This document shows positions 1 to 64,000 of a stretch of DNA of 64,000 bases, piece by piece (position 1 is the stretch's first letter; every line of letters starts with the position of its first letter). Under the pieces are notes generated by a model. The model was not told the DNA's origin. It did not search any database and saw nothing but the letters and a program-made list of their open reading frames with translations. Source of the stretch: Williamsia sp. 1135 (GTDB taxonomy: Bacteria > Actinomycetota > Actinomycetes > Mycobacteriales > Mycobacteriaceae); contig NZ_MJEI01000082.1 in the NCBI RefSeq assembly GCF_002095395.1, positions 16,545-80,544 of the forward strand. The letters run 5' to 3'. The position numbers and the translations under genes were made by a program.

Positions 1-576
1 TGGGCCCAGCGTTGATTGCCACGGGCGGGCGGCGCTGAGGACGTCGAGCAGCCCCGACGCCACAAGCACGGCCACGACGGCCAGTGCGCCGAGGGTGAGA
101 AAGAAAATGTGCGGAGCTGGCGTGGTTTTGATGAGCACGACCAGCAGCACCGCTGCGGCAAGAACAGCGGCAACACTGCCTGCGACGGTGGCCGCGGTCT
201 GGGTCGTCGGTACCGGCGCGATCGAGTTCTGGGCCCAATAGGTCGGCGAGATGTTGTTGTAGATGCTGGCCAGTGCCACCGCGCACAGCAGGTACGCCAG
301 CAGACCGATGACGACCGCGCTCGCGACTACTCCCCCGGCGAACATCGACAGATGCACACCGAGATCCACTGGGCGCCGCCGCGTGTCTTTCGGGTCGTCT
401 GCGTCGATGAAGGAGCGCTCCGGCTCGGGCGGTTGCGGCGCGACCTCATAGGCCCGGGTGGTGTTGTCGGGGGTGCCGCGCTGGTATCCGGTGTACGGGT
501 CGAGATGCGGAGTGCGGGTGTAGGGGTCCTGGTTGTAGCCGTAGAACCGGTCGTCGCGCTCGTGAGGGCTGCTCAT
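1..576 (-). CDS. Membrane protein of the transfer region, cut by the window edge
   Basis: The reading frame runs from an ATG at 576 to the window start without a stop, so only the first 192 codons are visible. The first 65 residues are polar and rich in Tyr, Pro and Asp. Three hydrophobic stretches follow, near residues 75-105, 125-150 and 155-180, so it is a multi-pass membrane protein. The start overlaps the stop of the upstream gene (ATGA), so it belongs to the small minus-strand operon starting near 1971. I do not recognise the family. Its position beside mobilization genes suggests a transfer or maintenance accessory role, which is inference only. Confidence 0.7.
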   Translation of the reverse strand, partial: MSSPHERDDRFYGYNQDPYTRTPHLDPYTGYQRGTPDNTTRAYEVAPQPPEPERSFIDADDPKDTRRRPVDLGVHLSMFAGGVVASAVVIGLLAYLLCAVALASIYNNISPTYWAQNSIAPVPTTQTAATVAGSVAAVLAAAVLLVVLIKTTPAPHIFFLTLGALAVVAVLVASGLLDVLSAARPWQSTLGP

Positions 577-1160
577 TGGAGGTGCCTGTGGGTGTTGCTG
601 CGGTTTTGTGCGACGCGGTCTTGGCGCGCCAGATGGGCCGGCCGTTGCGCTGAGACGGCTGTCTGGGTGGGGCTGCTTGCCTGATCTTCCTTCGGGCCGG
701 GCGACAAGGGACCGGCCGCGCGATTCGCGGGATCTAGTCCCTTGAGTTGGCGGTTCTCTTGTCGTGCGGCAGCGACATTCGCGGAGACTGTGGACTCGAC
801 GTGTCCGTTGAACTCGTGCTGAAAGCGATGGAAGTGTTCGATGGTGGACTGGTGCGCTGAGGAGCCTTGGTGTGGATGGAACGGTTCTTCGCCCATCGGA
901 TACGGCGGCATCGAGTTGCGGTCGGCGAACCATTGGGTCACTTCGGGTGAGCCCGGTCCGTGTTTGCTGAGCAGTTTCCAGCCGTCTGTCAGTTCGCTCA
1001 GCCCGAACTGTTCGTCGTGCTGTCCGTAGGTGGCTATCTCCGTGATGGCGGTCTTGAACCACTGGTACACGTTGTCTTGAGGTTCCACGTGGGACAGCTC
1101 AAACTCTGCCTGTCGCAGCTTGTTCGATGTTGCTGATTGCTCTTGCTGGGGACTGCTCAT
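573..1160 (-). CDS. Hypothetical cytoplasmic protein, transfer-region operon
   Basis: A 195-residue hydrophilic protein with no signal peptide or membrane segment. The N-terminal 120 residues look like a folded helical domain with many aromatic residues. The last 60 are low-complexity, rich in Gln, Ala, Pro and Arg. It starts 2 bases after the upstream gene ends and overlaps the next gene by 4 bases, so the four genes at 1-1971 are probably one transcript. I recognise no family. Confidence 0.65.
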   Translation of the reverse strand: MSSPQQEQSATSNKLRQAEFELSHVEPQDNVYQWFKTAITEIATYGQHDEQFGLSELTDGWKLLSKHGPGSPEVTQWFADRNSMPPYPMGEEPFHPHQGSSAHQSTIEHFHRFQHEFNGHVESTVSANVAAARQENRQLKGLDPANRAAGPLSPGPKEDQASSPTQTAVSAQRPAHLARQDRVAQNRSNTHRHLQ

Positions 1161-1162
1161 GT

Positions 1163-1555
1163 CTATATCTGCCTCGCTTTCGTGTTCTCGCTCGTCTGGT
1201 TTGTGCGTCTGATGTGACCCGGCTGGGCTGGGGTTGCGGCGGAGGACGGGGCCGCGGCACGCGGCTGTCCGGTGCCGGCATCGAGCGGCCCTGCCGCCCG
1301 AGTCGCAGGACTCTGGTCGCGTCCCGGGGCTTGCATAGCGCGGGCGTCGGCGTGGTAGTACCCGGCGTATTCGCGGTGTCGGTCGGTCGCGGCCGGGTCG
1401 AGAAGCACGGTGTTGGCCAGGCTTTCGGCGTGGTGGGCGGCTGAGCGTTCACGTTCGGAACCGGGTTCGGCGGCGACGGCCTCATGGATGGACTGTCGGG
1501 CCTCTTCGAGGATCGCGCCGACGCCGTCAGAGGGTGCGCGGTCTGCGCTGCTCAT
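1163..1555 (-). CDS. Hypothetical small hydrophilic protein
   Basis: A 130-residue protein. Residues 10-70 look alpha-helical, with many His and Glu, and the C-terminal half is Pro/Ala-rich and probably disordered. The ATG overlaps the stop of the preceding gene by four bases, indicating translational coupling. Longer reading frames on both strands over the same bases have Arg/Pro-rich translations typical of high-GC shadow frames, so this frame is preferred because it fits the operon. Function unknown. Confidence 0.55.
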   Translation of the reverse strand: MSSADRAPSDGVGAILEEARQSIHEAVAAEPGSERERSAAHHAESLANTVLLDPAATDRHREYAGYYHADARAMQAPGRDQSPATRAAGPLDAGTGQPRAAAPSSAATPAQPGHIRRTNQTSENTKARQI

Positions 1556-1971
1556 GCGCTGACCGCGTCAGGTGCTGGTGGCTGCGATGACTGTGTCCCG
1601 AGGTCGTCGCTGGGGCCGGCGGTGGTGGGCACGTCAGCCTTCGGGGTAGTTTCGGCATCGGAGATTTGTTTGCGCCGGCCGCGTGCGGCGACGAGAGCTC
1701 CTTCGGGTTTAAGGCCGATCTCGGAGAGGATAGATGCCTTGGCCCCGTGCGTCTTTGCCAGTTCGTAGGCATCGAAGACCGCGTCCTCGTCCTCGGTCTG
1801 CCGCCTCGCGAGGGCCCGTTCCTGCGCGGTGCGATCGGCCTTATTGCTTTCGTAGGTGGCGACGGCGGCGGCCAGGTCTGCGATCTTTTGTTCGGTGTCG
1901 GACGGAATGATTTGCTGGCGATAGGCGTCGAGCACGCTGCTCGATGTCGCCTTGCTCTTGCTGGTGGCCAC
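1552..1971 (-). CDS. Hypothetical protein, first gene of the minus-strand operon
   Basis: A 139-residue protein with a basic, Ser/Lys-rich N-terminus, a helical and possibly coiled-coil centre (residues 20-75) rich in Glu, Gln and Arg, and a disordered Pro/Thr-rich tail. It is the promoter-proximal gene of the operon that runs down to the window start. Tandem 9-bp repeats sit about 50 bases upstream. Small helical proteins at this position in mobile elements are often DNA-binding or relaxosome accessory proteins, but no recognisable motif supports that here. Confidence 0.6.
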   Translation of the reverse strand: MATSKSKATSSSVLDAYRQQIIPSDTEQKIADLAAAVATYESNKADRTAQERALARRQTEDEDAVFDAYELAKTHGAKASILSEIGLKPEGALVAARGRRKQISDAETTPKADVPTTAGPSDDLGTQSSQPPAPDAVSA

Positions 1972-2020
1972 TGCTGCCCCTTCCGGTTTTTTGGTGAAAA
2001 GTTGCCGAACCTCCCGGCGA

Positions 2021-2047
2021 TGTATCTAATGTATCTAATGTTTCTAA
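2021..2047 (+). repeat. Three tandem 9-bp direct repeats (operator or iteron)
   Basis: TGTATCTAA occurs at 2021-2029 and 2030-2038, followed by TGTTTCTAA at 2039-2047. The 9-bp period is close to one helical turn, and the repeats lie about 50 bases upstream of the minus-strand operon starting at 1971. This arrangement suits a repressor that binds side by side, for instance a ribbon-helix-helix protein. An iteron role is the alternative. Confidence 0.6.
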
Positions 2048-2377
2048 TTCCGCAAGGGAGGCCGACATGGGCGTGGTGACCGAAGGCATGACCCTGGTCC
2101 TGAGCTTCTCTAGAGCGGGACACTGTCGTTGGGAGGACGACTGCGAAAATGGCAGTGCGCGTGGATGTTTTTGGTCTGAGTCACTGAGAGTGGCAGCGGG
2201 ACAGAAAAAGTGCCAAATGCGGGAGCAAGATATTCCAAAACCCAATGGTTTTGGCTTGCGCCTGCGGCGAGCGCCCGCCAGGGTGGGCGGTGTGAGGTCG
2301 GCCGGCGGCGGTGGGCCGGTCGAGCAGTTGGCGGTCGCGGGCGGAGACGCGACCGACGGAAATGACGGGGGCAGCAG
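2048..2377. other. Intergenic region with a candidate origin of transfer
   Basis: No convincing gene is present; the reading frames across it have unlikely composition. It separates the minus-strand operon from the plus-strand mobC-like and relaxase genes and holds the inverted repeat at 2235-2254. The stretch 2110-2250 is richer in A and T than its surroundings, as expected for a region that must melt. Confidence 0.5.
2235..2254 (+). other. Putative oriT inverted repeat
   Basis: CCAAAAC and GTTTTGG form perfect 7-bp arms around a 6-base loop. The sequence just 3' is CTTGCGCCTGCGG. Relaxases of the MobA/MobL type commonly recognise such a hairpin beside a GC-rich nick site that often contains TGCGCC. 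The hairpin is about 120 bp upstream of the mobC-like gene and 560 bp upstream of the relaxase, the usual place for a cognate oriT. The nick position is not established. Confidence 0.5.
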
Positions 2378-2815
2378 GTGCGGGCAGTGAGCAGGGGCGG
2401 GTACCGCGCCCACACCTCGGGGCAGCCGCGCAGGCCGCGTCAGGTGTGGTTGTCGGAGGAGGAGCGGGCCGTGATCGAGCGGGCCGCGGCGCAGATGGAG
2501 TTGACGCCGATGGCGTTCGTCGCTGCCGCCGGCGTGCGGGCAGCGAAGGCCGCCACCGGCAGCGAGACGGCCGTGACCGAGAAGGGTTCGGCGGCGGTGC
2601 CGCTCGATGTGGCCCAGGCCCGGGAGTTGCTCGATGAGGTCCGGCGGTTGCGCCGATTGATGGGCAATGTGGCCGGCAACCTCAACGATGTGGCCCGGCA
2701 CGCGAACTCCACCGGGCAGCTCGCGCCCGAAACCGCGGCGGTCCTGGACTTCGTGCGCCGCACCAATGAGCGCACCGATGCCGAACTCATGGGGTTGTTG
2801 CGGAGGCTGCGGTGA
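2378..2815 (+). CDS. MobC-like relaxosome accessory protein
   Basis: A 145-residue basic protein. Residues 20-50 (QVWLSEEERAVIERAAAQME) match the usual start of plasmid mobilization proteins of the MobC family, with a ribbon-helix-helix-like DNA-binding segment. The C-terminal half has the motif N-x3-GNLNDVARHAN (residues near 95-110), very typical of MobC. Its role would be to bind oriT and help the relaxase melt and nick DNA. It overlaps the relaxase gene by four bases (GTGA), so the two are translated together. The start could be GTG 2378 or GTG 2387. Confidence 0.85.
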   Translation: MRAVSRGGYRAHTSGQPRRPRQVWLSEEERAVIERAAAQMELTPMAFVAAAGVRAAKAATGSETAVTEKGSAAVPLDVAQARELLDEVRRLRRLMGNVAGNLNDVARHANSTGQLAPETAAVLDFVRRTNERTDAELMGLLRRLR

Positions 2816-4413
2816 TCGACAAGATCGGGCGCGGCTGGGACGCACCCGGTCTCATCTCGTACCTGATGGGGCCGGGCCGGAGCAATGAGCACACCCGCCC
2901 TACGGTGATCGCGTCGTGGCAGTCCGACCCGGGCGCGCTGCAACCGGCACAGATCGGCCCCGACGACTTTGACTTCGACCCGGCGGGCATGGCCGCGTTG
3001 CGGGCGCATGTGCAGGCCCCGGCCGACGCGGCGGGTCTGCCCCGTCGCCAGCCCGCCGAGGGCGAGCCGGGGTTCACCAAACACGGCTATGTGTGGCACT
3101 GCTCGATCGCTCTGCCCGCTGGCGATGGAGCGCTCAGCCATGAGCAGTGGGGCCAGATTGCCGCCGACGTGATGGACCGCACCGGCATAGCCCCGGCCAC
3201 TGATCCCGGGGGGTGCCGGTGGGTCGCCGTGCATCACGGCAGCAGCGCGCAGGGCAACGACCACATTCACATCGCGGCCACCCTGGTTCGTCAGGACACC
3301 GGCACACGGTTCTACCCCAAGAACGACTTTCACGTGGTCCGATCAGTGGCGCGGGACTGGGAGCAGCGGCTGGGTCTGACTGAAACCGAACAAGACGATC
3401 GCAGCGCCGACCGGGCGGCCACGCGCGGCGAGCAGGAGAAGACCACCCGCCAGCGCGCCGCGGGCCGGTTGCGTGATCGCCCGCGCACCGACACGGCCGA
3501 GACGATCCGCGGGCAGCTGCGACAAACGGTCGCCGAAACGGCCGCCACCGCAGGATCACCCGATGAGTTCCTGGCCGGTCTGCGCGCTCACGGGATGCTG
3601 GTCCATCTGCGCCGCGACGGCGCCGGAGCGGTCAGCGGGTACGCGGTAGCCGATCCCGAGTTCACGACCAAGGCAGGCAAGCCGGTGTTCTACGGCGGCG
3701 GCAAACTCGCGTCGGATCTGTCGTGGCCGAAGATCACCGCAGGCCTTGCCCGCCACGGCGGCCCGCTGCCCGAGCGGCCGGCAGAAAAGATCACCTGGGA
3801 TCTGACCTCGCAGAAACTCCGCGAGGCCGCCGGTGCCGTCGTCCTCGCCCGAAGCGAGCTGCGCTCCACAGGAGATGATCGAGTCCGCGGCGACATCGCC
3901 GTGGCCGGACAACGGCTGCTGGTCGCCTACTCACGGGTCACCGACGGCACGCACCCCGAACCGGGACGGCCCCGCACCGCAGCGGTGTGGCACGGGCACC
4001 GCTCCGCCCGCGCCGCCCGCGCCGCCCAGCCGCGCAGCCCGCAGACCGGACCGGCGGCAGCAGCCGCTGATGCCCTCAACGACGCCGCCCGTCACCTACT
4101 GGCGTTGCGGATGGTCGCCGAACGCGGCCCGTCCCGGAGCGCCAGTATCGAACTCGCCGTCGCCCTGGCCGGGCTCATGCTCGAAATCGCTGCGTGGCAC
4201 GAACACCGCCACCAACCACACGCCGCCAGCGCCGCCCGCTCTAGCGCGAACCACGTCCGCGCCGGCGCACCGCAAGCACTCACTCCCACCGCGCCGGCCA
4301 CTGCCCCGCGCACCGATACTGCTCCGCGCGCACCGGCACTTGCCCCGCGCCCAGGCCTGCCCCAGCACCGGGGCCGATCCCCGCAGCCCCCACCGAAAGG
4401 ACCGACACGATGA
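2812..4413 (+). CDS. Relaxase (MobA/VirD2-like mobilization nuclease)
   Basis: A 533-residue protein whose N-terminal 200 residues form the relaxase domain. The three-histidine metal-binding motif is at residues 141-153 (HHGSSAQGNDHIHIA), and a candidate catalytic tyrosine is Tyr17 in LISYLMG. It would nick oriT, stay bound to the 5' end and be transferred with the strand. The region after residue 210 is charged and then Pro/Ala/Arg-rich, with a possible small globular segment at 245-310. The GTG start overlaps mobC, and the stop overlaps the next gene's ATG by four bases. Confidence 0.92.
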   Translation: MIDKIGRGWDAPGLISYLMGPGRSNEHTRPTVIASWQSDPGALQPAQIGPDDFDFDPAGMAALRAHVQAPADAAGLPRRQPAEGEPGFTKHGYVWHCSIALPAGDGALSHEQWGQIAADVMDRTGIAPATDPGGCRWVAVHHGSSAQGNDHIHIAATLVRQDTGTRFYPKNDFHVVRSVARDWEQRLGLTETEQDDRSADRAATRGEQEKTTRQRAAGRLRDRPRTDTAETIRGQLRQTVAETAATAGSPDEFLAGLRAHGMLVHLRRDGAGAVSGYAVADPEFTTKAGKPVFYGGGKLASDLSWPKITAGLARHGGPLPERPAEKITWDLTSQKLREAAGAVVLARSELRSTGDDRVRGDIAVAGQRLLVAYSRVTDGTHPEPGRPRTAAVWHGHRSARAARAAQPRSPQTGPAAAAADALNDAARHLLALRMVAERGPSRSASIELAVALAGLMLEIAAWHEHRHQPHAASAARSSANHVRAGAPQALTPTAPATAPRTDTAPRAPALAPRPGLPQHRGRSPQPPPKGPTR

Positions 4414-5789
4414 CCGCACCCGAGAGCGACGTCCCTACCCTGTCGCTGCCCCGTAGCGAACTGCTGGCCTACGCGATGGCCGCCCGCATGGTCTCCGGCG
4501 CTCTGCGCGCCCGCCGCGAAGCCAACGGCCGCGCCGCGTGGGCCGACGACGAGCACGGGGCGCGAATGGAGCTGGCCGCCGATGCCGCTGCGATCGACCT
4601 ACTCACCCCGGCGCAAGCCGAGCAGTGGAACCGAATCGTCGCGGACGGAGACGCGGTGTCAGTCCGCCACGACCCCGCAGGGATGGTCGTCTCCCACGCC
4701 GACCTCCCCGACGGATCACAGGTCGTTCAAGGCGTCCTTGGTGACCGCGTGGTCACCGTCGCCGCCGGCAGCCAGCAGACCGGGCAGCAGGTGCAGGACT
4801 GGCTCGCAGACTCCCCCACCCACGACCGGCTCACCGATCTACGGTCGGTGGCCACAGACATCGCGGACGACCGGGCGGCCACCCTGACCCCGGACGCCGA
4901 GTCCAAGGTGCGAGTCGATGACGATCTGCTCACCGGGGCAGTGCCGGAGGTCGACCCGGAGCCAGAGCAGTTGCAGACGTTGGCTGAGCGGCTCGACGGG
5001 CGCATACCGGCGCGGGTGTTCGACGACCCGCGGTGGGGTCTGGCGGAGAAACGATTCGCCGAATACACCACAGCCGGTGCCGATCCCGATGTGCTCGCTG
5101 ACGCGGTGGCCGGGCTGAGCTTCGACGCGAAAGTCCGCACCCCGGCCGGACTGGCCGCGTGGCAACTGCACCGGACGATGAAAGGGATGACAGAGCCCGC
5201 GACCGAAGACCAGGCCCGCCGCGAAGCCGCCGTCGAATGGCTGGCCACCGAAGCCGGCACCGGCCCGGACGACCGTGCGCGGGCTGCCCGACTCATCGGA
5301 CAGTTCGATGACGCTTTCGACGCGCAGCTGGCCGACAAATACCCCGGGCTGCTCAACGCCGCCGACGCCCAGTTCCACGATCACAACGGGCGCAGCGCCT
5401 CCGAACACGACCTCGCCGCCGAGCACGAGCAGACAGCAGAACGCGCCGACGACGAGCACCTGGCCGTCATCTCCGCCCCCGCCGACACCAGCGACGAGCA
5501 CCTCACCGCCTCCCCCGAGGAACCGGAGCTCGCAGACGACCGCGACAGTGACTACGGCATGGCCGTCGACCACGAGCACACCGCGGCCGACGAACAGCAG
5601 CACGCCCAGCACGCCGAATCCGATCGCAGCGAACTCGCCGCAGGGCCTGTGCAAGCTGCCGCCGCTCCCCTGGCGACGACCGGCCCCGCCGCAACGCAGG
5701 GCCAGTCACGCGGAAAGCGGGTAGCTGCCGCTCGCCCGGCACGCACCCAACAGAAGACCCAGACCCGCGTACGCCCCCGCACAGGATGA
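4410..5789 (+). CDS. Relaxase-linked hypothetical protein with acidic repetitive tail
   Basis: A 459-residue protein. Residues 1-300 look folded, with repeated helical segments. Residues 315-420 are strongly acidic and His/Glu/Asp-rich, with near-repeats such as AADEHEQTAERADDEH and VDHEHTAADEQQHAQH, probably disordered. The final 40 residues switch to basic (Arg/Lys). The charge asymmetry could suit a protein that binds DNA with its tail, or a relaxase chaperone or secretion substrate. The start overlaps the relaxase stop (ATGA), so they are co-translated. No family recognised. Confidence 0.7.
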   Translation: MTAPESDVPTLSLPRSELLAYAMAARMVSGALRARREANGRAAWADDEHGARMELAADAAAIDLLTPAQAEQWNRIVADGDAVSVRHDPAGMVVSHADLPDGSQVVQGVLGDRVVTVAAGSQQTGQQVQDWLADSPTHDRLTDLRSVATDIADDRAATLTPDAESKVRVDDDLLTGAVPEVDPEPEQLQTLAERLDGRIPARVFDDPRWGLAEKRFAEYTTAGADPDVLADAVAGLSFDAKVRTPAGLAAWQLHRTMKGMTEPATEDQARREAAVEWLATEAGTGPDDRARAARLIGQFDDAFDAQLADKYPGLLNAADAQFHDHNGRSASEHDLAAEHEQTAERADDEHLAVISAPADTSDEHLTASPEEPELADDRDSDYGMAVDHEHTAADEQQHAQHAESDRSELAAGPVQAAAAPLATTGPAATQGQSRGKRVAAARPARTQQKTQTRVRPRTG

Positions 5790-5886
5790 CGTCGACGACA
5801 CGCTGTCCCCGCGTCATGCATCACCGCGTGGTTCCCCGAAAGCACACCCCTCTGACACACCGACCCCAAGACAGGAGACACCGAAC

Positions 5887-6384
5887 ATGAACGCCATCAA
5901 CATCAACCACGACGCCGGACCGGACTGGCGGTACATCCCGTCACCGCTGCCGTGGCAAGGTGCGATCGGGGTTGCCGCGTCGGGGATCGTGGCCGCTGCG
6001 CTGGCTCACTACACCGCCCACGCCGCCCGCAGCGGCGACGGCGCGTTCGCTGCCATGATGGGCAGGCTCCATGACGTGATCACCGGCTTCTGGGCGTTCG
6101 TCACCGGCCCAGCGGTACTGACCCTGCTGGCGCTGGCCGGTGCGGCCGGAGTCGTGGCCGTCCACCTTGTCTGCGCCCGCCGCTATGGCCTCGCGCCCGC
6201 GTCACCTAAGCAGTATCGAGAAGCGATCAGCGCCGCCGCGCTGTCAGCGGCCGGCGTCTTCGCGGCTGGGTATCACTACACCGCAATCGAATCCAAACTG
6301 ACAGCACCGTCCAGCTTCGCTGAGATGGGGGCGGTGGTGTGCCTGGCCATTACAGGGGGCGCGGTCATCGCGCTCCGGCGGTAA
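5887..6384 (+). CDS. Small membrane protein downstream of relaxase
   Basis: A 165-residue protein with four likely transmembrane segments, near residues 24-45, 62-90, 108-128 and 140-163. A good ribosome binding site (AGGAGA) lies just upstream of the ATG at 5887. It follows the relaxase-linked gene by about 100 bases in the same direction and is probably the last gene of the mobilization operon, facing the convergent minus-strand operon that ends at 6451. No family assigned. Confidence 0.65.
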   Translation: MNAININHDAGPDWRYIPSPLPWQGAIGVAASGIVAAALAHYTAHAARSGDGAFAAMMGRLHDVITGFWAFVTGPAVLTLLALAGAAGVVAVHLVCARRYGLAPASPKQYREAISAAALSAAGVFAAGYHYTAIESKLTAPSSFAEMGAVVCLAITGGAVIALRR

Positions 6385-6450
6385 AAATAGCCCACACTGG
6401 CCACCACGTCTTCACGACGCGGCGACGGGCGGGCCTCCCGTGAACCGAAT

Positions 6451-6768
6451 CTAGTCTGACGCCCGTTGTGTGCGGGCAGCGTCGACGAGCCCGAAGCTCT
6501 GGGGATCAGAGATGAGACGGTTCACGGTGTATCCAAGGGTGGCCGGCCCGGAATCACCTCTGGCCGTCAGGACGATGGCCGCACGGTTCCCTGCGGGTTC
6601 GATCACGACTTCGAGATCTACCCCGTCGTCGAGTTGAGCTGTCAGATGTGAGGTCCACTGTGGCGCGGTCCGCGTGTCTCCGGGGAGCTCGACGTAGACC
6701 GCGGCAATCACCGGCTCATCGGAGTTCGGGTGGCTCGTGGTCGGCATGGCTACTGCTACGCGTGGCAT
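6451..6768 (-). CDS. Hypothetical protein, last gene of the transfer operon
   Basis: Taking the ATG at 6768 gives 105 residues and leaves 4 bases after the transglycosylase stop, the normal spacing in this operon. A longer frame from 6831 would overlap that gene by 59 bases. The protein has alternating beta-like segments, no membrane segment and no recognised motif. Function unknown. Confidence 0.6.
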   Translation of the reverse strand: MPRVAVAMPTTSHPNSDEPVIAAVYVELPGDTRTAPQWTSHLTAQLDDGVDLEVVIEPAGNRAAIVLTARGDSGPATLGYTVNRLISDPQSFGLVDAARTQRASD

Positions 6769-6772
6769 CGGT

Positions 6773-7276
6773 TTAGCGCGCGGGAGCGGTGGTGAACATC
6801 GAGCGCACGTCCTTGCGAACGGTAGGGTCATCGACTCGCGCCAGTCCGCCTCGGTATGCCGCCGCGATCGATACCGGATCGGTCCGGTGGCCGGCGGACC
6901 GCAGGTTGGTGACCGTCATGCAGTCCAGTCGTACGAGGGCACCGATGGCGTCTGCGATGTCGAAGGGTGAGGCGATGCCGTTGCCGTCGTCGTCGGCGCC
7001 GTAGACAGCGAACATCGAGGGGAGCAGTTGGGCGGGGCCTTCGGCACCGCTCGGGGAGATCGCATCGGTGCGCCATCGGGATTCAGCCCACACCTGCGTC
7101 GCGATGAACTCGGGGGTGACTTCGGTGTGCGCGCATTGCAACGGGCCAGTGGCCACGGCGTGCTGGTACGCGGAAGGAACATCTACCGGGGTGCTGTGGG
7201 CTGGACCTGAGCCGCTGACCACGAGGGCGGCAGCTAGTGCGCATGTTGTAAGTGTGCTCGTGACTGAGACTTTCAT
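6773..7276 (-). CDS. Secreted SLT-type lytic transglycosylase
   Basis: A 167-residue protein with a signal peptide (residues 1-28, cleavage near AHS-TP). The SLT signature is QVWAESRWRTDAISPSGAEG, with catalytic Glu65, followed by GPAQLLPSMFAVYGADDDGNGIASPFD, which matches the lytic transglycosylase domain used in conjugation. It would open peptidoglycan locally for the transfer channel. A second SLT domain occurs in the NlpC/P60 protein at 20122-21222, so the system carries two wall-opening enzymes. Confidence 0.85.
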   Translation of the reverse strand: MKVSVTSTLTTCALAAALVVSGSGPAHSTPVDVPSAYQHAVATGPLQCAHTEVTPEFIATQVWAESRWRTDAISPSGAEGPAQLLPSMFAVYGADDDGNGIASPFDIADAIGALVRLDCMTVTNLRSAGHRTDPVSIAAAYRGGLARVDDPTVRKDVRSMFTTAPAR

Positions 7277-7492
7277 GTGGTGCCCATCTCCTCGGTTCGA
7301 GTTTCGGTTCTGTGGGTGTGGGTGTGGCCGGAGTGCGCGCCGCTGGGGAGGGACGCGTTTCCGGCCACACCCGCGCCGCCGGTCAGCGAAGAGTCTGGGA
7401 GTGTGCTGACCAACGACGAGTTTGGTGATGCCTGCCGCTGCGAGTGCTGCTTCGCTGGGTCAGGCCGAGCGCCCGGTGGCCGTTGCTGTCGG

Positions 7493-8179
7493 TCAGCACA
7501 CCGTCCACCAGGTGTCGCCGCACGGGTTGGACCGGACCTGTCCGGTCCAACCCGTGCGATGAAGTATGTGTGTGCACTGCGCGGCTATGTCGTCGGGTAC
7601 TGACACCCCGTCCTGGTCGGAGTGCACTGAGAGGACGGTGGGTTCGACTTCGATGCGGCCGTCGCCGCGGCACCACAATTCGATGCTCAACGTCGCCCAC
7701 GGGGCGCTGGAGTGCAGCACCTCGAAGGCTCTGACGAACGCTTCGAGCGAGACGGTGGTGTCGGCGGCGACCAGAAGGTCGGGGCGGGCGGCGACCAACG
7801 CTGCCCAGTCGATCACGGCCCACGTGCAGCCGTAGCCCCGCTGGAGCTGATGGACTTGTCCGTTGCACTGCTCGAAGAGCAGATCCCAGGCAGGGGCGTG
7901 CAGGTCTTGATATGCCCGAAAGTGGGCAATGTCGGCGGCGCACGCGGTGCACTGGGGGCTGGTGTGCCGGATCTCGAGCAACTGCGTGGACTTGTGGGGC
8001 AGGTACACCACCTCGTAGCCGAGGCTGGCGTAGTCGTCGTCGAGCACCGACACCGAGTAGCTGTCGTCGTAGAGCGAGCGCACGGCGTCACCGGCACTGA
8101 AATGCCCTGGCAGGTGCCAGGGCCCGTCCGGATGAAAGGCCCTGCTGCGGTAGTCCGGCGCGGTATCGGAAGAGTTCAT
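7493..8179 (-). CDS. Hypothetical protein with a palindrome near its 3' end
   Basis: A 228-residue soluble protein with no signal peptide. It has a Cys pair in PQCTACAAD (about residues 75-83) that could bind metal, and aromatic and acidic residues throughout. A nearly overlapping frame (7383-7952) has a worse composition and was not chosen. The last 22 codons contain a perfect 18-bp-arm inverted repeat, so either the protein ends in a structured mRNA region or the true coding end is earlier. It lies between the transglycosylase and a small membrane gene of the same operon. Function unknown. Confidence 0.55.
   Translation of the reverse strand: MNSSDTAPDYRSRAFHPDGPWHLPGHFSAGDAVRSLYDDSYSVSVLDDDYASLGYEVVYLPHKSTQLLEIRHTSPQCTACAADIAHFRAYQDLHAPAWDLLFEQCNGQVHQLQRGYGCTWAVIDWAALVAARPDLLVAADTTVSLEAFVRAFEVLHSSAPWATLSIELWCRGDGRIEVEPTVLSVHSDQDGVSVPDDIAAQCTHILHRTGWTGQVRSNPCGDTWWTVC
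7520..7557. repeat. Perfect 38-bp inverted repeat with 2-base loop
   Basis: The arms GCACGGGTTGGACCGGAC (7520-7537) and GTCCGGTCCAACCCGTGC (7540-7557) are exact reverse complements separated by CT. It lies inside the 3' end of the 7493-8179 reading frame. It could act as an internal terminator or attenuator that lowers expression of the distal genes, as a cruciform binding site, or as an mRNA processing hairpin. Confidence 0.8.
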
Positions 8180-8241
8180 CGCCCGTCTCTCCTTCTGTGT
8201 CAGCTGGTTTCAGTGCTGTGGTTGTGGCGGTCGGCCCATAG

Positions 8242-8496
8242 TCAGGACCACCGCGCGAGCGCGAGGAGGTTGCCGCCGAGCGCCACTATCCACACGCCGG
8301 TCATTAGTACGTATGCAGCCGTGATCAGCATCTGTGTGCCGCGTGGGCGGGTCTGGGGGTGACAGTCACGTCGGCCGAACCCGACACGTGCGATCCACCA
8401 CATGGTGCTGATCACCGCAATGAGACTGGCGCACAGAACTACCCAGTCCCAGATTCCGCCGTCCGCCGCCGCACTGGCCGCCACCTGTGTTGTCAT
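8242..8496 (-). CDS. Small two-helix membrane protein of the transfer operon
   Basis: An 84-residue protein with membrane segments near residues 14-38 and 56-80 joined by a short basic loop. It overlaps the DUF4913 gene by four bases (ATGA). Small two-helix proteins are common in actinobacterial type IV secretion operons, where they may be channel accessories. No family assigned. Confidence 0.65.
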   Translation of the reverse strand: MTTQVAASAAADGGIWDWVVLCASLIAVISTMWWIARVGFGRRDCHPQTRPRGTQMLITAAYVLMTGVWIVALGGNLLALARWS

Positions 8497-9080
8497 GTCT
8501 GGTCCCTTTCGGTGGCGTGGCGATCTGTGGGGCCGGGCCTCTGGTCATCGGTAGGGGCCGCGGTGTCGAGGTAGCGGCGTTGGGGTTCGTGGAGGTCGGT
8601 GGTACAGCGGTTGAACGGCCCTGTCGGGGCGATGAGAACTCCCAGATGGTGATCGAAGTGATCACGCAGGTACGCCGAGACTGCTTCTGGCCCTTCAATG
8701 GCGGCAGCGATCTGCACGGACCGCAGCACCCAGAACCGGGTGATCGCTTCGGGGTGTTCGTACCAGCGGGTGCACCACCGCACATCGCCTTGTCCGGAGC
8801 TGCTGAGTTTGCGTTCACACCACCCTGAGACGTTGGCCTCTACCCAGGGGATGAGCACAGCAAGGTCCGGTGGGCCGGCCTCGGCGGCTCCAGCCGGCGG
8901 CGTCTCGGTCGCGGGCTCTGTCTCGTCGCCGCTGTTGTCGATGGCGGGTGGGGTGTCGGCGAGACGTTCGAGCGAGTCAAGCGCTTGAGCGTGCAGCGTC
9001 GTGCTGTCGCTGACCCGCGCGAGCTGGTCCTGCATCGCTGCCAGGGTTGCTCGCAGTTCGGCAATCTCGTTGGTAGTCAT
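8493..9080 (-). CDS. DUF4913-like conjugation-associated protein
   Basis: A 195-residue protein. The N-terminal 35 residues form a likely coiled coil, followed by an acidic Pro/Thr linker. Residues 75-150 carry the WVEANVSGW...WCTRWYEHPEAITRFWVLR pattern typical of DUF4913 proteins in actinobacterial plasmids and integrative elements. The function of this family is unknown. Its placement next to the coupling protein, with a 4-base overlap, suggests an accessory role at the cytoplasmic face of the secretion system. Confidence 0.75.
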   Translation of the reverse strand: MTTNEIAELRATLAAMQDQLARVSDSTTLHAQALDSLERLADTPPAIDNSGDETEPATETPPAGAAEAGPPDLAVLIPWVEANVSGWCERKLSSSGQGDVRWCTRWYEHPEAITRFWVLRSVQIAAAIEGPEAVSAYLRDHFDHHLGVLIAPTGPFNRCTTDLHEPQRRYLDTAAPTDDQRPGPTDRHATERDQT

Positions 9081-10813
9081 GCACTCTGGGCTTTGGTGGT
9101 GTTCTCGGTCCCGGCGATCTGGTGCAGGTGGCGGCCCAGGGAGTTCGTAGTTCCTAGGGCGGTCATGGCGCTGTCGCGGATCTCGCTGGTTGCTCGGCGG
9201 GCGATGTCTTTGATTTCGCGCGAGTCGTCTTCGGTGTACCAGGGCAGCAAGTCCATCAGGACCGGGCGCGAACCTTGGCGGATGAGCAGTGCGTGCGCCC
9301 GTGACATCGCGGCGACCTCCTCGGGCCGCATGATCGGTTCATCGACGAGGGAACGTGATTTTCCTTGCGGTCCATTGGAGTTGGTTTGCCAGATCTTGTG
9401 CGTGCCCACGAGGTCGGAGATCATTCGGGCGTCCTCGATGTTTTGCAGCCCGGCCCCGATGATGCGGCAGGTCGATGCGCCCCACAGTGCGCCCATCTGT
9501 TCGCGGCCCCACACACCCATGCCCTGTTGGTAGGACTGCAAGATGACGTCGACGAGAATTCCTTTGCTACCCAGGTGGGACGCCTTGTCGGGGAGTTCCT
9601 TGATTCGGCAGATATTGGCTGCCTCATCGAGCACCATCGTGACGGGCGGATCGACGCGGCCACCTTGCGCGGAGGCGGCGAGGTCGCCAAGTTTGAAGAT
9701 GTGATCAACCATCGCGGCCACGACCGGGCCGGAGCTTTCCGCTCCTTCTTGGGTCATCAGATACAGGGTGGGCGCGTCGTCGGTGGTGGCGGTGAACAAT
9801 GTCCACAGGTCCAGTTCGGGAACCTCGTGGTCGGGTTGGTCGATCCAGGTATCGGGTGGGGTGATCCACGTCAGCGCCGACTCGTCCTGGATGCAGGCCA
9901 GGGCGGCCGCCGCACCGCCCTGGATCCCGCCCAGGGTTTCGTGCGGGAGGTCGAGTTGGCCTTCGAGGGCGTCGGCGGCCCGGCGTTGTCCGTGCTCGCG
10001 TAGCAGCTCTACCGGCTTGCGGGAGTAGGTGTCGATCCACGTCACGACATCGCGCATGGTGTGCCCAGATAGTGCGGCGGCGAGCAGGTTTCGGGCCAGC
10101 ATGAACTTGGCTCCGGAATCGAAGAAGCCGGAGTTGCCGCTCTCGGAGTTGTTCGATCCGACTCCGGCCATGAAGTGGGTGGCGATCCGCTTGGCGGAGT
10201 TGAACGACGTGATGTCGCGCAGGATGTTCCACCACCACATCTGTGTGGCGAACGCGATCTGGCCGGGATCGTAGGCGTAGATAGGTCCGTGCACTTTGCG
10301 CATCGCGGCCGTCAAGATCCACAGATCAGGTTTGTTCGAGGTGGCCACGACCGCGCCGGGCGCGGCGAGAATCCGCGGCACCGCTTGCGAGGAGGTCTTG
10401 TTCGACCGAGGACCCATGATGACGAGGCAGAAGTCCTCCAGCGTTTTGTACAACAGCTTCTTACGGCCGGCGACCTTACCGATCACGACGGCCAGCTGCG
10501 CCATGTCCTGGCCATCGTGGTCGTCGAGACCGCGCAGCTCGGCCCCCTTCTTCGCTGCCCCTGCGCCCATGACGTCCCCGAGGTCCTTGGTGTCGCGGAG
10601 CTTGCGCTGGGCGGGGGTCAAACCCCACAGCGGGTAGGTCACCGTGGCCACGGCCGCGATCGCTGCGCCGATCACCAGGCCGGCTCCGACCACGATCCAT
10701 TGTGGCCAGCCGGTGACCATCTGCACGCCGGTCAGCGCGCCCAGATACACCACGGCCGCGATGACGCTGCCGGCGATGATCTGCCCGGCGTTGTCGCCGC
10801 CCGGGGTGCTCAT
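9077..10813 (-). CDS. VirD4/TraG-like type IV coupling protein
   Basis: A 578-residue ATPase using the ATG at 10813, which overlaps the upstream stop by four bases (a longer frame to 10906 is not needed). Two membrane segments lie at about residues 10-62. Walker A is MGPRSNKTSS (Lys139), and Walker B is VTMVLDEAANI (Asp396/Glu397). The C-terminal part contains the IGAGLQNIEDARMISDLVGTH region typical of TraG/TraD proteins. It would form the hexameric pump that links the relaxosome to the secretion channel. The P-loop is the GPRSxKT variant usual for actinobacterial coupling proteins. Confidence 0.92.
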   Translation of the reverse strand: MSTPGGDNAGQIIAGSVIAAVVYLGALTGVQMVTGWPQWIVVGAGLVIGAAIAAVATVTYPLWGLTPAQRKLRDTKDLGDVMGAGAAKKGAELRGLDDHDGQDMAQLAVVIGKVAGRKKLLYKTLEDFCLVIMGPRSNKTSSQAVPRILAAPGAVVATSNKPDLWILTAAMRKVHGPIYAYDPGQIAFATQMWWWNILRDITSFNSAKRIATHFMAGVGSNNSESGNSGFFDSGAKFMLARNLLAAALSGHTMRDVVTWIDTYSRKPVELLREHGQRRAADALEGQLDLPHETLGGIQGGAAAALACIQDESALTWITPPDTWIDQPDHEVPELDLWTLFTATTDDAPTLYLMTQEGAESSGPVVAAMVDHIFKLGDLAASAQGGRVDPPVTMVLDEAANICRIKELPDKASHLGSKGILVDVILQSYQQGMGVWGREQMGALWGASTCRIIGAGLQNIEDARMISDLVGTHKIWQTNSNGPQGKSRSLVDEPIMRPEEVAAMSRAHALLIRQGSRPVLMDLLPWYTEDDSREIKDIARRATSEIRDSAMTALGTTNSLGRHLHQIAGTENTTKAQSA

Positions 10814-11508
10814 GCTGCCGTCTCCTGGCGCAGTCCGGCCGTGCGCGCCAGGTAGCGGCACCGGTCGGCCACCACAGCTCCCAGCGTGGAGCTGGCGTCG
10901 ATGCACACCGCATCGGTGCCGGTGGGGCAGCGCAGTTCGTAGAACGGTCCCGGACCCCGGCCGGCGCTGCCCGGGCCGCTGATGATGCCCTGCTCGGTCA
11001 CCAGAGGGAGCACTGCCTTCGCGGCGGCGGCGGTGACCGCATCGCGGCCAGGGGTCAGGTCTGCGGCCACGGCCGCCAGATCGAGGGCGAGATCCTCGGA
11101 CCCGCTGCCGGCGAGCAGCTCGGCGAACGTGGCGGTCGATCGCGAGTCGAGCAGGTGGGCGATGGTGATCGGCGGCCAGTCCACCATGGACGCTGCGTGT
11201 AGTGCGGCAGCGACCACCACCGACGCTTCGGGCACCACCAGGCGCATCGCGTCGGGTAGCGCGCTGGTGAGCTGGTCCGCGATCGCACCAGCGACGCGCA
11301 CGTCAGTGCTCAGCGAGATCGCCGGCCACCATCCGCGGCGCTGCCCCCCGGCGGTGGATGCTGCACTGACCACAGCGGTCTGCGGGCAGTGGCGCCACGG
11401 GGCGGCGAGCAGGGCGGCCGGAGTGTGGGTGATCATCAGCTGCGTGTGCGGCGCAGTCCACAGCTCTATGCCGGGCTCGTGCTGCACGGGTGTGTGGTTA
11501 TGCGACAT
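10810..11508 (-). CDS. Hypothetical protein between coupling protein and VirB4 genes
   Basis: A 232-residue Ala-rich soluble protein with no membrane segment or recognised motif. It overlaps both neighbours (11 bases with the VirB4-like gene, 4 with the coupling protein), so it is firmly part of the transfer operon. It might be a cytoplasmic cofactor of the two ATPases, but nothing in the sequence proves this. Confidence 0.65.
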   Translation of the reverse strand: MSHNHTPVQHEPGIELWTAPHTQLMITHTPAALLAAPWRHCPQTAVVSAASTAGGQRRGWWPAISLSTDVRVAGAIADQLTSALPDAMRLVVPEASVVVAAALHAASMVDWPPITIAHLLDSRSTATFAELLAGSGSEDLALDLAAVAADLTPGRDAVTAAAAKAVLPLVTEQGIISGPGSAGRGPGPFYELRCPTGTDAVCIDASSTLGAVVADRCRYLARTAGLRQETAA

Positions 11509-13171
11509 GACCTTTGATCCCTTCCCAGGCGGTGTCGGTGTTGTAGATGTCGAGTTCTTTGGGGGTGAGTTCGAGCATCACGGGCAGGCCCATGCGGGCA
11601 CCGGATTTGACGAGGTACTTGCCGCGGCCAGGGTGGCGCTGGCCGGGAACCCAGGTCGGTGGGGCGGACCACTTGGTCACCATCTGCCGTTCCCGGCTGG
11701 TGAACGGGGTGATTTCGTGCAGGCGGCCCATTTCGGCGTTGTCGAGGCCGCCGAGGATCTTCACGCCGTTGCGTGCGGCCATGCCTTTGGCTTTGGCACG
11801 GTCCTGCTCGGTGGGCAGAGCGTCGAGGTCGGTGGTCGAGTGTGTCGATTGGGCCGAGACGATGCCGCGGTGCCGGTTGAGGCGGGTGACGCGATCGGAC
11901 TTTTCCACCAGTCCGGGTGCGGCCCGCAGCGCCCGCCACAGCTCGTCTTGGGGTTGGAAGATGTTGCGGCGCACGCCACTGGCCTGCTGTGCCTCGACTA
12001 CCGAGGTAGCCCAGGTCCAGGCGCACATCATGGCCGCCGAGACCACTGCATCGCTGTCGTCTTCGATCGCTGAGAGCGATAGGGACACTGCGGGTACGTC
12101 TTTGGGCACCTTGAAGGTAGAGGGGCGGTCGAACATGCCGTTGATCGGACCGTCCGGACTGCACAGCAGGTCCATGGTGTTGCGGAAGTCGCGGATCTCG
12201 CGGGCGTAGGAGAGGTCTTCGGCGCCGGCGCTCGCGCGGGGGGCTACGGCCATGATCTTGCGCAGCGGATCGCTGCCGTCGTCGATGGCGCGCAGCACAT
12301 CAGGAATGGTGGGATCGGTGCCCGGGCCAGCGGCGTCGGCGGCGATGGCCGTCGCTGTTCCCAGCAGCAGACGTTCGGTGGGGCCTAGTTCGTGGCCCCC
12401 GGCGATGGTGAACAGCGATTCGAGCAACGCCAGACGACGGCCGTTGGCCATGGCCAGCAGTTGTTCGCGCTCAGCGCCGGTGGCGGCGTTGATGACCGCG
12501 CGCAGCGGCCCCAGGTCGAGGGGGTTGAGGGAATCCATCCCCACTCCTCGCCCGACACGGAACACCGCACCGCCCATGGCGTGCACCAGGGGCGTGTATT
12601 CGTCTTTGAGGTCGCCGGGAATCACGCCGGTGAACCCGAAGCCCACCAGCCCCATCAGCAGACGTTTGATGGCGGTCGACTTGCCCACGCCGGGCTGGCC
12701 CTGCACCCAGATTCCGGTGTTGGTGACCAGCCCGTCGATCAGCCATTGCGCGGGGTCGAGGCCGATCGGTTCGGCGGTGTGCAGGTTCCGGCCGAACGGC
12801 ACCCCGCGCACTTGCGCACCGGCGGGGGCAGGGAACGGGTAGAAGCCGGGCATCTGCGCGGTCGTGGACTGCCAGAGTTGCCCGGCCTCGACATTGGCGG
12901 CCCATCCCCCGAACTCGCGCCGATCGCCCTTGGGGCTGGGCATCGGTCCGAGCGCAGCGTTCAGGACCTCGAACGGCATGTGCGGGTCGAGATGGTCGTA
13001 GGAGAAGTCCTCGGCGTCGGGGTCCTCGGCGGCGACCGAGCGTTTGCCCAGCCCCAGCGCCGACAGGATGCGTTCGCCCATGCTCACCCGCACCCCTTCG
13101 GCGGCGACGCTGTCCTCGGCCGGGGCGTCAGGGCGGGCGGTGATGTCGGTCAGTGCGGTGTGATGTCCCAT
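11498..13171 (-). CDS. VirB4-like conjugation ATPase
   Basis: A 557-residue protein if the ATG at 13171 is used, one base after the upstream stop; the frame stays open to 13318. Walker A is GQPGVGKST at residues 158-166. Downstream segments such as GVIPGDLKDEYTPLV and GRGVGMDSLNPLDLGP match the C-terminal ATPase half of actinobacterial VirB4/TraC-type proteins. The classical VirB4 N-terminal half is absent; the neighbouring SCO6880-like protein may supply it. The protein would power assembly or substrate translocation at the inner face of the channel. Confidence 0.88.
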   Translation of the reverse strand: MGHHTALTDITARPDAPAEDSVAAEGVRVSMGERILSALGLGKRSVAAEDPDAEDFSYDHLDPHMPFEVLNAALGPMPSPKGDRREFGGWAANVEAGQLWQSTTAQMPGFYPFPAPAGAQVRGVPFGRNLHTAEPIGLDPAQWLIDGLVTNTGIWVQGQPGVGKSTAIKRLLMGLVGFGFTGVIPGDLKDEYTPLVHAMGGAVFRVGRGVGMDSLNPLDLGPLRAVINAATGAEREQLLAMANGRRLALLESLFTIAGGHELGPTERLLLGTATAIAADAAGPGTDPTIPDVLRAIDDGSDPLRKIMAVAPRASAGAEDLSYAREIRDFRNTMDLLCSPDGPINGMFDRPSTFKVPKDVPAVSLSLSAIEDDSDAVVSAAMMCAWTWATSVVEAQQASGVRRNIFQPQDELWRALRAAPGLVEKSDRVTRLNRHRGIVSAQSTHSTTDLDALPTEQDRAKAKGMAARNGVKILGGLDNAEMGRLHEITPFTSRERQMVTKWSAPPTWVPGQRHPGRGKYLVKSGARMGLPVMLELTPKELDIYNTDTAWEGIKGHVA

Positions 13172-13172
13172 G

Positions 13173-14669
13173 TCAGCTTCCCCATCGTTCGGTCGAGATC
13201 TTCGACAATCCGGCGCTCGGCTCAATGCCGATACCGAGCGAGGCGGCGAAGGTCGCTGCCATGGCCTTGCGTGCGCGGCGGAAGTGAATCTTGGCCTGTC
13301 CCATGCGTTCTTCGACATCTGAGCACGCCGCGGCGAGGGTTTGTTCGTTGCGGACCGTGGTGGTCACGTACATGGTGAACCGGCCCAGACCGGCACCGAG
13401 GGATTCTTCCTGCGCTGCCCGGCGGGCCTTGACCCGGTCGTCGTGGTCACGTTGTGTCTCATCCTTTTTCGTCTTGTTCGCCCAGATGCGACGGAAGGTG
13501 CCGGCGTTCACCTCGTCCTCTACCTTTTTGGAGGCTTCGGCGGCGCTGTAGGGGCGATAGACCAGCGATACCCGGCGGTGATACTTCCCTGGTGAGACCA
13601 GTGGAATGAGCTGGCGGTAGCGCGTCACTCCTCGAGGTGGGGCCTTCATCAGCCACGACACCGAGTAGCCCGAGTCGTGGGCGTAGATGTCGGCTGATTC
13701 CTCGGTGCGCAAGGGTCCGGCGTCGGCCCACTCCCACAGTTCGTCGTCCTGGGAGAGGTCGGCCGTGCGTACCGCCGGGTCGAATGCGGCGCGCAGATAG
13801 CGGATCGTTTGTCCGGTGCTGGCGCGGTGGGTCACCGTCATTCCTGATGCGGCCAGCGAACTTTCGAACCGCGGCAGCATGTTGACCACTTCTGCGGCAC
13901 CTTCGGCGAGGGTTTTGGGTTCGGGGACGGCGTTTTTCAAATCGAAATTGATGGTCACCAGGCAGGTGACCTCTGCGGTCGTTGCCCGGCTCTGGGAGAC
14001 CAGCTCGGTCAAGATGTCCCGGCATACCTGCGGAGAGTCTTTGACCAGGCGGCCGTCTTCCCAGCCGCCGGCCGCGGTGCCCACGGTGTAGGCCCGCTGG
14101 TTCACTCCCCCGCTGGGCGCAGATTCGGCGGTGAACGCGATCGCCGCGACCAGCGGCATGTGCCCCAGATCGGCCAGCAGGCCACCGAAGTTCGTCACCC
14201 ACTGCAAGGCGTCCTCATCATCAGCGAGGGTCAATCCGACCGGTGAGACGTGCAGGCGGGCCGAGAGGATCCCGGTGCGGCGGTTCCAGATCAGGCACTG
14301 GTAGCCGCCGCGCCCGTCTTCGACCTTGATCGGGCACAGCGGAGCTAGGACGCCGGGCAGGTTCTCCCCTCGCGGCACCTCTTCGAACACGTCATCGGCC
14401 CATGCGGTCGCGTTGCCGGCGCTGGCCCACCGTCCGTGATGAGCGATATGTCCCATCGCCGTGCGCTCCCCGAACGGGATGACCGTCAAAAACAGGGCGG
14501 GCACCGCGACCGCGACGAGTACGAGGGTGAACGACAGGCTCCCGAGCATGGGGGACATGCAGATCGCGAAGATGCTCGCGAACACCGCGATCGTGCCTTT
14601 GGTGCCGAGTTTGCCCACTCCCCAGCCGCGGGATTTGCGGAAGCCGGTGTAGGCCGGGCTGCTACTCAT
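13173..14669 (-). CDS. SCO6880-like type IV secretion protein (PrgI/VirB4 N-terminal half)
   Basis: A 498-residue protein. Two membrane segments (about residues 25-62) follow a short basic N-terminus like that of PrgI-type proteins, then a long cytoplasmic region. The N-terminal part and the SLVYRPYSAAEASKKVEDEV region match the actinobacterial SCO6880 family found beside VirB4-like ATPases. It is encoded immediately upstream of the ATPase gene (one base between), which suggests the pair forms a split VirB3-VirB4 unit. Family assignment is from memory of the pattern. Confidence 0.78.
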   Translation of the reverse strand: MSSSPAYTGFRKSRGWGVGKLGTKGTIAVFASIFAICMSPMLGSLSFTLVLVAVAVPALFLTVIPFGERTAMGHIAHHGRWASAGNATAWADDVFEEVPRGENLPGVLAPLCPIKVEDGRGGYQCLIWNRRTGILSARLHVSPVGLTLADDEDALQWVTNFGGLLADLGHMPLVAAIAFTAESAPSGGVNQRAYTVGTAAGGWEDGRLVKDSPQVCRDILTELVSQSRATTAEVTCLVTINFDLKNAVPEPKTLAEGAAEVVNMLPRFESSLAASGMTVTHRASTGQTIRYLRAAFDPAVRTADLSQDDELWEWADAGPLRTEESADIYAHDSGYSVSWLMKAPPRGVTRYRQLIPLVSPGKYHRRVSLVYRPYSAAEASKKVEDEVNAGTFRRIWANKTKKDETQRDHDDRVKARRAAQEESLGAGLGRFTMYVTTTVRNEQTLAAACSDVEERMGQAKIHFRRARKAMAATFAASLGIGIEPSAGLSKISTERWGS

Positions 14670-14714
14670 AGGTGTGTCCTTGTCTGCTCTGGTGGATGCG
14701 TCGATGGTGGTGGG

Positions 14715-16604
14715 TCATGGCATGTCCGGCCCGAACTCGTTCTCGCCGCTGCTACCGCCGAGTGATTCGGTGGCCAGCGAGTCGGCTCCGCTCTGTACCT
14801 CTCCTGCGGCTTCTTTGGCGGCCATCGCCCCGGCGACGTATGGGTTGGCTGCCGCTGCCCCGCCGGCGGCCTCGGCACCTGCCGCGCCGCCCTCGGCCGA
14901 TCCGGCCACCGGCACGCCGCCGTCTGCGCCGGAGTCGGTGCCGATACCGCCGCCGGCGTCGGGGCTTTCCTCGGCCGGGCTCGGTCCCATATCTGCGCCG
15001 GACCCGTCGTCTGCTTCGCCTCCGGCTCCGTCCTCGCTGCCGCCGGTGCCGTTGCCCTCGCCCTTGGCGCCCGAGCCCGGGCCGCCGGGGCTGTTGCCCG
15101 GGCTGGGATCTGCTTCGGGGCCTTGCGGGGCGCTGCCTGGGCCGGTGGAGTCCATGTAGTTCGACTGCGAGTCTCCGCCGCTGCCCAAGGAATTGGACAT
15201 TTGGCTGATCATGCCCGCGCCGCCCGCCCCTGCGGCCAGGGCGGTTCCGGCTGAGCCGCCTCCGGCGATACCTGGGGTGAGGAAACTGAAGAACGCGAGC
15301 ATGGTCGGCAGTGACAAGATCGCCAGCGCCAGGACCATCAGCCCGACCATCACGGCCGAGAGTGACTTTTCGGTGCCCATGAGCTTCCAGGCCAGCGAAT
15401 ACAGCATGGCTGCGGCCGGTTTGTAGAGCACCAGGGCGGTGAGCATCCCGACGATCTTGGGGAACCACGCGCGCCCCCACGGCGCGAGCTGGCCGGCGGC
15501 AGCGAAGATCAACAGCGCGAACAGCACGACGATGCCCGCCTGGCGGGCGAAGCCGAGTACCCATTGAATGAAACTCAGCACTACCGCGACAATGCCTAGC
15601 AGCAGCACGCCGCCGGGGTTGGAGATGGTCTGGATACCGAGCATTTCCCGCATTCTCGGGCCGAACTCTTCGGCGCCTTTGGCGGTGATCTGCTGGGCGA
15701 AGTCGTCTCCGGCGTGCAGCGCGCCGGACAGGACGATCATCGACAGCGACGAGATCATGATGAATTTCAGTGCCCCGAGGGCGAACTCGGCGGCCGGGCC
15801 GCTGCGGCGCAGCATCATCATGCCGATCGCTGAGCCGATGATCCCGGCCGCGATGATCATCATGGCGACGGTCTGGATGGGCTTTTCACCGTTGAGCGCG
15901 CCCGCGTAGGAGATGTCGATGGAGTCGGTTTTGAGCCACCACGACATCGACAGGACCAGCAGGTCGCCGGAGAATTTGCCAACCGATTCGCAGGCTTGGG
16001 CAAACCAGTTGTCCAGCATCTCTTTTCCAGCGTTGAGCGGGTTGAGTTTGCCCAGGTCCACTTTCTCTTCGACATCGCCCGCGCCGGGGGTGACGGTGCC
16101 ACCTTCGGTGAGCTTGATGAACTTGCCGCCCTCGTCGTATTGGGCGGGCGCAGGATCGCCGGTGGGGTCCGAGCAGATCGGGATCTTGCCCCGCGCTTTC
16201 TCGCAGTCCAAGACGCCGCTGCCGTCGAGCAGCTCGATGTGCTCGGGAGCGAGTTGCTGGGGCAGGCCGGTCCCGGCTCCGGTGGTGCCGACGTAGTTAC
16301 CTTCGGTGTCGAAGATGTAGGCGTACATGTCTTTGGACTGCTCACGCAGCCCGTGCTCTTCGCACTCGCCGAAATCGCGGTGATCGCTGCACTTGATGAT
16401 CTGATACTTGTCTTCGTGCTCGTCCATCGGTGTGAGCCACGACTTCTGCTCGGCGGTCAGCGTCGGCTTAGGGGGCATCCAGCCCGGCGCGGTAGCCGGG
16501 TCCGCGGCCGCTAGACCCGCCCCGACGGTCAGTACCGCCAGCAGTGCCACCAGCGCGGTCACCACGGGGCCGGTCAGGCGGCGCAGCTCGGCCGACGGGT
16601 TCAC
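14715..16604 (-). CDS. VirB6/TrbL-like channel protein (SCO6881-like)
   Basis: The GTG at 16604, preceded by a GGAG site and overlapping the upstream stop by 4 bases, gives 629 residues; an ATG at 16631 is the alternative. A signal peptide (about residues 1-35) leads to a periplasmic domain with several cysteines (about 70-150). At least six membrane helices follow (about residues 225-445), and then a 180-residue Gly/Ser/Ala-rich tail. This layout matches SCO6881-type proteins, the actinobacterial VirB6 equivalents. It would form the membrane pore of the transfer apparatus. Confidence 0.82.
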   Translation of the reverse strand: MNPSAELRRLTGPVVTALVALLAVLTVGAGLAAADPATAPGWMPPKPTLTAEQKSWLTPMDEHEDKYQIIKCSDHRDFGECEEHGLREQSKDMYAYIFDTEGNYVGTTGAGTGLPQQLAPEHIELLDGSGVLDCEKARGKIPICSDPTGDPAPAQYDEGGKFIKLTEGGTVTPGAGDVEEKVDLGKLNPLNAGKEMLDNWFAQACESVGKFSGDLLVLSMSWWLKTDSIDISYAGALNGEKPIQTVAMMIIAAGIIGSAIGMMMLRRSGPAAEFALGALKFIMISSLSMIVLSGALHAGDDFAQQITAKGAEEFGPRMREMLGIQTISNPGGVLLLGIVAVVLSFIQWVLGFARQAGIVVLFALLIFAAAGQLAPWGRAWFPKIVGMLTALVLYKPAAAMLYSLAWKLMGTEKSLSAVMVGLMVLALAILSLPTMLAFFSFLTPGIAGGGSAGTALAAGAGGAGMISQMSNSLGSGGDSQSNYMDSTGPGSAPQGPEADPSPGNSPGGPGSGAKGEGNGTGGSEDGAGGEADDGSGADMGPSPAEESPDAGGGIGTDSGADGGVPVAGSAEGGAAGAEAAGGAAAANPYVAGAMAAKEAAGEVQSGADSLATESLGGSSGENEFGPDMP

Positions 16605-17305
16605 TGGAGGGCTCCTTCGAACAGGTGCCATCCGCCCTCGGCGGAGATCTCCGCCCGCGGCACGTCATCGGCGGGGGCGTCGCCGTAAAGGCCGGGCTGG
16701 AGCTTCCAGTCCCCGCCGATCCACACGACCGAAAACCGGATCACGGTGACCGCATCGTCAGAATCGGTCGGGACAGCGAAATCAGTGCTGGCCGCGTAGT
16801 CGCTGTACGGGCGGGCCGGGCGCCACGCCACCACCCGGGGCAGGCGCTGATCGGGCTCCATCGATGCTTGCAGGTCGGCCACCGACACCCGGAACGCGTC
16901 GACCGCTTCTCGATCCCCGACCACCTGGCGCTCGTAGATGTCGTCGGTCCCGGACAGGACCGACAGCCGAAGCGCGATCTGCCAGGCCGCGAGGACCGCG
17001 CCGATCTCGGTGTGCGCGAACCCGTAGGCGCTGACTCCATCGAGCTCGCGTGGCCCGGCGGCTTCGGAGAACGGAAGCTCGGCCCGGCCGACGACCTGCC
17101 AGGTGATTGCGGTCGACGGGGCTTGCGTCACCGTCGCAGTGCTGGTGCCGCTGCCGTCATCATCGTTAGTGTCGCGCTGGGAAATGACCACGATGGTCGC
17201 GACGATGAGCGCGAGCAGGACCGCGAGCACCGCGACGAGGACAAGTGCGGTGCGCGATGGGCCGCCGGCGGGTGGTCGGCGGAACTCGGGGGTGGTGAAC
17301 GACAT
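16601..17305 (-). CDS. Single-pass transfer protein, copy A of a duplicated pair
   Basis: A 234-residue protein with one membrane helix (residues 18-42), a Ser/Thr-rich linker and an extracytoplasmic domain. It shares with its neighbour (17318-18046) the order W-x-V-x-G...LPFSxxxGP...GxxHTxxGAVxAAxQIxxRL and a final W(V/I)xGDWKxxx motif, so the two arose by duplication. The fold may be NTF2/VirB8-like, as in other Gram-positive transfer systems, but this is inferred from topology only. Confidence 0.72.
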   Translation of the reverse strand: MSFTTPEFRRPPAGGPSRTALVLVAVLAVLLALIVATIVVISQRDTNDDDGSGTSTATVTQAPSTAITWQVVGRAELPFSEAAGPRELDGVSAYGFAHTEIGAVLAAWQIALRLSVLSGTDDIYERQVVGDREAVDAFRVSVADLQASMEPDQRLPRVVAWRPARPYSDYAASTDFAVPTDSDDAVTVIRFSVVWIGGDWKLQPGLYGDAPADDVPRAEISAEGGWHLFEGALQ

Positions 17306-17317
17306 GGCGCTGCGCTC

Positions 17318-18046
17318 CTAGATGCGGGTGAAACCGTCGAGTGACGGCGAATCGGGAAGGTCGGTGGCCATCGGTGAGAACTGGTCGCTGTATTTCCAGT
17401 CGCCGTCGACCCACGCCAGGGCGGCGCGGGCGAACCGGAACTGTCCGCCCTGACCCGGGAAGGCCAGCCACAAGCTCACGGCGGTGTCGGTGTAGTCCGC
17501 GATCTTGAACGCCGCAGGCGCAGAGGCGTACTGGCCGATGAGTGCGGCGTCGAGCGGATTGGCCGAGCGGGCATCGATCAGCTGTTGACGGGTCTGCTGA
17601 TCAACCGCGGTCTGGGCGTTGACCACGTCGGTGAAGTCCGGCGACCACGCGAGGCGGAACGAGATCTGCGCGGCCGCCATCACCGCGCCCTGCGGGGTGT
17701 GGCTGTAGCCGCTGGCGACCGCGCCGCGGATCTGCGCGGGACCGTCGGAGGAGGAGAACGGCAACGGGACTCCGTCGACGCGCTGCCACGAAATGTCGTG
17801 CGGTGCGCCGGTGAGCCACAGCGGATCGGCTGGCGTGCGGATCAGGGCTGGTTGCTGAGGCAGTACCGATCCCTTCCCGGCCGCCTGCGTCGCACCGGGC
17901 ACGGCTACCTGCTGTGGTTGATCGTCGGTGTCGCTGCCGCGACTGACGATCCACACAGCCGCCACCAGAACCCCCACAGCGATCCCGGCGGCCAGCCATC
18001 GCCAGTCCAGTGTGCGGCCGGCGAACTCCTTTGTCGTCAACGCCAT
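17318..18046 (-). CDS. Single-pass transfer protein, copy B of a duplicated pair
   Basis: A 242-residue protein with a short cytoplasmic N-terminus, one membrane helix (residues 17-34) and an outer domain. It shares conserved blocks with the 234-residue neighbour, including GYSHTPQGAVMAAAQISFRL and WVDGDWKYSD. It lies 12 bases upstream in the same operon. The pair probably forms a heteromeric periplasmic part of the channel, in the position VirB8 has in other systems. This functional view is inferred from topology. Confidence 0.72.
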   Translation of the reverse strand: MALTTKEFAGRTLDWRWLAAGIAVGVLVAAVWIVSRGSDTDDQPQQVAVPGATQAAGKGSVLPQQPALIRTPADPLWLTGAPHDISWQRVDGVPLPFSSSDGPAQIRGAVASGYSHTPQGAVMAAAQISFRLAWSPDFTDVVNAQTAVDQQTRQQLIDARSANPLDAALIGQYASAPAAFKIADYTDTAVSLWLAFPGQGGQFRFARAALAWVDGDWKYSDQFSPMATDLPDSPSLDGFTRI

Positions 18047-18077
18047 TGCAAGGCAACCTTTCCTAGAGAGAGTTCTT

Positions 18078-18329
18078 TTAGTTGGCGAACACGAGGATGC
18101 CGCCGATGGAGCTGAACGATCCGCCGATGAGCAGTCCCACCCACAACCAGATGCTGCTTTCTAGAGCGGCTTTGGCGACGGTCGATCGTCCGCGAGCGCC
18201 GACGATCATCAACATGCACACCGTCATTCCACTCATCACGGCCACGATGCCGAACCCGGTCAGCAGCGTCCCGATCACGAAATCGGAGAACTCGTCCAGG
18301 TTTTTCGGGGCGTCATCGGCGTCACCCAC
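18078..18329 (-). CDS. Two-helix membrane protein, copy A (pilin-like topology)
   Basis: An 83-residue protein with membrane segments at about residues 18-42 and 58-80 separated by the loop GARGRSTVAKAA. The same loop pattern (GARGRSNYAKDA) occurs in the 114-residue protein at 18573-18917, so the two genes are paralogues. Size and topology recall VirB2/TrbC-type subunits, but no cleavable signal peptide is evident. It overlaps the next upstream gene by 8 bases. Confidence 0.72.
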   Translation of the reverse strand: MGDADDAPKNLDEFSDFVIGTLLTGFGIVAVMSGMTVCMLMIVGARGRSTVAKAALESSIWLWVGLLIGGSFSSIGGILVFAN

Positions 18330-18573
18330 CGAACTGCTCCCAGTTCAGCTGGCCCTCTTTCGGAGTGCCGTACTTGATCTCATCGCCGCCGGACTCGGCC
18401 GAGTCAGCCCCCGCCTCAGGGGCCGCCGACTCGCTCGCGGCCGGCGCACTGGGCGACGGAGAGGGCGTGTCCGACGGCGTAGCCGTCGCCGGGCCACCGC
18501 CCACTATCAGCACTACCAGCGCCGCCAGCACGCACAGCGCCCACGCGGCGGCGCGGTACAGGCGGGCAGCCAT
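18322..18573 (-). CDS. Small secreted or anchored protein with Ser/Pro-rich domain
   Basis: An 83-residue protein starting at the ATG at 18573, which overlaps the stop of the upstream gene (TAATG). It has a basic start, a hydrophobic helix (residues 8-28, LCVLAALVVLIVGG) and then a Ser/Pro/Ala-rich acidic tail ending in NWEQFGG. A longer frame up to 18897 would run through the neighbouring gene and is rejected. It may be exported to the cell surface as part of the transfer apparatus. No family recognised. Confidence 0.6.
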   Translation of the reverse strand: MAARLYRAAAWALCVLAALVVLIVGGGPATATPSDTPSPSPSAPAASESAAPEAGADSAESGGDEIKYGTPKEGQLNWEQFGG

Positions 18574-18917
18574 TACGAGACCATGTCGAAGATGCCGACC
18601 AGGGACGCCGCGCAGATCAAGCCGCCGAAGATCCAGGGGAAGTGCATGACCGCGTCTTTGGCGTAGTTGGATCGACCGCGAGCACCCAGCACCATCCCGA
18701 CAGTGACGAACAGGCCGGCGGCCATCGCGCAGACATACAGGAGCGTTTTGCCCATACCGAGGAAGGTGTTGACGCCGTTTTGTGCCTTCTCCGGCAGCGG
18801 CACCGGTTCGGGGTCGGGGAAGTTGCCGTCGGCCAAGACCGCTGCGGCGTGATGCGGGTGGGGCAGGGCGTCGATGATCGCGGGCCCCTGGGACCACAAC
18901 TCGAGTAGTGCAGACAT
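18573..18917 (-). CDS. Two-helix membrane protein, copy B (pilin-like topology)
   Basis: A 114-residue protein. About 45 N-terminal polar residues precede two membrane segments (about 55-80 and 92-112) with the loop GARGRSNYAKDA between them. It is paralogous to the 83-residue protein at 18078-18329. Small proteins of this type usually sit early in actinobacterial type IV secretion operons and may play the VirB2 role. Confidence 0.72.
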   Translation of the reverse strand: MSALLELWSQGPAIIDALPHPHHAAAVLADGNFPDPEPVPLPEKAQNGVNTFLGMGKTLLYVCAMAAGLFVTVGMVLGARGRSNYAKDAVMHFPWIFGGLICAASLVGIFDMVS

Positions 18918-18932
18918 GGGCGGTGTTTCCTT

Positions 18933-19460
18933 TCAGGAAATCCGGCGGAGACGTTCTCCGGCGGATGCTTCGGTGGTCGATGCACTCTCACGTGGCGCGG
19001 GCTCATCGACGGGCTGGTCGGTGGTGACCAGAGGCAGCACCGCAGTAACCAGTGCTTCGCGGCAGCTGCGGGCGCGCATGACCCATGCCGGCGGAACTTC
19101 GGCTACCACGTCGTGGCGTATCGCCTCGATAGGTGTGGCCAGAGCGCGTAGCTCCTTGACCCACGGGAACCAGAGCACGGCAGGAACATTGGGCTCCATC
19201 ATCCGTGCGCGGTCGCGGACCTGGGCGGGTGGTTTGTCGCCACAATCGGCGTTGATCACGACCACCGGGTGCGGCATGAACACCGCCGCAAGCCGGGTAG
19301 CGGCAGCGAGGTCCGAGCTGACCGATCGGCAGACCAGCACGTCGACCGGATCGCTCTGATCGTCGACGACCCCCGCGTCGCGGGCCCCGATCAACGCTGC
19401 GATCAGTGAGGTCCCCACTCCCCCGCCCACTCCGCCTACGACAGGCTGGCGGGCGCTCAT
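18933..19460 (-). CDS. Transfer-operon protein with a glycine-rich P-loop-like N-terminus
   Basis: Using the ATG at 19460 (4-base overlap with the upstream lipoprotein gene) gives 175 residues; the frame stays open to 20045 but upstream translation is Arg-rich shadow. The N-terminus GGVGGGVGTSLIAALIGARD resembles a degenerate P-loop of the MinD/ParA kind but lacks the Walker lysine. Beta-strand-like segments (VDVLVCRS, PHPVVVINADCGD) fit a Rossmann-like fold. Similar proteins occur in actinobacterial transfer operons. Function unknown. Confidence 0.6.
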   Translation of the reverse strand: MSARQPVVGGVGGGVGTSLIAALIGARDAGVVDDQSDPVDVLVCRSVSSDLAAATRLAAVFMPHPVVVINADCGDKPPAQVRDRARMMEPNVPAVLWFPWVKELRALATPIEAIRHDVVAEVPPAWVMRARSCREALVTAVLPLVTTDQPVDEPAPRESASTTEASAGERLRRIS

Positions 19461-20101
19461 CGGGTCACCACCCCGCACCGGCCCTCGGCGTCGGAGGTCA
19501 CCGACCACCGTCCGTCGCTGCGGGTTTTGATCAACGCGATCTGGGCGATGACCCGGCGCGGTGCTACCGGCGCGGTTGCGTCCCATCGTTGGGTCACCGC
19601 GACCAGCCGCACCGCGCGCGACTCGCTGTCGGAGGGCTGATCTTCCGCCCCGAGCTGCGCATCGACGCGGGCCTGGGCGCGCTGGGTGGCCAGGTCCGTC
19701 CAGTCTTGCCCGGGCGAGCCCGTCGGCGGTGAGCTGGCCAGACGCTTGGCGCACGCGTCGGTCAGCAGAGGCGCTGCGCGCAGCGCCGCTTGGTACGGGC
19801 TGGTGTCGGTGGTGGTGTCCCACCCAAACCAGACCCGTGCCGCGGCCAGCGCCACCGAGGTCGGGTCGAGGCGATCGACGACCACTCCCGGCGGCAGCGC
19901 CGACGGAAGAGCCGCCGAGGTGCTCGGCTGCTGCGGAGCAAGGCCCCACGAGGTGGTGGCCGGCGGGGTGAACGCCGGCAGCGATTGAGTCGCCATCGTC
20001 GTTGAGACCGCGCCGCGGTCGTCGGAGGCTCCGCCCATCCCGCACGCCGTGGCAGCCACCACCACGAGCGCCAGCGGCGCACCGTATCGAATTCGTCTCA
20101 T
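19457..20101 (-). CDS. Lipoprotein of the transfer operon
   Basis: A 214-residue protein starting at the ATG at 20101, with GGGAG five bases upstream. The signal peptide ends in the lipobox-like VAATAC, so it is probably acylated and attached to the outer face of the membrane. A Ser/Thr/Pro-rich linker leads to a globular domain of about 130 residues. The segment VALAAARVWFGWDTTTDTSPYQAAL resembles the outer-domain start of VirB8-like transfer proteins. Encoded between the NlpC/P60 gene and the P-loop-like gene. Confidence 0.7.
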   Translation of the reverse strand: MRRIRYGAPLALVVVAATACGMGGASDDRGAVSTTMATQSLPAFTPPATTSWGLAPQQPSTSAALPSALPPGVVVDRLDPTSVALAAARVWFGWDTTTDTSPYQAALRAAPLLTDACAKRLASSPPTGSPGQDWTDLATQRAQARVDAQLGAEDQPSDSESRAVRLVAVTQRWDATAPVAPRRVIAQIALIKTRSDGRWSVTSDAEGRCGVVTR

Positions 20102-20121
20102 AATCACTCCCTTTCAGTGCG

Positions 20122-21222
20122 TCACCAGAATCGGCGGACGTACTGTTCCTCTCCGTCGAAGCCGCTCAGAGGGCTGATCTTGACGACATCGCCCGACTGC
20201 GGGGCGTGCAAGATCATGTCCTGACCGTTCTGTTTGCCGTAGTAGATGGCCACGTGGTGGGTGTTGCCGCCCGGGCCGAAGTAGATGAAGTCGCCCGGTA
20301 GCTTGTCTGCCGATGAGATCTGCTTGCCCCGTGCATCATTGAGTTGCCCGGGGTTGGAGTTGTCACCGGTGTAGTGCGGCAACACGATCTGCTTGCTGGT
20401 GGCTTGGGCCAGTCCGTACAACGTCAGGCCCGAGCAGTCGAAACCGATCTTTTCGGTGTCACCGTTGGCGTCGGCGGCACCACCACCGTCAGAAATGCCC
20501 TTCGTGGGACCGTCGGCGTTTCCGCCGCCCCACGCGTACGGGGTGCCCAGCCAGCGGGCAGCGGCCTGGATGATTTTCTTGGCGACCGGGCCGGAGAGCT
20601 TTCCTCCGCGGCCGCCGCTACCGCCCTGTTCGAGGGAGGAGTACTTCGGGATCAGGCTCTTGATCTTCGGGGCGTACGACTCGGTTTCGCCGTTGTTGAT
20701 CTTCGGGCCGCCGTTGGCGAGTACGCATCCGTAGCCGCAGTTGTAGGCCGACAGCACGATATCGAGATCGTCGCCCTGGATACGGCCTGACGCCTTGTCT
20801 TTCTGGGCTTGTTCGAGTGTTTTGCAGTCGAATTCGGCCTGAGCCATGATCGCATCGGGCGGATCGAACGCTGAGGCGGTGCCGTTACCGTTGGCGTCGA
20901 CCGCATACGAGGGCCAGGTGTAGGGCATGAACTGCGACAAACCCTGCGCCCCGGCCGGGGACACCGCATTCGGATTCCATCCCGACTCGACCTCGATCTG
21001 CGCCGCAATGACTGGCGCAGAGATTCCTTTGCAGCGCTTGCCGGCTTTGATGACCCACGGTTCGAACTCGGGGGGCACGACACCGGTCTTGAGTCCAGCC
21101 TGGCTGCTATAGCCGCCGGTGTCGTCGTCGGGCTGCTGATAGGACGCAGCCGCGAAGAACATCACGAACAGGACCGGCACCAGGAGCAAAACTCCTAGCA
21201 GCAAACCCAGTGATTTCTTCAC
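20122..21222 (-). CDS. Bifunctional cell-wall hydrolase: SLT transglycosylase plus NlpC/P60 peptidase
   Basis: A 366-residue protein with an N-terminal membrane anchor (residues 4-26). An SLT domain follows (EVESGWNPNAVSPAGAQGLSQF, catalytic Glu79), then a Gly-rich linker near 200, then an NlpC/P60 domain with catalytic Cys263 in GFDCSGL and a His pair at 322-323 in THHVAIYYG. Such two-domain hydrolases are the standard wall-opening enzymes of Gram-positive conjugation systems (TcpG/Orf14-like). It is the first gene of the core transfer operon, downstream of a strong hairpin. Confidence 0.92.
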   Translation of the reverse strand: MKKSLGLLLGVLLLVPVLFVMFFAAASYQQPDDDTGGYSSQAGLKTGVVPPEFEPWVIKAGKRCKGISAPVIAAQIEVESGWNPNAVSPAGAQGLSQFMPYTWPSYAVDANGNGTASAFDPPDAIMAQAEFDCKTLEQAQKDKASGRIQGDDLDIVLSAYNCGYGCVLANGGPKINNGETESYAPKIKSLIPKYSSLEQGGSGGRGGKLSGPVAKKIIQAAARWLGTPYAWGGGNADGPTKGISDGGGAADANGDTEKIGFDCSGLTLYGLAQATSKQIVLPHYTGDNSNPGQLNDARGKQISSADKLPGDFIYFGPGGNTHHVAIYYGKQNGQDMILHAPQSGDVVKISPLSGFDGEEQYVRRFW

Positions 21223-21282
21223 GGCGGGTACACCTTCCCCAGCTCAAACATGTTGCTCGATAACGGTTTGTCGTACGTATCT

Positions 21283-21320
21283 CTCTGGTTGGGGTGCACT
21301 CCCATACGCCCCAACCAGAG
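21283..21320 (-). terminator. Hairpin between cutinase-like gene and transfer operon
   Basis: Perfect 12-bp arms CTCTGGTTGGGG (21283-21294) and CCCCAACCAGAG (21309-21320) enclose a 14-base loop. It lies 17 bases after the stop of the minus-strand cutinase-like gene and about 60 bases before the start of the NlpC/P60 gene. No clear U-run follows, as is common for actinobacterial terminators. It probably separates the two transcripts or limits read-through. Confidence 0.65.
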
Positions 21321-21337
21321 GCATGACGTGCCCGGGG

Positions 21338-22903
21338 TTAGTAGCCCTGGGCCTCGATGCGGCCCAGCAGCCACTTGGCCAGCCACAACGTCGCGGACTC
21401 GCCGCGCTGATCGACCGGCGTTTTGTTGTAGGCCGTGTGCGCGCCGAGCAGCGCATACGAGGCCACTTCGATGGCCTGAGTGGCCAACTCGTCGGGCTTG
21501 GTCAAACTCAGGAACGCGTCATACTCGGGCATCCGGACCACTTGGCCGATGTCGTCGAGCATCGACGACGAGAACACCACACGGGCCAGCTCCAGCGGCA
21601 GCGATGCCGGATTGACCGACGCCGCCAACGAGACACGCCCCACCTCGGTACTCACCGAACGGACAGCCTTGATGATGTCGGCCGGATCAGCAGTGGCCAC
21701 GTTCGTCAGCAGCGTCACCGCACGTTGAGTGGCGTACGGCCCAATGTCTTCCTTCTTGAGGTTGAGCAGCGGGACCACCGCGGCGATGGCCTTCGACTTG
21801 CTCGACAGCGCACAGATACCGTCGCCGGTCCCGCAAAAACTCGTGACCCGATCACTGAGGACACCGAAGCCGTCTGGGCGAGCTCCCACGACACCCTGGC
21901 CACCGGGGTTCGGACCGACAAAGGATTCGGCGCCGGGCAACTGGATCGCCGGACTAGAGGTGCCGGTCTCGGCATCGGGGTCGGCGGTGGTCGGGGTACG
22001 GGCCGGATCACTCAACAGGCCTGCGGCCAGGATGTCCTTCGCGGGGAATGCGCCCTTGTTGTTGCCGATCTCCGAGAGCACGTCGCCGGCGATCAGTGAG
22101 CCTTGCGAGTAGCCAAGGATGGCGACTTTCGATGACGGGCAGTCGCTATCGATCTGTTCAAGACGCTTCTTCACTGCGGCGGTGCCCTGCGCCCGCGATT
22201 CACCCAACGTCAGCGGATCGCCATGAGCGACTTGCCCTATCGGTCCTCCAACCTGAGCGACATACGGGATCTGCTCAAAGCCCACCGAGAGCCCCACTTC
22301 CCCGGAGCCGGTCGTCGGTGCAGCCGGGACAGTGGATGTCGCAGACGGTGCCGAGCTGGAGGTCGACGGTGAGTCCTCACCGTCCGAGGGGCTTGTGTCG
22401 GGCCATAGGTCCGTTGCCTCCGAATCAATCGTCGGCGCGGATCCACTTGTCGTAGTGGGAGCCGCCGTTGACCACAAGGGCGCGTCTGGGTCTGCGCCGG
22501 CGTCCTGGCCATACGTCGCCGTGGCGGCGGGAGACTCGATTCCGGCTGGAACAGACGAGGGCCCTGGGATGGGAACCCCGCGCTCAACAGCAGCTTTCAG
22601 CGGATTGACGACATTGCCAAGCATCCCCGGAACGATCTTAGGGTCCGACTTGTTGGTCGTTTCCCACGTTCCAGGCACAGCTAGAACGAACACGTCCTTG
22701 CAATCCGTCGCTGCAACGGCAGGTCCTGCCGCGTTGGTAATGATCAGTGCACTTGCGGCCGTGATCCCGACGGATAGAGCGGTGGCGAGGAGTTGCTTGC
22801 CAGGCCGGGTCTCGAAATGCGGGCGCTTTATAGGTACGGCAGAAGCTGACATATCGACCTTTGAGGAGTTGCGAGTGGGCCGGACCGCCCAAAAAACAGA
22901 CAT
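21338..22903 (-). CDS. Secreted cutinase-family serine esterase
   Basis: A 521-residue protein from the ATG at 22903 (GGAAGG upstream); an internal ATG at 22852 would shorten it by 17 residues. A long signal peptide ends near AVA-ATD (residue 65). The cutinase domain begins DCKDVFVLAVPGTWE, and the nucleophile motif GYSQG has Ser266. A roughly 90-residue Ser/Thr/Pro-rich insertion (115-205) interrupts the domain. The C-terminal 150 residues are an extra helical region. Enzymes of this family hydrolyse esters or lipids. On a conjugative element it may act on the mycolate envelope, which is inference. Confidence 0.8.
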   Translation of the reverse strand: MSVFWAVRPTRNSSKVDMSASAVPIKRPHFETRPGKQLLATALSVGITAASALIITNAAGPAVAATDCKDVFVLAVPGTWETTNKSDPKIVPGMLGNVVNPLKAAVERGVPIPGPSSVPAGIESPAATATYGQDAGADPDAPLWSTAAPTTTSGSAPTIDSEATDLWPDTSPSDGEDSPSTSSSAPSATSTVPAAPTTGSGEVGLSVGFEQIPYVAQVGGPIGQVAHGDPLTLGESRAQGTAAVKKRLEQIDSDCPSSKVAILGYSQGSLIAGDVLSEIGNNKGAFPAKDILAAGLLSDPARTPTTADPDAETGTSSPAIQLPGAESFVGPNPGGQGVVGARPDGFGVLSDRVTSFCGTGDGICALSSKSKAIAAVVPLLNLKKEDIGPYATQRAVTLLTNVATADPADIIKAVRSVSTEVGRVSLAASVNPASLPLELARVVFSSSMLDDIGQVVRMPEYDAFLSLTKPDELATQAIEVASYALLGAHTAYNKTPVDQRGESATLWLAKWLLGRIEAQGY

Positions 22904-23393
22904 AGCGATGCCTTCCAGTGCCAGGGCTGGTCAGAGAGAAAGAAGTCAGGACGCCGCGGGGCGTACACCAAAGGCAAGAGAACGAACCCGGACGATGGGG
23001 TGTCCCAGTGGACACGTCGGACCAGACACCATCCGATACCGGTACGGCTCGCACGCGAACCCCACCGGCTGCGCGGGACACCCCACACGCGGCGACAACG
23101 CGCCACGGCCGCTCGCAATAACACCTAAACTGGAAGAGTTCGGTGCTGTACCTACGGGTTCAGAGGCTGGACATTCGGTGCTCGGTGAGCGGCTAGACCG
23201 CAAATCTTGATCGCTCACTCGGTGCTTTTCGCCCTGGGAGAGGCCAGACGCCAAATCACGTCCTCTCCCAGGGTCCCCCGGTCTGTCAGGCGGTCGCGCC
23301 CGAATCGTCACGTGTTCCTCCACGAGAACCTCCTTATTCTACTATCTCATAATAAAACACACTTCTTAAGACCATGCAATAGAATCTGATGAT
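22904..23393. other. Divergent promoter region between cutinase-like and HTH genes
   Basis: No convincing gene is present. It holds the inverted repeat at 23232-23273 and, at 23330-23395, an unusually A+T-rich stretch (TTATTCTACTATCTCATAAT) that is a likely promoter for the HTH gene starting at 23394. The rest is ordinary GC-rich sequence that may carry a long leader for the cutinase-like gene. Confidence 0.5.
23232..23273. repeat. 12-bp perfect inverted repeat in the divergent promoter region
   Basis: CCCTGGGAGAGG (23232-23243) and CCTCTCCCAGGG (23262-23273) are exact reverse complements 18 bases apart. It may be a terminator or attenuator hairpin on either strand, or a dyad operator with half sites three helical turns apart (30 bp start to start). 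Confidence 0.65.
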
Positions 23394-23903
23394 GTGACCT
23401 CAGGCGAAGAGTCCTCCAAAGTTGGTAATCGTGAGACGAAGAGACTTCGCGTGAGCCGTCGCGTATTGCGTGGGTTTGCTCCAGAGCACTTCAAGTCCCT
23501 TCGGATCGATGCGGGCCTTTCGCGTGGAGAACTCGGGCGGATAGCTGATGTGAGTGAAGGGGCTATCCGAGCTTGGGAAGTGGGTGAGGCTGTGCCACAG
23601 GTGGACACCCTCGATCGGGTGATGACCGCTCTTGGCCGTCCGATTAGCGAAGTAGTTCAGGTGCGGGCCGATGATCGGTATCTGGCGGACCTTCGCGTTC
23701 TGGCCGGATTGACTCAGCCGCAGTTGGCCCAACGGGCGGGCTGCTCCACTGCGCAGCTTGCGGCCGTCGAGCGCGCTCACCGGCCGCTCAAAGAGCCGTT
23801 GCTGACGAACATCGCAGCCGCACTGGGCACTGACAAGTCGGTCGTGGACGCGGCCTACACGCGAACGCGACGACGGCCACCGACTCCAAGGCCTATGCCG
23901 TGA
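23394..23903 (+). CDS. Tandem-HTH (two XRE domains) transcriptional regulator
   Basis: A 169-residue protein from a GTG. Two XRE/Cro-type helix-turn-helix domains lie in tandem: residues 28-75 (FKSLRIDAGLSRGELGRIAD...WEVGEAVPQVDTLDRVMTAL) and residues 95-150 (LADLRVLAGLTQPQLAQRAG...VERAHRPLKEPLLTNIAAAL). A basic Arg/Pro tail follows. It probably controls the neighbouring genes. XRE proteins commonly pair with ImmA/IrrE-type proteases, and one is encoded 2 kb away on the opposite strand (25936-26466), so this could be its cleavage target. That link is inference. Confidence 0.8.
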   Translation: MTSGEESSKVGNRETKRLRVSRRVLRGFAPEHFKSLRIDAGLSRGELGRIADVSEGAIRAWEVGEAVPQVDTLDRVMTALGRPISEVVQVRADDRYLADLRVLAGLTQPQLAQRAGCSTAQLAAVERAHRPLKEPLLTNIAAALGTDKSVVDAAYTRTRRRPPTPRPMP

Positions 23904-23945
23904 TGTCACAGGTTGCTACTCCTCCCCGGCGCACTCCCTATACTG

Positions 23946-23974
23946 GCGCTAATATAGCGCACATATGTAAGCGG
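23946..23974 (+). promoter_or_regulatory. Dyad operator and promoter box before an HTH gene
   Basis: GCGCTA-ATA-TAGCGC (23946-23960) is a dyad with 6-bp arms. TATGTAAGCGG follows at 23964-23974, and the HTH gene begins 40 bases further on. The same 11-mer TATGTAAGCGG occurs at 27394-27404, before the ribbon-helix-helix gene. The dyad is probably an autoregulatory operator and the 11-mer a promoter -10/start element. Confidence 0.5.
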
Positions 23975-24014
23975 CGCGAGGGTGCCGGCCGGGAGCTACG
24001 CGAGGATGGTTGAC

Positions 24015-24584
24015 ATGCAACGCTTCGCCGATGTGATTAATCGGCGGAGACGTGAGCTGGGGCTAAGTCTTGCGTCTGTAGCTGCTGCGAATGGGCCTTC
24101 AGAACCCACGATGGTTCGCATTGAGAGCGGACAGAGTCCCCCTCTTCGTAACCCGACGTTGGCAAAGCTCGATGTTGCCCTCAAGTGGCCGGCCGGCAGC
24201 GCTCGCAACGTTTACCAGGGCGGCGATCCACTGGTCAGCGAGCAGGCGGGTACGACGGCGACGCACGGCGAGATTGCGGTTGCTGTCGGAACCATCACAG
24301 ATCTCGTCGAAACTGTTACTGAGCTGAGCAACTACACCGCAGCGCACCCAGATCCCGAACTTGGCGAAGTTCTAGCCCGACTCCGGTACATCGTTTCTCC
24401 ACTGGTCGGACGGGTGGTCGCAGATATGCTCCGTGACGAAAACCGACATGGAGTTGCGCCCAACCGGATTGCAGAGGCAATCCAGGTGTTTTTAGACACT
24501 CCCCCAGCAGACGTCACTCCATCGAGAACTGCGGCGAACACAGAGCTACGTAGACTAGCCGCGCGGACCCAGCAGAACGAGTAA
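24015..24584 (+). CDS. XRE-family HTH protein
   Basis: 189 residues from the ATG at 24015, chosen because GAGG lies 9 bases upstream; the frame is open to 23982. The HTH domain covers residues 1-60 (FADVINRRRRELGLSLASVA...TMVRIESGQSPPLRNPTLAKLDVALKW broken into its helices), preceding a helical C-terminal region of unknown function. It follows the tandem-HTH gene by 110 bases, with its own dyad operator. It may regulate the nucleoside hydrolase/ImmA/membrane-protein operon opposite it. Confidence 0.72.
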   Translation: MQRFADVINRRRRELGLSLASVAAANGPSEPTMVRIESGQSPPLRNPTLAKLDVALKWPAGSARNVYQGGDPLVSEQAGTTATHGEIAVAVGTITDLVETVTELSNYTAAHPDPELGEVLARLRYIVSPLVGRVVADMLRDENRHGVAPNRIAEAIQVFLDTPPADVTPSRTAANTELRRLAARTQQNE

Positions 24585-24603
24585 CACACTGAGAGGCGAG
24601 TCG

Positions 24604-24945
24604 GTGAATCAAACAGAAGAGCGCATCAAGCTCGTGGTTCAAACACTCCTGAACGAGGACGGTTTATCTGAGATCAGTGGCACTGTGGGGTGTTCGATCC
24701 AGCAGCTACAGAGCGGTGAGCTAACACCCTCTCAGATCGCCGTACTCGAGCGCACGTTGAGACTCCAAGAGTCATTTTTCAATCTTGGTGACTCCAACAC
24801 TGAAGCGGAGCTCCGCCTAGTCAGAGCCCTCAAATTTGCAGGCCCGGAGAGGATACGCCTGCGCGGAGCCCCACCTGTCGCTTTTCTTGCTCAGGCGTTA
24901 GAAGAAGTAGATCGCGCTGATTCCATCGACGCGCAAGAGCAATAA
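24604..24945 (+). CDS. Small hypothetical protein convergent with a membrane-protein gene
   Basis: 113 residues from a GTG with GAGAGGCGAG upstream. The centre (residues 20-60, ISGTVGCSIQQLQSGELTPSQIAVLERTL) looks like a divergent HTH. Its last 116 bases are shared, antisense, with the 3' end of the MAB_1171c-like gene, so both genes use the same DNA for their C-termini. It follows the HTH gene by 19 bases and is likely co-transcribed with it. Confidence 0.6.
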   Translation: MNQTEERIKLVVQTLLNEDGLSEISGTVGCSIQQLQSGELTPSQIAVLERTLRLQESFFNLGDSNTEAELRLVRALKFAGPERIRLRGAPPVAFLAQALEEVDRADSIDAQEQ

Positions 24946-25939
24946 CATCTTCGGCGGTATTCGTTGGAACCGTCTCTCTGTTCTTTGCATGCAGTAGTTC
25001 CGCGTCGAAGTTGTCAGCACACAAAGTGGCCGCATCTAGCTTCAAAAAGTGCAGTGCTTCGATAGTTTCAGTAATTTGTCGAACAAGCCGGGTGTCGGGA
25101 GGCATAGCCGCAATCTCTGGGAGCCGGACATGAGGAGCGCGGTCGGTCACCACCCTCCAAACGGTCGGCAGGACAACAATCCACTCCCCCGTGAGGGTCG
25201 GTCCGTGCTGTCGCCCACGCAAGATCCATGCAGCCAGGCCGAGCAACCCAATTACGCACATACCCAGCGTGAAGTAGGCAAACAGATTTCCGTTGCTATC
25301 GCGTTGGAGCCGCTCAGCGGCCGAGAGCTTGCCCTGCCAGCTGGAGATCGAATACCAAAGCAGCATGACCGCGTTCACGCCCGTCGTGAAAAATAAGAGC
25401 ACTGCAGCAGCGATGATCGCGGTCGAAGGCCGACGTTCATGGTCCCCATGGCGGAGGGATACAAGCACTACGATCAGCGCGTATAGGTCCCACAGCACGA
25501 TTGCGCCGGCGTAAACCACGAAATAGCCGACGGACGTAACGGCGGAGGCTTCTTCGATGGAGGTGGTCCGGTCGCCCCCGGCGACTCGATCAAGCAATAT
25601 CAAGATGATGCTCACTGTCACCAGGAGCACGAGGTTCGCTGACCACCAACCGGAGTGTTTTCGGTGCTTGTCCCTTGAGATGTGGGCCGCCGAAGCTGCC
25701 ACCAAAGCCGCAGCAACGCAGAGGATATGGGCAGCAACACGCACACTGCGCTCGTCGGCTAGTTCGACTGCCCAGTCGTTCAGGGGACCAAATTTTATGG
25801 TGTCCACCAGTGCAAAGCACGCGATAAGGAGCGTGAATAGATGTGCTACCGAACGCATGACCGCAAAACGAGCTAACACTGTCACCCACGCGATGACGAC
25901 TATTGAAGCATCAATCCACAACGGCAGATCGTTCCTCAT
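24830..25939 (-). CDS. Seven-helix membrane protein, MAB_1171c-like
   Basis: A 369-residue protein with seven predicted membrane helices (about residues 7-28, 31-50, 68-88, 97-119, 134-162, 175-199 and 220-242) and a 125-residue cytoplasmic C-terminal domain. Layout and sequence style fit the MAB_1171c family of putative transporters (DUF6545-like), which typically occur beside an ImmA/IrrE protease and XRE regulators in actinobacteria. The ATG overlaps the protease stop by four bases. Transport substrate and function are unknown; a sensor or effector role is also possible. Confidence 0.75.
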   Translation of the reverse strand: MRNDLPLWIDASIVVIAWVTVLARFAVMRSVAHLFTLLIACFALVDTIKFGPLNDWAVELADERSVRVAAHILCVAAALVAASAAHISRDKHRKHSGWWSANLVLLVTVSIILILLDRVAGGDRTTSIEEASAVTSVGYFVVYAGAIVLWDLYALIVVLVSLRHGDHERRPSTAIIAAAVLLFFTTGVNAVMLLWYSISSWQGKLSAAERLQRDSNGNLFAYFTLGMCVIGLLGLAAWILRGRQHGPTLTGEWIVVLPTVWRVVTDRAPHVRLPEIAAMPPDTRLVRQITETIEALHFLKLDAATLCADNFDAELLHAKNRETVPTNTAEDVIALARRWNQRDLLLLTPEQEKRQVGLRAGVSSPGLQI

Positions 25940-26466
25940 CGTGGTCCAAGGAACGTGTCTAGAACTGACGATGCACTTAACATCCGCTGACCCCTCTGTA
26001 TCAAATCGAAATCTTCGTCTCGTGCCAGCGTCAGCATGAGTAACTGACTTGCCAACAGCTCTGCGGACGCCTCGTCGGCGTTATCGAATGTCTCGCGGCG
26101 AAGTGCGTTGATGACGAGGTCTCTTGGGAGGGATGGAAACCACGCGGCCAGCAGGTCTTCGGTGATGCCCTCGCCCTGTTTGCCGCATGTATGTCCTAGC
26201 AGAATGTGGGCCAACTCGTGGGCGACGATCAAACGGGAGGGCCACTCACCCGACGCCGTGTCGTAGACGATGATGTGCGCGCTTTCAGTGGTTAGCACCA
26301 TGCCGGAGATACCGTCAGAACCGCCGCCGACGGGAAATCCTGACAACGTGATTGCTCGCCCACACCGGTCCTGCGTGAAGGCGACAAGATCGTCGACACT
26401 AGAACACCTGCTTGACGCTGCACTACGAACAACTTTCTTAATGCGATGCGACGTAGTCTTTTTCAT
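25936..26466 (-). CDS. ImmA/IrrE-like metalloprotease
   Basis: 176 residues from the ATG at 26466, which overlaps the nucleoside hydrolase stop. The zinc motif HELAH is at residues 83-87 (IVAHELAHILLGHTCG). A later acidic helix (NADEASAELLASQLLML) supplies the third-ligand glutamate, as is usual in this family. Relatives cleave XRE-type repressors in response to DNA damage or phage (ImmA, IrrE) and serve in several defence modules. The likely partners are the XRE proteins at 23394-24584 and the seven-helix protein encoded downstream. Confidence 0.82.
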   Translation of the reverse strand: MKKTTSHRIKKVVRSAASSRCSSVDDLVAFTQDRCGRAITLSGFPVGGGSDGISGMVLTTESAHIIVYDTASGEWPSRLIVAHELAHILLGHTCGKQGEGITEDLLAAWFPSLPRDLVINALRRETFDNADEASAELLASQLLMLTLARDEDFDLIQRGQRMLSASSVLDTFLGPR

Positions 26467-27371
26467 ATCAGGTTGCGCCGGATTGTTGCTCTGATCGCGT
26501 TCCTGTCGACGTGCGCGACACCGCGATGTCGGGAGGCTGCCCCGGTCTTCGCTGGATGAAGACGGACCACCCCTGCATCCACGTCGACGAGGGCTGGGCG
26601 AGAACTCATGTTGGTGTGTCGTAGTGCTACACATGCCGCGACGCTGTCGTGGGCAGGCACGCCCCACTGGGGCCCGTACCCGTAGCTAGCTGCCCTGGAT
26701 CGCCCATAGCTCTCATGTACGGCACGAAGTGCTTGGCTCGCCTCGCCAGTTCCGAAGTCGGTATCGTCGAGCACTACGGTTCGAGTGACGTCAAGGCCCA
26801 CCCACGTGGTACGAAGGTCGCTGTGAGCCACGGCCGTTGATGCACGAGGGTTATGCCGCGTGTTGGTGTCCCCAGCAGCGGATAACCAGTCGCTGGGCTC
26901 CCCGAACCCATGGCCACCCATGACGATTACATCGCCGATCCATTCGGTAATCCGTGGTTCCATCTCAAGGGCCAGAGCCAGGTTCGTGAGAGGCGCGATT
27001 GCCAATAGCGCCCCCCGGCCGGCGGTGCGCTTAGCGAAGTCAATGATTGCTTCGGCGGCAGGTTGCGCCGAGCTCGCGGACGGGGGCTGCCGGGCGTCCG
27101 TCAAGGTATCTCCCAGGCCGTCTGAGCCGTGAGCGTCACCCCGAACCCAGCTGGCGGTCGGAGGGCCCCCTGTAACCACAGCGGACGACGATCCCCACAG
27201 ATCCAGTACCCACTGGGCGTTCCGAGCCGCCTCCCCCGCGGTGCAATTCCCCCAGGTCGTCGATATTCCATGGAGCTTGCCTGCGGCCAGCACAAGACTG
27301 ATGGCGAGTGAGTCATCCACCCCGCAATCAGTGTCTACCCACACGAGCTGCTCGTCAGTGAGCTGCCTCAT
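26463..27371 (-). CDS. Inosine/uridine-type nucleoside hydrolase
   Basis: A 302-residue protein. The calcium-binding signature is at residues 13-21 (DTDCGVDDS; the consensus has DTDxGxDDA), and the family pattern continues with GN, the segment LLAIAPLTNLALALEMEP and a later histidine/aspartate region (VPAHDSVAACVAL). It would cleave the N-glycosidic bond of nucleosides. It is the first gene of a tightly overlapped three-gene operon with the ImmA/IrrE-like protease and seven-helix protein. That linkage is unusual for a simple salvage enzyme and suggests a nucleotide-depleting effector. Confidence 0.85.
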   Translation of the reverse strand: MRQLTDEQLVWVDTDCGVDDSLAISLVLAAGKLHGISTTWGNCTAGEAARNAQWVLDLWGSSSAVVTGGPPTASWVRGDAHGSDGLGDTLTDARQPPSASSAQPAAEAIIDFAKRTAGRGALLAIAPLTNLALALEMEPRITEWIGDVIVMGGHGFGEPSDWLSAAGDTNTRHNPRASTAVAHSDLRTTWVGLDVTRTVVLDDTDFGTGEASQALRAVHESYGRSRAASYGYGPQWGVPAHDSVAACVALRHTNMSSRPALVDVDAGVVRLHPAKTGAASRHRGVAHVDRNAIRATIRRNLI

Positions 27372-27393
27372 TAGTCCCCCATGTATTAGTGGC

Positions 27394-27404
27394 TATGTAA
27401 GCGG
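27394..27404 (+). promoter_or_regulatory. Shared promoter 11-mer between divergent genes
   Basis: TATGTAAGCGG is identical to the box at 23964-23974 and similar to TATGTAAGG in the palindromic element at 33201-33268. It lies in the 106-base gap between the divergent nucleoside hydrolase (start 27371) and ribbon-helix-helix gene (start 27478). It is probably a promoter core for the plus-strand gene. Confidence 0.45.
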
Positions 27405-27477
27405 TAGGGTCAATTATGTGTGCACCAACCGCGTGTCGCTACCCCAAAAGCGCCTTTTGTGTAGCCAAAATAGGGCC

Positions 27478-27768
27478 ATGGCAGACCTCCCCGCAATTGC
27501 AGAGCCCACGGGCTCGGTTGACATGGCATCGCCAAGTTGCGTGAGGCGAGCTAAAGCTGGTCGGCCGCGAAAGGATCCTACGGGCGATGAACTGGACCGA
27601 TTGAACGTCCGGATGCCCAGACGGCTCAAGGCTGCGGCGATCGCCAAAGCCGGCGAACACGGGATGACCCTGACGGACTACCTGGCAGGGCTTATCGCCG
27701 CGGACATGCCTGACGAGACCACCCATGACATTCCAGGAATACAGGAGGTGTTGCCGCAGTCTGCGTAG
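27478..27768 (+). CDS. Ribbon-helix-helix DNA-binding protein near rep
   Basis: 96 residues from the ATG at 27478; the upstream open frame overlaps the nucleoside hydrolase antisense and is rejected. Residues 36-80 (GDELDRLNVRMPRRLKAAAIAKAGEHGMTLTDYLAGLIAAD) have the strand-helix-helix pattern of Arc/CopG proteins, preceded by a GRPRKDP basic motif. Located directly upstream of the replication gene and followed by a hairpin, it may be a copy-number or replication repressor, or regulate the divergent operon. Confidence 0.7.
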   Translation: MADLPAIAEPTGSVDMASPSCVRRAKAGRPRKDPTGDELDRLNVRMPRRLKAAAIAKAGEHGMTLTDYLAGLIAADMPDETTHDIPGIQEVLPQSA

Positions 27769-27820
27769 ATCTAGCGCCATCGACAGCTAAATAACGCTGC
27801 GCGGAAGCCACACCTAACAA

Positions 27821-27854
27821 GAAGAAACCCCCCGGCGGACACCGGAGGGTCTTC
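27821..27854. terminator. Hairpin terminator before rep
   Basis: GAAGAAACCCCCCGG (27821-27835) pairs with CCGGAGGGTCTTC (27842-27854) around a 6-base loop, with one mismatch and an extra A. A short T-rich run (GTTTGAAG) follows on the plus strand. It fits a terminator of the ribbon-helix-helix gene. Confidence 0.65.
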
Positions 27855-27925
27855 GTTTGAAGTTAGGGGACCGAGTTACCAGCTCGGTCCGTTGAGGCTT
27901 CCGCCTCATCCCCGAAGGGACTGTC

Positions 27926-29173
27926 TTGACCGGACAGCCTCAGGGTACCGCGCACCCTTTTGCGCGTCCACACCCTGCACATCACGTGTCGGAAACAACA
28001 TCCGACCCCAGGCCCATCGCTCGTCGTTACTGCGGGTCCACTCCCCTGCGCCGGCGGCGCGGGCGCGCCACCACCGTTCGCGGCAGGCTGTTCGCGATCA
28101 TCGCCCAAGCCGCGCCCCGTGCGGACGCGGTGAAGATCGTCGAGAAGATGGGCGTGCGCGACAGCATCGCCCTGGACCTGGGCAAAGACGCCTACGCCGG
28201 GGTCCCCTGCTGGAACAAAGACGAACACTGGATCACCTGGGCGGTCCCTATCGCTTACGCCCAGCACTACAACCAGATCCGGCACCTCATTGGTGCCCAC
28301 AGCACCAAACACCGCAAAGACGACATCTCCCTCACAACCCTGATCAAAATCGCGGCCGCCCACGCAATCCACGCAGACTTCCGCACCGGCCGTAACTGCC
28401 GACCCACCCTCGACAGACTCATCGAAATCACTGGTTACGGCGAACGCACCATCCAACGAGCACGCCACGTCCTTCGACTCATCGGCGTGGCCACTGAGAT
28501 CGTTCGTGGCCGCCAACGCACCCTGCCTGAGCGCCTCGCCTCCCACCGCGTCGGCAGCCGCGCTCGAGGATGGGCCTCGGTCTACGCCCTGCACAGCCCC
28601 CAGCTTGTGGATAAAACCGCACGTCATAACCTCGCGGCACCCCACCCCGAAGGGCACCCTTTAGGGTGCCTATCCCCCCTTGGTAACTACTCACTAACCC
28701 CCACCGCCTGCGGCGGAGAGCTCAAAGGCCACGCTGCGCGTGACCGAGCTACCGACAAGAGGAGGTGGACCGGGCCACCACCGGATCAGAAAGGGCTCCT
28801 GCTGGCCTCCAGATGGCGACAAGACCCACACACACCGACCTGGGGCCGCCGATACACCCCCGCCGCCTGGTCCCACGTCCTAGCCCAACCAGCCGCCCAC
28901 GACTGGACCAGCCGCGACCTCAACCAACTCCTGCGCGACTACACCCTGCCCGGCAACGGCAACTGGATCGCCCACAACCCCCACAAACCCATCGCCCTGC
29001 TCGCCGGCATCCTCAACCACCACGGCGACCTCCAGAATCGTCCGGCTGCCATCGACGACGCGCGTGAAGCCGAAGTTACCCACCAACGCCAAACCCAACT
29101 GGCGTGTGAACGCTGCGATGACCAAGGCTGGCTGCTCCCCTACACCGACGTAGGCACCCGCTGTGGGCATTAG
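27926..29173 (+). CDS. Plasmid replication initiator protein
   Basis: A 415-residue frame from a TTG at 27926; a later start is possible because the first 45 residues are Pro/Arg-rich. The central part (about residues 60-235) has winged-helix features, with ISLTTLIKIAAAHAIHAD and LDRLIEITGYGERTIQRARHVLRLIGVATE, typical of actinobacterial theta-type Rep proteins. The C-terminus carries CERC...CGH (Cys394, Cys397, Cys413, His415), a zinc-ribbon pattern. Iteron-like repeats and parA follow directly. It would bind the origin and start replication. Confidence 0.78.
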   Translation: MTGQPQGTAHPFARPHPAHHVSETTSDPRPIARRYCGSTPLRRRRGRATTVRGRLFAIIAQAAPRADAVKIVEKMGVRDSIALDLGKDAYAGVPCWNKDEHWITWAVPIAYAQHYNQIRHLIGAHSTKHRKDDISLTTLIKIAAAHAIHADFRTGRNCRPTLDRLIEITGYGERTIQRARHVLRLIGVATEIVRGRQRTLPERLASHRVGSRARGWASVYALHSPQLVDKTARHNLAAPHPEGHPLGCLSPLGNYSLTPTACGGELKGHAARDRATDKRRWTGPPPDQKGLLLASRWRQDPHTPTWGRRYTPAAWSHVLAQPAAHDWTSRDLNQLLRDYTLPGNGNWIAHNPHKPIALLAGILNHHGDLQNRPAAIDDAREAEVTHQRQTQLACERCDDQGWLLPYTDVGTRCGH

Positions 29174-29191
29174 GAACGAGGTGTTAATTGC

Positions 29192-29303
29192 GGGGAAGGT
29201 GCCCTCGATACCGCTATACCGCTATACATCTGTCCCCCATGCCCGCGTTCCCTCCCGCCATCATGCGGTCAAGCGGTACAGCGGTAAAGAGGTAAAGAGG
29301 TAA
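29192..29303 (+). repeat. Iteron cluster, copy 1
   Basis: ATACCGCT repeats at 29208-29215 and 29216-29223, with a partial third. After a 44-base spacer come AGCGGTAC (29272-29279), AGCGGTAA (29280-29287) and two AGAGGTAA (29288-29295, 29296-29303). AGCGGTAA-type units are the reverse complement of the first type, so opposed iteron arrays face each other, a typical initiator binding layout. Confidence 0.7.
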
Positions 29304-29433
29304 AGCTAACGACACACGCGCCAGCCTGCAGGCGGTGCGAGGACTATGGCTGGCTGCTCCCCCACTACAACAACCCGACGTAGGCCACACCACTGGTGGT
29401 CGTTTGGAACGAAGTAGCGCGTGCGTGGACCCT

Positions 29434-29532
29434 GGGGAAGGTTGCCCGCTATACCGCTATACCGCTATACATCTGTTCCCCATGCCCGCGTTCCCTCCCG
29501 CCATCATGCGGTCAAGCGGTAGAGCGGCAAAG
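29434..29532 (+). repeat. Iteron cluster, copy 2 (duplicated)
   Basis: Nearly the same sequence as copy 1, displaced by about 243 bases: ATACCGCT at 29451-29458 and 29459-29466 plus flanking partial units, an almost identical spacer, then AGCGGTAG (29515-29522) and AGCGGCAA (29523-29530). The inverted array is shorter than in copy 1. Confidence 0.7.
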
Positions 29533-29681
29533 CCCACCTGGGGTAAAGCGGTGCAAATGTACAGCGGGCTTGAGGTATTGCGGTATAGACCGCACTCTGC
29601 AATGATGTCTGTACCGCTTGATGTCTATACCGCTTAGGACCAGGCCCGAGAGCTGAATCTTCATAAGTAAGGAAAGAAACG

Positions 29682-30272
29682 TTGCCAATCATTTCAGCAG
29701 CCAACACAAAAGGTGGCGTCGGAAAGACCACCACAGCGATGTACCTCGCGAACGAGTACGCACGGGCCGGAAGGGAAGTGACCGTCGTCGACCTAGACAA
29801 GCAGGGCTCGGCGTCGGTGTGGGCAGACAAAGCCTCCGACCGCGGTACCCCGCTACCTTTTGCTGTGGAGGTCTCCAACACCAAGCGCATTAGCCGACTC
29901 GCAGACAGCAAGGGGAGCGACCACCTCATCGTCATTGACACCCCGCCGGGAGATAGCTCCGTGATCGAAGGGGCGATCGACGTGTCGGACTTCGTCATTA
30001 TTCCCACCACACCGTCCGAGCTCGACACCGACCGAGTCTGGGAGACCATTCCAACAGTCCGGGACGGACAGCTATACGGAGTGCTCGTAGCGTCCGCGGT
30101 CCTCCATACCCGGCTCCTCAATGACGTAATCACGGCTCTGGATGAGAACGAAGTAAGCCGCTTCAAAACGGTCGTGAGCTTCGCTCAGCGCTACAGGCAG
30201 GCCGTGGGCTATCGTCCTCGCCGCGACGCGACCTACGCCGACGTTGCCGAAGAGATCGGAGCAGCGCTGTGA
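29682..30272 (+). CDS. parA: ParA-type partition ATPase
   Basis: A 196-residue protein, typical length for small ParA proteins lacking an N-terminal HTH. The deviant Walker A motif is KGGVGKTT (residues 10-17), and the switch motifs VVDLDKQGSASVW and LIVIDTPPG follow. It would move plasmid copies to daughter cells together with a centromere-binding protein. The start codon is a TTG after AAGGAAAG. It overlaps the next gene by four bases (GTGA), as usual for parA-parG operons. Confidence 0.92.
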   Translation: MPIISAANTKGGVGKTTTAMYLANEYARAGREVTVVDLDKQGSASVWADKASDRGTPLPFAVEVSNTKRISRLADSKGSDHLIVIDTPPGDSSVIEGAIDVSDFVIIPTTPSELDTDRVWETIPTVRDGQLYGVLVASAVLHTRLLNDVITALDENEVSRFKTVVSFAQRYRQAVGYRPRRDATYADVAEEIGAAL

Positions 30273-30502
30273 GCGGCGGGATTCAACGCAAACCAAGCGA
30301 CATGGGGCCACGCATCAAACCAGCGGCAGCCAAAGTGGCCGACACCTTCATCAAATCCTCCGGCACCCAGTCCCAACTCACCGTGCGCATCGATACCAAT
30401 GTCCACCGCAGGTTCAAAATCGCGACGACCACAGCCGACGTTTCAATGGCCGAGATTGTGGAAGACGCGATCCGCGCCTGGCTCCGTGACCACGACGTAT
30501 AG
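30269..30502 (+). CDS. ParG-like ribbon-helix-helix partition protein
   Basis: 77 residues from a GTG. A flexible basic N-terminus (about 35 residues) precedes a ribbon-helix-helix domain, LTVRIDTNVHRRFKIATTTADVSMAEIVEDAIRAWL split into strand and helices. This is the layout of ParG-type centromere binders, which also repress their own operon. It is translationally coupled to parA. The GCGGTA/TACCGC boxes upstream of parA are the likely binding sites. Confidence 0.8.
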   Translation: MSGGIQRKPSDMGPRIKPAAAKVADTFIKSSGTQSQLTVRIDTNVHRRFKIATTTADVSMAEIVEDAIRAWLRDHDV

Positions 30503-30510
30503 CCAGTAAC

Positions 30511-30560
30511 CGTACCCCTGTACCTCGATACCGCACGCGGTATCGAGGTACGGGGGTACG
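30511..30560. terminator. Long hairpin after the partition operon
   Basis: Arms of 24 bp (30511-30534 and 30537-30560) pair with a single mismatch around a 2-base loop. The inner part contains GTACCTCGATACCGC and its exact complement, and thus the same ATACCGC box that makes up the origin iterons. It may terminate parAG transcription, or serve as a Rep or partition protein binding site. The next minus-strand gene ends at 30594, so it could also stop that transcript. Confidence 0.65.
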
Positions 30561-30593
30561 GGGCCGGGATGCATGCCTGGCCTTGCTAGCCAA

Positions 30594-31154
30594 CTATAAC
30601 CACCAGGCCGGGGCCGAAATAACGTTGCGCTGCAACAATTGCCGAATATGCATTCGGATAGTTAACGCCGGAGCGCGCGTATGTGTTGCTGTTGGGGAGT
30701 GCTTCTGGGTCCAGCTCCACCGCATCGTGGCCGGGTCGAACGTCACGACCACCGTCTGGCTCATGTGGCGGTTGCTCGGTGGGCGTGGGGGAGTGCGATA
30801 GCAGATGCCAGGCACCCACAAGCAGGGCCGCACCCGCACGTGGCCGTTGGAGCTCGCGACCGACACCTCGACCACGGCCATCCACACGTTATGCGAAGAC
30901 TTCATCCATGCCCATTGGACTCCCTGGTGCCATGGCTCGACCCGTAGCCCGTACGCCCGATCAGCCAGCGTCACCGCCCGCCGGCCTAACGCGGGGAAAG
31001 CAAACGACCACACATCGGCCATGTGAACCAGGACAGGACGCGGGGGATCGAAGACCCGCACAGCCGGACCCCCGCCTAGTTCCTCGAACACATTTGCGAA
31101 TACTGTGCGACATGGTGCGGGTCGCGGCGGGAAGGGTCTCGACCCGCACCACAT
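30594..31154 (-). CDS. Hypothetical protein
   Basis: The C-terminal 150 residues of a longer frame have a balanced composition with segments such as VHMADVWSFAFPALGRRAVTL and VEPWHQGVQWAWMKSSHNVW, suggesting a real protein. The ATG at 31154 gives 186 residues. The upstream part of the frame is Cys/Arg/Ser-rich shadow of the WhiB-like gene. No family recognised. The start is uncertain, because later GTG codons are possible. Confidence 0.45.
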   Translation of the reverse strand: MWCGSRPFPPRPAPCRTVFANVFEELGGGPAVRVFDPPRPVLVHMADVWSFAFPALGRRAVTLADRAYGLRVEPWHQGVQWAWMKSSHNVWMAVVEVSVASSNGHVRVRPCLWVPGICYRTPPRPPSNRHMSQTVVVTFDPATMRWSWTQKHSPTATHTRAPALTIRMHIRQLLQRNVISAPAWWL

Positions 31155-31284
31155 CGGCCACCCACCACAGGAATCACGAAGAGCGCGCTCACCGATCGGC
31201 CATGTGTCGGTCAGGCTGGCAATACTGGTGGGGCAGGCACACTGGAGATCGCACCGGTTGCAGGCAGTAGGGGAGGCGAGGGTC

Positions 31285-31587
31285 ATGAAGGCGCAGCGTT
31301 TTGAGGCTGGCCCGGTCGCGCTGATGGCAGCGATTCTGGAAGGGTCAGAGAACCTGGCTGGCGCATTGTGCGTTGCCGATCCCGCTGCCCACGACAAGGA
31401 ACGCTGGGCTAACGAGCAGCGCTCAGAGGTTCGTCGTCTCGCTGATGCCGCCGCCCACTGCCGCCAGTGCCCGGCACGTGAGCGCTGCCGCACCTGGGCC
31501 GGCAATCAGCCCCGCGGTCGCATTACCGGCATCACACCGGCCCACCCTGCACCGCAGTACCTCGGCAAGTACCGCCGAACGCACTAG
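31285..31587 (+). CDS. WhiB-like iron-sulfur regulator
   Basis: 100 residues from an ATG with GGGAGGCGAGG upstream. Four cysteines (Cys29, Cys59, Cys62, Cys68) have the WhiB arrangement C-x29-C-x2-C-x5-C, which would hold a 4Fe-4S cluster, and a Gly-rich GRITGI turn follows in place of the usual G[VI]WGG motif. Mobile-element WhiB proteins often show this variant. It may sense redox state or NO and regulate host or plasmid genes with a sigma factor; target genes are not evident here. Confidence 0.78.
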   Translation: MKAQRFEAGPVALMAAILEGSENLAGALCVADPAAHDKERWANEQRSEVRRLADAAAHCRQCPARERCRTWAGNQPRGRITGITPAHPAPQYLGKYRRTH

Positions 31588-31746
31588 CAGGGGACTGAGA
31601 CTCGACCGCGACGTCCGCTCGCTGACCGGCCAGCGCGCCGCAGCGATTTTCCTTGGCAGGGGAGTGCTGGCTATTTATCCTCGAAACATCGGGAATGCCA
31701 CAGGCGCAACGATTCACCACGACACGAGAGGTGCGGAGTAGAGGTC

Positions 31747-32334
31747 ATGGTCGTCCGTGGGTTGTGTTCGGAGTGTTGGGTGGATTACGCGCATGCCGAA
31801 TACACGCTCTCGGACGCAGAGGGAGAGTGGAGGGCCTGGGCGAACGGGGCTGTGGCGCAGTTCCAGGCGATAACCGGCCGCCCTGAGCCTCCGTGGCCTC
31901 CTCGCCACCCTTCCCTGACACCGGCCAGTCCTCAGTGGGACGACGCCGCCTACTCGCTGACCGCATTCGTGGCCGAGAACTACCCGTACCGAGACTCCTA
32001 CCCCGACGCTGGGTGGGCGCGGTACTCATTGATGATCGAATCGCCCGGCCCGCGGGCAATTGACCGCTTGCTCACCGCGGCCTTTCAGGAAGGCGCGCTC
32101 ACCCAGTACCGCCCCGGCCGGCGGCCATTTGCCACGCTGACCGTTCACGATCAGCGTTCGCTCGAGTTCACGCTCCAGAAATATCACCTGCCCACCCCAG
32201 CAGCGTGGCAGTGGTGGACCACCGTCACCACCCCACACAAACTCGCGGACGACGACATACCGTCGCCAGACCCCGACTGCCTCATCTGCCGCAGCAAACA
32301 CACTCCACCGCAACCCAACCAATCGCACCACTGA
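31747..32334 (+). CDS. Hypothetical protein with two Cys pairs
   Basis: A 195-residue protein. CSEC near the N-terminus (residues 7-10) and CLIC near the C-terminus (about 178-181) could bind one zinc ion. The region between is a mixed globular domain with aromatic clusters (AENYPYRDSYPDAGWARYSLM). It follows the WhiB-like gene in the same direction with a 159-base gap. I recognise no family. Confidence 0.6.
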   Translation: MVVRGLCSECWVDYAHAEYTLSDAEGEWRAWANGAVAQFQAITGRPEPPWPPRHPSLTPASPQWDDAAYSLTAFVAENYPYRDSYPDAGWARYSLMIESPGPRAIDRLLTAAFQEGALTQYRPGRRPFATLTVHDQRSLEFTLQKYHLPTPAAWQWWTTVTTPHKLADDDIPSPDPDCLICRSKHTPPQPNQSHH

Positions 32335-32389
32335 CCGCCCATTTTCGCCCCCTACTTCTCGAAGCCAGGGAGGGAAGTGGGCTTCCGCG

Positions 32390-32605
32390 TCATGAGGCCA
32401 GTGCGATGACGATGCAGACGCTGCACAAGATGACCGACACCAGCAGGAGCAAGACCAGATCCTGGCCGGCGATCGAGATCGTGTTCTTCGTCGGCGCAGG
32501 GCCGTCGACGTGATGGGTCCATAGATGGCGCGTCGGCGCCGAACCATCCACGCTCACAGAGTCGTTGCCGGTCCACTCCGGCGGGATGTTGTTGTCCTCG
32601 GTCAT
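32390..32605 (-). CDS. Small tail-anchored membrane protein
   Basis: 71 residues from the ATG at 32605. A polar N-terminus is followed by one C-terminal membrane helix (residues 46-70, DLVLLLLVSVILCSVCIVIALA). A longer frame to 32659 is possible but lacks support. The start overlaps the stop of another small frame (32602-32796). Function unknown. Confidence 0.5.
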   Translation of the reverse strand: MTEDNNIPPEWTGNDSVSVDGSAPTRHLWTHHVDGPAPTKNTISIAGQDLVLLLLVSVILCSVCIVIALAS

Positions 32606-32796
32606 TCCGAATGCTCCACTGATGCAGGCTGATAGGACGATAGTGCGTGTTTGGTGCACCAGGCCAACGCGACCTCACCACAGGCCGCCACCATCAGCAG
32701 AGCCCACCCCACCAAGGAATCCCACAGGCAGCGAACCCGGCCATGATCGCCAGATACGGTGCAGCTTCGACCGACCACCGATCCTTCATGAACCAC
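32602..32796 (-). CDS. Possible small membrane protein
   Basis: 64 residues from a GTG, with one hydrophobic stretch (LVGWALLMVAACGEVALAW) and a 4-base overlap with the next gene. In another frame of the same strand, 32694-32789 encodes a credible short start (MKDRWSVEAAPYLAIMAGFA) that stops early. The locus may therefore be one gene damaged by a frameshift rather than an intact one. Confidence 0.3.
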   Translation of the reverse strand: MVHEGSVVGRSCTVSGDHGRVRCLWDSLVGWALLMVAACGEVALAWCTKHALSSYQPASVEHSE

Positions 32797-33451
32797 CCCT
32801 TATGTAGATCCATCAAGAACGATTAACTATCGCACAACAGCCAGCTAGAGCGCACGACCCCAGTTCTAGGGCCACCAGTTCATACCGGTCTCTAGATCCT
32901 CGCGGTGTGCTCGCGGGAGGTTTCAGAGTTCTGACCGACAGGTCCGGCGGTGCTGCTGTCCAGGTGTGAGGTGTTTACGATGGGGGCGCGTGTCGAAGGC
33001 GGGCGACGTATCAGCCTGTAGGGGAGGGGAAAGCGCGGTGCTCGGAAGGTTCTTTGGTCGCCGATCAACTGATCCAGAACTGTCACCGATGTCGTGGGAC
33101 TTCACATGGTGACCCCAATGCTGGGGTAACCGAAAGAACTTGTGATTGCACGGTGTTGGTCGCTCGCTCGTTCGGCAGGGTTGAGCTGAGACTCGGTGCA
33201 TTTCGTCACTGGTGACGAAATTCATTGCAGCACAACTTGTTACGCCGATAATGTATCTTATGTAAGGTAGAAGCTAGAAACTGCTGCTAGGCAGGGCAAT
33301 CCATTCGCCGACTATATCGTGCCGCGACTACAGTGGCCCGTTCCGCGTTGGTCTTCGGCGACCTCGGGGCGAGGCTCAATTTGAACTCCGACGTCGTGGA
33401 TGTGATCGTCGTGGTTAGCGAGATCGGCTTGATGCTGGGACTGCCAGCGTC
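32797..33451. other. Gene-poor stretch before the CBASS-like operon
   Basis: It contains a short frame, 33038-33112 (24 codons, GTG start with GGGGAGGGG upstream), that looks like a truncated gene start. A hairpin ACCCCA-ATGC-TGGGGT follows at 33112-33127, and then the palindromic promoter-like element at 33201-33268. No full-length gene is seen. Confidence 0.5.
33201..33268 (+). promoter_or_regulatory. Palindromic promoter element, copy A
   Basis: The palindrome TTTCGTCACTGGTGACGAAA (33201-33220) is followed 28 bases later by TAATGTATCTTATGTAAGG. The same palindrome occurs at 40835 and 62305. The AT-rich part resembles a promoter core reading rightward. No intact gene begins just downstream of this copy. 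Confidence 0.7.
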
Positions 33452-33877
33452 TCACCCTTTCGCGAGGCCCAGTGGGTGTGGCGCTTCGCTCCCGAGCCAT
33501 TTTCCGGTGAACAACCATTGTTCGTAGAAGTAGAGCCATTCGCTGGCCCAGGGGACGATGGTGGTCGCAATCAGGTCCTTGGATCCGTCAAACTCGTTGC
33601 CGTAGTAAAGGCAGAGCTCGTTGCCTGGGTAGATGTGGGGTAGCGGCTCAAGGGGGCGTGTCTCGAGCTCCGGGGTCAAGACGGTTACCCGTGGACGCCG
33701 TCGGTGCGTGTAACGAATGCCCACGGTGTAGGCGATGCTCATCGGTGTCGGTTGCAGGGTGACAGACCACACCAGCGTGCCCGCCTTGATCAATGGCCTT
33801 CGCACACTGGGGAACTGCCGCTGAAGGTCAATCGCCTGCTGAATGACGGTCAGCTGCTTACCGTGCGGCCTGGCCAC
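33452..33877 (-). CDS. E2-like protein of a short type II CBASS operon
   Basis: A 141-residue protein. The C-terminal half carries LPHIYPGNELCLYYGNEFDG and TIVPWASEWLYFYEQWLF with a final TGKW-x-G...HP pattern, typical of the E2-like proteins of CBASS operons that lack E1 and JAB partners. Cys89 in ELCLYY is the expected catalytic cysteine. The GTG start overlaps the CD-NTase by 20 bases. Known relatives regulate the CD-NTase through thioester chemistry at its C-terminus. Confidence 0.8.
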   Translation of the reverse strand: MARPHGKQLTVIQQAIDLQRQFPSVRRPLIKAGTLVWSVTLQPTPMSIAYTVGIRYTHRRRPRVTVLTPELETRPLEPLPHIYPGNELCLYYGNEFDGSKDLIATTIVPWASEWLYFYEQWLFTGKWLGSEAPHPLGLAKG

Positions 33878-35009
33878 CGTAGAACCTGTGGGCAGGAATC
33901 GTCGTGGTTGTCGCGGCGGTCGTGAGGCGTCCGCCGGCCGAGAGGTTCACATTTCCGCCCTCCCTGGCGCGGTTGGTGGCCGCGCCGATGTGTTGGAGAG
34001 CCTGTTCGACAGGATCAGTGCCGAAGGCCTTCGCGAATCGTTGATGCAGTGCGGTGGTGCCGGAGGTTTCCAGGACGAAGCCGGTGAGGTCGCGCTCGAC
34101 CGCTGTGCGCCACTGCTCGAACTTCAGTCGGCGAATCTCGTAATCGTTCCACTTGTCAGCGAAGTTCTCGCCCGCGCACGCGGGGTTCTCCACCCAGTAT
34201 TTTCCGGCGCGGTTCTCGATGTGATCGTGCATGCGCTGCACCGCGCTGATGGTCGCATCAACGAGATCGGTCTTGCCCTGGTACGTTAGGCCTGCGAGAG
34301 TCGTGATAAGGCTGGACGGCGGTCGGTCGTCGAGGTCCTCGGCGAAGAAAATGTCGCGGTGCCGTTTGAGGATCTGGACCACCCGATGGAGCGGTGTGCG
34401 GACGCGGTGCTTAGGCACGTCGTCGACCGAACCGTAGGACTTGGCGAGCGCAACTCGTTCAGCATCGAACTGTCGGGCGCATTGGCGGCGGAACCACTCG
34501 ACGTAGGCCAATGGGTCGGACTTCTGCCAGTTTCGCAGGTTGAGATCGGTGAGTTCGATCGCGGTCGCCGATGGAGACTCGACGTCGAGGATGGCGGGCA
34601 GCACGTCCATGTGGAAGTGCTCGTAGTGGAGGCACCATGAGCGCCGACCTTCGGACACCTGGTTGGGGCTCTCGCAGGCGGCGCCGTCGTGATCGCGGTG
34701 GTATTCCGCGAGCAGTCGTCCGACCCGCTTCTTGAGCTCTTCCTGGCTGATGGACGTCTTTGCGATGTCGAGCAGGGACACCAGGTCGAGGTCATACTCA
34801 CCGGCTCGGTGAAGAGGGCGGACGACTGTGCCGAGCATGAAGCTGCCCTGGACATAGACCTGCGCGCCGGCCTGCGAAAGGTGGTCACCCAGATCTTGGT
34901 AGCAGGATTCAGCGGCCCGGAACGCCGCCTCGTTGATGTCGAGCTCAGCGATGGTGGCCCCGAGGAGCTGGGAGATCTGCTGTTCTTTGCTGTCGGCGAG
35001 GATGGTCAT
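33858..35009 (-). CDS. CD-NTase (cyclic oligonucleotide synthase) of CBASS
   Basis: 383 residues from the ATG at 35009. The nucleotidyltransferase motif QGSFMLGTVVRP (Gly55-Ser56) leads to EYDLDLVS with Asp73 and Asp75, and a third acidic residue is Asp135 in HMDVLPAIL. The C-terminus ends IPAHRFYGGQAAR, an exposed tail like those modified by CBASS conjugation enzymes. Infection would trigger synthesis of a cyclic oligonucleotide that activates the HNH-SAVED effector encoded upstream. The gap to that gene is 43 bases. Confidence 0.9.
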   Translation of the reverse strand: MTILADSKEQQISQLLGATIAELDINEAAFRAAESCYQDLGDHLSQAGAQVYVQGSFMLGTVVRPLHRAGEYDLDLVSLLDIAKTSISQEELKKRVGRLLAEYHRDHDGAACESPNQVSEGRRSWCLHYEHFHMDVLPAILDVESPSATAIELTDLNLRNWQKSDPLAYVEWFRRQCARQFDAERVALAKSYGSVDDVPKHRVRTPLHRVVQILKRHRDIFFAEDLDDRPPSSLITTLAGLTYQGKTDLVDATISAVQRMHDHIENRAGKYWVENPACAGENFADKWNDYEIRRLKFEQWRTAVERDLTGFVLETSGTTALHQRFAKAFGTDPVEQALQHIGAATNRAREGGNVNLSAGGRLTTAATTTTIPAHRFYGGQAAR

Positions 35010-35052
35010 GGCATGAGTGCTTCCGGGTGGGAGGTGATGTGGACGGGTGGGG

Positions 35053-36282
35053 TCATGAGTCTGTTTCCAACGCCAGGACGTAGGTGCCGTCGATGCGGTC
35101 GAACACGCGGAGCTGAGCGTGAGCCGCGGCCATATGGGCGCGGCCAATTTCTACCGCTGCGGCGGCAGGTACCGCGAGGACGAGACTGATCGGCTGATTG
35201 CGATGGTCCGCCTCGATGGCCGCGAGGACTTCGCGCCACGTATCGATGAGCGCCTGAAGATCCTCAGAGCTGCGCAGGATCGTGGGACTCAACGAAACAC
35301 CCTCTGCGCGGATGTCATAGCGCGGTGCGTTGCGCAACGTGCCGGGAAGCGAGTCAAGGTCGACCGGCCCGCTGATGCTCACCGTGACGAGCGGAGCACC
35401 AGAACCTGGAACTGCCGTGACACGAAACTGCAGGTTGTTGCTGCGGCCGTGGGAGTACCACCCCCAGCCGTCGCCGGTTCCGCGCCGACGGTTGTGGACG
35501 GTTACGTTTGTGACGTCGTCGAGCAACACGCCGAGCTGCACGAGAATCGGAATTCGTGCGAGCGCGAACACCGAGATGTGATCGACCTGCTTGGTCTTGA
35601 GATGGTTGCTCAGAGGCCGCAGACGCTTCCCCAGAGTGAGGGCAGCGGCCTTCCAGTACGTGGGGTCGCTGTCGTCTTCGCCATCAAGGGAGCGGAGGTC
35701 GACCTCACAGTTGCGGCTGTCGTCATGCAGGCTGAAGTCGGGGAACCGCTGGTCCTCCAACAGGGCACGGATCACGGCCTGTTTGCTGAAGTCGACTGCC
35801 TGTCCGCGCACGTCGCCGGACACACGAATGACGGTGCTCTTGGGTTTGCGTAGCAGTCCCGTCAGCTCGTGGATGTCGCGCTCGTGCTGCTCTTTGAGCG
35901 CGCGCAGCTCATCCTCGTTGTAGGTCGACCAGTGCTCGAAGGTGTCGATTACCTTGTGCTCACCCGGGCAGAGCAACATCAGGTTGTGCGGCAGTGCGCG
36001 TTGCGTCAGCGGCATCGAACTTGCGCCCCGCGGCGACCCTTTCTCGGTCGTGGCACCGATGATGTGGGCGAGCTGTCCTGTGAACACAGACTGACCGGTC
36101 GTCTCGTCGTCGGCCAGAAACTCCTTGCAAAACGTGCACCGCCCACCAGCAGCAACCCACACGCGTCTGGCGTCGAGGTCGCCGACGGTCACACGCTTCC
36201 CCCGACGGTCGAAAGCGCCAAACATCTCGACCCGATCCGTGGGGTCGGTCGTGTCTGACTCGTGCGTCGCAGTCGTGGGCAT
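35053..36282 (-). CDS. HNH-SAVED effector nuclease (Cap5-like)
   Basis: 409 residues from the ATG at 36282 (AGGA upstream); an ATG at 36303 is the alternative. The N-terminal HNH domain has the zinc-finger Cys pair CTFC (49, 52), LAHI (His73), LPHNLMLLCPGEHKVID (Asn100, Cys105, His109) and the closing helix LKEQHERDIHEL. The C-terminal 240 residues match a SAVED domain, with HISVFALARIPILVQLGVLL. SAVED binds cyclic nucleotides and assembles the nuclease, which degrades DNA. The gene is promoter-proximal in the CBASS-like operon and divergent from an AAA ATPase gene. Confidence 0.9.
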   Translation of the reverse strand: MPTTATHESDTTDPTDRVEMFGAFDRRGKRVTVGDLDARRVWVAAGGRCTFCKEFLADDETTGQSVFTGQLAHIIGATTEKGSPRGASSMPLTQRALPHNLMLLCPGEHKVIDTFEHWSTYNEDELRALKEQHERDIHELTGLLRKPKSTVIRVSGDVRGQAVDFSKQAVIRALLEDQRFPDFSLHDDSRNCEVDLRSLDGEDDSDPTYWKAAALTLGKRLRPLSNHLKTKQVDHISVFALARIPILVQLGVLLDDVTNVTVHNRRRGTGDGWGWYSHGRSNNLQFRVTAVPGSGAPLVTVSISGPVDLDSLPGTLRNAPRYDIRAEGVSLSPTILRSSEDLQALIDTWREVLAAIEADHRNQPISLVLAVPAAAAVEIGRAHMAAAHAQLRVFDRIDGTYVLALETDS

Positions 36283-36444
36283 GGGGCGGGTCCTACGAGA
36301 CATGTGCGCGTACCGGGCCGGTATTTGCGCCGCGCGGGGTGGGCCGGACCCAGGGCCCGACAGCCATGATGCTTACACGGCTGTCATTATCATACTTGCG
36401 ACCACCGACAAACTTGGGGCGCAATCGGAGATCAGTCTAGATTT

Positions 36445-36480
36445 ACCTAGAAAGACGTTCTTGTCTAGCTCATTCTAGGT
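36445..36480. promoter_or_regulatory. Inverted-repeat operator before the AAA ATPase gene
   Basis: ACCTAGAA (36445-36452) and TTCTAGGT (36473-36480) are exact reverse complements 28 bp apart, start to start. Two further CTAG tetramers (36437-36440 and 36464-36467) lie in or beside this AT-rich stretch. The ATPase ATG follows 11 bases later, so the site overlaps its promoter. Confidence 0.55.
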
Positions 36481-36491
36481 ATGCTCTCGGT

Positions 36492-37769
36492 ATGGACTCG
36501 TCGGTATACACCCCAGGAGCTGGTCACCTGCCACCCGTGCTGGCCGGCCGCGACGACCTGCTACACGCAATGACTGTGCGGCTGAACGACGTCGCCAACG
36601 TCGGACGGACTCGGTCAGAAGACGTGGTGTTCACCGGCGTGCGCGGGGTGGGCAAGACCGCCATGCTCACTGCCTACAGCGCTGCTGCTGCCGAACGGGG
36701 CTTCGAGGTAATCAGCTATCAAGCCGTGACCGGTCAGGCGGGGCTAGTGGAGTCGGTGCTGGCGCGCGCCGCACTGCGCATCGACCAAGAGGTAAAGGCC
36801 TGGGCACGAGCCCGCCGAGCCCTCGACAGGATCTCGGGTGTCTCGCTTGGCGTGGCCGGTATCAGCGCCGGGGTCAACGTCCACGAGCAAACCGCCACCG
36901 CCCGCCGAGTCCACCCCGAAGCCCTCGCGGAGGCACTCGCCACCCTCGCCGCAGAGATCCGACGCGATGCACCCACCGGCGGGGTTCTGATTACAGTCGA
37001 CGAAATGCAGGTCGCGGCGAAAAGCGACCTACCGCTTCTCGCCGCAACCCTGCACCGGCTCAATGTCGAGCACCCACAGGCTGCGGTCGCGTTCGCTGGC
37101 ACCGGGCTACCCCACGTCCCGACGGTGCTTCGTGAGGCCGGCGTCACCCACCCTGATCGCCTGTTCCTCATCGAAGAACTCGCGCCAGTGCTTCCTCCCA
37201 CCGAAGCGCGCTACGCCGTCATCGAGCCCGCCCGCCGCGCGGGGGTGTCCTGGTCAACTGAGGCCGCAGACCGAATCGTCGTATTAACCAACGGATACCC
37301 CGCACATCTGCAGCTATTCGCCGATGAGGCCTGGCGCGCCGCCCCGGGCCCCGGTTCCATCAGTGTCGATGACGTCGACGCCGGGGCCCGCCGTGCCGGC
37401 GACCGACTCGTCCGCCAATCTCTAGGACCACGCCTTAACGAACTACCGCCCCGCCAACTGGAGTACCTGACCGCGATCGCCCTGCACGGCGGAAGCGTCA
37501 CCACTCGCGTTGTCGCCGAAACTCTAGGGCGCCAGCAACGAGAACTGTCCTGGATCCGCGACGAGCTCCTGCGAGCCGGGGACGTCTACGCACCCAGTCG
37601 GGGCCGGGTGGTCATGTCCGTCCCAGCCTTCGCACCGTTCCTGCTCTCCCACTACAACGACGCACGAGACGCCAGCGACACCCCACTACTCCCCCTTGCA
37701 GCCATGCGGTCCAACGCCGCACCCGAAGCGCCGGAGCCCCTCCCCGCGCCCAACACCGACGGCGCCTGA
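36492..37769 (+). CDS. AAA ATPase
   Basis: A 425-residue protein. Walker A is GVRGVGKTA (residues 49-57), Walker B is GVLITVDEMQ (about 164-172), and a sensor-like segment AVAFAGTGLPH follows. The C-terminal part has a winged-helix look (LEYLTAIALHGGSVTTRVVAETLGRQ) and a Pro-rich tail. ATPases of this kind are frequent cargo of plasmids and islands and may bind DNA. It is divergent from the CBASS-like operon and might belong to the same defence island, but nothing proves a functional link. Confidence 0.78.
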   Translation: MDSSVYTPGAGHLPPVLAGRDDLLHAMTVRLNDVANVGRTRSEDVVFTGVRGVGKTAMLTAYSAAAAERGFEVISYQAVTGQAGLVESVLARAALRIDQEVKAWARARRALDRISGVSLGVAGISAGVNVHEQTATARRVHPEALAEALATLAAEIRRDAPTGGVLITVDEMQVAAKSDLPLLAATLHRLNVEHPQAAVAFAGTGLPHVPTVLREAGVTHPDRLFLIEELAPVLPPTEARYAVIEPARRAGVSWSTEAADRIVVLTNGYPAHLQLFADEAWRAAPGPGSISVDDVDAGARRAGDRLVRQSLGPRLNELPPRQLEYLTAIALHGGSVTTRVVAETLGRQQRELSWIRDELLRAGDVYAPSRGRVVMSVPAFAPFLLSHYNDARDASDTPLLPLAAMRSNAAPEAPEPLPAPNTDGA

Positions 37770-37894
37770 CCGGGGCACCGGACATCTCGTGGGAGCTGAG
37801 TCGCCTCGTGTAGTTCGAACAGACGGCTGACCCATCAGCACCGGCTCAGATTACGGAAATAGCAGAAGCATCGAGTCTCGTTCTCTCCTAGCGC

Positions 37895-37930
37895 AACTGG
37901 TACCGAGACGTGTTGAAGTGAGACGAGTGG
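37895..37930 (+). repeat. Imperfect direct repeat, copy 1
   Basis: It begins AACTGGTACCGAGACGTGTT and matches 38189-38224 at most positions, with the copies 294 bases apart. The related reading frames on the minus strand both end in TSRYQL/TSQYQL, so the copies may be 3' ends of duplicated short genes or recombination sites. Confidence 0.5.
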
Positions 37931-38188
37931 GGTGTGGATGTGCTCGCCCGACCCAGGACCCGGCGCTCATCAGGTCGCACGGCATGTGCGTGTACGCGGA
38001 TAACGGACGGACGGTAGGTCAGTCTGACGGGCGGCAACTTAGGATCTTCGAGCATGCCGGCTGCTGGCAGGCATACGAGCCGGACACGGATCGCTGAATC
38101 GTCGATCCGGTATGCACGCTCAACATCGCGTATGCACCTAAAGATGCAGTTAGACAAGTACTTTCATCTGTTTGCACTCGCCCTACTT

Positions 38189-38224
38189 AACTGGTACTGA
38201 GACGTGTTGGTCGAAGACGAGTCG
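38189..38224 (+). repeat. Imperfect direct repeat, copy 2
   Basis: It begins AACTGGTACTGAGACGTGTT, differing from copy 1 at one of the first 20 positions and diverging more toward the end. It lies in a stretch without confirmed genes. Confidence 0.5.
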
Positions 38225-38664
38225 GTTGCCCCTAGCGAATCGACAACTGGGAGCTGAACCGACCACAGGGAGCTTGGGGTGAGTACAGTTCGTTCGTGGG
38301 AGAGTCTCCCGCGTGAGAGGACCGGATGGTGCCGAGAATGCGTCTCAGTGGACAACTGGTGTGTAAGAGTCTCTGAAGAGCTAGTGCGGTGAATGGTCCA
38401 TGCTCAGTGAGAAGTCCGCCAACTTCAGCGTCATGTCGGGGTGCTCGCTCAGAGTGGTCGCGTGGAACGCCCGACGACCTTCTAGGGGAGTCGGGGGTTC
38501 GACGCTCCGCGCGAGCCGGTCGTCATCACGTCAACGACCGTCGCCACGTCCTTCCGGGAGATGAGTGCTGGCGCTCCTTCCCCGAACTTCCGCATGGCAT
38601 ACACCTAGTGGTTCACCACTGTTCTAGCTGTAGTGCACTCATAATTCCTGTGCCTTCACTCGGG

Positions 38665-39705
38665 TCAGAGCAGGATCCTTCGTAGGTCATCGATCACAGC
38701 GTTTGCGCCGGCGAGGTTGTAGCCGTCGAACCATGGTGCGGAGTTGACTTTGAAGGCACGCCCAGCGCTTACTGCAGACAGTGTCGACCACAATGGGTTC
38801 GAGATGAGGGCTTGTTCGACCGCGTTCCCCGCGTTGGCTTGGCCGCCTGCGCCGACGTAGTAGATGATGACGTCGCCGTCGATCAGCTGCAGGTTTTCTC
38901 TGCTCAGGCTGGTATTGACCTTGCTCGGGTCGGCGTCAGCCAAGGAGTTTGCGGTCGGGACGATCCCTGCCCCAGAAAGGATGTCGGCGTACAGGAACGT
39001 CGTTGATGCGGCGAGTGTGTTGTATGTGCGTATGTCGCCGGAAGTGTCCGAGACTCGGACCACTGATAGCCGAACCCCGTTAGGCCACGCCTGCTCCATG
39101 TCGGAACGGAGAGTGGTAACGCGTTCGTCGAGTGCACCGAAGTTCTGCGTCGCCTGGGTTGCGAGTCCGACGGTGTCGGCGACGTCGATGTATTGGTCTC
39201 TCCAGTACGTGAACGGTATCAACACGGTGGGGGCGATAGCTGACAAGTCGGTGTAGTACTTGTCCCCGATTGGTTGGCGCCCGACGATCAGGTCGGGTGT
39301 AGCTGCGGCGATCGCTTCGAGTTGTATGTCTCCGGTCGCGGTGACGCCGATGGAAGGCAGATCTTGCGCGGTGGTGCTGACCAGTGTGCGCAGTCCGCCA
39401 CCCAGGGTTCCGGTGGCCACGACCGGAGCCCTCAGTTCGTCGAGAGCTTGTAACCCGACGTATGCGTCAAGGCTCACCACCCTTTGTGGAGCTACTGGGA
39501 TTGCGACTGGCCCCATCGGTGTCTCGATGGTGCGAGTCGAGTAATCGGCGTTGTTGTTCCCGGAGTCGTTGTCGAAGGAGCAAGCGGCACCGAATAACGC
39601 TGCGAGGGAGAGGCCTGCTGCGGCCCCGAAGTGTCGGCGTGAGAGATCGTCGGTGAGGGTGCTGTCTGCGACGGCAGGTTCGTGCACGATGTTCAGCGAG
39701 GCCAT
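38665..39705 (-). CDS. Iron-siderophore ABC transporter substrate-binding lipoprotein
   Basis: 346 residues from the ATG at 39705, six bases after AAGG. The twin-arginine lipoprotein signal is DDLSRRHFGAAAG...LFGAACS. The domain starts with RTIETPMGPVAIPVAPQRVVSLD and continues with AATPDLIVGRQPIGDKYYTDLSAIAPTVLIP in the FepB/FhuD style. It would bind ferric siderophore outside the membrane. No permease or ATPase gene is present in the window, so it must rely on transporters encoded elsewhere. It follows the siderophore-interacting protein gene and shares its putative iron box. Confidence 0.85.
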   Translation of the reverse strand: MASLNIVHEPAVADSTLTDDLSRRHFGAAAGLSLAALFGAACSFDNDSGNNNADYSTRTIETPMGPVAIPVAPQRVVSLDAYVGLQALDELRAPVVATGTLGGGLRTLVSTTAQDLPSIGVTATGDIQLEAIAAATPDLIVGRQPIGDKYYTDLSAIAPTVLIPFTYWRDQYIDVADTVGLATQATQNFGALDERVTTLRSDMEQAWPNGVRLSVVRVSDTSGDIRTYNTLAASTTFLYADILSGAGIVPTANSLADADPSKVNTSLSRENLQLIDGDVIIYYVGAGGQANAGNAVEQALISNPLWSTLSAVSAGRAFKVNSAPWFDGYNLAGANAVIDDLRRILL

Positions 39706-39742
39706 GGGCATCCTTACATAGGGGTGATGTGTTTGGGGGCGT

Positions 39743-40603
39743 TCATAACCCGACTTGTTCGAGCGCGCTATCGACGACCTGTGTGAGTTCTTTACCGGAC
39801 TTGCCATCGGCAATTGCCTGCTCTCGAATCGCATCGATGTGCTGTTGGACTTGCGTGTAGCGCTGCTGCCACTGTTCTTTGTCGCGCCGCCAGTACCCTT
39901 TGATTTCGAATCTGTCGGGACCCCAAGATCGTTCGCGGTGAAAATACTTGCGGATGGACCGGGCTTCGGAGGCTTCAGTGGCTGCCCACACATATCCTGG
40001 GCCGACGGGAAGGCGACAAGCCCGTACTGCGTCAGATAGCGGAGTTACGGTGCTAGCCAGCTCTACTCGGCCTGGCTCTTGGCGATCAGTATGTAGCCAC
40101 TGATAGGAAACAGCGCCTTGGGTGGGAACGGTCTGTTCGTCAGCGTGATTCGGTACTGAGGCAATTACGAATGCCCTAGCGCCTGCCGGGAGTTGCTCGA
40201 TGGCACGGGTCAAAGCCGGCAGCCCTGTCATATCAGCGACGAGTAGCTGCCAGCGGCTGTCGACGGGCGGTTTGTACCACCCGCGCGCTTCGGAGACTTC
40301 CAGCCGGTCACCGGGTTTGGCCCCGAGTGCCCACTTCGCTGCTATCCCACCGTCGTGGACGGCGAAATCGACATCGAGGAACGGTCCCTGCGGATCGAAT
40401 GCGCGCACGGTGTAACTACGTACAACCCGTTCGGCAGCAGTACCGAAGAACAGTCTTAATCTCTCGTCAGGTACGCCGGTGCTTTCGAACTCTTCGAGCC
40501 CCGAGCCCCCGAATCGAACCCTGATCATTGCCGGTGTCACGAACATCGTGGATACTGTCACCGCATCGAATGTTCGCGGACCCGCGGAACTGACCATCGA
40601 CAC
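39743..40603 (-). CDS. Siderophore-interacting protein (FAD-dependent ferric reductase)
   Basis: A 286-residue protein with the ViuB/FAD-binding-9 layout: flavin-binding RSYTVRAFDPQGPFLDVDFAVH, then a substrate-binding SIP domain with DMTGLPALTRAIEQLPAG and the motif YVWAATEASEARSIRKYF followed by KGYWRRDK. It reduces or releases iron from imported siderophores in the cytoplasm. It is the first gene of the iron operon, with a DtxR/IdeR-like box 35 bases upstream. The C-terminal 30 residues form an extra charged helix. Confidence 0.9.
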   Translation of the reverse strand: MSMVSSAGPRTFDAVTVSTMFVTPAMIRVRFGGSGLEEFESTGVPDERLRLFFGTAAERVVRSYTVRAFDPQGPFLDVDFAVHDGGIAAKWALGAKPGDRLEVSEARGWYKPPVDSRWQLLVADMTGLPALTRAIEQLPAGARAFVIASVPNHADEQTVPTQGAVSYQWLHTDRQEPGRVELASTVTPLSDAVRACRLPVGPGYVWAATEASEARSIRKYFHRERSWGPDRFEIKGYWRRDKEQWQQRYTQVQQHIDAIREQAIADGKSGKELTQVVDSALEQVGL

Positions 40604-40638
40604 TCAGCTACTTTCTCGACTCGGACATACCCTCGATT

Positions 40639-40657
40639 TAAGCCAAGCCTACCCTTA
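40639..40657 (-). promoter_or_regulatory. DtxR/IdeR-like iron box
   Basis: On the minus strand the 19 bases read TAAGGGTAGGCTTGGCTTA and match 16 of 19 positions of the consensus TWAGGTWAGSCTWACCTWA. It lies 35 bases upstream of the siderophore-interacting protein gene and would repress the operon when iron is plentiful. Confidence 0.7.
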
Positions 40658-40834
40658 GGTTTGTGGTTCGACGGAGCCTGGGTATCAAGCGGCGACGTAT
40701 CGACCCGCTGTCGTAGATCGCGGGGGATCTCCAACGCAGAATCGCGACCGGGCTGACGGCTGCGTCGAGGGCGGCGCTAGCGCCGGTGTGACGGGGAACG
40801 ATCGCCGGGCACGCGACTACGTTGGACGCTCTAC

Positions 40835-40890
40835 TTTCGTCACTGGTGACGAAATCGGTTGCGCCACACCGGTAATATAGATTACGTCGG
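40835..40890 (+). promoter_or_regulatory. Palindromic promoter element, copy B
   Basis: The palindrome TTTCGTCACTGGTGACGAAA (40835-40854) is followed by TAATATAGATTACGTCGG 18 bases later. The spacing is exactly 10 bases shorter than in copies A and C, which keeps both parts on the same helical face. Confidence 0.7.
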
Positions 40891-40905
40891 CTAAAGGATG
40901 ATGCC

Positions 40906-41184
40906 TTGATGAGCGCTACTCTTCACCCGAGTTGGATGATCGTCGCAGGTCACCGAGTACGCAGCCTGCGCTACAACCATGTAGCGCAGATGGGGAGTAG
41001 CGGATCAGCGAGATCGCCCTGCGACAGGTCCTCGTTCTTGTCCGTCGTTTCGGTTGTGCATGCTTGTGCCGGTGAGCACGAACGTCAACTGGCCTGTAGG
41101 CGGGGCGGCCGTCGGGGCGCGGTGAGATTTCCACCCGGCACTCCTCTTGTTAGTTTGGCGGACTGGCGCGTAGTTGGACATTGA
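40906..41184 (+). CDS. Doubtful small frame after palindromic element B
   Basis: 92 codons starting at TTG/ATG, 8 bases after AAAGGA. The translation is partly ordinary (MSATLHPSWMIVAGHRVRSL) and then becomes Arg/Ala/Cys-rich, typical of noncoding GC-rich DNA. Its start lies just downstream of the palindromic promoter-like element. It may be the truncated beginning of a gene whose end was lost. Confidence 0.25.
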   Translation: MMSATLHPSWMIVAGHRVRSLRYNHVAQMGSSGSARSPCDRSSFLSVVSVVHACAGEHERQLACRRGGRRGAVRFPPGTPLVSLADWRVVGH

Positions 41185-41228
41185 GACGGCTGGGGGTCAT
41201 CGCTTCCAATTCATCCTTTTCTGGATTC

Positions 41229-41582
41229 ATGGAACGCTGTACTGTTATGCGGGTGGAGATGACGAAACACCGTGATGCGTTAGCACGGTTTGGGTATGCG
41301 TTGTCGGATGCGACGCGTACACAGATTCTGTTGAGTTTGCGGCAAGGGCCGGGCTATCCAGCGGAGTTGGCGGAGGCGATTGGGGTGTCTCGGCAAACGC
41401 TGTCCAATCATTTGGCGTGTTTGCGGGGGTGCGGTCTGGTGGTGGCGGTCCCGGAGGGGCGACGTAGCCGGTATGAACTCGCCGACCCCCGGATCGGCCA
41501 AGCGCTTGAGGACTTGCTCGGAGTTGTTCTGGCGGTTGATCCCTCGTGTTGTCCAGATTCTGGATCGAAGGATTGCTGCTGA
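41229..41582 (+). CDS. CmtR-like ArsR-family metal sensor repressor
   Basis: 117 residues from the ATG at 41229; an internal ATG at 41247 is possible. The winged-helix ArsR core is DATRTQILLSLRQGPGYPAELAEAIG with recognition helix SRQTLSNHLACLRGCGLVV. Cys64 and Cys68 in the CLRGC motif match the metal-binding helix of mycobacterial CmtR (Cd/Pb), and further cysteines lie at the C-terminus (CCPD, KDCC). It probably represses itself and the downstream CDF gene, which it overlaps by one base (TGATG). Confidence 0.88.
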   Translation: MERCTVMRVEMTKHRDALARFGYALSDATRTQILLSLRQGPGYPAELAEAIGVSRQTLSNHLACLRGCGLVVAVPEGRRSRYELADPRIGQALEDLLGVVLAVDPSCCPDSGSKDCC

Positions 41583-42322
41583 TGACTTCTGATCTGGGTA
41601 TGCCTACTCCGAAAGCCGCTGGCCGCTTGACCTCCGCGCGCCGCGGGGTGCTGTCGCGGCGGATCCGGTACTTCGTCGCGGCGACCATTACCTACAACGT
41701 CATCGAGGCTGTGATTGCGCTGGGGGAGGGCGCGCGAGTGTCTTCGACCGCGCTGATCGGTTTCGGCCTGGATTCGGTGATCGAGGTGTCCTCGGCTGCT
41801 GCGGTGGCGTGGCAGTTCGCTGGCCGAGATCCTGAAGCGCGGGAAAAGGTTGCGTTGCGCATCATCGCGTTCTCCTTCTTCGCCCTCGCTACATATGTGA
41901 CCGTCGATGCGGTCCGCGGCCTGCTCGGGGGCGACGGGGCTAGGCACTCCACCGTCGGTATCGTTTTGGCTGCAGTTAGTTTGGCGATCATGCCCGTCCT
42001 GTCGTGGGCGCAGCGCAGAGCGGGCCGGGAGCTGGGGTCACTGTCGGCGGTGGCGGATTCCAAGCAAACTCTGCTGTGCACCTACCTCTCGGCAGTGCTG
42101 CTGGTGGGGCTCATTCTCAATAGCACGCTGGGGTGGTCCTGGGCCGACCCCAGCGCCGCACTGGTCATTGCCGCCATCGCCGTGCGCGAGGGAATCAATG
42201 CCTGGAAGGGCGACAGCTGCTGCCCCCGGCCGGTAGGCCAGGCAGCGCCGACCCATAACTGCCAGTGCTGCAGCCCGGAGCCGCCGCGGAGTCGACAGTG
42301 TGAGAACCATGCCCACGATTAG
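41582..42322 (+). CDS. CDF-like cation efflux protein
   Basis: 246 residues, translationally coupled to the CmtR-like gene. About five to six membrane helices lie between residues 27 and 205, with the TM2-region motif FGLDSVIEVSSA, the cation diffusion facilitator metal site in a shorter form, and ADSKQTLLCTYLSAVLLVGL later. The Cys/His-rich C-terminus (CC...HNCQCC...HAHD) could deliver metal. It would export Cd, Pb or Zn. Confidence 0.82.
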   Translation: MTSDLGMPTPKAAGRLTSARRGVLSRRIRYFVAATITYNVIEAVIALGEGARVSSTALIGFGLDSVIEVSSAAAVAWQFAGRDPEAREKVALRIIAFSFFALATYVTVDAVRGLLGGDGARHSTVGIVLAAVSLAIMPVLSWAQRRAGRELGSLSAVADSKQTLLCTYLSAVLLVGLILNSTLGWSWADPSAALVIAAIAVREGINAWKGDSCCPRPVGQAAPTHNCQCCSPEPPRSRQCENHAHD

Positions 42323-42647
42323 GCCCCTCGCCAAAGAGATGTACGTCCACGAGATGCAGGCCGCCCGCAGTGCCGTCACTGCTGAGGAGCGGTGGTATCA
42401 CCTGGAGCGAGCCCATATCTTGTCGCAGCCGTATCCGTGGCTGCACACCCGCAACCACCTAGTCATGCTCACTCTAGCGCTGCGTCAACATGATCGCCGC
42501 GAGGCTTTTGGCCAGATAGTTCGGATTATCGTCGCTGCGCCCGGGTCACTGACCGGCCGGTACCCCACGGGAAACACGGGCCGCACCGCGGCAGGCCTGA
42601 CTACACCCATGCCGGTGCCCGGCGATCTAGCCGCAGCCGCGGGCTAG
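42300..42647 (+). CDS. DUF3703 protein of the metal-resistance cluster
   Basis: 115 residues from a GTG at 42300 or ATG 42309, overlapping the CDF gene. Segments EERWYHLERAHILSQPYPWLHTRNHLVML and RREAFGQIVRIIVAAPGSLTGRYPTGNTG match the DUF3703 family, whose genes regularly follow heavy-metal efflux genes. The molecular function is unknown; conserved His and Arg residues suggest a soluble metal-handling or regulatory partner. Confidence 0.85.
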   Translation: MRTMPTIRPLAKEMYVHEMQAARSAVTAEERWYHLERAHILSQPYPWLHTRNHLVMLTLALRQHDRREAFGQIVRIIVAAPGSLTGRYPTGNTGRTAAGLTTPMPVPGDLAAAAG

Positions 42648-42695
42648 CGAAACAGGGCTGCATGCGGGAGTGCGCCACGCTAGGTCCGTAGAACT

Positions 42696-42718
42696 AACTA
42701 CTATCATTTATAGTAGTT
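42696..42718. promoter_or_regulatory. BlaI-type operator before copC
   Basis: AACTACTAT-CATTT-ATAGTAGTT has perfect 9-bp arms and lies 8 bases before the CopC ATG. It resembles BlaI/MecI/CopY operators (TACTACA/TGTAGTA core), and a BlaI gene lies 1.8 kb away. Confidence 0.8.
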
Positions 42719-42725
42719 TGGCGGG

Positions 42726-43361
42726 ATGGTTTCCTCGGCGGCACGTGTGTGCAGAATGATTGTTGGTGTCGCACTCGTGGCTCTGGGTCTGAGTCTGGGC
42801 GTCGGACCGGCAGCGGCACACAGTTCACTGGTCTCGTCGAATCCGGCCGCCGACAGTGCCCTTGAGCAGCCCCCCACCGCAATCGAGTTGACCTTCAACC
42901 AGGACATCTCCGAGAGTTTCGCGACCATCGCGGTGCGCGACGACACCGACACCCAGATCGAGGTCTCGGCACCCTCGGTGGTCGGGACTGTCGTTACTGC
43001 CCGTCTGCCCACCGGACTCGCTGCAGGTGGTTTCACCGTCGGATACCGCGTGGTTTCTGCGGACGGGCACCCCATCACCGGAGAGTTCACCTTCACCGTC
43101 GCCGCAGGGGTGGCCGCTACCGACACCGGGGAAGCAGCACCGGCGATCCCGGGCGGCTCTTCGGTCGCCGACAGACCCGCACAGGACACCCATCGGGGCG
43201 ATGACCCCGATGGATCACTCGATTCCAACTGGATCGTGGTGGTGGTGATCCTCGCTGTCGTTCTGGGTTTGGCCATTATTGGTGGCCTGCTGCTCTACAG
43301 TTCACGCCGCCACTCTGATGAGGATCCGACAGACCGGCCAGGGGCCGGCGACAGTAAGTGA
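42726..43361 (+). CDS. copC: CopC-domain copper-binding membrane protein
   Basis: A 211-residue protein with a signal peptide cleaved before AHSSLVSSNP, so that His32 would be at or near the mature N-terminus, as in CopC. The second copper site is DGHPITGEF (His115). The fold is the CopC beta-sandwich. A polar linker then leads to a C-terminal membrane anchor (about residues 168-192) and a charged tail. It would bind periplasmic copper and perhaps deliver it to CopD or oxidase assembly factors. The BlaI-type operator overlaps its promoter, and the ATG is almost leaderless. Confidence 0.88.
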   Translation: MVSSAARVCRMIVGVALVALGLSLGVGPAAAHSSLVSSNPAADSALEQPPTAIELTFNQDISESFATIAVRDDTDTQIEVSAPSVVGTVVTARLPTGLAAGGFTVGYRVVSADGHPITGEFTFTVAAGVAATDTGEAAPAIPGGSSVADRPAQDTHRGDDPDGSLDSNWIVVVVILAVVLGLAIIGGLLLYSSRRHSDEDPTDRPGAGDSK

Positions 43362-43437
43362 CGTACGGAGTGCTTTGGCCCATCTGGTGCGTGCCAAACG
43401 AATAGGGGCATTCGGACGCAGGACGTTTCGCGTCACA

Positions 43438-43457
43438 AACTATGACATCTAGTAGTT
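43438..43457. promoter_or_regulatory. BlaI-type operator with no clear gene
   Basis: AACTATGACATCTAGTAGTT is an imperfect copy of the BlaI-type site. Only a 17-codon frame (43465-43518, MAAISPEVSMHDHIWCG) follows it; the next full gene ends at 43576 on the other strand. Confidence 0.55.
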
Positions 43458-43575
43458 TGAGGCGATGGCGGCGATCTCGCCTGAGGTGAGCATGCATGAC
43501 CACATATGGTGCGGGTAGGTGCGGCGCTGAGATCAGGTGCAGGGTTCGTTATCGCCGGGTGCCAGATCAGTGCTG

Positions 43576-44553
43576 CTAGGTGATGAATACGCAGTAGACG
43601 GCCGAGAGAGCGGCCATTGAGATGACGGCGGCAAGGGCCGCGCCTGCTATCGGTAGCACTGCTGCTGCTGCATAGGTCAGAGGGCGAGGGCTCGGGGAGG
43701 TCTCTGCGGCGAGGACGTGCAGCCGCCGGTCGTTGGTGGTTTGGATGTCGGCGTCGCCGGCGTCGTAGCCCACGCCGTGCATGGTGGGGCTGGCGGCTTG
43801 CTGTTCGAGGACTCGGCACAGCGCGGACCGGACTGCGGCGCGGCTGGTGGTGCGGGCCGCTGCGCGGTCGGCGTCGAGTTCGACGAGCATCGCCAACGCG
43901 CCGGGTGCGCGGGCCAGCAGCGGGACGATCGGCAACGTTCGGGCGAGCAGGGCGCTCAGTGCCAGGATGCGGTGGTGGCGGCCGTGCAGATGAGCTCGTT
44001 CATGCTCGAGCACTGCTGCTGCCTCGGTGGGTGTTAGGCACGCGTGAAGGCCTTCGGTGGCGACGACCAGGCCGGGGCTGCCGGCGACGCTGTAGGCGAA
44101 CGGCAACGGATGATCGAGCCATAGCTCGCGGTAGCGGCTGTCCGGGTCCTGCCTGGTTCGCGCGAGGACGGTCAGGACGTCGTCGTGGTAGCCGCGAAGC
44201 TTGGTCCGCGAGCGGCGTTGCTGGCGTCCTACTGCGGTGAAACGGCCCAGGAAGAACACCGCTACAACAGCGACGCCGCCGACCGCTATTTCCGACACCC
44301 AGGGCGCCATGGTGTGCTGCGCCGAGCTCAGACACCGGATCCAGATGTCGGTCATACCTTCGGCCGGAGCGTGATCGGGCCAGGCCACCACCACGCCCGC
44401 CGACAGGGCGAGAAAAAAGAAGGTGGCGATGCTTGCGAGCCACCCGACCAGCATCAGTCGCGGCGCAACTGCGAGCGGCTGCACGGCCAGCACCCGGGGC
44501 ATGACGACCCCGATCAGGGCTGCCGCCAGGGCCAGGGTGACCGCGAGCGTCAC
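43576..44553 (-). CDS. M56-family membrane metalloprotease (BlaR1-like)
   Basis: A 325-residue protein with four to five membrane helices and the zinc motif HERAH at residues 184-188 on a cytoplasmic loop, as in M56 proteases. It lacks the large sensor domain of BlaR1. It overlaps the blaI gene by four bases. The expected role is to cleave or inactivate BlaI when a stress (copper, wall or respiratory defect) is sensed in the membrane. The short type is common in actinobacteria. Confidence 0.88.
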   Translation of the reverse strand: MTLAVTLALAAALIGVVMPRVLAVQPLAVAPRLMLVGWLASIATFFFLALSAGVVVAWPDHAPAEGMTDIWIRCLSSAQHTMAPWVSEIAVGGVAVVAVFFLGRFTAVGRQQRRSRTKLRGYHDDVLTVLARTRQDPDSRYRELWLDHPLPFAYSVAGSPGLVVATEGLHACLTPTEAAAVLEHERAHLHGRHHRILALSALLARTLPIVPLLARAPGALAMLVELDADRAAARTTSRAAVRSALCRVLEQQAASPTMHGVGYDAGDADIQTTNDRRLHVLAAETSPSPRPLTYAAAAVLPIAGAALAAVISMAALSAVYCVFIT

Positions 44554-44909
44554 CTGCGGGCCTTGCGGGGAAGGTTCTTTCGGAGCGCGTCGGTTTCCTC
44601 CGGTGTGGCAGTCCGCGCAAAATGCATCAGGACTGCGGTCGGGTCGTCGCTGGAGTTGAGGATGTCACGCAGCGCCTGGGAGGTGACTTGCTCGCGGGTG
44701 TTCGCAGCGGTGTAGTGATAAGCGCGGCTCACTTTGGTCCTGGTCAAGAAGCCTTTGGCGTGCAGATTGGTCACCACGGTCAAAATGGTGGTGTACGCCA
44801 GCTGCCGGTCCGCCATCGCGGCGAGGATGTCGTGGACCGACAACTGTTCGGGGGCGGCGTCCCACACGAGGTCCATGACGTCGGCTTCGAGCGTGCCCAG
44901 CTGCTTCAT
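44550..44909 (-). CDS. blaI: BlaI/MecI/CopY-family repressor
   Basis: A 119-residue protein. The winged-helix domain starts MKQLGTLEADVMDLVWD and contains the DNA-binding region YTTILTVVTNLHAKGFLTRTK. The C-terminal dimer helix has VTSQALRDILNSSDDPTAVLMHF. It would bind the TACTACTA/TAGTAGTA sites spread over 42.7-53.6 kb. It is encoded between an M23 peptidase gene (43 bases upstream) and the M56 protease gene, and probably represses its own operon through the site at 46185-46206. Confidence 0.92.
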   Translation of the reverse strand: MKQLGTLEADVMDLVWDAAPEQLSVHDILAAMADRQLAYTTILTVVTNLHAKGFLTRTKVSRAYHYTAANTREQVTSQALRDILNSSDDPTAVLMHFARTATPEETDALRKNLPRKARR

Positions 44910-44952
44910 CGTTCTATTGTCTCTACTGGCTGGGTGATCGTCCACCGGCGCC

Positions 44953-46122
44953 TCATCCGAGGTCGACCCCTCGATTGCGAAGCCACTGCGCGGGGTCGAG
45001 TTTGAGGCCGTCGCTTTGCCAGACCTCGTAATGTAGATGGGGGCCGGTGGAGTAGCCGCGGTTACCGACGGTGGCGATCTGCTCACCGGCCTGCACCCGC
45101 TGTCCCGCACTGACCAGGGTCTCGTTGATATGTCCGTATACCCCGATCGTGCCGTCGTCTTGCAGCACCCGGATCCACAGCCCGAACCCGTCCGCCGGGC
45201 CGGACTCGATAATTTCCCCGTCACTGGTCGAGACCACCGGAGTACCAATGACGTTGGCGATATCGAGACCGTAGTGCGTTGAATTCCAACGTGATCCGTA
45301 GCCAGAGGTGACGGTGCCATACGTCGGAGCCGCCGAGGCCAGCCGGGGCGGCGGCGGGGTGGGTTCAGTCGGGGCGCTGCGGCCCCGTTGGGCCACCAGG
45401 TCCTCGATAGCAGTGGTCAACGCATCGAGCGGCGCCGGCGGGGCTACCGCGGTGGAGGTGGCCTGCTGTGTGCTGACCGGTCTGATGGCAACGGGCTGCG
45501 AACCCGCGGCCGGTCCGGCAGCAGCCATGGTGCGTGCGACGGGATCGGCCGCCGGTTCAGGGTCATGGGTGAGCGCGGTCGCAGCGGTACCGCCCGCGGC
45601 GAGCAGAACCACCGCAGCCACCAGCGACCCGCTGATACCGGCCGACCGAGTGACTGCGCTGCTGCTGCCGCGCTCGTGTCGCTGGTCGAGTTGCTCGCAA
45701 TAGCTGGAGGCCACCTCTGGCCTGCGGGCGGTCTGGTCACACACCGTCCGCTCCCACGGCGCGGTCGCCACCGACCACACGCCAAGAATCCCGGGCCGCG
45801 GGGCCGGCGGCTGGGGACGGTGCCTGACAGGGCCAACGCTCGAACCCGTACCGGGCGCTGGTGTCCTGGGGTGAGGCCAGAAAGCCTGGGCAGGGTGCGC
45901 CTGGGTCGGGCGCCGCGAGGACTGCGAGAGCACAGACGCGGGCGGGTGGGTCATTGGCCGCGGCTCGATCACCACGGGGCGGTGACGGCCTCGATGTGGC
46001 CGGGCCGGTGATGACTGACCGTCGGCGAGGGGCGGGCGAGGTGGTGCGGTAGCGAGCGGCCCGCGCAGCGACTCCTCATGGACGTCAAACGGGGCGAGAT
46101 CGGGTGTGCGATGCCGTGCCAA
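44953..46122 (-). CDS. M23-family (LytM) cell-wall endopeptidase
   Basis: 389 residues from a TTG at 46122 (GAAGGA upstream), downstream of the operator; the frame is open to 46362. A long Pro/His/Arg-rich N-terminal region precedes one membrane helix (near residue 165). An Ala/Thr/Pro linker and the M23 domain follow: TSGYGSRWNSTHYGLDIANVIG (His and Asp ligands) and GYSTGPHLHYEVW (HLH motif). It would cleave peptide cross-links. The position in the blaI operon recalls coupling of wall stress and BlaI. Confidence 0.85.
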   Translation of the reverse strand: MARHRTPDLAPFDVHEESLRGPLATAPPRPPLADGQSSPARPHRGRHRPVVIEPRPMTHPPASVLSQSSRRPTQAHPAQAFWPHPRTPAPGTGSSVGPVRHRPQPPAPRPGILGVWSVATAPWERTVCDQTARRPEVASSYCEQLDQRHERGSSSAVTRSAGISGSLVAAVVLLAAGGTAATALTHDPEPAADPVARTMAAAGPAAGSQPVAIRPVSTQQATSTAVAPPAPLDALTTAIEDLVAQRGRSAPTEPTPPPPRLASAAPTYGTVTSGYGSRWNSTHYGLDIANVIGTPVVSTSDGEIIESGPADGFGLWIRVLQDDGTIGVYGHINETLVSAGQRVQAGEQIATVGNRGYSTGPHLHYEVWQSDGLKLDPAQWLRNRGVDLG

Positions 46123-46184
46123 GTGAAGTCCTTCAATCAGATCGGGCCATGCAACAAAGTGATATCGAGCAGGACTCGAACAGG

Positions 46185-46206
46185 TTACTACTATGTTGGT
46201 TAGTTT
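46185..46206. promoter_or_regulatory. BlaI-type operator before the M23-blaI-M56 operon
   Basis: TTACTACTATGTTGGTTAGTTT has one good half site (TACTACTAT) and one weak half (TTAGTTT). It lies 63 bases upstream of the M23 start and fits autoregulation of the blaI operon with lower affinity. Confidence 0.6.
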
Positions 46207-46375
46207 TTCACTTTGCGGGTGAAGCCAGGGGTCGGACTCTGCCGCAACGGGCCCGGCGTGGTGGTGTGGTCCCTGCGGGCGCGCCGGGTCAGTCGGGCGA
46301 TTGTCGCCTGTCTTGGGGGTGAGATTGGTCCCTCGGCAGTGTCTGCACGAGGTCGTCGTCACGTCACTGTCCGTA

Positions 46376-46398
46376 AACTACTAGGGGTCTTAGTTGTT
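46376..46398. promoter_or_regulatory. BlaI-type operator before the L,D-transpeptidase gene
   Basis: AACTACTA-GGGGTC-TTAGTTGTT carries two imperfect half sites and lies 25 bases before the GTG start of the L,D-transpeptidase. Confidence 0.6.
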
Positions 46399-46422
46399 GT
46401 GCGTGTTGAGGAGCGTAACCCA

Positions 46423-47685
46423 GTGCCAGAGCGCCATCGTATGGCTGATGTCCAGATCAATCGGCGGGGATTGTTGGCACTGGGTGGAGGTGCGGCAGCG
46501 GCAGCTTTCCTGGCGGCCTGCTCCACAAACAATTCACCCCTGTCCACTTCGTCGACGAGCTCGTCGCCCGCTGTTGCCGGGGTACCGGGGGGAGCGGTCA
46601 CCTTCACCCCGGCCCCGGGCACCCAGGGGTTTGATCCGCTGGGCGCGGTTTTGGTCACCGTCGCCGGGGGGACGCTGGTGGAAGTGGTCATGACCAACGA
46701 TCAAGGCCGGGTCATTCCCGGCATCATGACCCCCGACGCGGTGACGTGGAAACCCGATACCCCGCTGGGCTATGACAGGACCTATCAACTGGCGGTGACC
46801 AGTCGAGATGACACCGGCCGCAGCACCGAGGTCGCCAGTACGTTCGGCACCGTCACGCCCGACAACCTCACCACCGCGTCGTTGGTGTCCACCGGCGGCG
46901 GAGCGCTCACCGAGGGCGCTACCTACGGGGTGGGAGTGGTCGCGGTCATCAAATTCGACGAACCCATCCCGGACCGGGCCGCCGCGCAGCGCTGTCTGTC
47001 GGTACAGACCGAGCCACCGGTGCAGGGGCAGTGGAGCTGGGTCGATGACCAGAATGTGCACTACCGGCCCCGGGAGTACTACCCGCCGGGCACCACGGTG
47101 GCTGTCCGCGCCGACATTTACGGGGTCGACCTGGGCAAGGGGCTCTACGGGCAAGAAGACCTCGCTCGCTCGTTCGTCATCGGCGACTCGCACGTCTCCA
47201 TTGCCGACGACAACACCAAACAGGTCGCCGTGTTCACCAACGGGCAGCTGGTACGTACGATGCCGACCTCGATGGGCCGCGGTGGCACGGAGACCGTCAA
47301 CGGCCGGACCATTCACTTTTGGACCCAGCGGGGCATCTACACCGTGCTCGACAAGGCCAACCCGGTCATCATGGACTCCTCGACCTATGGGCTGCCGGTC
47401 AATTCGCGTCTGGGCTATCGTCAGACGATCAATTATGCGACCCGGATCAGCAACGACGGCATCTACCTGCACCAGCTCGAAAGCAGTATCCCGCAACAGG
47501 GCAACACCAATGTGTCGGCGGGCTGCCTCAACCTCAACCCCGACAACGCCCAGTGGTTCTACAACTTTTCCGTGCCCGGCGACATCGTCGAGGTACGCAA
47601 CACCGGCGGCGAACCGCTCGCGCAGTGGCAAAACGGTGACTGGAGCGTCCCCTGGGACACCTGGCTCCAAGGCAGCGCCCTGTAA
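46423..47685 (+). CDS. L,D-transpeptidase lipoprotein with altered active-site motif
   Basis: 420 residues from a GTG (GAGGAG, 9 bases). The lipoprotein signal is INRRGLLALGGG...FLAACS (Cys33). Ig-like domains follow, then a YkuD domain with YLHQLESSIPQQGNTNVSAG-CLNL. The catalytic cysteine is present, but the usual SHGC motif reads SAGC, so the conserved histidine next to it is lost. Downstream NPDNAQWFYNFSVPGDIVEV matches LdtMt2-type enzymes. It forms 3-3 cross-links if active. Confidence 0.88.
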   Translation: MPERHRMADVQINRRGLLALGGGAAAAAFLAACSTNNSPLSTSSTSSSPAVAGVPGGAVTFTPAPGTQGFDPLGAVLVTVAGGTLVEVVMTNDQGRVIPGIMTPDAVTWKPDTPLGYDRTYQLAVTSRDDTGRSTEVASTFGTVTPDNLTTASLVSTGGGALTEGATYGVGVVAVIKFDEPIPDRAAAQRCLSVQTEPPVQGQWSWVDDQNVHYRPREYYPPGTTVAVRADIYGVDLGKGLYGQEDLARSFVIGDSHVSIADDNTKQVAVFTNGQLVRTMPTSMGRGGTETVNGRTIHFWTQRGIYTVLDKANPVIMDSSTYGLPVNSRLGYRQTINYATRISNDGIYLHQLESSIPQQGNTNVSAGCLNLNPDNAQWFYNFSVPGDIVEVRNTGGEPLAQWQNGDWSVPWDTWLQGSAL

Positions 47686-47784
47686 ATCCTCGGTGAGACT
47701 GCGAGGGGCCCCGCGAGAATCAGAAGCGACGAAGCCACCGACACGACTGGGGGTGTGAGTGGCAGGCCCCTCCACAGGGACATT

Positions 47785-47807
47785 AAGTACTATGATGCAT
47801 AGTAGTT
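47785..47807. promoter_or_regulatory. BlaI-type operator before ccdA
   Basis: AAGTACTAT-GATGC-ATAGTAGTT differs from a perfect dyad by one base, and its core GATGC spacer is identical to that of the site at 53597. It lies 52 bases before the CcdA start. Confidence 0.75.
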
Positions 47808-47859
47808 GACGCGCAGATGTTTGGTCGGGTGAGTTGGTGGTCCATGCCCCACGCCCACG

Positions 47860-48723
47860 ATGGGTTCCGGCGATGAACCAGCAGGAGTGTGGATACACAA
47901 CGTGATGGTTGCATCGGTGGGGGAGCAATTCTCCTTGGTGGTCTCCGGTGGCCCGGTGCTGCTGGCCATAGGGGCGTGCATGGCGGCGGGATTGGTGTCC
48001 TTCGCCTCGCCATGTGTGATCCCACTGGTACCGGGCTACCTGTCCTACCTCGCCGGTGTCTCTGGAGCCGAGGCCATGTCGCCGTCCACGCCCTCCTCGG
48101 CGGTCATTGTTGTCTCGGCCCGCAGCCAGCGCCGGGCGCAGTGGCGCGTGGGGGGTGCCGCACTGCTGTTCGTTCTGGGTTTCACAGTGGTGTTCGTGCT
48201 GGCGACGGCCACCGTCTTCGGGGTCACCTCAGCGCTGACGATCAACCGAGAACTCTTGCAGCGCATCGGTGGGGTGGTGACCATCGTGATGGGCTTGGTG
48301 TTCGTGGGCGCCTTCCCCGCGATGCAACGCGAGGTCAGGTTTCACCCACGCAAAGTCTCGGGCCTGGTGGGTGCGCCGTTGTTGGGCGCGGTCTTCGCGC
48401 TGGGATGGACCCCGTGCCTGGGTCCGACCCTGGCCTCCATCATCGCCACGGCCAGCGGCACCGCAGATACCACCGCGGCCCGCGGCGTGGCGCTGATCGT
48501 GGCGTACTGCCTGGGCCTGGGGCTCCCCTTTGTGGTGCTGGCCTTCGGTTCAGCGTGGGCGGTGGGAGCGGTCGCAATCTTGCGCCGCAACTCGCGCCGT
48601 ATCCAGCTCGTGGGTGGAGTGCTGATGATCATCGTGGGAATCGCCCTGATCACCGGTGTCTGGGACTACTTCGTCGTATGGGTACGAGACATGTTCGTCA
48701 CCAACACCACCCTGCCCATCTGA
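47860..48723 (+). CDS. ccdA: CcdA-type thiol-disulfide membrane transporter
   Basis: 287 residues from the ATG at 47860; the ATG at 47905 is an alternative without the 15-residue polar start. Six membrane helices are expected, with the paired cysteines in SFASPCVIPLVPGY (Cys52) and GWTPCLGPTL, the signature of DsbD-gamma/CcdA proteins. It carries reducing power across the membrane for cytochrome c maturation and TlpA-type thioredoxins, two of which are encoded nearby. It starts just after a BlaI-type operator. Confidence 0.9.
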   Translation: MGSGDEPAGVWIHNVMVASVGEQFSLVVSGGPVLLAIGACMAAGLVSFASPCVIPLVPGYLSYLAGVSGAEAMSPSTPSSAVIVVSARSQRRAQWRVGGAALLFVLGFTVVFVLATATVFGVTSALTINRELLQRIGGVVTIVMGLVFVGAFPAMQREVRFHPRKVSGLVGAPLLGAVFALGWTPCLGPTLASIIATASGTADTTAARGVALIVAYCLGLGLPFVVLAFGSAWAVGAVAILRRNSRRIQLVGGVLMIIVGIALITGVWDYFVVWVRDMFVTNTTLPI

Positions 48724-48778
48724 GACACCCTGTCCGCCACGGGAAACGGGCGTGCCTAGATGCGCGCCGCGTCGCGCC

Positions 48779-49384
48779 TCACAGCAACGTCGACCAATAC
48801 CACCAGAACCGCTCGGCGATCAACGCCACCACCACCAGGATCCACAGCACCGGCGGCACGGAATGAACGCTCACCAGGAGCTCGAGTACGCGCCGCGGCG
48901 GCCCGGTGTGCGGGCAATACTCGTCGGCGGTACGCAGGCTCACATACCAAAAGGCAACGACGACAACGACCCACACCGCCATGCAGTACGGGCAGAGCGC
49001 ATCGATGCGGTAGAGACTTTGAAAGATCAACCAGTGCACGAACACCAGAGCCGCGGTCATACCCACCTGCAGACCGACCATCACCCACCGGGCCGGGCGG
49101 CGTCCCATCAGGGCTGCGACAGCAACCAACGCGGCAAAACCGGCAATACCGAGCAGCGAGTTGGGGAAACCGAACACCGAGGCCTGCGGGGTGTCCATGA
49201 CCGAGCCGCAGTTCACGATCGGGTTGATACTGCACGAGGGGGTGTAGTCCGGGTCGGTGGCCAGTTCGAACTTTTCGACCGTGAGGGTGAAGGCGGCGAG
49301 GAGCCCGATCAGTCCACACACCCCCAGCACCCACGCCAGCATTCGAGGAAACAGCACCCGGCGCTCTGGAGCGGGGTCTGTCAC
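48779..49384 (-). CDS. Vitamin K epoxide reductase (VKOR) family protein
   Basis: A 201-residue protein with four to five membrane helices, loop cysteines Cys51 and Cys59, and the active-site pair CPYC (131-134) on a later helix. VKOR reoxidizes a DsbA-like partner with menaquinone as electron acceptor. The ATG overlaps the stop of the DsbA-like gene by four bases, so the two form one oxidative-folding operon. Confidence 0.9.
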   Translation of the reverse strand: MTDPAPERRVLFPRMLAWVLGVCGLIGLLAAFTLTVEKFELATDPDYTPSCSINPIVNCGSVMDTPQASVFGFPNSLLGIAGFAALVAVAALMGRRPARWVMVGLQVGMTAALVFVHWLIFQSLYRIDALCPYCMAVWVVVVVAFWYVSLRTADEYCPHTGPPRRVLELLVSVHSVPPVLWILVVVALIAERFWWYWSTLL

Positions 49385-50025
49385 TGCTGCATCGCGGAAC
49401 TGAGCGCTGAGTTCAGTTCGTCGTAGCTGCCGGGCTTGATGGGCTCATTGTTGATGAAGAACGAGGGCGTCCCGGTCACACCGAGGGCTTTGCCGTCGGC
49501 GATGTCGCGGTCGATGAGCGCGCGGGTGGCCGGCGAGTTGTAGTCGACGGCGAACTGGTCGGTGTCCAAACCCAGTTCCTGGGCGTAGGAGGCGAACAGG
49601 TCATCGAGGGGCACCTGCTGCTCACCCCACTGCTTCTGGGTGTCAAACATCTTGCGGTACATGGCCTCGAACCGCCCCTGGCTGGCAGCAGCGGCCACCG
49701 CCCGGGCAGCCCGATCGGCGTTGAAATGCCCCGGGAGCGGGAAGTACCGCACCACGAACGTGACCTGATCGCCGTAAGTCTGCCGCAACTGCTCCACCGC
49801 CGGGTACGCCGCCCCGCACGCTTCGCATTCGAAATCCAAGAACTCGACAAAGGTGGCCTTGGAATCGGTCGGGGCCGAGAGCCGCTGAGAGTCCGAGCGG
49901 ACCACGACCGCGCTCTGCCCATCGCCGCTGTCGTCGCCGCCGGCCCGCGACACCACGAACACCGCGGTCAGAGCCAGGCAGAACACGAATATCACCGCCA
50001 ATGAGATCTTGATGTTGCGGCTCAT
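49381..50025 (-). CDS. DsbA-like thiol oxidase
   Basis: 214 residues from the ATG at 50025 (GAGG upstream). One N-terminal membrane helix (residues 7-26) anchors a thioredoxin-fold domain with active site FECEAC (Cys67, Cys70) and cis-Pro loop VTGTPSFFIN, typical of DsbA-type proteins in actinobacteria. It introduces disulfides in exported proteins and is probably reoxidized by the VKOR protein encoded downstream. The divergent promoter contains a BlaI-type site shared with ctaG. Confidence 0.9.
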   Translation of the reverse strand: MSRNIKISLAVIFVFCLALTAVFVVSRAGGDDSGDGQSAVVVRSDSQRLSAPTDSKATFVEFLDFECEACGAAYPAVEQLRQTYGDQVTFVVRYFPLPGHFNADRAARAVAAAASQGRFEAMYRKMFDTQKQWGEQQVPLDDLFASYAQELGLDTDQFAVDYNSPATRALIDRDIADGKALGVTGTPSFFINNEPIKPGSYDELNSALSSAMQQ

Positions 50026-50089
50026 CGAGGAGCCCTCACGACCGGCGGCACAGGGGTCTGCTCTGGCACGGTGCACTCTCCTCATCACG

Positions 50090-50111
50090 TACTACTAAGA
50101 TGGGTAGTAGT
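50090..50111. promoter_or_regulatory. BlaI-type operator between dsbA-like gene and ctaG
   Basis: TACTACTA-AGATGG-GTAGTAGT is a nearly perfect dyad located between the divergent DsbA-like and CtaG genes, so one bound repressor could control both. Confidence 0.75.
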
Positions 50112-50197
50112 TTACGTGTGCCGTGTCCGGTGTCCACATCGCCCGGGGCTCCCGCGGCGGTATCGACACCGAGTGCAGGGTGAGGGAGGTGGCGAAG

Positions 50198-51130
50198 GTG
50201 CTCGAAGTGCCCGAGGCTGCGCCGACGATCCTGCGCATGATGGGCTGGGACCCACCGACGATTCCGCTGCTGGCCGCGATCGGTGTTGTCCTGGCGGGGG
50301 TGTATTGCGCCGGGCTGCTGCGCCTTCGGCGCCTGGGACGGGCGTGGCCGTGGTATCGCTCACTGAGCTTCCTCTCGGGCTGTCTGATCTTGAGTGCGGT
50401 GACCGGCCTGGCCATCGAACGCTACGGCGTGGGCTTGTTCAGCGCGTTCATGTTTCAGCACATGACGCTGTCTACTCTGGTTCCTCCGTTGCTGGTGATG
50501 GGCTCACCCGGTCTGCTGATGTTCGCGGCCGTCCCCGATCACGGCCGGGGGCGCCGGGTGCGGCGGGCGACGCTGCGGCTGGCGCGATCGCGGGTGAGCA
50601 GGATTGCGCTGCACCCGGGGTTTGCGATCCCGGTGTTCTTGTTCAGCTTTTACGGGTTGTACTTTTCCTCGATCTTCGATGCCCTCAACGCCAGCTGGAT
50701 CGGGCACACCGGGATGGAGCTGTTCTTTCTGGTCAGCGGGTTGTTGTTCATCATTCCCATTCTGTCGATCGGGCCGCTGCCGATGCGTCAGTCCAATTTG
50801 GGTCGGCTTCTCGACATCTTCTTGGAGATGCCGCTGCATGTGTTCTTCGGAGTGGTGTTCATGATGGCCCCGACGGTCCTGGTCGCCAGCTTCGCCGACC
50901 CACCGCCGAGCTGGGGCATCAACCCGGTCGACGACCAAGCGGTGGCCGGGGCCTTGGCCTGGTCGTACGGAGAACCGGTGGCACTGTTGATTGTGTTGAT
51001 CTTCGCCTCTCGGTGGCGGCGCGACGAGGAGAAATCGGCGACGTCGCCCACCGACTATCACGCGGCGAAAGAGGCCGACGACCTCGAGGCCTACAACACA
51101 TTTCTGCGTACCCTGGGATCGGGCCGATGA
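50198..51130 (+). CDS. ctaG: CtaG-type cytochrome c oxidase assembly protein
   Basis: 310 residues from a GTG at 50198, eight bases after GGGAGG; the frame is open to a GTG at 50123. Seven membrane helices include MFQHMTLSTLVPPLLVMGSPGLL and FFLVSGLLFIIPILSIGPLP, followed by EMPLHVFFGVVFMM, all typical of the CtaG_CAA family. It helps deliver copper to CuB of subunit I. A second CtaG domain is fused to CopD at 56965-59052. It overlaps the TlpA-like gene by four bases. Confidence 0.85.
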   Translation: MLEVPEAAPTILRMMGWDPPTIPLLAAIGVVLAGVYCAGLLRLRRLGRAWPWYRSLSFLSGCLILSAVTGLAIERYGVGLFSAFMFQHMTLSTLVPPLLVMGSPGLLMFAAVPDHGRGRRVRRATLRLARSRVSRIALHPGFAIPVFLFSFYGLYFSSIFDALNASWIGHTGMELFFLVSGLLFIIPILSIGPLPMRQSNLGRLLDIFLEMPLHVFFGVVFMMAPTVLVASFADPPPSWGINPVDDQAVAGALAWSYGEPVALLIVLIFASRWRRDEEKSATSPTDYHAAKEADDLEAYNTFLRTLGSGR

Positions 51131-51789
51131 TCGGCCCACCGGCTGCGCCCATGATCGGCAGGTCGTCGCTGCGATCGATCGGCGGCGCCCGGCGATGGCG
51201 CAGAGCAGCACAGCGGGCGGCGCTGGCTGTGGTGATGGTCGCCGGGCTGGTGGGGTGCGGCACGGGCGATGACGCGGTACGCCAGGGCGATTCGTTCGAA
51301 TTTGTTTCCCCGGGAGGGCAGACGGCGATCTTCTACAACCCGCCGGCATCGCGTGGTCAGGTCGGTGAGCTCGCGGGCCCTAATCTGCTCGACGACAACG
51401 CCACGATCGCGTTGTCTGACTTCGCCGGGCGGGTGGTCGTGATCAACGTGTGGGGGTCCTGGTGCGGCCCATGCCGGGGTGAGGCCCCAGCATTGGAGCA
51501 GGTGTACGAGGCGACCAAGAACTCAGGAGTGTCGTTCCTGGGCATCGATTTTCGTGACCGCAAGCAATCGGGCCGCGATTTCGTCGCCGACCGCGGTGTG
51601 TCCTACCCCTCCATCTATGACTACGACGGCCGGACACTGGCACAGCTGACCACCCCGACCTCGGTCGTACCGACCACCGTCGTGCTCGACCGCAACCACC
51701 GCGCCGCTGCGGTGTTTCTGCGCGCGATCACTGCCGACGAACTTCAAACAACCGTGGCGCGCATCGCGGCCGAACCCACGCAGCAATAG
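51127..51789 (+). CDS. TlpA-like thioredoxin lipoprotein
   Basis: 220 residues. The signal peptide ends in the lipobox GLVGC (Cys44). The thioredoxin domain has VWGSWCGPCRGEAP (Cys113, Cys116) and the cis-Pro loop TSVVPTTVVLD. Such proteins reduce apocytochrome c or copper sites outside the membrane, fed by CcdA. The ATG overlaps the ctaG stop, so both are regulated by the same BlaI-type operator. Confidence 0.9.
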   Translation: MIGPPAAPMIGRSSLRSIGGARRWRRAAQRAALAVVMVAGLVGCGTGDDAVRQGDSFEFVSPGGQTAIFYNPPASRGQVGELAGPNLLDDNATIALSDFAGRVVVINVWGSWCGPCRGEAPALEQVYEATKNSGVSFLGIDFRDRKQSGRDFVADRGVSYPSIYDYDGRTLAQLTTPTSVVPTTVVLDRNHRAAAVFLRAITADELQTTVARIAAEPTQQ

Positions 51790-51872
51790 CCCGCAGCGCC
51801 AGCACCATTGGGCCACCCCACCGCGGGACCGGCACCGGCACTTGTTCTCCAGCTATCAGAAAGGCCCCCCAC

Positions 51873-52178
51873 ATGAGCGGAACCGACAGTGATGTCAACA
51901 AGGACTGGAACAACCCGCGCGCGGTACGTGCCGGCGCCCTCTACCTCGGCGGATTCGTCCTGGTCGGTATCGCCCTGCTAGTGGCCTACCGCCAAACCGA
52001 CTCCCGGTTCTGGGGGTTCTGCGCCCCAGCGGTCTTCATGATCGGCGGGCTCGGCGCGTTCGCGCAAACCTACCGAGCCTGGCAGCGCGGCGGCCTGTGG
52101 CCACTATGGCAGGGCGTGGGCTGGTTTCTGCTCGTCATGATGCTCGCGACCCTGGGGCTACCGGTCCGCGACCTGTGA
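51873..52178 (+). CDS. Small three-helix membrane protein
   Basis: A 101-residue protein with a charged start and three membrane helices (about residues 20-40, 48-66 and 76-96). It lies downstream of the TlpA-like gene in the same direction and may be part of the oxidase-assembly transcript. No family recognised. The number of helices would allow an oxidase accessory or subunit IV-like role, but this is a guess. Confidence 0.65.
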   Translation: MSGTDSDVNKDWNNPRAVRAGALYLGGFVLVGIALLVAYRQTDSRFWGFCAPAVFMIGGLGAFAQTYRAWQRGGLWPLWQGVGWFLLVMMLATLGLPVRDL

Positions 52179-52188
52179 CACTGCCGCA

Positions 52189-52210
52189 AACTATCGCTGA
52201 CAGTACTATC
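52189..52210. promoter_or_regulatory. Weak BlaI-type operator
   Basis: AACTATCGCTGACAGTACTA is an imperfect version of the site, located directly before the small membrane-protein gene at 52216. Confidence 0.4.
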
Positions 52211-52215
52211 GGGGG

Positions 52216-52488
52216 GTGATGGACACTGCGACCAGTCGATTGATCCGCGATGTCGTGATACTCAATGGTGCTCGGTTGACCACCGTGGTTCTTACCGTCA
52301 TCGCAGTGTATTTCGGGGCCCGCGCCGTGGGCCTGGAGCTGTCAGTCCTGGTGGCCATGGTGTGCGGAGTCGTTGTCGCAGTGGCTGCTTCGGCAACATT
52401 TCTGCGTCCCCTGCGCCGGCGGGTCAACGATGGAATCGCCGCGGTGGACGCCCGGCGCACCGAGCGACGCGGCGCGGGGAACCCCTAG
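52216..52488 (+). CDS. Small membrane protein (DUF4229-like)
   Basis: A 90-residue protein with two membrane helices (about residues 20-38 and 42-62) followed by a basic cytoplasmic tail with LRPLRRRVNDGIAAVDARR. This layout resembles DUF4229 proteins of actinobacteria, though the match is weak. It follows a weak BlaI-type site and may be expressed with the copper/oxidase regulon. Confidence 0.5.
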   Translation: MMDTATSRLIRDVVILNGARLTTVVLTVIAVYFGARAVGLELSVLVAMVCGVVVAVAASATFLRPLRRRVNDGIAAVDARRTERRGAGNP

Positions 52489-52506
52489 CGCGTTGCGATC
52501 ACGGTG

Positions 52507-53436
52507 TCACCACGAAAGGTCGTGGCACCGCGACCCTGACGCCGGTTCCACCTGCACCGTGGCATGTTTGAGATGATGGGTGTCGGTGAGCATCTGCTGG
52601 GCGGCCGTCATCACTGCGCCGTGATCAGCGCCCGGGCCCGCCACGACATGGGCCGAGGCCACCTCCATGCCCGAGGTCAGGGTCCACACGTGCAGATCGT
52701 GCACCTGCACCACCCCCTCCAGACGCGTCAGGTCCTTCAGTACCTCGTCGACATCAATGCCCGAAGGTGCGTGCTGGAACAGGATGCGCAGTGCCCCCCG
52801 GGCCAGGGAGTAGGCCCGCGGCAACACAAACAGACCGATGCCGACGCCGATCAGCGGATCGGCGTACCGCCACCCGAACAACAGGGTAACTAGGCCGCTG
52901 ACCAGCACTCCCACCGAACCGATCATGTCGGCCATCACCTCGAGATAGGCACCCCGAAGATTAATGCTCTCCTTCGCGCCGGACTGCAACAAACCAAACG
53001 CGATGATGTTCATCGCCAGACCGACCAGGGCCACCAGCACGACGGGCAGGCCGGGAACCTCAGGCGGATCGGCCAGACGCTGGGATGCTTCGTACAGAAT
53101 CCAGCCGGCGGCGCCGAACAGCAATGCTGCATTGAACAGAGCGGCAAACACTTCAGCCCGGTAAAGGCCGAAGGTCTGATCAGTGCGGGTGGTGCCGCGC
53201 CGGGCCACCAACACCGCCATCAACGCCAAGAACACACCCAGCACATCGGTGAAAACATGAGCCGAATCGGACAACAGTGCCAGCGACGAGGTGGCAAACC
53301 CGACGATGAGCTGGGTGACCAGCGTGATCAGCCCCAGCCCCAACGCCATCCATAGCCGCCGCACATGGCGCCCCGAGGCGCTCGCGGCCTGCCCCGGGGG
53401 GATCGCAGCATGATTGTGGTTGTGGCCTTGCCCCAT
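52507..53436 (-). CDS. Cation diffusion facilitator (CzcD-like)
   Basis: 309 residues from the ATG at 53436. The N-terminus is His-rich (MGQGHNHNHAA). Six membrane helices follow, with the metal site LLSDSAHVFTDVLG (Asp, His, Asp) in TM2 and AYLEVMADMIGS in TM5. The C-terminal cytoplasmic domain has VHDLHVWTLTSGMEVASAHV. It would export Zn, Cd or related divalent ions. A BlaI-type dyad lies about 80 bases upstream, so this transporter appears to be part of the regulon. Confidence 0.92.
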   Translation of the reverse strand: MGQGHNHNHAAIPPGQAASASGRHVRRLWMALGLGLITLVTQLIVGFATSSLALLSDSAHVFTDVLGVFLALMAVLVARRGTTRTDQTFGLYRAEVFAALFNAALLFGAAGWILYEASQRLADPPEVPGLPVVLVALVGLAMNIIAFGLLQSGAKESINLRGAYLEVMADMIGSVGVLVSGLVTLLFGWRYADPLIGVGIGLFVLPRAYSLARGALRILFQHAPSGIDVDEVLKDLTRLEGVVQVHDLHVWTLTSGMEVASAHVVAGPGADHGAVMTAAQQMLTDTHHLKHATVQVEPASGSRCHDLSW

Positions 53437-53511
53437 AGTGTTCCTCCACCTTCCAGATACATAGTCACATGCGCATACATGCAAGTATTGAACAGGGCCG
53501 CCCGTTGTGCA

Positions 53512-53535
53512 AGCTACTATCTCAGATAGTAGTAA
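53512..53535. promoter_or_regulatory. BlaI-type operator before the CDF gene
   Basis: CTACTAT-CTCAG-ATAGTAG is a perfect 7-bp-arm dyad with flanking A/T. It lies upstream of the minus-strand CDF gene and about 62 bases from the next operator, which faces ctaD. Confidence 0.75.
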
Positions 53536-53596
53536 GTCTGCGAACGGTGGCAGCACGGGACGCTCACTGCAGCTGCACCCGCGGACTGGTGCATCT

Positions 53597-53619
53597 AACT
53601 ACTATGATGCATAGTAGTT
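53597..53619. promoter_or_regulatory. BlaI-type operator before ctaD
   Basis: AACTACTAT-GATGC-ATAGTAGTT has perfect 9-bp arms, the best site with the copC one. It lies 41 bases before the CtaD start. Confidence 0.8.
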
Positions 53620-53659
53620 AGATGACTGTGATCAGCCGCCAGGTGAGTGGGATGACGAA

Positions 53660-55429
53660 GTGAGCTTGCTGGACGAACCGGCGAAACTGGAACCGGCACG
53701 GCCGTTTCCGGCCCGGACCGGCCCCAAGGGGTCGTTCATCTATAAGATGATGACGACGACTGACCACAAGACTCTTGGCGTCATGTACCTGGTGTTGTGT
53801 TTCGCGTTTTTCCTCATCGGCGGTCTGATGGCGCTGCTGATCCGCGGGGAGCTGGCGGCGCCGGGGCTGCAGTTCTTGTCCACCGAGCAGTACAACCAGC
53901 TCTTCACCATGCATGGCACGGTGATGCTGTTGATGTACGCCACACCGATCGTCATCGGCTTCGCCAACGTGGTGCTGCCGTTGCAGATCGGCGCCCCCGA
54001 TGTGGCGTTCCCGCGGCTGAACGCGTTGAGCTTTTGGCTGTTTGTCTTCGGCTCGAGTGTGGCACTGGCCGGCTTCATGACCCCCGGCGGCGCCGCAGAC
54101 TTCGGCTGGACCGCCTACACCCCGCTGACCGACGCTATCCATTCGCCAGGCGCCGGCGCGGACATGTGGATCCTGGGCCTGGCGGTCTCAGGGCTGGGCA
54201 CCATTTTGGGTGCGGTCAACATGATTACCACCGTGGTGTGTTTGCGCGCACCCGGTATGACGATGTTCCGGATGCCGATCTTCACCTGGAACATTCTGGT
54301 CACCAGTGTCCTTATCCTGCTGGCGTTCCCGTTGTTGACCGCGGCGCTGATGGCCCTGGAGTTCGACCGACAGTTCGGCGGCAACATTTTCGACCCCGCC
54401 AACGGCGGCGCCATCTTGTGGCAGCACCTGTTCTGGTTCTTCGGTCACCCCGAGGTCTACATCATCGCCCTGCCGTTCTTCGGGATCGTCTCGGAAATCT
54501 TCCCGGTCTTCGCGCGCAAACCCATCTTCGGTTACACCGGCCTGATCTACGCCACGCTGGCGATCGCCGCCCTGTCGGTAGCGGTCTGGGCCCACCACAT
54601 GTACGCGACCGGCGCGGTCCTGCTGCCGTTCTTCTCGTTCATGACATTCCTGATCGCTGTGCCGACCGGGGTGAAGTTCTTCAACTGGATCGGCACGATG
54701 TGGAAAGGTCATATGACCTTCGAGACGCCGATGCTGTTTTCTATCGGCTTCCTCATCACGTTCCTTTTCGGTGGCCTGACCGGTGTCCTGCTCGCGAGCC
54801 CGCCCCTGGACTTCCAGCTGTCCGACAGCTACTTCGTCGTCGCGCACTTCCATTACGTGCTCTTCGGCACCATCGTGTTCGCCACCTACGCCGGCATCTA
54901 CTTTTGGTTCCCCAAAATCACCGGACGCATGCTCGACGAGAAACTCGGCAAAATCCACTTCTGGCTCACCTTCGTCGGGTTCCACACCACCTTCTTGGTC
55001 CAGCACTGGCTGGGCAACGAGGGCATGCCCCGGCGCTACGCCGACTACCTTGCCTCGGACGGCTTCACCACCCTCAACATGATCTCCACGGTCGGAGCGT
55101 TCATCCTCGGTGCCTCGACACTGCCGTTCCTGTGGAACGTCTTCAAGAGCTACCGCTATGGCGAAGTGGTCACCGTCGATGACCCGTGGGGTTTTGGCAA
55201 CTCCCTCGAATGGGCCACCAGCTGCCCGCCGCCGCGCCACAACTTCACCGAACTACCCAAAATCCGTTCCGAGCGGCCGGCATTCGAGCTGCACTACCCG
55301 CACATGGTGAACCGGATGCGCGAGGAAGCCCACATCGGGAAAGGCCACAACAGCAAAAAGGCCGAAGACACCCGCCGCGAACCGCTGACGGTCGGGACGC
55401 ACGAATCATCCACCGACCCCGACACATAA
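53660..55429 (+). CDS. ctaD: Cytochrome c oxidase subunit I (aa3-type)
   Basis: A 589-residue protein of normal length with 12 membrane helices. The low-spin heme ligand is His85 in FTMHGTVM, the CuB ligands and Tyr cross-link are in [11 protein letters not shown] and WAHHMY, and the heme a and a3 ligands are in [12 protein letters not shown]. All key residues are present, so it should be functional. Because actinobacteria have a chromosomal ctaD, this copy is probably a stress-inducible spare, controlled by the BlaI-type operator upstream. Subunits II and III are not encoded in the window. Confidence 0.95.
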
Positions 55430-55433
55430 GCAG

Positions 55434-55930
55434 ATGCGCGACCGCAAATCCGCCCGACGTCTCTTTCTGATCGGCGTCGGCGGCGGCACCGCCGCCGCCC
55501 TCGCCCTCGAGCCGATCATGCGGCGCCAGCTCGCTGATCGCGACGTCGACCTGGGAATGTTGCAACTGCGACTGGCCTACAACACCGGCGTCGGATTCAG
55601 TGTCGGGCAGGACAACCGGTATGGCTTCTCATCGCCGTTACCGCCGTGCTGTCGCTGGCTCTGATCATCTACGGGTGGCGCACGGCGGCAACTGCACCGA
55701 CTATCTCGACCGCTGGTCTGGCGCTCATGGCCGGCGGCGCCAACGCCAATGTCATCGACCGCGCCCTCGATGGCCGCGTCACCGACTACTTCCACACCGG
55801 CTGGTGGCCCACCTTCAACCTCGCTGACACCTTTTTGACGGCCGGGGTGATGCTGGTCGTTGTCGGGACGGTGTGGCACGAGCGAAAGTCAGCATCGACG
55901 CAGACCACCTCCGCGGAGACCGGTCAGTGA
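55434..55930 (+). pseudogene. lspA: Signal peptidase II (lspA) split by a frameshift
   Basis: The first frame (55434-55664) encodes the N-terminal third, ending the family motif LAYNTGVGFSVGQDN. The next part (WLLIAVTAVLSLALIIYGW, then GGANANVIDRALDGRVTDYF and TFNLADTFLTAG with both catalytic Asp) lies in another frame up to 55930. A single base lost in the C run at about 55615-55617 explains this, since one extra C would read DNPVWLLIAV. It could be a real mutation or a sequencing error. It sits between ctaD and a thioredoxin gene. Confidence 0.85.
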
Positions 55931-56637
55931 ACCGGTGGGGTAGCGCTGCGAAGCAGCGCCGCACCGTGTCTGCCTCCACCCGCTGGAGCGTGGCCGCGCT
56001 GGTGGTCGTGATGGCCCTGATCGTGGCCATCTGGCCACGCGAGAGCGCACCGGTCGGTCCTGCTCCCAGCAGCGGTGCCGGCGGCTCGGCGGCGCCTTTT
56101 CCCGGAGAGCAGGCCGATGTCCCCGCCCAGGACTTTGCAGCTGCTCGGCAGAAGGCCGCTTTGGCACCGTGCCCGGCGGCGGGCGCAGCGCCGGGTCCGA
56201 ACTCAGCACTGGCCGGTGTGAAGGCGGTGTGCCTGGCCGACGGCTCGACCGTCGACCTTGGCAGCGCCACGGCCGGCCGGCCGTGGGTGATCAACATCTG
56301 GGCCTATTGGTGCGGACCGTGCCGCCAGGAACTACCAATTTTCGCAGATTTCGCGCGCATCGCCGCAGGCCGCGTCGAGGTCCTTACTGTGCAGGGTAAA
56401 GAAGGCGCGCAGAACCCCTTCCTGTCGCTGAACCTGTTGATCGAGACCGGTGTCCGTCTACCCACCGTGGTCGACTCCGACGCCGCCATCGCCGCGGCGC
56501 TAGGAGTGCCGCGCGTCTATCCCACGACGGTCCTGGTCGGCGCCGACGGCTCTGTTGCCGCCGTCCTACCGCAGGTGTTCACCTCGACCGAGGAACTCAT
56601 TGAGGTAGTCAACAGCCGGCTAGGACTGGACGTGTGA
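55927..56637 (+). CDS. Membrane-anchored TlpA/ResA-like thioredoxin
   Basis: 236 residues from a GTG that overlaps the lspA stop. A basic start and one membrane helix (residues 19-36) precede an Ala/Pro-rich linker with extra cysteines (Cys82, Cys102) and a thioredoxin domain with NIWAYWCGPCRQELP (Cys129, Cys132) and cis-Pro loop RVYPTTVLVG. This is the usual ResA partner placed upstream of resB-ccsA. Here it is followed only by a damaged resB start. Confidence 0.88.
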   Translation: MNRWGSAAKQRRTVSASTRWSVAALVVVMALIVAIWPRESAPVGPAPSSGAGGSAAPFPGEQADVPAQDFAAARQKAALAPCPAAGAAPGPNSALAGVKAVCLADGSTVDLGSATAGRPWVINIWAYWCGPCRQELPIFADFARIAAGRVEVLTVQGKEGAQNPFLSLNLLIETGVRLPTVVDSDAAIAAALGVPRVYPTTVLVGADGSVAAVLPQVFTSTEELIEVVNSRLGLDV

Positions 56638-56888
56638 GTACCGCCGTGCCGTATCTGACCGAGCCGCCTGTGCCCCGGCATCTGGGTCCTCGCCGTATCT
56701 TGCGGTACGTGCTGTGGCTCGCCCGCAACCTTGTAGCAATCGTTGACGTCGATGCGCACCGCGTTGGCGTTACGTTTGTGCTGGCGATCGCCGCGGTGCC
56801 CGGAGCTCTGTTACCCCAGCGAGACCTCAACGCTCAGAAGACCACTCCGGCTTCTGGGGCTCTACCGGCGAGGACCCCGCGCGCATAA
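56634..56888 (+). pseudogene. resB: Truncated, frameshifted resB remnant
   Basis: 84 codons. The start (GPRRILRYVLWLARN) and the segment FVLAIAAVPGALLPQRDLNAQKT match the N-terminus of ResB cytochrome c biogenesis proteins. The conserved LTSMRTALAL expected between them is encoded in the +1 frame (near 56740-56768), so two compensating frameshifts are present. The remaining 400 or more residues of ResB and the following ccsA gene are missing. The gene is dead and overlaps the thioredoxin gene by four bases. Confidence 0.75.
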
Positions 56889-56964
56889 ATCACCGCGCGG
56901 TGAAAGGACTCTTGCTGCCGCGGGGCCGACAGTTGGCCCGGTACGTGAACTGCGGGTGAGGGTG

Positions 56965-59052
56965 TTAGGGCTCGGTGCTGGGGTCCGGGCAGTTGGTATT
57001 GGCGGTATCGGATCCTGTATCGCCGGCGGCTGGGGCATTGCGGCGTCCGGCATTCGCTGACGCGGACATCGTCGCCAGCATGGCGTTGTAGCTGGCCAAC
57101 GCTGAGTCGTCGTCGCGGTCTTCGCTGCGGTCGAATCGTGTGGCTTGGCGCTGATCTTGTCGGCTCCATTGCACCAGCAGTGCCAGCATCACCAGCACGA
57201 GGGGGATCTCACCGGCCGCCCAGGCGATGCCGCCGCCGAGTCGTTGATCGCTGAGCAGGTCGGGGTTCCACGGCAGCCTGAGGCTGTTGTAGTAGTCGCG
57301 GGCGATGATGTTGTCGGTGCTCATCAATGCAACACCAAAGAACGCGTGGAACGGCAAGGAGCCGAACACCATCGCCAGTTTCGCCACCGGTGAGAGCGTG
57401 CGGGGCGCCGGGTCGATGCCAATGACGACCCAGTAGAAAAGGTAGCCGCTGACCATGAAATGCAGGTTCATCGCGAGGTGCGCCGCGTGATAGTCGGCCA
57501 GCAGCTCGAACACACCACCCAGGTAGAGCACGTAGTAGCTGCCGACGAAGAGCACCGACGCCACCAGCGGGTGGGTCATGAACTTGGAGAACGGACTGTG
57601 CAGGAGAGTCAGGATCCACTCTCGGGGGCCTGGGGGTGCGTTGCGCCCGGCAGGCGAGAGCGCCCGCAGCGCCAGGGTCACCGGGCCGCCGAGTACGAGC
57701 AGCACCGGCACCAGCATCGACAGGACCATGTGCGCGATCATGTGCATGCTGAACAGCGCGGGCGCGTACTTCCCCAGCCCTGACGAGGTGGCGAACAGCA
57801 GAGCCGCGCAGCCCAGCATCCAGGTGATCGTGCGTCCGATCGGCCACGCGTCCCCGCGGCGGCGGAGCCTGATCACGCCGCGCAGATACACGACGGCCAT
57901 GACGATCGCCAGGGTCCCGAACAGCAGGTCGAAGCGCCAGTCGGTGAGTAGAGCACCGAAGGTCGGTGCCTCGTCGATCCGGTAGCCGAGCACCAGTTCG
58001 GCGGCCGGCATGTCCGCGGGGTTGACGTTGGCGGGCGGTGGGGTGCGTGAGAGGCCGACGGCGATGCCGAAGGTCGCGGCGAACACGAGAAGTTCGGCGA
58101 AGGCGAATCTGACGAGCGGCTTACGCTCGTCGGCGGTCAGAGCCGGGATCGTCGTCCGGCGATGCCAGGCGCCGAATCCCCCGAGGACGATCAGGGCAGC
58201 GAGCTTTGCCAGGACGAGCTGCCCGTAGGTCTCGGTGAAGAGTTGGTCGATGTGCACGCGGACCAGCGCGTTGATGACACCGCTGGCTCCGACGACGATG
58301 AAGCACCAGAAGGCGACCCGCGAATATCGCCGGGCCGCGAGCGCGGTGAATTGGCCTCCTCCGCGTGCGTAGGCCAGCAGCGCGAAGAGGCCACCCATCC
58401 AGAGGCAGGCGCCGACGATGTGCAGGATCAGGCTGTTGGTGGCGACGTCGTGGCTTCCGCCGGTCGATGAATGTCCCGCGATGGCTATCGGCATGAGCAT
58501 CAACAAGGCCAAGGGCAAAGTGATGAGGGTCCACGTCCACCGCAATGCGATCCGGGCGACGATTGCGCAGATCAGCGCGAAGATAGCGGTCCACAACCAT
58601 GATTGGGCGGCAGCAACCTGGTCGAAGGCTGTGGTCATGCGGTCGATGGTCAGGGTCTCCGACAACGGGAAGCCGGACGCATCCGAGATGGTCAGCGGGA
58701 TCATGAGCAGGGCCGCGATCGCCCAGATCAGCGCGCCCACCGATGCGAAGCGGATTGCGCGGTACCCGCCGACGTCCAGAACCCCGTCTTGTTGCGGTGG
58801 GGCGAAGAATGCTGCGAACAGTGCCCCTCCGACGGCCACGACGGCACCGATTTCGCCGATCGTCTGCACGGTGGGCAGTCCGTAGCGTGTCAACAAACCT
58901 GGGTCTCCGACGCCTGCCAGATCCAGGGCTGTGCTCGCGGAGATGGCGGTGACAGCAATGGCGACGGCTGCCGCGACCCAGGCCAACACCCAGCCGATGC
59001 TCGCCGCGGCACTTCGGCGTATGTCGATCGAATCGGTGCTCGGCGTACTCAC
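56965..59052 (-). CDS. CopD-CtaG fusion: copper uptake and oxidase assembly protein
   Basis: A 695-residue protein. The N-terminal half (residues 1-340) has about nine helices with the CopD part (HIVGACLWMGGLFALLAYARGG). The C-terminal half has the seven-helix CtaG part (FSMHMIAHMVLSMLVPVLLVLGGPVTLALRAL and NLHFMVSGYLFYWVVIGIDPAPR). Such fusions are standard in actinobacteria and pass copper from outside to the oxidase. The C-terminal tail is polar. No good BlaI-type operator was noticed upstream. Confidence 0.92.
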   Translation of the reverse strand: MSTPSTDSIDIRRSAAASIGWVLAWVAAAVAIAVTAISASTALDLAGVGDPGLLTRYGLPTVQTIGEIGAVVAVGGALFAAFFAPPQQDGVLDVGGYRAIRFASVGALIWAIAALLMIPLTISDASGFPLSETLTIDRMTTAFDQVAAAQSWLWTAIFALICAIVARIALRWTWTLITLPLALLMLMPIAIAGHSSTGGSHDVATNSLILHIVGACLWMGGLFALLAYARGGGQFTALAARRYSRVAFWCFIVVGASGVINALVRVHIDQLFTETYGQLVLAKLAALIVLGGFGAWHRRTTIPALTADERKPLVRFAFAELLVFAATFGIAVGLSRTPPPANVNPADMPAAELVLGYRIDEAPTFGALLTDWRFDLLFGTLAIVMAVVYLRGVIRLRRRGDAWPIGRTITWMLGCAALLFATSSGLGKYAPALFSMHMIAHMVLSMLVPVLLVLGGPVTLALRALSPAGRNAPPGPREWILTLLHSPFSKFMTHPLVASVLFVGSYYVLYLGGVFELLADYHAAHLAMNLHFMVSGYLFYWVVIGIDPAPRTLSPVAKLAMVFGSLPFHAFFGVALMSTDNIIARDYYNSLRLPWNPDLLSDQRLGGGIAWAAGEIPLVLVMLALLVQWSRQDQRQATRFDRSEDRDDDSALASYNAMLATMSASANAGRRNAPAAGDTGSDTANTNCPDPSTEP

Positions 59053-59211
59053 CCTATGAGGGTATGCAGCACGGCTGACGCCGCCGGACCCGGCGTATCG
59101 CCTGACCTGATAGGCGGCGACATCCCCTATGCGACCCCGTTCTCCTCGACGAGGGTGCTGGCGGGCGCCGGGCAGCCGGGGGTAGCAGGGGATGTGCCAC
59201 CATTCGGCCGC

Positions 59212-60453
59212 TCAACCCGTAACAGTCAAGTAGATCAACGCCACATTGAGGGCGATGATCACTGCGGCGGTCAGCCATGCCAGCCCGGTCGTGACGCGGT
59301 GGTTGATGTCGGCACCCATCAGTGCACGGTCGCTGGTGAACCGGACCAGGGGGACGAGCGCGAACGGGATTCCGAACGAGAGCACCACTTGCGAGACGAT
59401 CAGTGCGCGGGTGGGATCGATACCCACTGCCAAAATCGCGATCGCCGGGATCAGGGTGACCAGTCGCCGGACGACGATCGGTATCCGTCGGCGCAGCAGA
59501 CCGTCCATGATCATCGCGCCCGCGTAGGCCCCGACCGAGGTCGATGCCAGACCTGACGCCAACAGCCCCAGCGCGAACAGCAGCGCGACCACCGGGCCCA
59601 GTGTCTGTCCGATGGCGTGGTGGGCGCCCTCGATGGTGTCGACGTCGTCGCGGCCCTGCAGCGTGGTTGCTGCCAGCAACAGCATCGACATGTTGACCGT
59701 GCCTGCGACCAGCATCGCCAGGCACACATCGACACGGGTGATCTTCAGCAACCGCTGACGGAACGGGCCGGGTTCGTTGCGGCCGTGTCGATCTCGAACC
59801 AACCCCGAATGTAGATACACCGCGTGTGGCATGACGGTGGCACCGAGCATGGCTGCGGCGAGCATCACGCTCTCGGCGCCCTCGAAGCGGGGGATCAGGC
59901 CGGCCGCGGCGGCGGCCGGGGACGGCGGCTCGACCACGACACTGGTCACAAACCCGATGGCGATGACCGCCAGCAAACCGATGATCACCCGTTCGAACGG
60001 GCGCTGCCCGCGCCGATCCTGAACCAGCAGCAGCCCCATCGACACCACACCGGTGATCACGCCACCCACCAGCAGCGGCAGATCGAACAATAGGTTCAAC
60101 GCGATGGCGCCGCCGACCACTTCGGCCAGGTCGGTGGCCATGGCCACCAACTCGGCCTGCACCCAGTACCCCAGCCGTGTCGTTCGTGAGGATCGTTCGC
60201 GCACCGCCTCCGGGAGCGACAAGCCCGTCACCACACCAAGTTTGGCCGACAAGTACTGCACCAGGCCCGCCATCACATTCGCGGCGACGATCACCCACAC
60301 CAGCAGGTACCCGAATTGGGCGCCGGCACTGACATTGGATGCGACATTGCCGGGATCGACGTAGGCGATCGCGGCGACAAACGCCGGCCCCAACAGCAAC
60401 GAACCCGAGCGAGCCCCCCGCAAACGCGACCGAGCCTCGTTTTCTACCGCCAT
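59212..60453 (-). CDS. mntH: Nramp-type divalent metal importer (MntH-like)
   Basis: 413 residues from the ATG at 60453, six bases after GGAAGG. Eleven membrane helices are expected, with the metal-binding motif DPGN (33-36) in TM1 and the TM6 motif MPHAVYLHS. It imports Mn2+ (or Fe2+) using protons. It is convergent with no close partner, and may counter copper or oxidative stress together with the neighbouring metal genes. Confidence 0.92.
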   Translation of the reverse strand: MAVENEARSRLRGARSGSLLLGPAFVAAIAYVDPGNVASNVSAGAQFGYLLVWVIVAANVMAGLVQYLSAKLGVVTGLSLPEAVRERSSRTTRLGYWVQAELVAMATDLAEVVGGAIALNLLFDLPLLVGGVITGVVSMGLLLVQDRRGQRPFERVIIGLLAVIAIGFVTSVVVEPPSPAAAAAGLIPRFEGAESVMLAAAMLGATVMPHAVYLHSGLVRDRHGRNEPGPFRQRLLKITRVDVCLAMLVAGTVNMSMLLLAATTLQGRDDVDTIEGAHHAIGQTLGPVVALLFALGLLASGLASTSVGAYAGAMIMDGLLRRRIPIVVRRLVTLIPAIAILAVGIDPTRALIVSQVVLSFGIPFALVPLVRFTSDRALMGADINHRVTTGLAWLTAAVIIALNVALIYLTVTG

Positions 60454-60703
60454 CGCGCACCTTCCGAAACCTCCGATCACGGTAGTGTACGGGCAGTCGA
60501 AGAAAAAGATTCGGCCACCCGATACTTTAGGCATCCGCTGAAAGGGACCGCCCAGGAACCTGGCTGCGGCTGCTCGTGCTCCCCTCGGGGGACTGCTGCC
60601 AAGCGCGCGACCCCGCCGGTGGGTACATGCAGGCTGCGTCGGAACGTGTGGGAAGGACGCAGAGCAGGCTGACGGCGGGTGATTGAGCGTTAACGCCTAC
60701 GTA

Positions 60704-61627
60704 CTACAGACGCACTGACGCGAATACCTTCTGCACCGCCGCCGCCAGCTGGCCCAGTCCTGGCTCTTCAACGGGGAAGTGGCCGCAGCCCTCAAGCCGT
60801 ACCGCATGAGCTGGCCCAGAAATCTGCGCGAGGAAGCGTTCGCTTACCTCCGCGGGGATCCACCGGTCTGCGCCAGGATGTACAAGCGTGAGCTGCGGGC
60901 CCCGGTACCGTTCGGGTCGGGTGTGAACGAAGCTGAACCAGTCCGCGAGGAATCCCACGGGCACCCTCGTGCCGCCACCGAGGGGATCTGTCGCGCATAG
61001 CCGAGCGAGGTCGGGATTCGCGCTCATTGCATTCATGCGCGCGAGCCACCGGATTGGTACACGCAGCGTTCCTACGGCGAGCGCCATCGCCGGCAAGGTG
61101 TACGGCGCGCTCCAACCCAGCACTGCCCAACGGGCAGCTGCCCTGCGCGCTGAGCGGTCGGTCAGATCGAGCAGACACGTGACAACGACTGCGGCCGGAA
61201 TGCCTGTGCGCGCTGCTACTTCATAGGCGAGCATGCCCCCCATGCTGGCGCCGAACAGAACCAGCGGCCGAGAATCGTCGCGCGTCTCGGCGACCACAAG
61301 ATCGCACAGCAACTCGATCCAGTCGCGGTAGCGCACCGCGCCGGGCTCAGGTGTTCTTGTCCGCCCGTACAGCGGAAGATCCGGCGCCAAAACCTCCACT
61401 GGCGTCGTGCCGATGACGGCAGACAAAGGCCACAATGCTCCAGCGTGACCACCACCGCCGTGAATGATCATGACTCGCACGGGCGCCGAGAGGTCGCGCT
61501 TGCGTGCAATGTGCACCTGCTGTCCGCGCCACGACCACCACGTCTCTACGGGACGCGGGGCGCCCCGAAACCGTTCCGGCAAGAACTCTTCGTACCGATC
61601 AATCTCGGGGTAATCGACGTCGTTCAC
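60704..61627 (-). CDS. Alpha/beta hydrolase
   Basis: A 307-residue protein with the oxyanion segment IIHGGGGHAGALW, nucleophile elbow FGASMGG (Ser128), an acid in PGADRWIPAEV (near residue 252) and a base in GCGHFPVEEP (near residue 285). No signal peptide is present, so it acts in the cytoplasm. It may be an esterase or lactonase, but the substrate cannot be read from the sequence. It stands alone between the MntH gene and a damaged glyoxalase gene. Confidence 0.88.
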   Translation of the reverse strand: MNDVDYPEIDRYEEFLPERFRGAPRPVETWWSWRGQQVHIARKRDLSAPVRVMIIHGGGGHAGALWPLSAVIGTTPVEVLAPDLPLYGRTRTPEPGAVRYRDWIELLCDLVVAETRDDSRPLVLFGASMGGMLAYEVAARTGIPAAVVVTCLLDLTDRSARRAAARWAVLGWSAPYTLPAMALAVGTLRVPIRWLARMNAMSANPDLARLCATDPLGGGTRVPVGFLADWFSFVHTRPERYRGPQLTLVHPGADRWIPAEVSERFLAQISGPAHAVRLEGCGHFPVEEPGLGQLAAAVQKVFASVRL

Positions 61628-61788
61628 ATCTTGAGCATCCGCCCAATGACATGAGGTAGCAAGTGTTCCTGGCGGTAGTCGGCCTTTACCTCTACGAGCG
61701 GGCGACGCGGCCCCGGGGTGCAGCGGCCCGGATCATCTAAGCGGTTCGAGCGACCACCCGCTAGATTTAATGCATCCTTCTTTCAAGG

Positions 61789-62220
61789 ATGGTACCGGCG
61801 TTGCCGGTCGAAAGCATCAGAACTGTTGTCGAGTTCTATTGCGATCGTTTGGGTTTCACCGTTGACTATTGTGACGATGGGTTCGCAAAGCTTGTGCGTG
61901 ATGGTGCTGAGGTGCATCTGTGGGCGGCTTCTGACGAGGATTGGCCTGGGCGGGACGACTTGATGGCGATGCCCATTTGCAGTGGGGCCGAGAGCTTCAT
62001 GCGGGAACTGCGAGTTGTCGAATCGAGACTGACGCCGTAGACGCACTCATGTCGAGATGAAGGAAAGTCAGGTACTCCACCCTGGTGATGCAGGCGAAGG
62101 CGCGGGAGCTACGGAATGGGAAACCCGCGAGTTTGCAGTCATCGATCTGGACGGCAACCTGCTGACATTCTTCTCTCGAAGCGTTGGTAGGCAGCCAGCT
62201 GGGTCTGGTGACGACGGATG
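61789..62220 (+). pseudogene. Broken glyoxalase/bleomycin-resistance family gene
   Basis: The first frame (61789-62040) encodes the N-terminal half (VEFYCDRLGFTVDYCDDGFAKLVRDGAEVHLW). Before its stop the homology moves to another frame (AGTASCRIETDAVDALMSR, near 61996-62056). A third frame then encodes the end (ATEWETREFAVIDLDGNLLTFF, to about 62220). At least two frameshifts have disabled it. The intact protein would have been a VOC-fold dioxygenase-like or antibiotic-binding protein. Confidence 0.75.
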
Positions 62221-62304
62221 ACCGTTCTATGTGCAAGGCGTGAGGTGATGCGTCCGCTCAGCGCGCAGTTCAGTCCTTGTGCCACTCATCTGGAACGGAC
62301 AACG

Positions 62305-62370
62305 TTTCGTCACTGGTGACGAAATGATTTGTGTCACAACTGATTACGCCGATAATATAGATTATGTCAA
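62305..62370 (+). promoter_or_regulatory. Palindromic promoter element, copy C
   Basis: The palindrome TTTCGTCACTGGTGACGAAA (62305-62324) is followed 28 bases later by TAATATAGATTATGTCAAG. The HTH gene starts 65 bases downstream, so this copy has a plausible direct target. Confidence 0.75.
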
Positions 62371-62434
62371 GTAGTGCCAAACGAACCGTTAGGTAATGCT
62401 CGACAATGGCCTGTTGGTTTGCGACACTGAGACC

Positions 62435-62719
62435 ATGTCCAACTCTCGACTCCTCGAGATCATCGACGCCTGGCGGGTGGCCGACCAACGAACCGACGCC
62501 GAAGCGGCTCGCCGGATTGGGATTTCGCGCGCCACACTGAGTTTGATGCGGACGAACGGAGTCAGGGCGCTTCCGAACAGAACCACTCTGGACGGTATCG
62601 CCGTGACTACCGGCACGCCGTACACGACGGTCCTGGGTGCTGCGTTGCAAGACGCCGGCTACCTCGATCACCGGTTCATCATGATTCCCGTCGACGAGAC
62701 TTCGCCGGGGCGCACATGA
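62435..62719 (+). CDS. Small HTH protein
   Basis: 94 residues from the ATG at 62435 (MSNSRLLEI). Residues 20-70 (TDAEAARRIGISRATLSLMRTNGVRALPNRTTLDGIAVTTG) form an XRE-like helix-turn-helix as in phage-type regulators. The C-terminal part is short. It follows palindromic element C, so it may bind the palindrome and regulate itself. It overlaps the next gene by four bases. Confidence 0.72.
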   Translation: MSNSRLLEIIDAWRVADQRTDAEAARRIGISRATLSLMRTNGVRALPNRTTLDGIAVTTGTPYTTVLGAALQDAGYLDHRFIMIPVDETSPGRT

Positions 62720-62979
62720 GCACCACACCAGTTGACCTGGATCGGCAACTCGCCGCGATCGGTGAACAGCTCACCGAGGTGCGACGCGCAGCGATCGAGC
62801 TGTCACGTGACTATCGGCACTTGCCGATTGGGCAACTCGGTGTGGACACGCTGGGTGACCCACTGACCCCCGGTGAGGCTCTGAGCAAGGCCTGTGACGG
62901 GCTAGACGGTTTCATCGGAGCCCTTGCTCTGGCCGACGACGCCAGTATTGCCCGGACCTACACCACACGACTGCAGTGA
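62716..62979 (+). CDS. Hypothetical helical protein of the HTH operon
   Basis: An 87-residue protein, mostly alpha-helical, with a coiled-coil-like start (LDRQLAAIGEQLTEVRRAAIELSRDYRHL). It overlaps both neighbours by four bases, so it is translated together with the HTH protein and the following 186-residue protein. Unknown family. Confidence 0.65.
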   Translation: MSTTPVDLDRQLAAIGEQLTEVRRAAIELSRDYRHLPIGQLGVDTLGDPLTPGEALSKACDGLDGFIGALALADDASIARTYTTRLQ

Positions 62980-63536
62980 TGAACAGCGATCTCGATCCTG
63001 AGTTCGTCGAACTGATCGACGCTGTCGGTGAACGCCGCGCGCAGGCGCTGATCGCCGCCGCTGTCGCGGTCGCCGCGGACATCCGAGCTGATGCCGACGA
63101 GCTGGGTACCGATCCGGTAGATCGGGCGCGCCTCAGAGTGCTTGGTCAGCTTCCGTCAATCACGTTCGGGCAGAGTCGCTTTTGGCGGTATCAGCTGGCC
63201 GAGTGTGCTGACCGTCTGGCTCAGGACACCCTGCGGTGGGGAGCGCCGGTCCCCCGCTGCACGGGCGAAGAAATGGTGCTGCATCTGATCGTCGGCCGAG
63301 CCCCTGCCGCCGATACCGGGCTGCCAGCCACGCAAGCGATGGTCTGGTCAGGCAATCCTGATGATCCCGACACCTGGGGTGACCTGTCCGTGGATCTCTT
63401 TCAGGACCACGACGTGCTCACCCTCTACGACGTGCCCGCCGAGGCTGTCACGAAGCTGGTCGGCGGAGTCAACCTGGAGCCGGTCGAATGGTTCACCGAG
63501 TTCGATACTGAGTTCCCTGTTCCCCACCGTCCATGA
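62976..63536 (+). CDS. Hypothetical protein of the HTH operon
   Basis: 186 residues from a GTG. An N-terminal helical region (LIDAVGERRAQALIAAAVAVAADIRADADEL) leads to a mixed domain with CADRLAQDTLRWG and PRCTGEEMVLHLIVGRAP. No membrane segment or known motif. It is the third gene of a tightly coupled operon under palindromic element C. Function unknown; the operon has the compact look of a regulatory or toxin-antitoxin-like unit, but no toxin fold is recognised. Confidence 0.65.
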   Translation: MMNSDLDPEFVELIDAVGERRAQALIAAAVAVAADIRADADELGTDPVDRARLRVLGQLPSITFGQSRFWRYQLAECADRLAQDTLRWGAPVPRCTGEEMVLHLIVGRAPAADTGLPATQAMVWSGNPDDPDTWGDLSVDLFQDHDVLTLYDVPAEAVTKLVGGVNLEPVEWFTEFDTEFPVPHRP

Positions 63537-63721
63537 AGGGCTCGCGGCGTGCGGCCCTGCCGTAGTTTCTACGTCGGCGAGCACGCACACCAGTGTCGGC
63601 AACCATCTACCCGCCGGCGTGTGAATCAGCGAGCGTCATGGCTGTATCGGCCCGTGGCAGACTGGGATGGTCATTTTTCGTCGTGAGTGATCGCACGCAC
63701 GGTCGATCGAAAGGAACAGTG

Positions 63722-64000
63722 GTGTCACTCATTGGCGACGGGAATGGTGAGCAGTCGGCGAACAATAAGGGCAGTGCGCCTCTCTTATCGGTAACCACGG
63801 TCCGCCACAACGACGTGTTCGTGGTGAGCGTGACCGGCAGCCTCGACGCCTTGACCGCGCCGCATCTTGATGCCGCTGTCCACAACGCGGTCGCAACGAG
63901 GCCGGGCGGGCTGATCGTTGATCTGACCGACACCGATTTTCTCGCATCGGCGGGGATGTCCGCGTTGATCAACGCCCAGCACGCGGCCGAAGAGCATGGC
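63722..64000 (+). CDS. STAS-domain anti-sigma factor antagonist, cut by the window edge
   Basis: 93 codons are visible from a GTG at 63722 (AAAGGA upstream; GTG 63719 is possible). The sequence VFVVSVTGSLDALTAPHLDAAVHNAV...GLIVDLTDTDFLASAGMSAL is a STAS domain, with the serine of LASAGM the expected phosphorylation site of SpoIIAA/RsbV-type proteins. It would control an anti-sigma factor through partner switching. The 3' end lies outside the window. Confidence 0.85.
   Translation, partial: MSLIGDGNGEQSANNKGSAPLLSVTTVRHNDVFVVSVTGSLDALTAPHLDAAVHNAVATRPGGLIVDLTDTDFLASAGMSALINAQHAAEEHG

Follow-up and report, generated by a model that had tools for sequence, protein, structure and literature searches.

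A plasmid-borne operon for a nucleoside hydrolase, an M78 protease and a seven-helix protein facing XRE genes in Williamsia: a candidate membrane-linked switch

Described protease-repressor pairs and the Williamsia module

Cleavage of an XRE repressor by an M78 protease, with derepression as the outcome, has been described for ImmA-ImmR of ICEBs1 and for PprI/IrrE-DdrO of Deinococcus (available portions of PMC2701414 and PMC10904395). The module considered here lies in a 64,000-nucleotide stretch of DNA from Williamsia sp. 1135, the whole of which is termed the window. An M78 protease and a putative XRE repressor are common to it and to both of these pairs, and the genes for the XRE protein (XRE2) and for a small protein (SML) converge on the protease operon. 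Only the window module, however, fixes a seven-helix membrane protein and an enzyme, a nucleoside hydrolase (NH), in that operon, and whereas the trigger of PprI is single-stranded DNA, that of the window module is predicted to act at the membrane. It further agrees with the ImmA-ImmR type in a candidate operator half-site shared by the XRE2 and NH promoters, which was not found in the distant loci L014-L017. In the accessible part of the survey by Makarova and colleagues (2009; PMC2701414), the predicted XRE-COG2856 three-component systems are mobile and have a RelE or PIN toxin as third component; the window module likewise combines a protease, an XRE protein and a third component, which here is the seven-helix protein together with a small-molecule enzyme. 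The likeness to CapP-CapH of CBASS consists in the M78 protease, matched by the PADLOC capP profile at 3e-6, and an HTH partner, but CapP-CapH regulates CBASS, whilst the window module is separate from the CBASS genes of the same plasmid, which lie about 6.5 kb from NH.

Two further families are touched by the comparison. In the wider core, the XRE partners resemble EspR of Mycobacterium, with a match at 7.7e-31, whereas the window copy is much diverged; we know of no report that links EspR to either an M78 protease or a seven-helix protein. The second is the DUF6545/MAB_1171c family, since PF20182/DUF6545 is carried by 9 of the 14 homologues of the seven-helix protein, most at about 40% identity. 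The family is named as a putative transporter, and to our knowledge no transport test stands behind that name, whereas its relative in the window is proposed here to be a receptor for the M78 protease. The sole paper found on the family records, in its available text, a knock-out that formed roughly half as much biofilm (PMC8707978). The remark of the initial annotation that it knew of no named system with these three parts agrees with the literature on MAB_1171c, DUF6545, nucleoside hydrolases with ImmA, IrrE and seven-transmembrane metalloproteases, in which the combination was not described among the matches listed.

Gene content and conservation

All six open reading frames of the initial annotation were confirmed at their positions (Table 1), as were its three minus-strand genes with four-base overlaps (NH/protease, 26463-26466; protease/seven-helix gene, 25936-25939). 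The protease starts at ATG 26466 rather than in a longer GTG reading frame, and for XRE2, whose frame opens at GTG 23982, ATG 24006 or 24015 is the likelier start. The minus-strand operon, in the order NH-M78-seven-helix, converges on XRE2 and SML, and the 3' end of SML overlaps the seven-helix gene by 116 bases. The plus-strand trio described earlier exists as three reading frames, but the tandem-HTH XRE1 does not belong to the fixed five-gene core; the third small gene stands at the position given and is no bystander, being conserved and probably an EspR-like partner.

Table 1. Positions of the module genes, operator-like sites and plasmid context in the window
Feature	Position	Strand	Basis or remark
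Nucleoside hydrolase (NH), 302 aa, first operon gene	26463..27371	-	PF01156 + catalytic residues
M78 (ImmA/IrrE-type) metalloprotease, 176 aa, HELAH	25936..26466	-	HExxH + downstream E invariant
Seven-helix membrane protein (DUF6545/MAB_1171c-like), 369 aa	24830..25939	-	C-terminal part predicted cytosolic
XRE2, single-HTH, proposed repressor	23982..24584	+	conserved C-terminal domain
SML, probable cryptic EspR-like XRE protein, 113 aa	24604..24945	+	
XRE1, tandem-HTH	23394..23903	+	variable companion outside fixed core
Palindromic operator-like site, XRE2 promoter	23947..23973		CGCTAATATA-n7-TATGTAAGCG
Tandem operator-like half-sites, NH promoter	27382..27403		strong 27394-27403, weaker 27382-27391
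Cutinase-family protein + SLT/NlpC-P60 protein	20122..22903	-	context, outside module
TraG/TraD-type coupling protein	9077..10906	-	context, conjugation machinery
ParA-type partition ATPase + small RHH-like protein	29682..30502	+	context; 32% and 29% identity to ParA, ParG of KB1 plas4

The identification of the first operon gene as a nucleoside hydrolase with DTDxGxDD was borne out by a PF01156 match of 163.9 bits (cut-off 34.2) and by the presence of the catalytic residues. The protein aligns to solved nucleoside hydrolases and carries DTDxGxDD, HGxDGLG, PLTN, N170 and HD, mostly invariant among relatives; all 9/9 NH rows keep the DxDxGxDD aspartates, the Asn and the late Asp, and in the NH of L016 a Tyr replaces the His before the late Asp. 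It is likely that NH breaks down a nucleoside. For the protease, the HELAH noted previously is present and HExxH is invariant, the M78 histidines and glutamate (H, E, H) and the downstream E being kept in 15/15 rows, although the Pfam M78 score of 15.5 stays below the cut-off of 22; a sequence comparison of M78 with solved structures gave a single unrelated chain (E 1). The window's seven-helix protein itself was not reported for PF20182/DUF6545 and has no Pfam or NCBIfam name of that kind. In the window protein and its 14 homologues (15/15 rows) positive charge favours a cytosolic C-terminus, which could meet the protease there. Its Foldseek matches were weak (none with E < 0.001); the PDB hits were mostly GPCRs with some microbial rhodopsins, and were not taken as a sign of homology.

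SML is probably EspR-like, although this assignment is weak for the window's subfamily: its best fold match is EspR (E 0.043) and the hhalign probability is 73, whilst the A9 profile misses it, the bridged profile detects it at 14.4 bits, and neither of the two profiles picks up the SML of L002 or that of L004. XRE2 shows 47-54% identity across the nine plasmid records discussed next.

That the parts form a conserved unit was upheld by the recurrence of the gene order. The five-part order, NH-M78-seven-helix converging on EspR-like protein and XRE2, is present in 9/9 plasmid records, more than chance, these records being the ones that a tblastn search with the seven-helix protein retrieved at E up to 0.01; the plasmids belong to mostly soil-dwelling actinobacteria. 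The same five-gene order occurs in R. globerulus, and the order NH-M78-seven-helix in all four of the more distant loci fetched (Hoyosella, Dietzia and two Rhodococcus). In two Gordonia copies, insertion sequences have interrupted the M78 or the seven-helix gene, with NH in one piece. Among 397 genomes of the order, only the one to which the window belongs has the exact subfamily; a genome-contig collection gave one locus for the seven-helix protein and nothing for M78, and a viral-contig collection gave no relative. Three phage records matched M78 weakly, two of them Adler, and the cassette is present in the Adler record fetched.

Beyond the NH loci, an M78 gene lies within 2 kb of a DUF6545 match in 31/32 loci, and in 28/32 an EspR-like gene is no more than 3 kb away. 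The core is constant and the adjoining enzyme variable: the membrane protein-protease pair elsewhere adjoins P450s, FAD oxidoreductases, methyltransferases, amidases, alpha/beta-hydrolases and PAP2-like enzymes. Several neighbours in this census (a tRNA synthetase, M28, YkuD and others) probably have no connection with the core, no Pfam match was obtained for 4 of 30, and the plasmid cores of R. antarcticus and Streptosporangium have no evident adjoining enzyme. The M78s linked to NH cluster together, with one change on a 30-row tree (0/500 shuffles as low), branch support being only 80/56. Since the pair is found across actinobacteria beside varied enzymes, it may represent an unnamed bacterial sensing system. 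The public records examined annotate the core parts as 'putative transporter', 'toxin' or 'hypothetical protein'. Two M78 genes occur on Pseudarthrobacter pACHL01 with an MpaB oxygenase nearby, but this plasmid was not counted as a core because the two neighbour proteins tested had no DUF6545 match.

Candidate operators and the proposed switch

A ten-base half-site matrix was built from XRE2 promoters alone and applied in leave-one-out fashion over six loci. In 6/6 loci the NH promoter half-site ranks 2-3 of all positions (chance 0.003-0.026 each); the window's NH-promoter site ranks 2 of 127,982 when both the window locus and all NH promoters are kept out of the matrix. On the window's 80.5-kb contig, KB1 plas4 and pYYC01, the strongest half-sites are those of the two module promoters, although the KB1 NH-promoter site (12.3) is barely above the plasmid background (11.4). 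No strong half-site was found elsewhere on the window's contig or on the two complete plasmids, so that the main targets of the switch seem to be its own genes and the hydrolase; nor did the distant NH loci L014-L017 have one (best 11.0). The half-sites of both promoters would be bound by XRE2, the proposed repressor, or else by the EspR-like protein or XRE1.

The statement of the initial annotation that the protease releases repression and the membrane protein acts as sensor remains the best reading of the gene anatomy. The seven-helix protein would bind a small molecule outside the cell and gate the M78 protease, which once activated would cut XRE2 or the EspR-like repressor; the operon, freed of repression, would then give rise to NH, which would consume the very nucleoside that triggered the module. 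A receptor-protease-repressor core of this kind is somewhat more likely than not. A nucleoside is proposed as ligand because NH sits in the operon, which is the sole basis for it, and NH may be an unrelated output; the whole chain, a self-regulated membrane switch that a nucleoside sets off and that then degrades this nucleoside, is put somewhat below even chances. Slightly more tentative is the generalization that EspR-like repressor, M78 protease and DUF6545 seven-helix protein make up a widespread and unrecognised class of transmembrane signalling, in which a receptor unleashes a repressor-cutting protease and each version has its own ligand-processing enzyme, the window's version sensing a nucleoside and terminating itself by hydrolysing it. 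The purpose of the module may lie in an intercellular signal, a nucleoside antibiotic or salvage. As generally understood, signals pass the bacterial membrane chiefly by way of kinases, cyclases, chemoreceptors and anti-sigma factors, and a seven-helix receptor acting via an M78 protease would, if true, add a route to these. The exchangeable adjoining enzyme would be a guide to the ligands, since in every version it hints at the signal of the receptor, and the NH version, which is small and plasmid-borne and whose candidate operator is sharply defined, lends itself to tests in a single laboratory strain.

Alternative roles and plasmid surroundings

A serious rival, which on our analysis has perhaps one chance in a handful, is that the module times conjugation much as ImmA-ImmR does for ICEBs1, with a cell-derived small-molecule cue trimmed by NH and XRE1 relaying the decision to the transfer genes. 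The cassette has genes of cutinase, lytic-transglycosylase or NlpC/P60 type as neighbours, both in the window and in most plasmids fetched, also in some where the enzyme differs or is missing (pNF1, R. fascians, R. antarcticus). XRE1 is divergent from the cutinase operon in the window; relatives occur in Hoyosella, Dietzia, Nocardia, R. fascians and Adler, and those of Hoyosella, Nocardia and R. fascians are likewise divergent from cutinase genes. Control of transfer would, however, sit poorly with the window's cutinase and other transfer genes, which have no strong half-site, with the absence of XRE1 from this place in 9/9 module plasmid records (displaced in KB1, not found in the other eight), and with the presence of the core on contigs of several megabases, presumably chromosomes.

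Detoxification, in which the module would sense a nucleoside antibiotic of neighbours and NH destroy the drug, is a less likely purpose. An inducible hydrolase with a likely membrane sensor would suit it, as would the P450, FAD oxidoreductase, amidase and alpha/beta-hydrolase of other versions, which are common detoxifying families; yet NH enzymes usually prefer ordinary nucleosides, no drug is known, and no paper linking nucleoside hydrolases to nucleoside antibiotic resistance in Streptomyces was found.

The proposal of the initial annotation, defence against phages or plasmids, is slightly less likely again and has no direct support. Infection would lead the protease to lift repression, and NH would deplete nucleosides. 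A PADLOC scan of 10 flanking proteins found a CBASS cyclase and SAVED-endonuclease pair (33858-36303) about 6-9 kb away, from which ParA is among the genes that separate the module; an M78/XRE pair can form part of CBASS operons, the capP profile matches the window's M78, and a related cassette is on phage Adler. In view of the CBASS pair, the idea of a defence island was retained as a rival. Among the operator-like sites listed, however, none falls at the CBASS promoter, and there is just a weak one (12.2) within the effector gene, at 35503; no CBASS-like name was seen by eye in the annotation tables of the relatives fetched, where many genes are 'hypothetical'. Within the module, PADLOC was limited to capP, generic HTH profiles for XRE1 (RmrA 6e-14, capH 1e-8) and a marginal match of the seven-helix protein (E 0.019), with none for NH, XRE2 or SML. 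The substrates of nucleoside hydrolases are free nucleosides, whose removal would be a poor way to halt replication, and no paper since 2018 linking a nucleoside hydrolase to an anti-phage defence system was found. P450s, methyltransferases and the like beside the same pair would be odd as anti-phage effectors, and the enzymes found elsewhere in the place of NH are not known to be such effectors. A plasmid-addiction or toxin-antitoxin unit of XRE and M78 with NH as toxin, as was once predicted for XRE-COG2856 pairs (available part of PMC2701414) and as the plasmid location might suggest, is very improbable given five genes, two convergent operons, a membrane protein and Gordonia copies in which NH outlasted its broken partners.

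Two minor features of the surroundings were recorded. ParA touches the PDC-M28B model at 7e-7 over 32 residues, and between XRE1 and the cutinase gene, at 23232-23273, lies one 12-base perfect inverted repeat.

The five-gene module and its conservation

The 80,544-base contig, whose final 64 kb form the window, is plasmid-like in that it encodes a MobA/VirD2-type relaxase, a TraG-type coupling protein, SLT/NlpC-P60 and cutinase proteins and a ParA-type gene. The minus-strand genes for a nucleoside hydrolase (NH), an ImmA/IrrE-type protease (M78) and a seven-helix protein (DUF6545/PF20182), joined by two 4-base overlaps, were found as the initial annotation had described them. They are opposed by XRE1 (tandem-HTH), XRE2 (the proposed repressor) and a gene for a 113-residue protein, SML, whose 3' end runs 116 bases into the seven-helix gene. 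NH retains the residues of active nucleoside hydrolases, and the protease carries HELAH and matched the capP profile.

The gene order first put forward as a candidate system is conserved. When the seven-helix protein was compared by tblastn (E up to 0.01) with 72,556 plasmid records, nine matched (seven Rhodococcus, two Gordonia; 39-46% identity), and all nine, two of them records of one strain (PD630), were fetched and carry the five parts (NH, M78, the seven-helix gene, SML and XRE2) in identical order, interrupted genes included. M78 of G. hongkongensis p3 contains an IS1182 transposase gene, in G. alkanivorans pYYC01 the seven-helix gene is interrupted by transposases, and in CP003950 (PD630) it is matched as two pieces, with one piece in the other PD630 record. 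NH is intact in the Gordonia plasmids (loci L005/L007 and L006) where insertion sequences disrupt M78 or the seven-helix gene, and loss of control therefore seems to be tolerated. The five parts are also present in R. globerulus, NH, M78 and the seven-helix gene are kept in that order in all four more distant loci fetched (L014-L017: Hoyosella, Dietzia and two Rhodococcus; NH identity 33-37%), and NH and M78 matches are adjacent, by coordinates only, in three further Rhodococcus records. The exact subfamily is rare on species level: of the 397 genomes of the order that were covered, only the one from which the window comes has it.

Coordinates of the module, neighbouring features and compared loci
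Feature	Sequence	Position	Strand	Match
Perfect inverted repeat	window	23232-23273
XRE1	window	23394-23903	+
XRE2-promoter palindrome	window	23947-23973
XRE2	window	23982-24584	+
SML	window	24604-24945	+
NH, M78, seven-helix genes	window	24830-27371	-
CBASS operon	window	33452-36303	-	PADLOC
CBASS oligonucleotide cyclase, SMODS	window	33858-35147	-	PADLOC 1.7e-111
CBASS SAVED-endonuclease effector	window	35053-36303	-	PADLOC 2.1e-140
M23 to CtaG/CopD genes	window	44953-59052
Second core	same genome, other contig (G000:C6, L099)	3961-6396
XRE, XRE, M78, DUF6545, cytochrome P450 in row	phage Adler (L013, KC960489)	2665-7033
NH near DUF6545 core	L089	8890-9846	+	PF01156, 322 bits

The wider core and its changing enzymes

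At E up to 1e-6, 46 of 296 genomes of the class and none of 14 control genomes contain PF20182; M78 stood beside it in 29 of the 30 short loci first returned. When the best match from 32 of the 46 genomes was re-fetched with ~6 kb flanks, M78 lay within 2 kb in 31 loci and an EspR-like gene within 3 kb in 28; where a seven-helix ORF was recognized (29 loci), M78 was within 100 bases of it in 27 and on the same strand in 28. A second such core lies on another contig of the genome that the window comes from; the four genes on each side of it include no NH.

The M78-adjacent gene of the wider core often encodes an EspR-like XRE protein. Family searches give SML no name (one marginal NCBIfam match at 0.041). 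A profile of five such core proteins, A9, matched PDB EspR at 7.7e-31 and, in a 12-sequence set, the SML-position proteins of L017 (1.5e-28), L015 (3.6e-26) and L014 (3.2e-14); extended with these three, it matched the SMLs of L006 (15.9 bits) and the window (14.4 bits) and missed those of two other fetched loci, L002 and L004. The SML family aligned with the core by hhalign at probability 73, and the top Foldseek match of the structure model (pLDDT 81) is EspR, at only E 0.043. SML is thus a probable diverged EspR-like partner.

Among plasmid loci chosen by the authors from the matches listed (40 of 46 M78-match records), the core stands beside a P450 in Nocardia pNF1, a methyltransferase in pNF1 and R. 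fascians, an alpha/beta-hydrolase in pKB1, and FAD oxidoreductase and SMP-30/gluconolactonase in two Streptomyces; no enzyme is evident alongside the R. antarcticus and Streptosporangium plasmid cores. The record of mycobacteriophage Adler likewise carries the wider cassette, with a P450 as its enzyme. A plain Pfam tally of 30 neighbouring proteins, which covered 28 of the 32 genome loci and mostly took the gene after the seven-helix gene, gave six PAP2 (two over the curated cut-off), three FAD oxidoreductases, three alpha/beta-hydrolases, two amidases, two short-chain dehydrogenases, one each of epimerase, amidohydrolase, PhoD and NH, six of other families (M28, YkuD, Cys-tRNA synthetase, S11, kinase, SMC) and four without a Pfam match. 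All six PAP2 and both amidase genes follow the core on the same strand, and five of the six FAD and alpha/beta-hydrolase genes are convergent to it. The NH at L089, third gene downstream of a core and outside the operon, may be there by chance.

pKB1 (L019) and pYYC01 (L006/L028/L029) have ParA accession WP_011161105.1 in common and differ in the gene before M78 (alpha/beta-hydrolase and NH, respectively), apparently through an enzyme swap on a single backbone. In a tree of 30 M78 proteins, the ten NH-linked ones formed one group, with 1 change, which none of 500 shuffles equalled, support of 80/56 and recovery in 79% of 200 bootstrap trees; a single recruitment of NH is therefore the simplest, weakly supported, reading.

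Operator-like sites and proposed function

Alignment of XRE2 upstream regions revealed a conserved palindrome, CGCTAATATA-n7-TATGTAAGCG in the window. For its ten-base half-site a matrix was trained on nothing but the XRE2-promoter palindromes in six loci, each tested locus being withheld (L004 and L011 together), and the best site within ~100 bases upstream of NH was ranked among 25,740 to 127,982 positions. It ranked second in the window, L003, L004 and L006 and third in L002 and L011, with a chance per locus of 0.003 to 0.026, figures not simply to be multiplied since the six loci are related. A second tandem half-site, mostly weaker, lies 11-12 bases away in five of the six, and the NH-promoter site also occurs in L007, L009, L010 and L012. 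In pNF1, the P450 version, a single strong site (16.9) lies 79 bases before XRE2; the matrix scan found none in L014-L017, R. fascians (L020) or Adler. Throughout the contig, KB1 plas4 and pYYC01, no half-site outside the two promoters exceeded 12.9, strong sites scoring 15 or more (the KB1 NH-promoter site is weak, at 12.3). The visible regulon is therefore the module itself, and NH is the one enzyme evident among its outputs.

In ImmA-ImmR, PprI-DdrO and CapP-CapH, an M78 protease relieves the repression of XRE-controlled genes by cleaving the repressor, according to PMC2701414 and PMC10904395. If the same scheme applies here, a ligand meeting the seven-helix protein would activate M78, and repression by XRE2 and the EspR-like protein would be lost at both promoters. 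Production of NH, M78 and the receptor would then rise, a positive feedback, as would that of the repressor, a negative one, and NH would remove the ligand. With the regulon closed in this way, NH is the likeliest output. Control of transfer stays a serious rival, because the cassette adjoins cutinase and transfer genes from which XRE1 is divergent in several plasmids. The anti-phage role raised at the outset is less favoured, since the varied enzymes beside the core elsewhere argue for a small-molecule theme. XRE-M78 modules as such are already known. No description of the fixed seven-helix partner, the EspR-like type of repressor or the exchangeable enzyme was found in the openly licensed papers searched, which is weak evidence of absence.

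The inverted repeat in the gap that separates XRE1 from the cutinase operon divergent from it has 12-base arms and an 18-base loop. A CBASS operon lies ~6.5 kb from the module; the operator matrix scan found no module half-site in its promoter, and a 141-residue unnamed ORF follows its cyclase/effector pair. Further along are M23 peptidase, Ig-like/YkuD, cytochrome oxidase subunit I and CtaG/CopD genes, by name like the annotated cargo of pYYC01.
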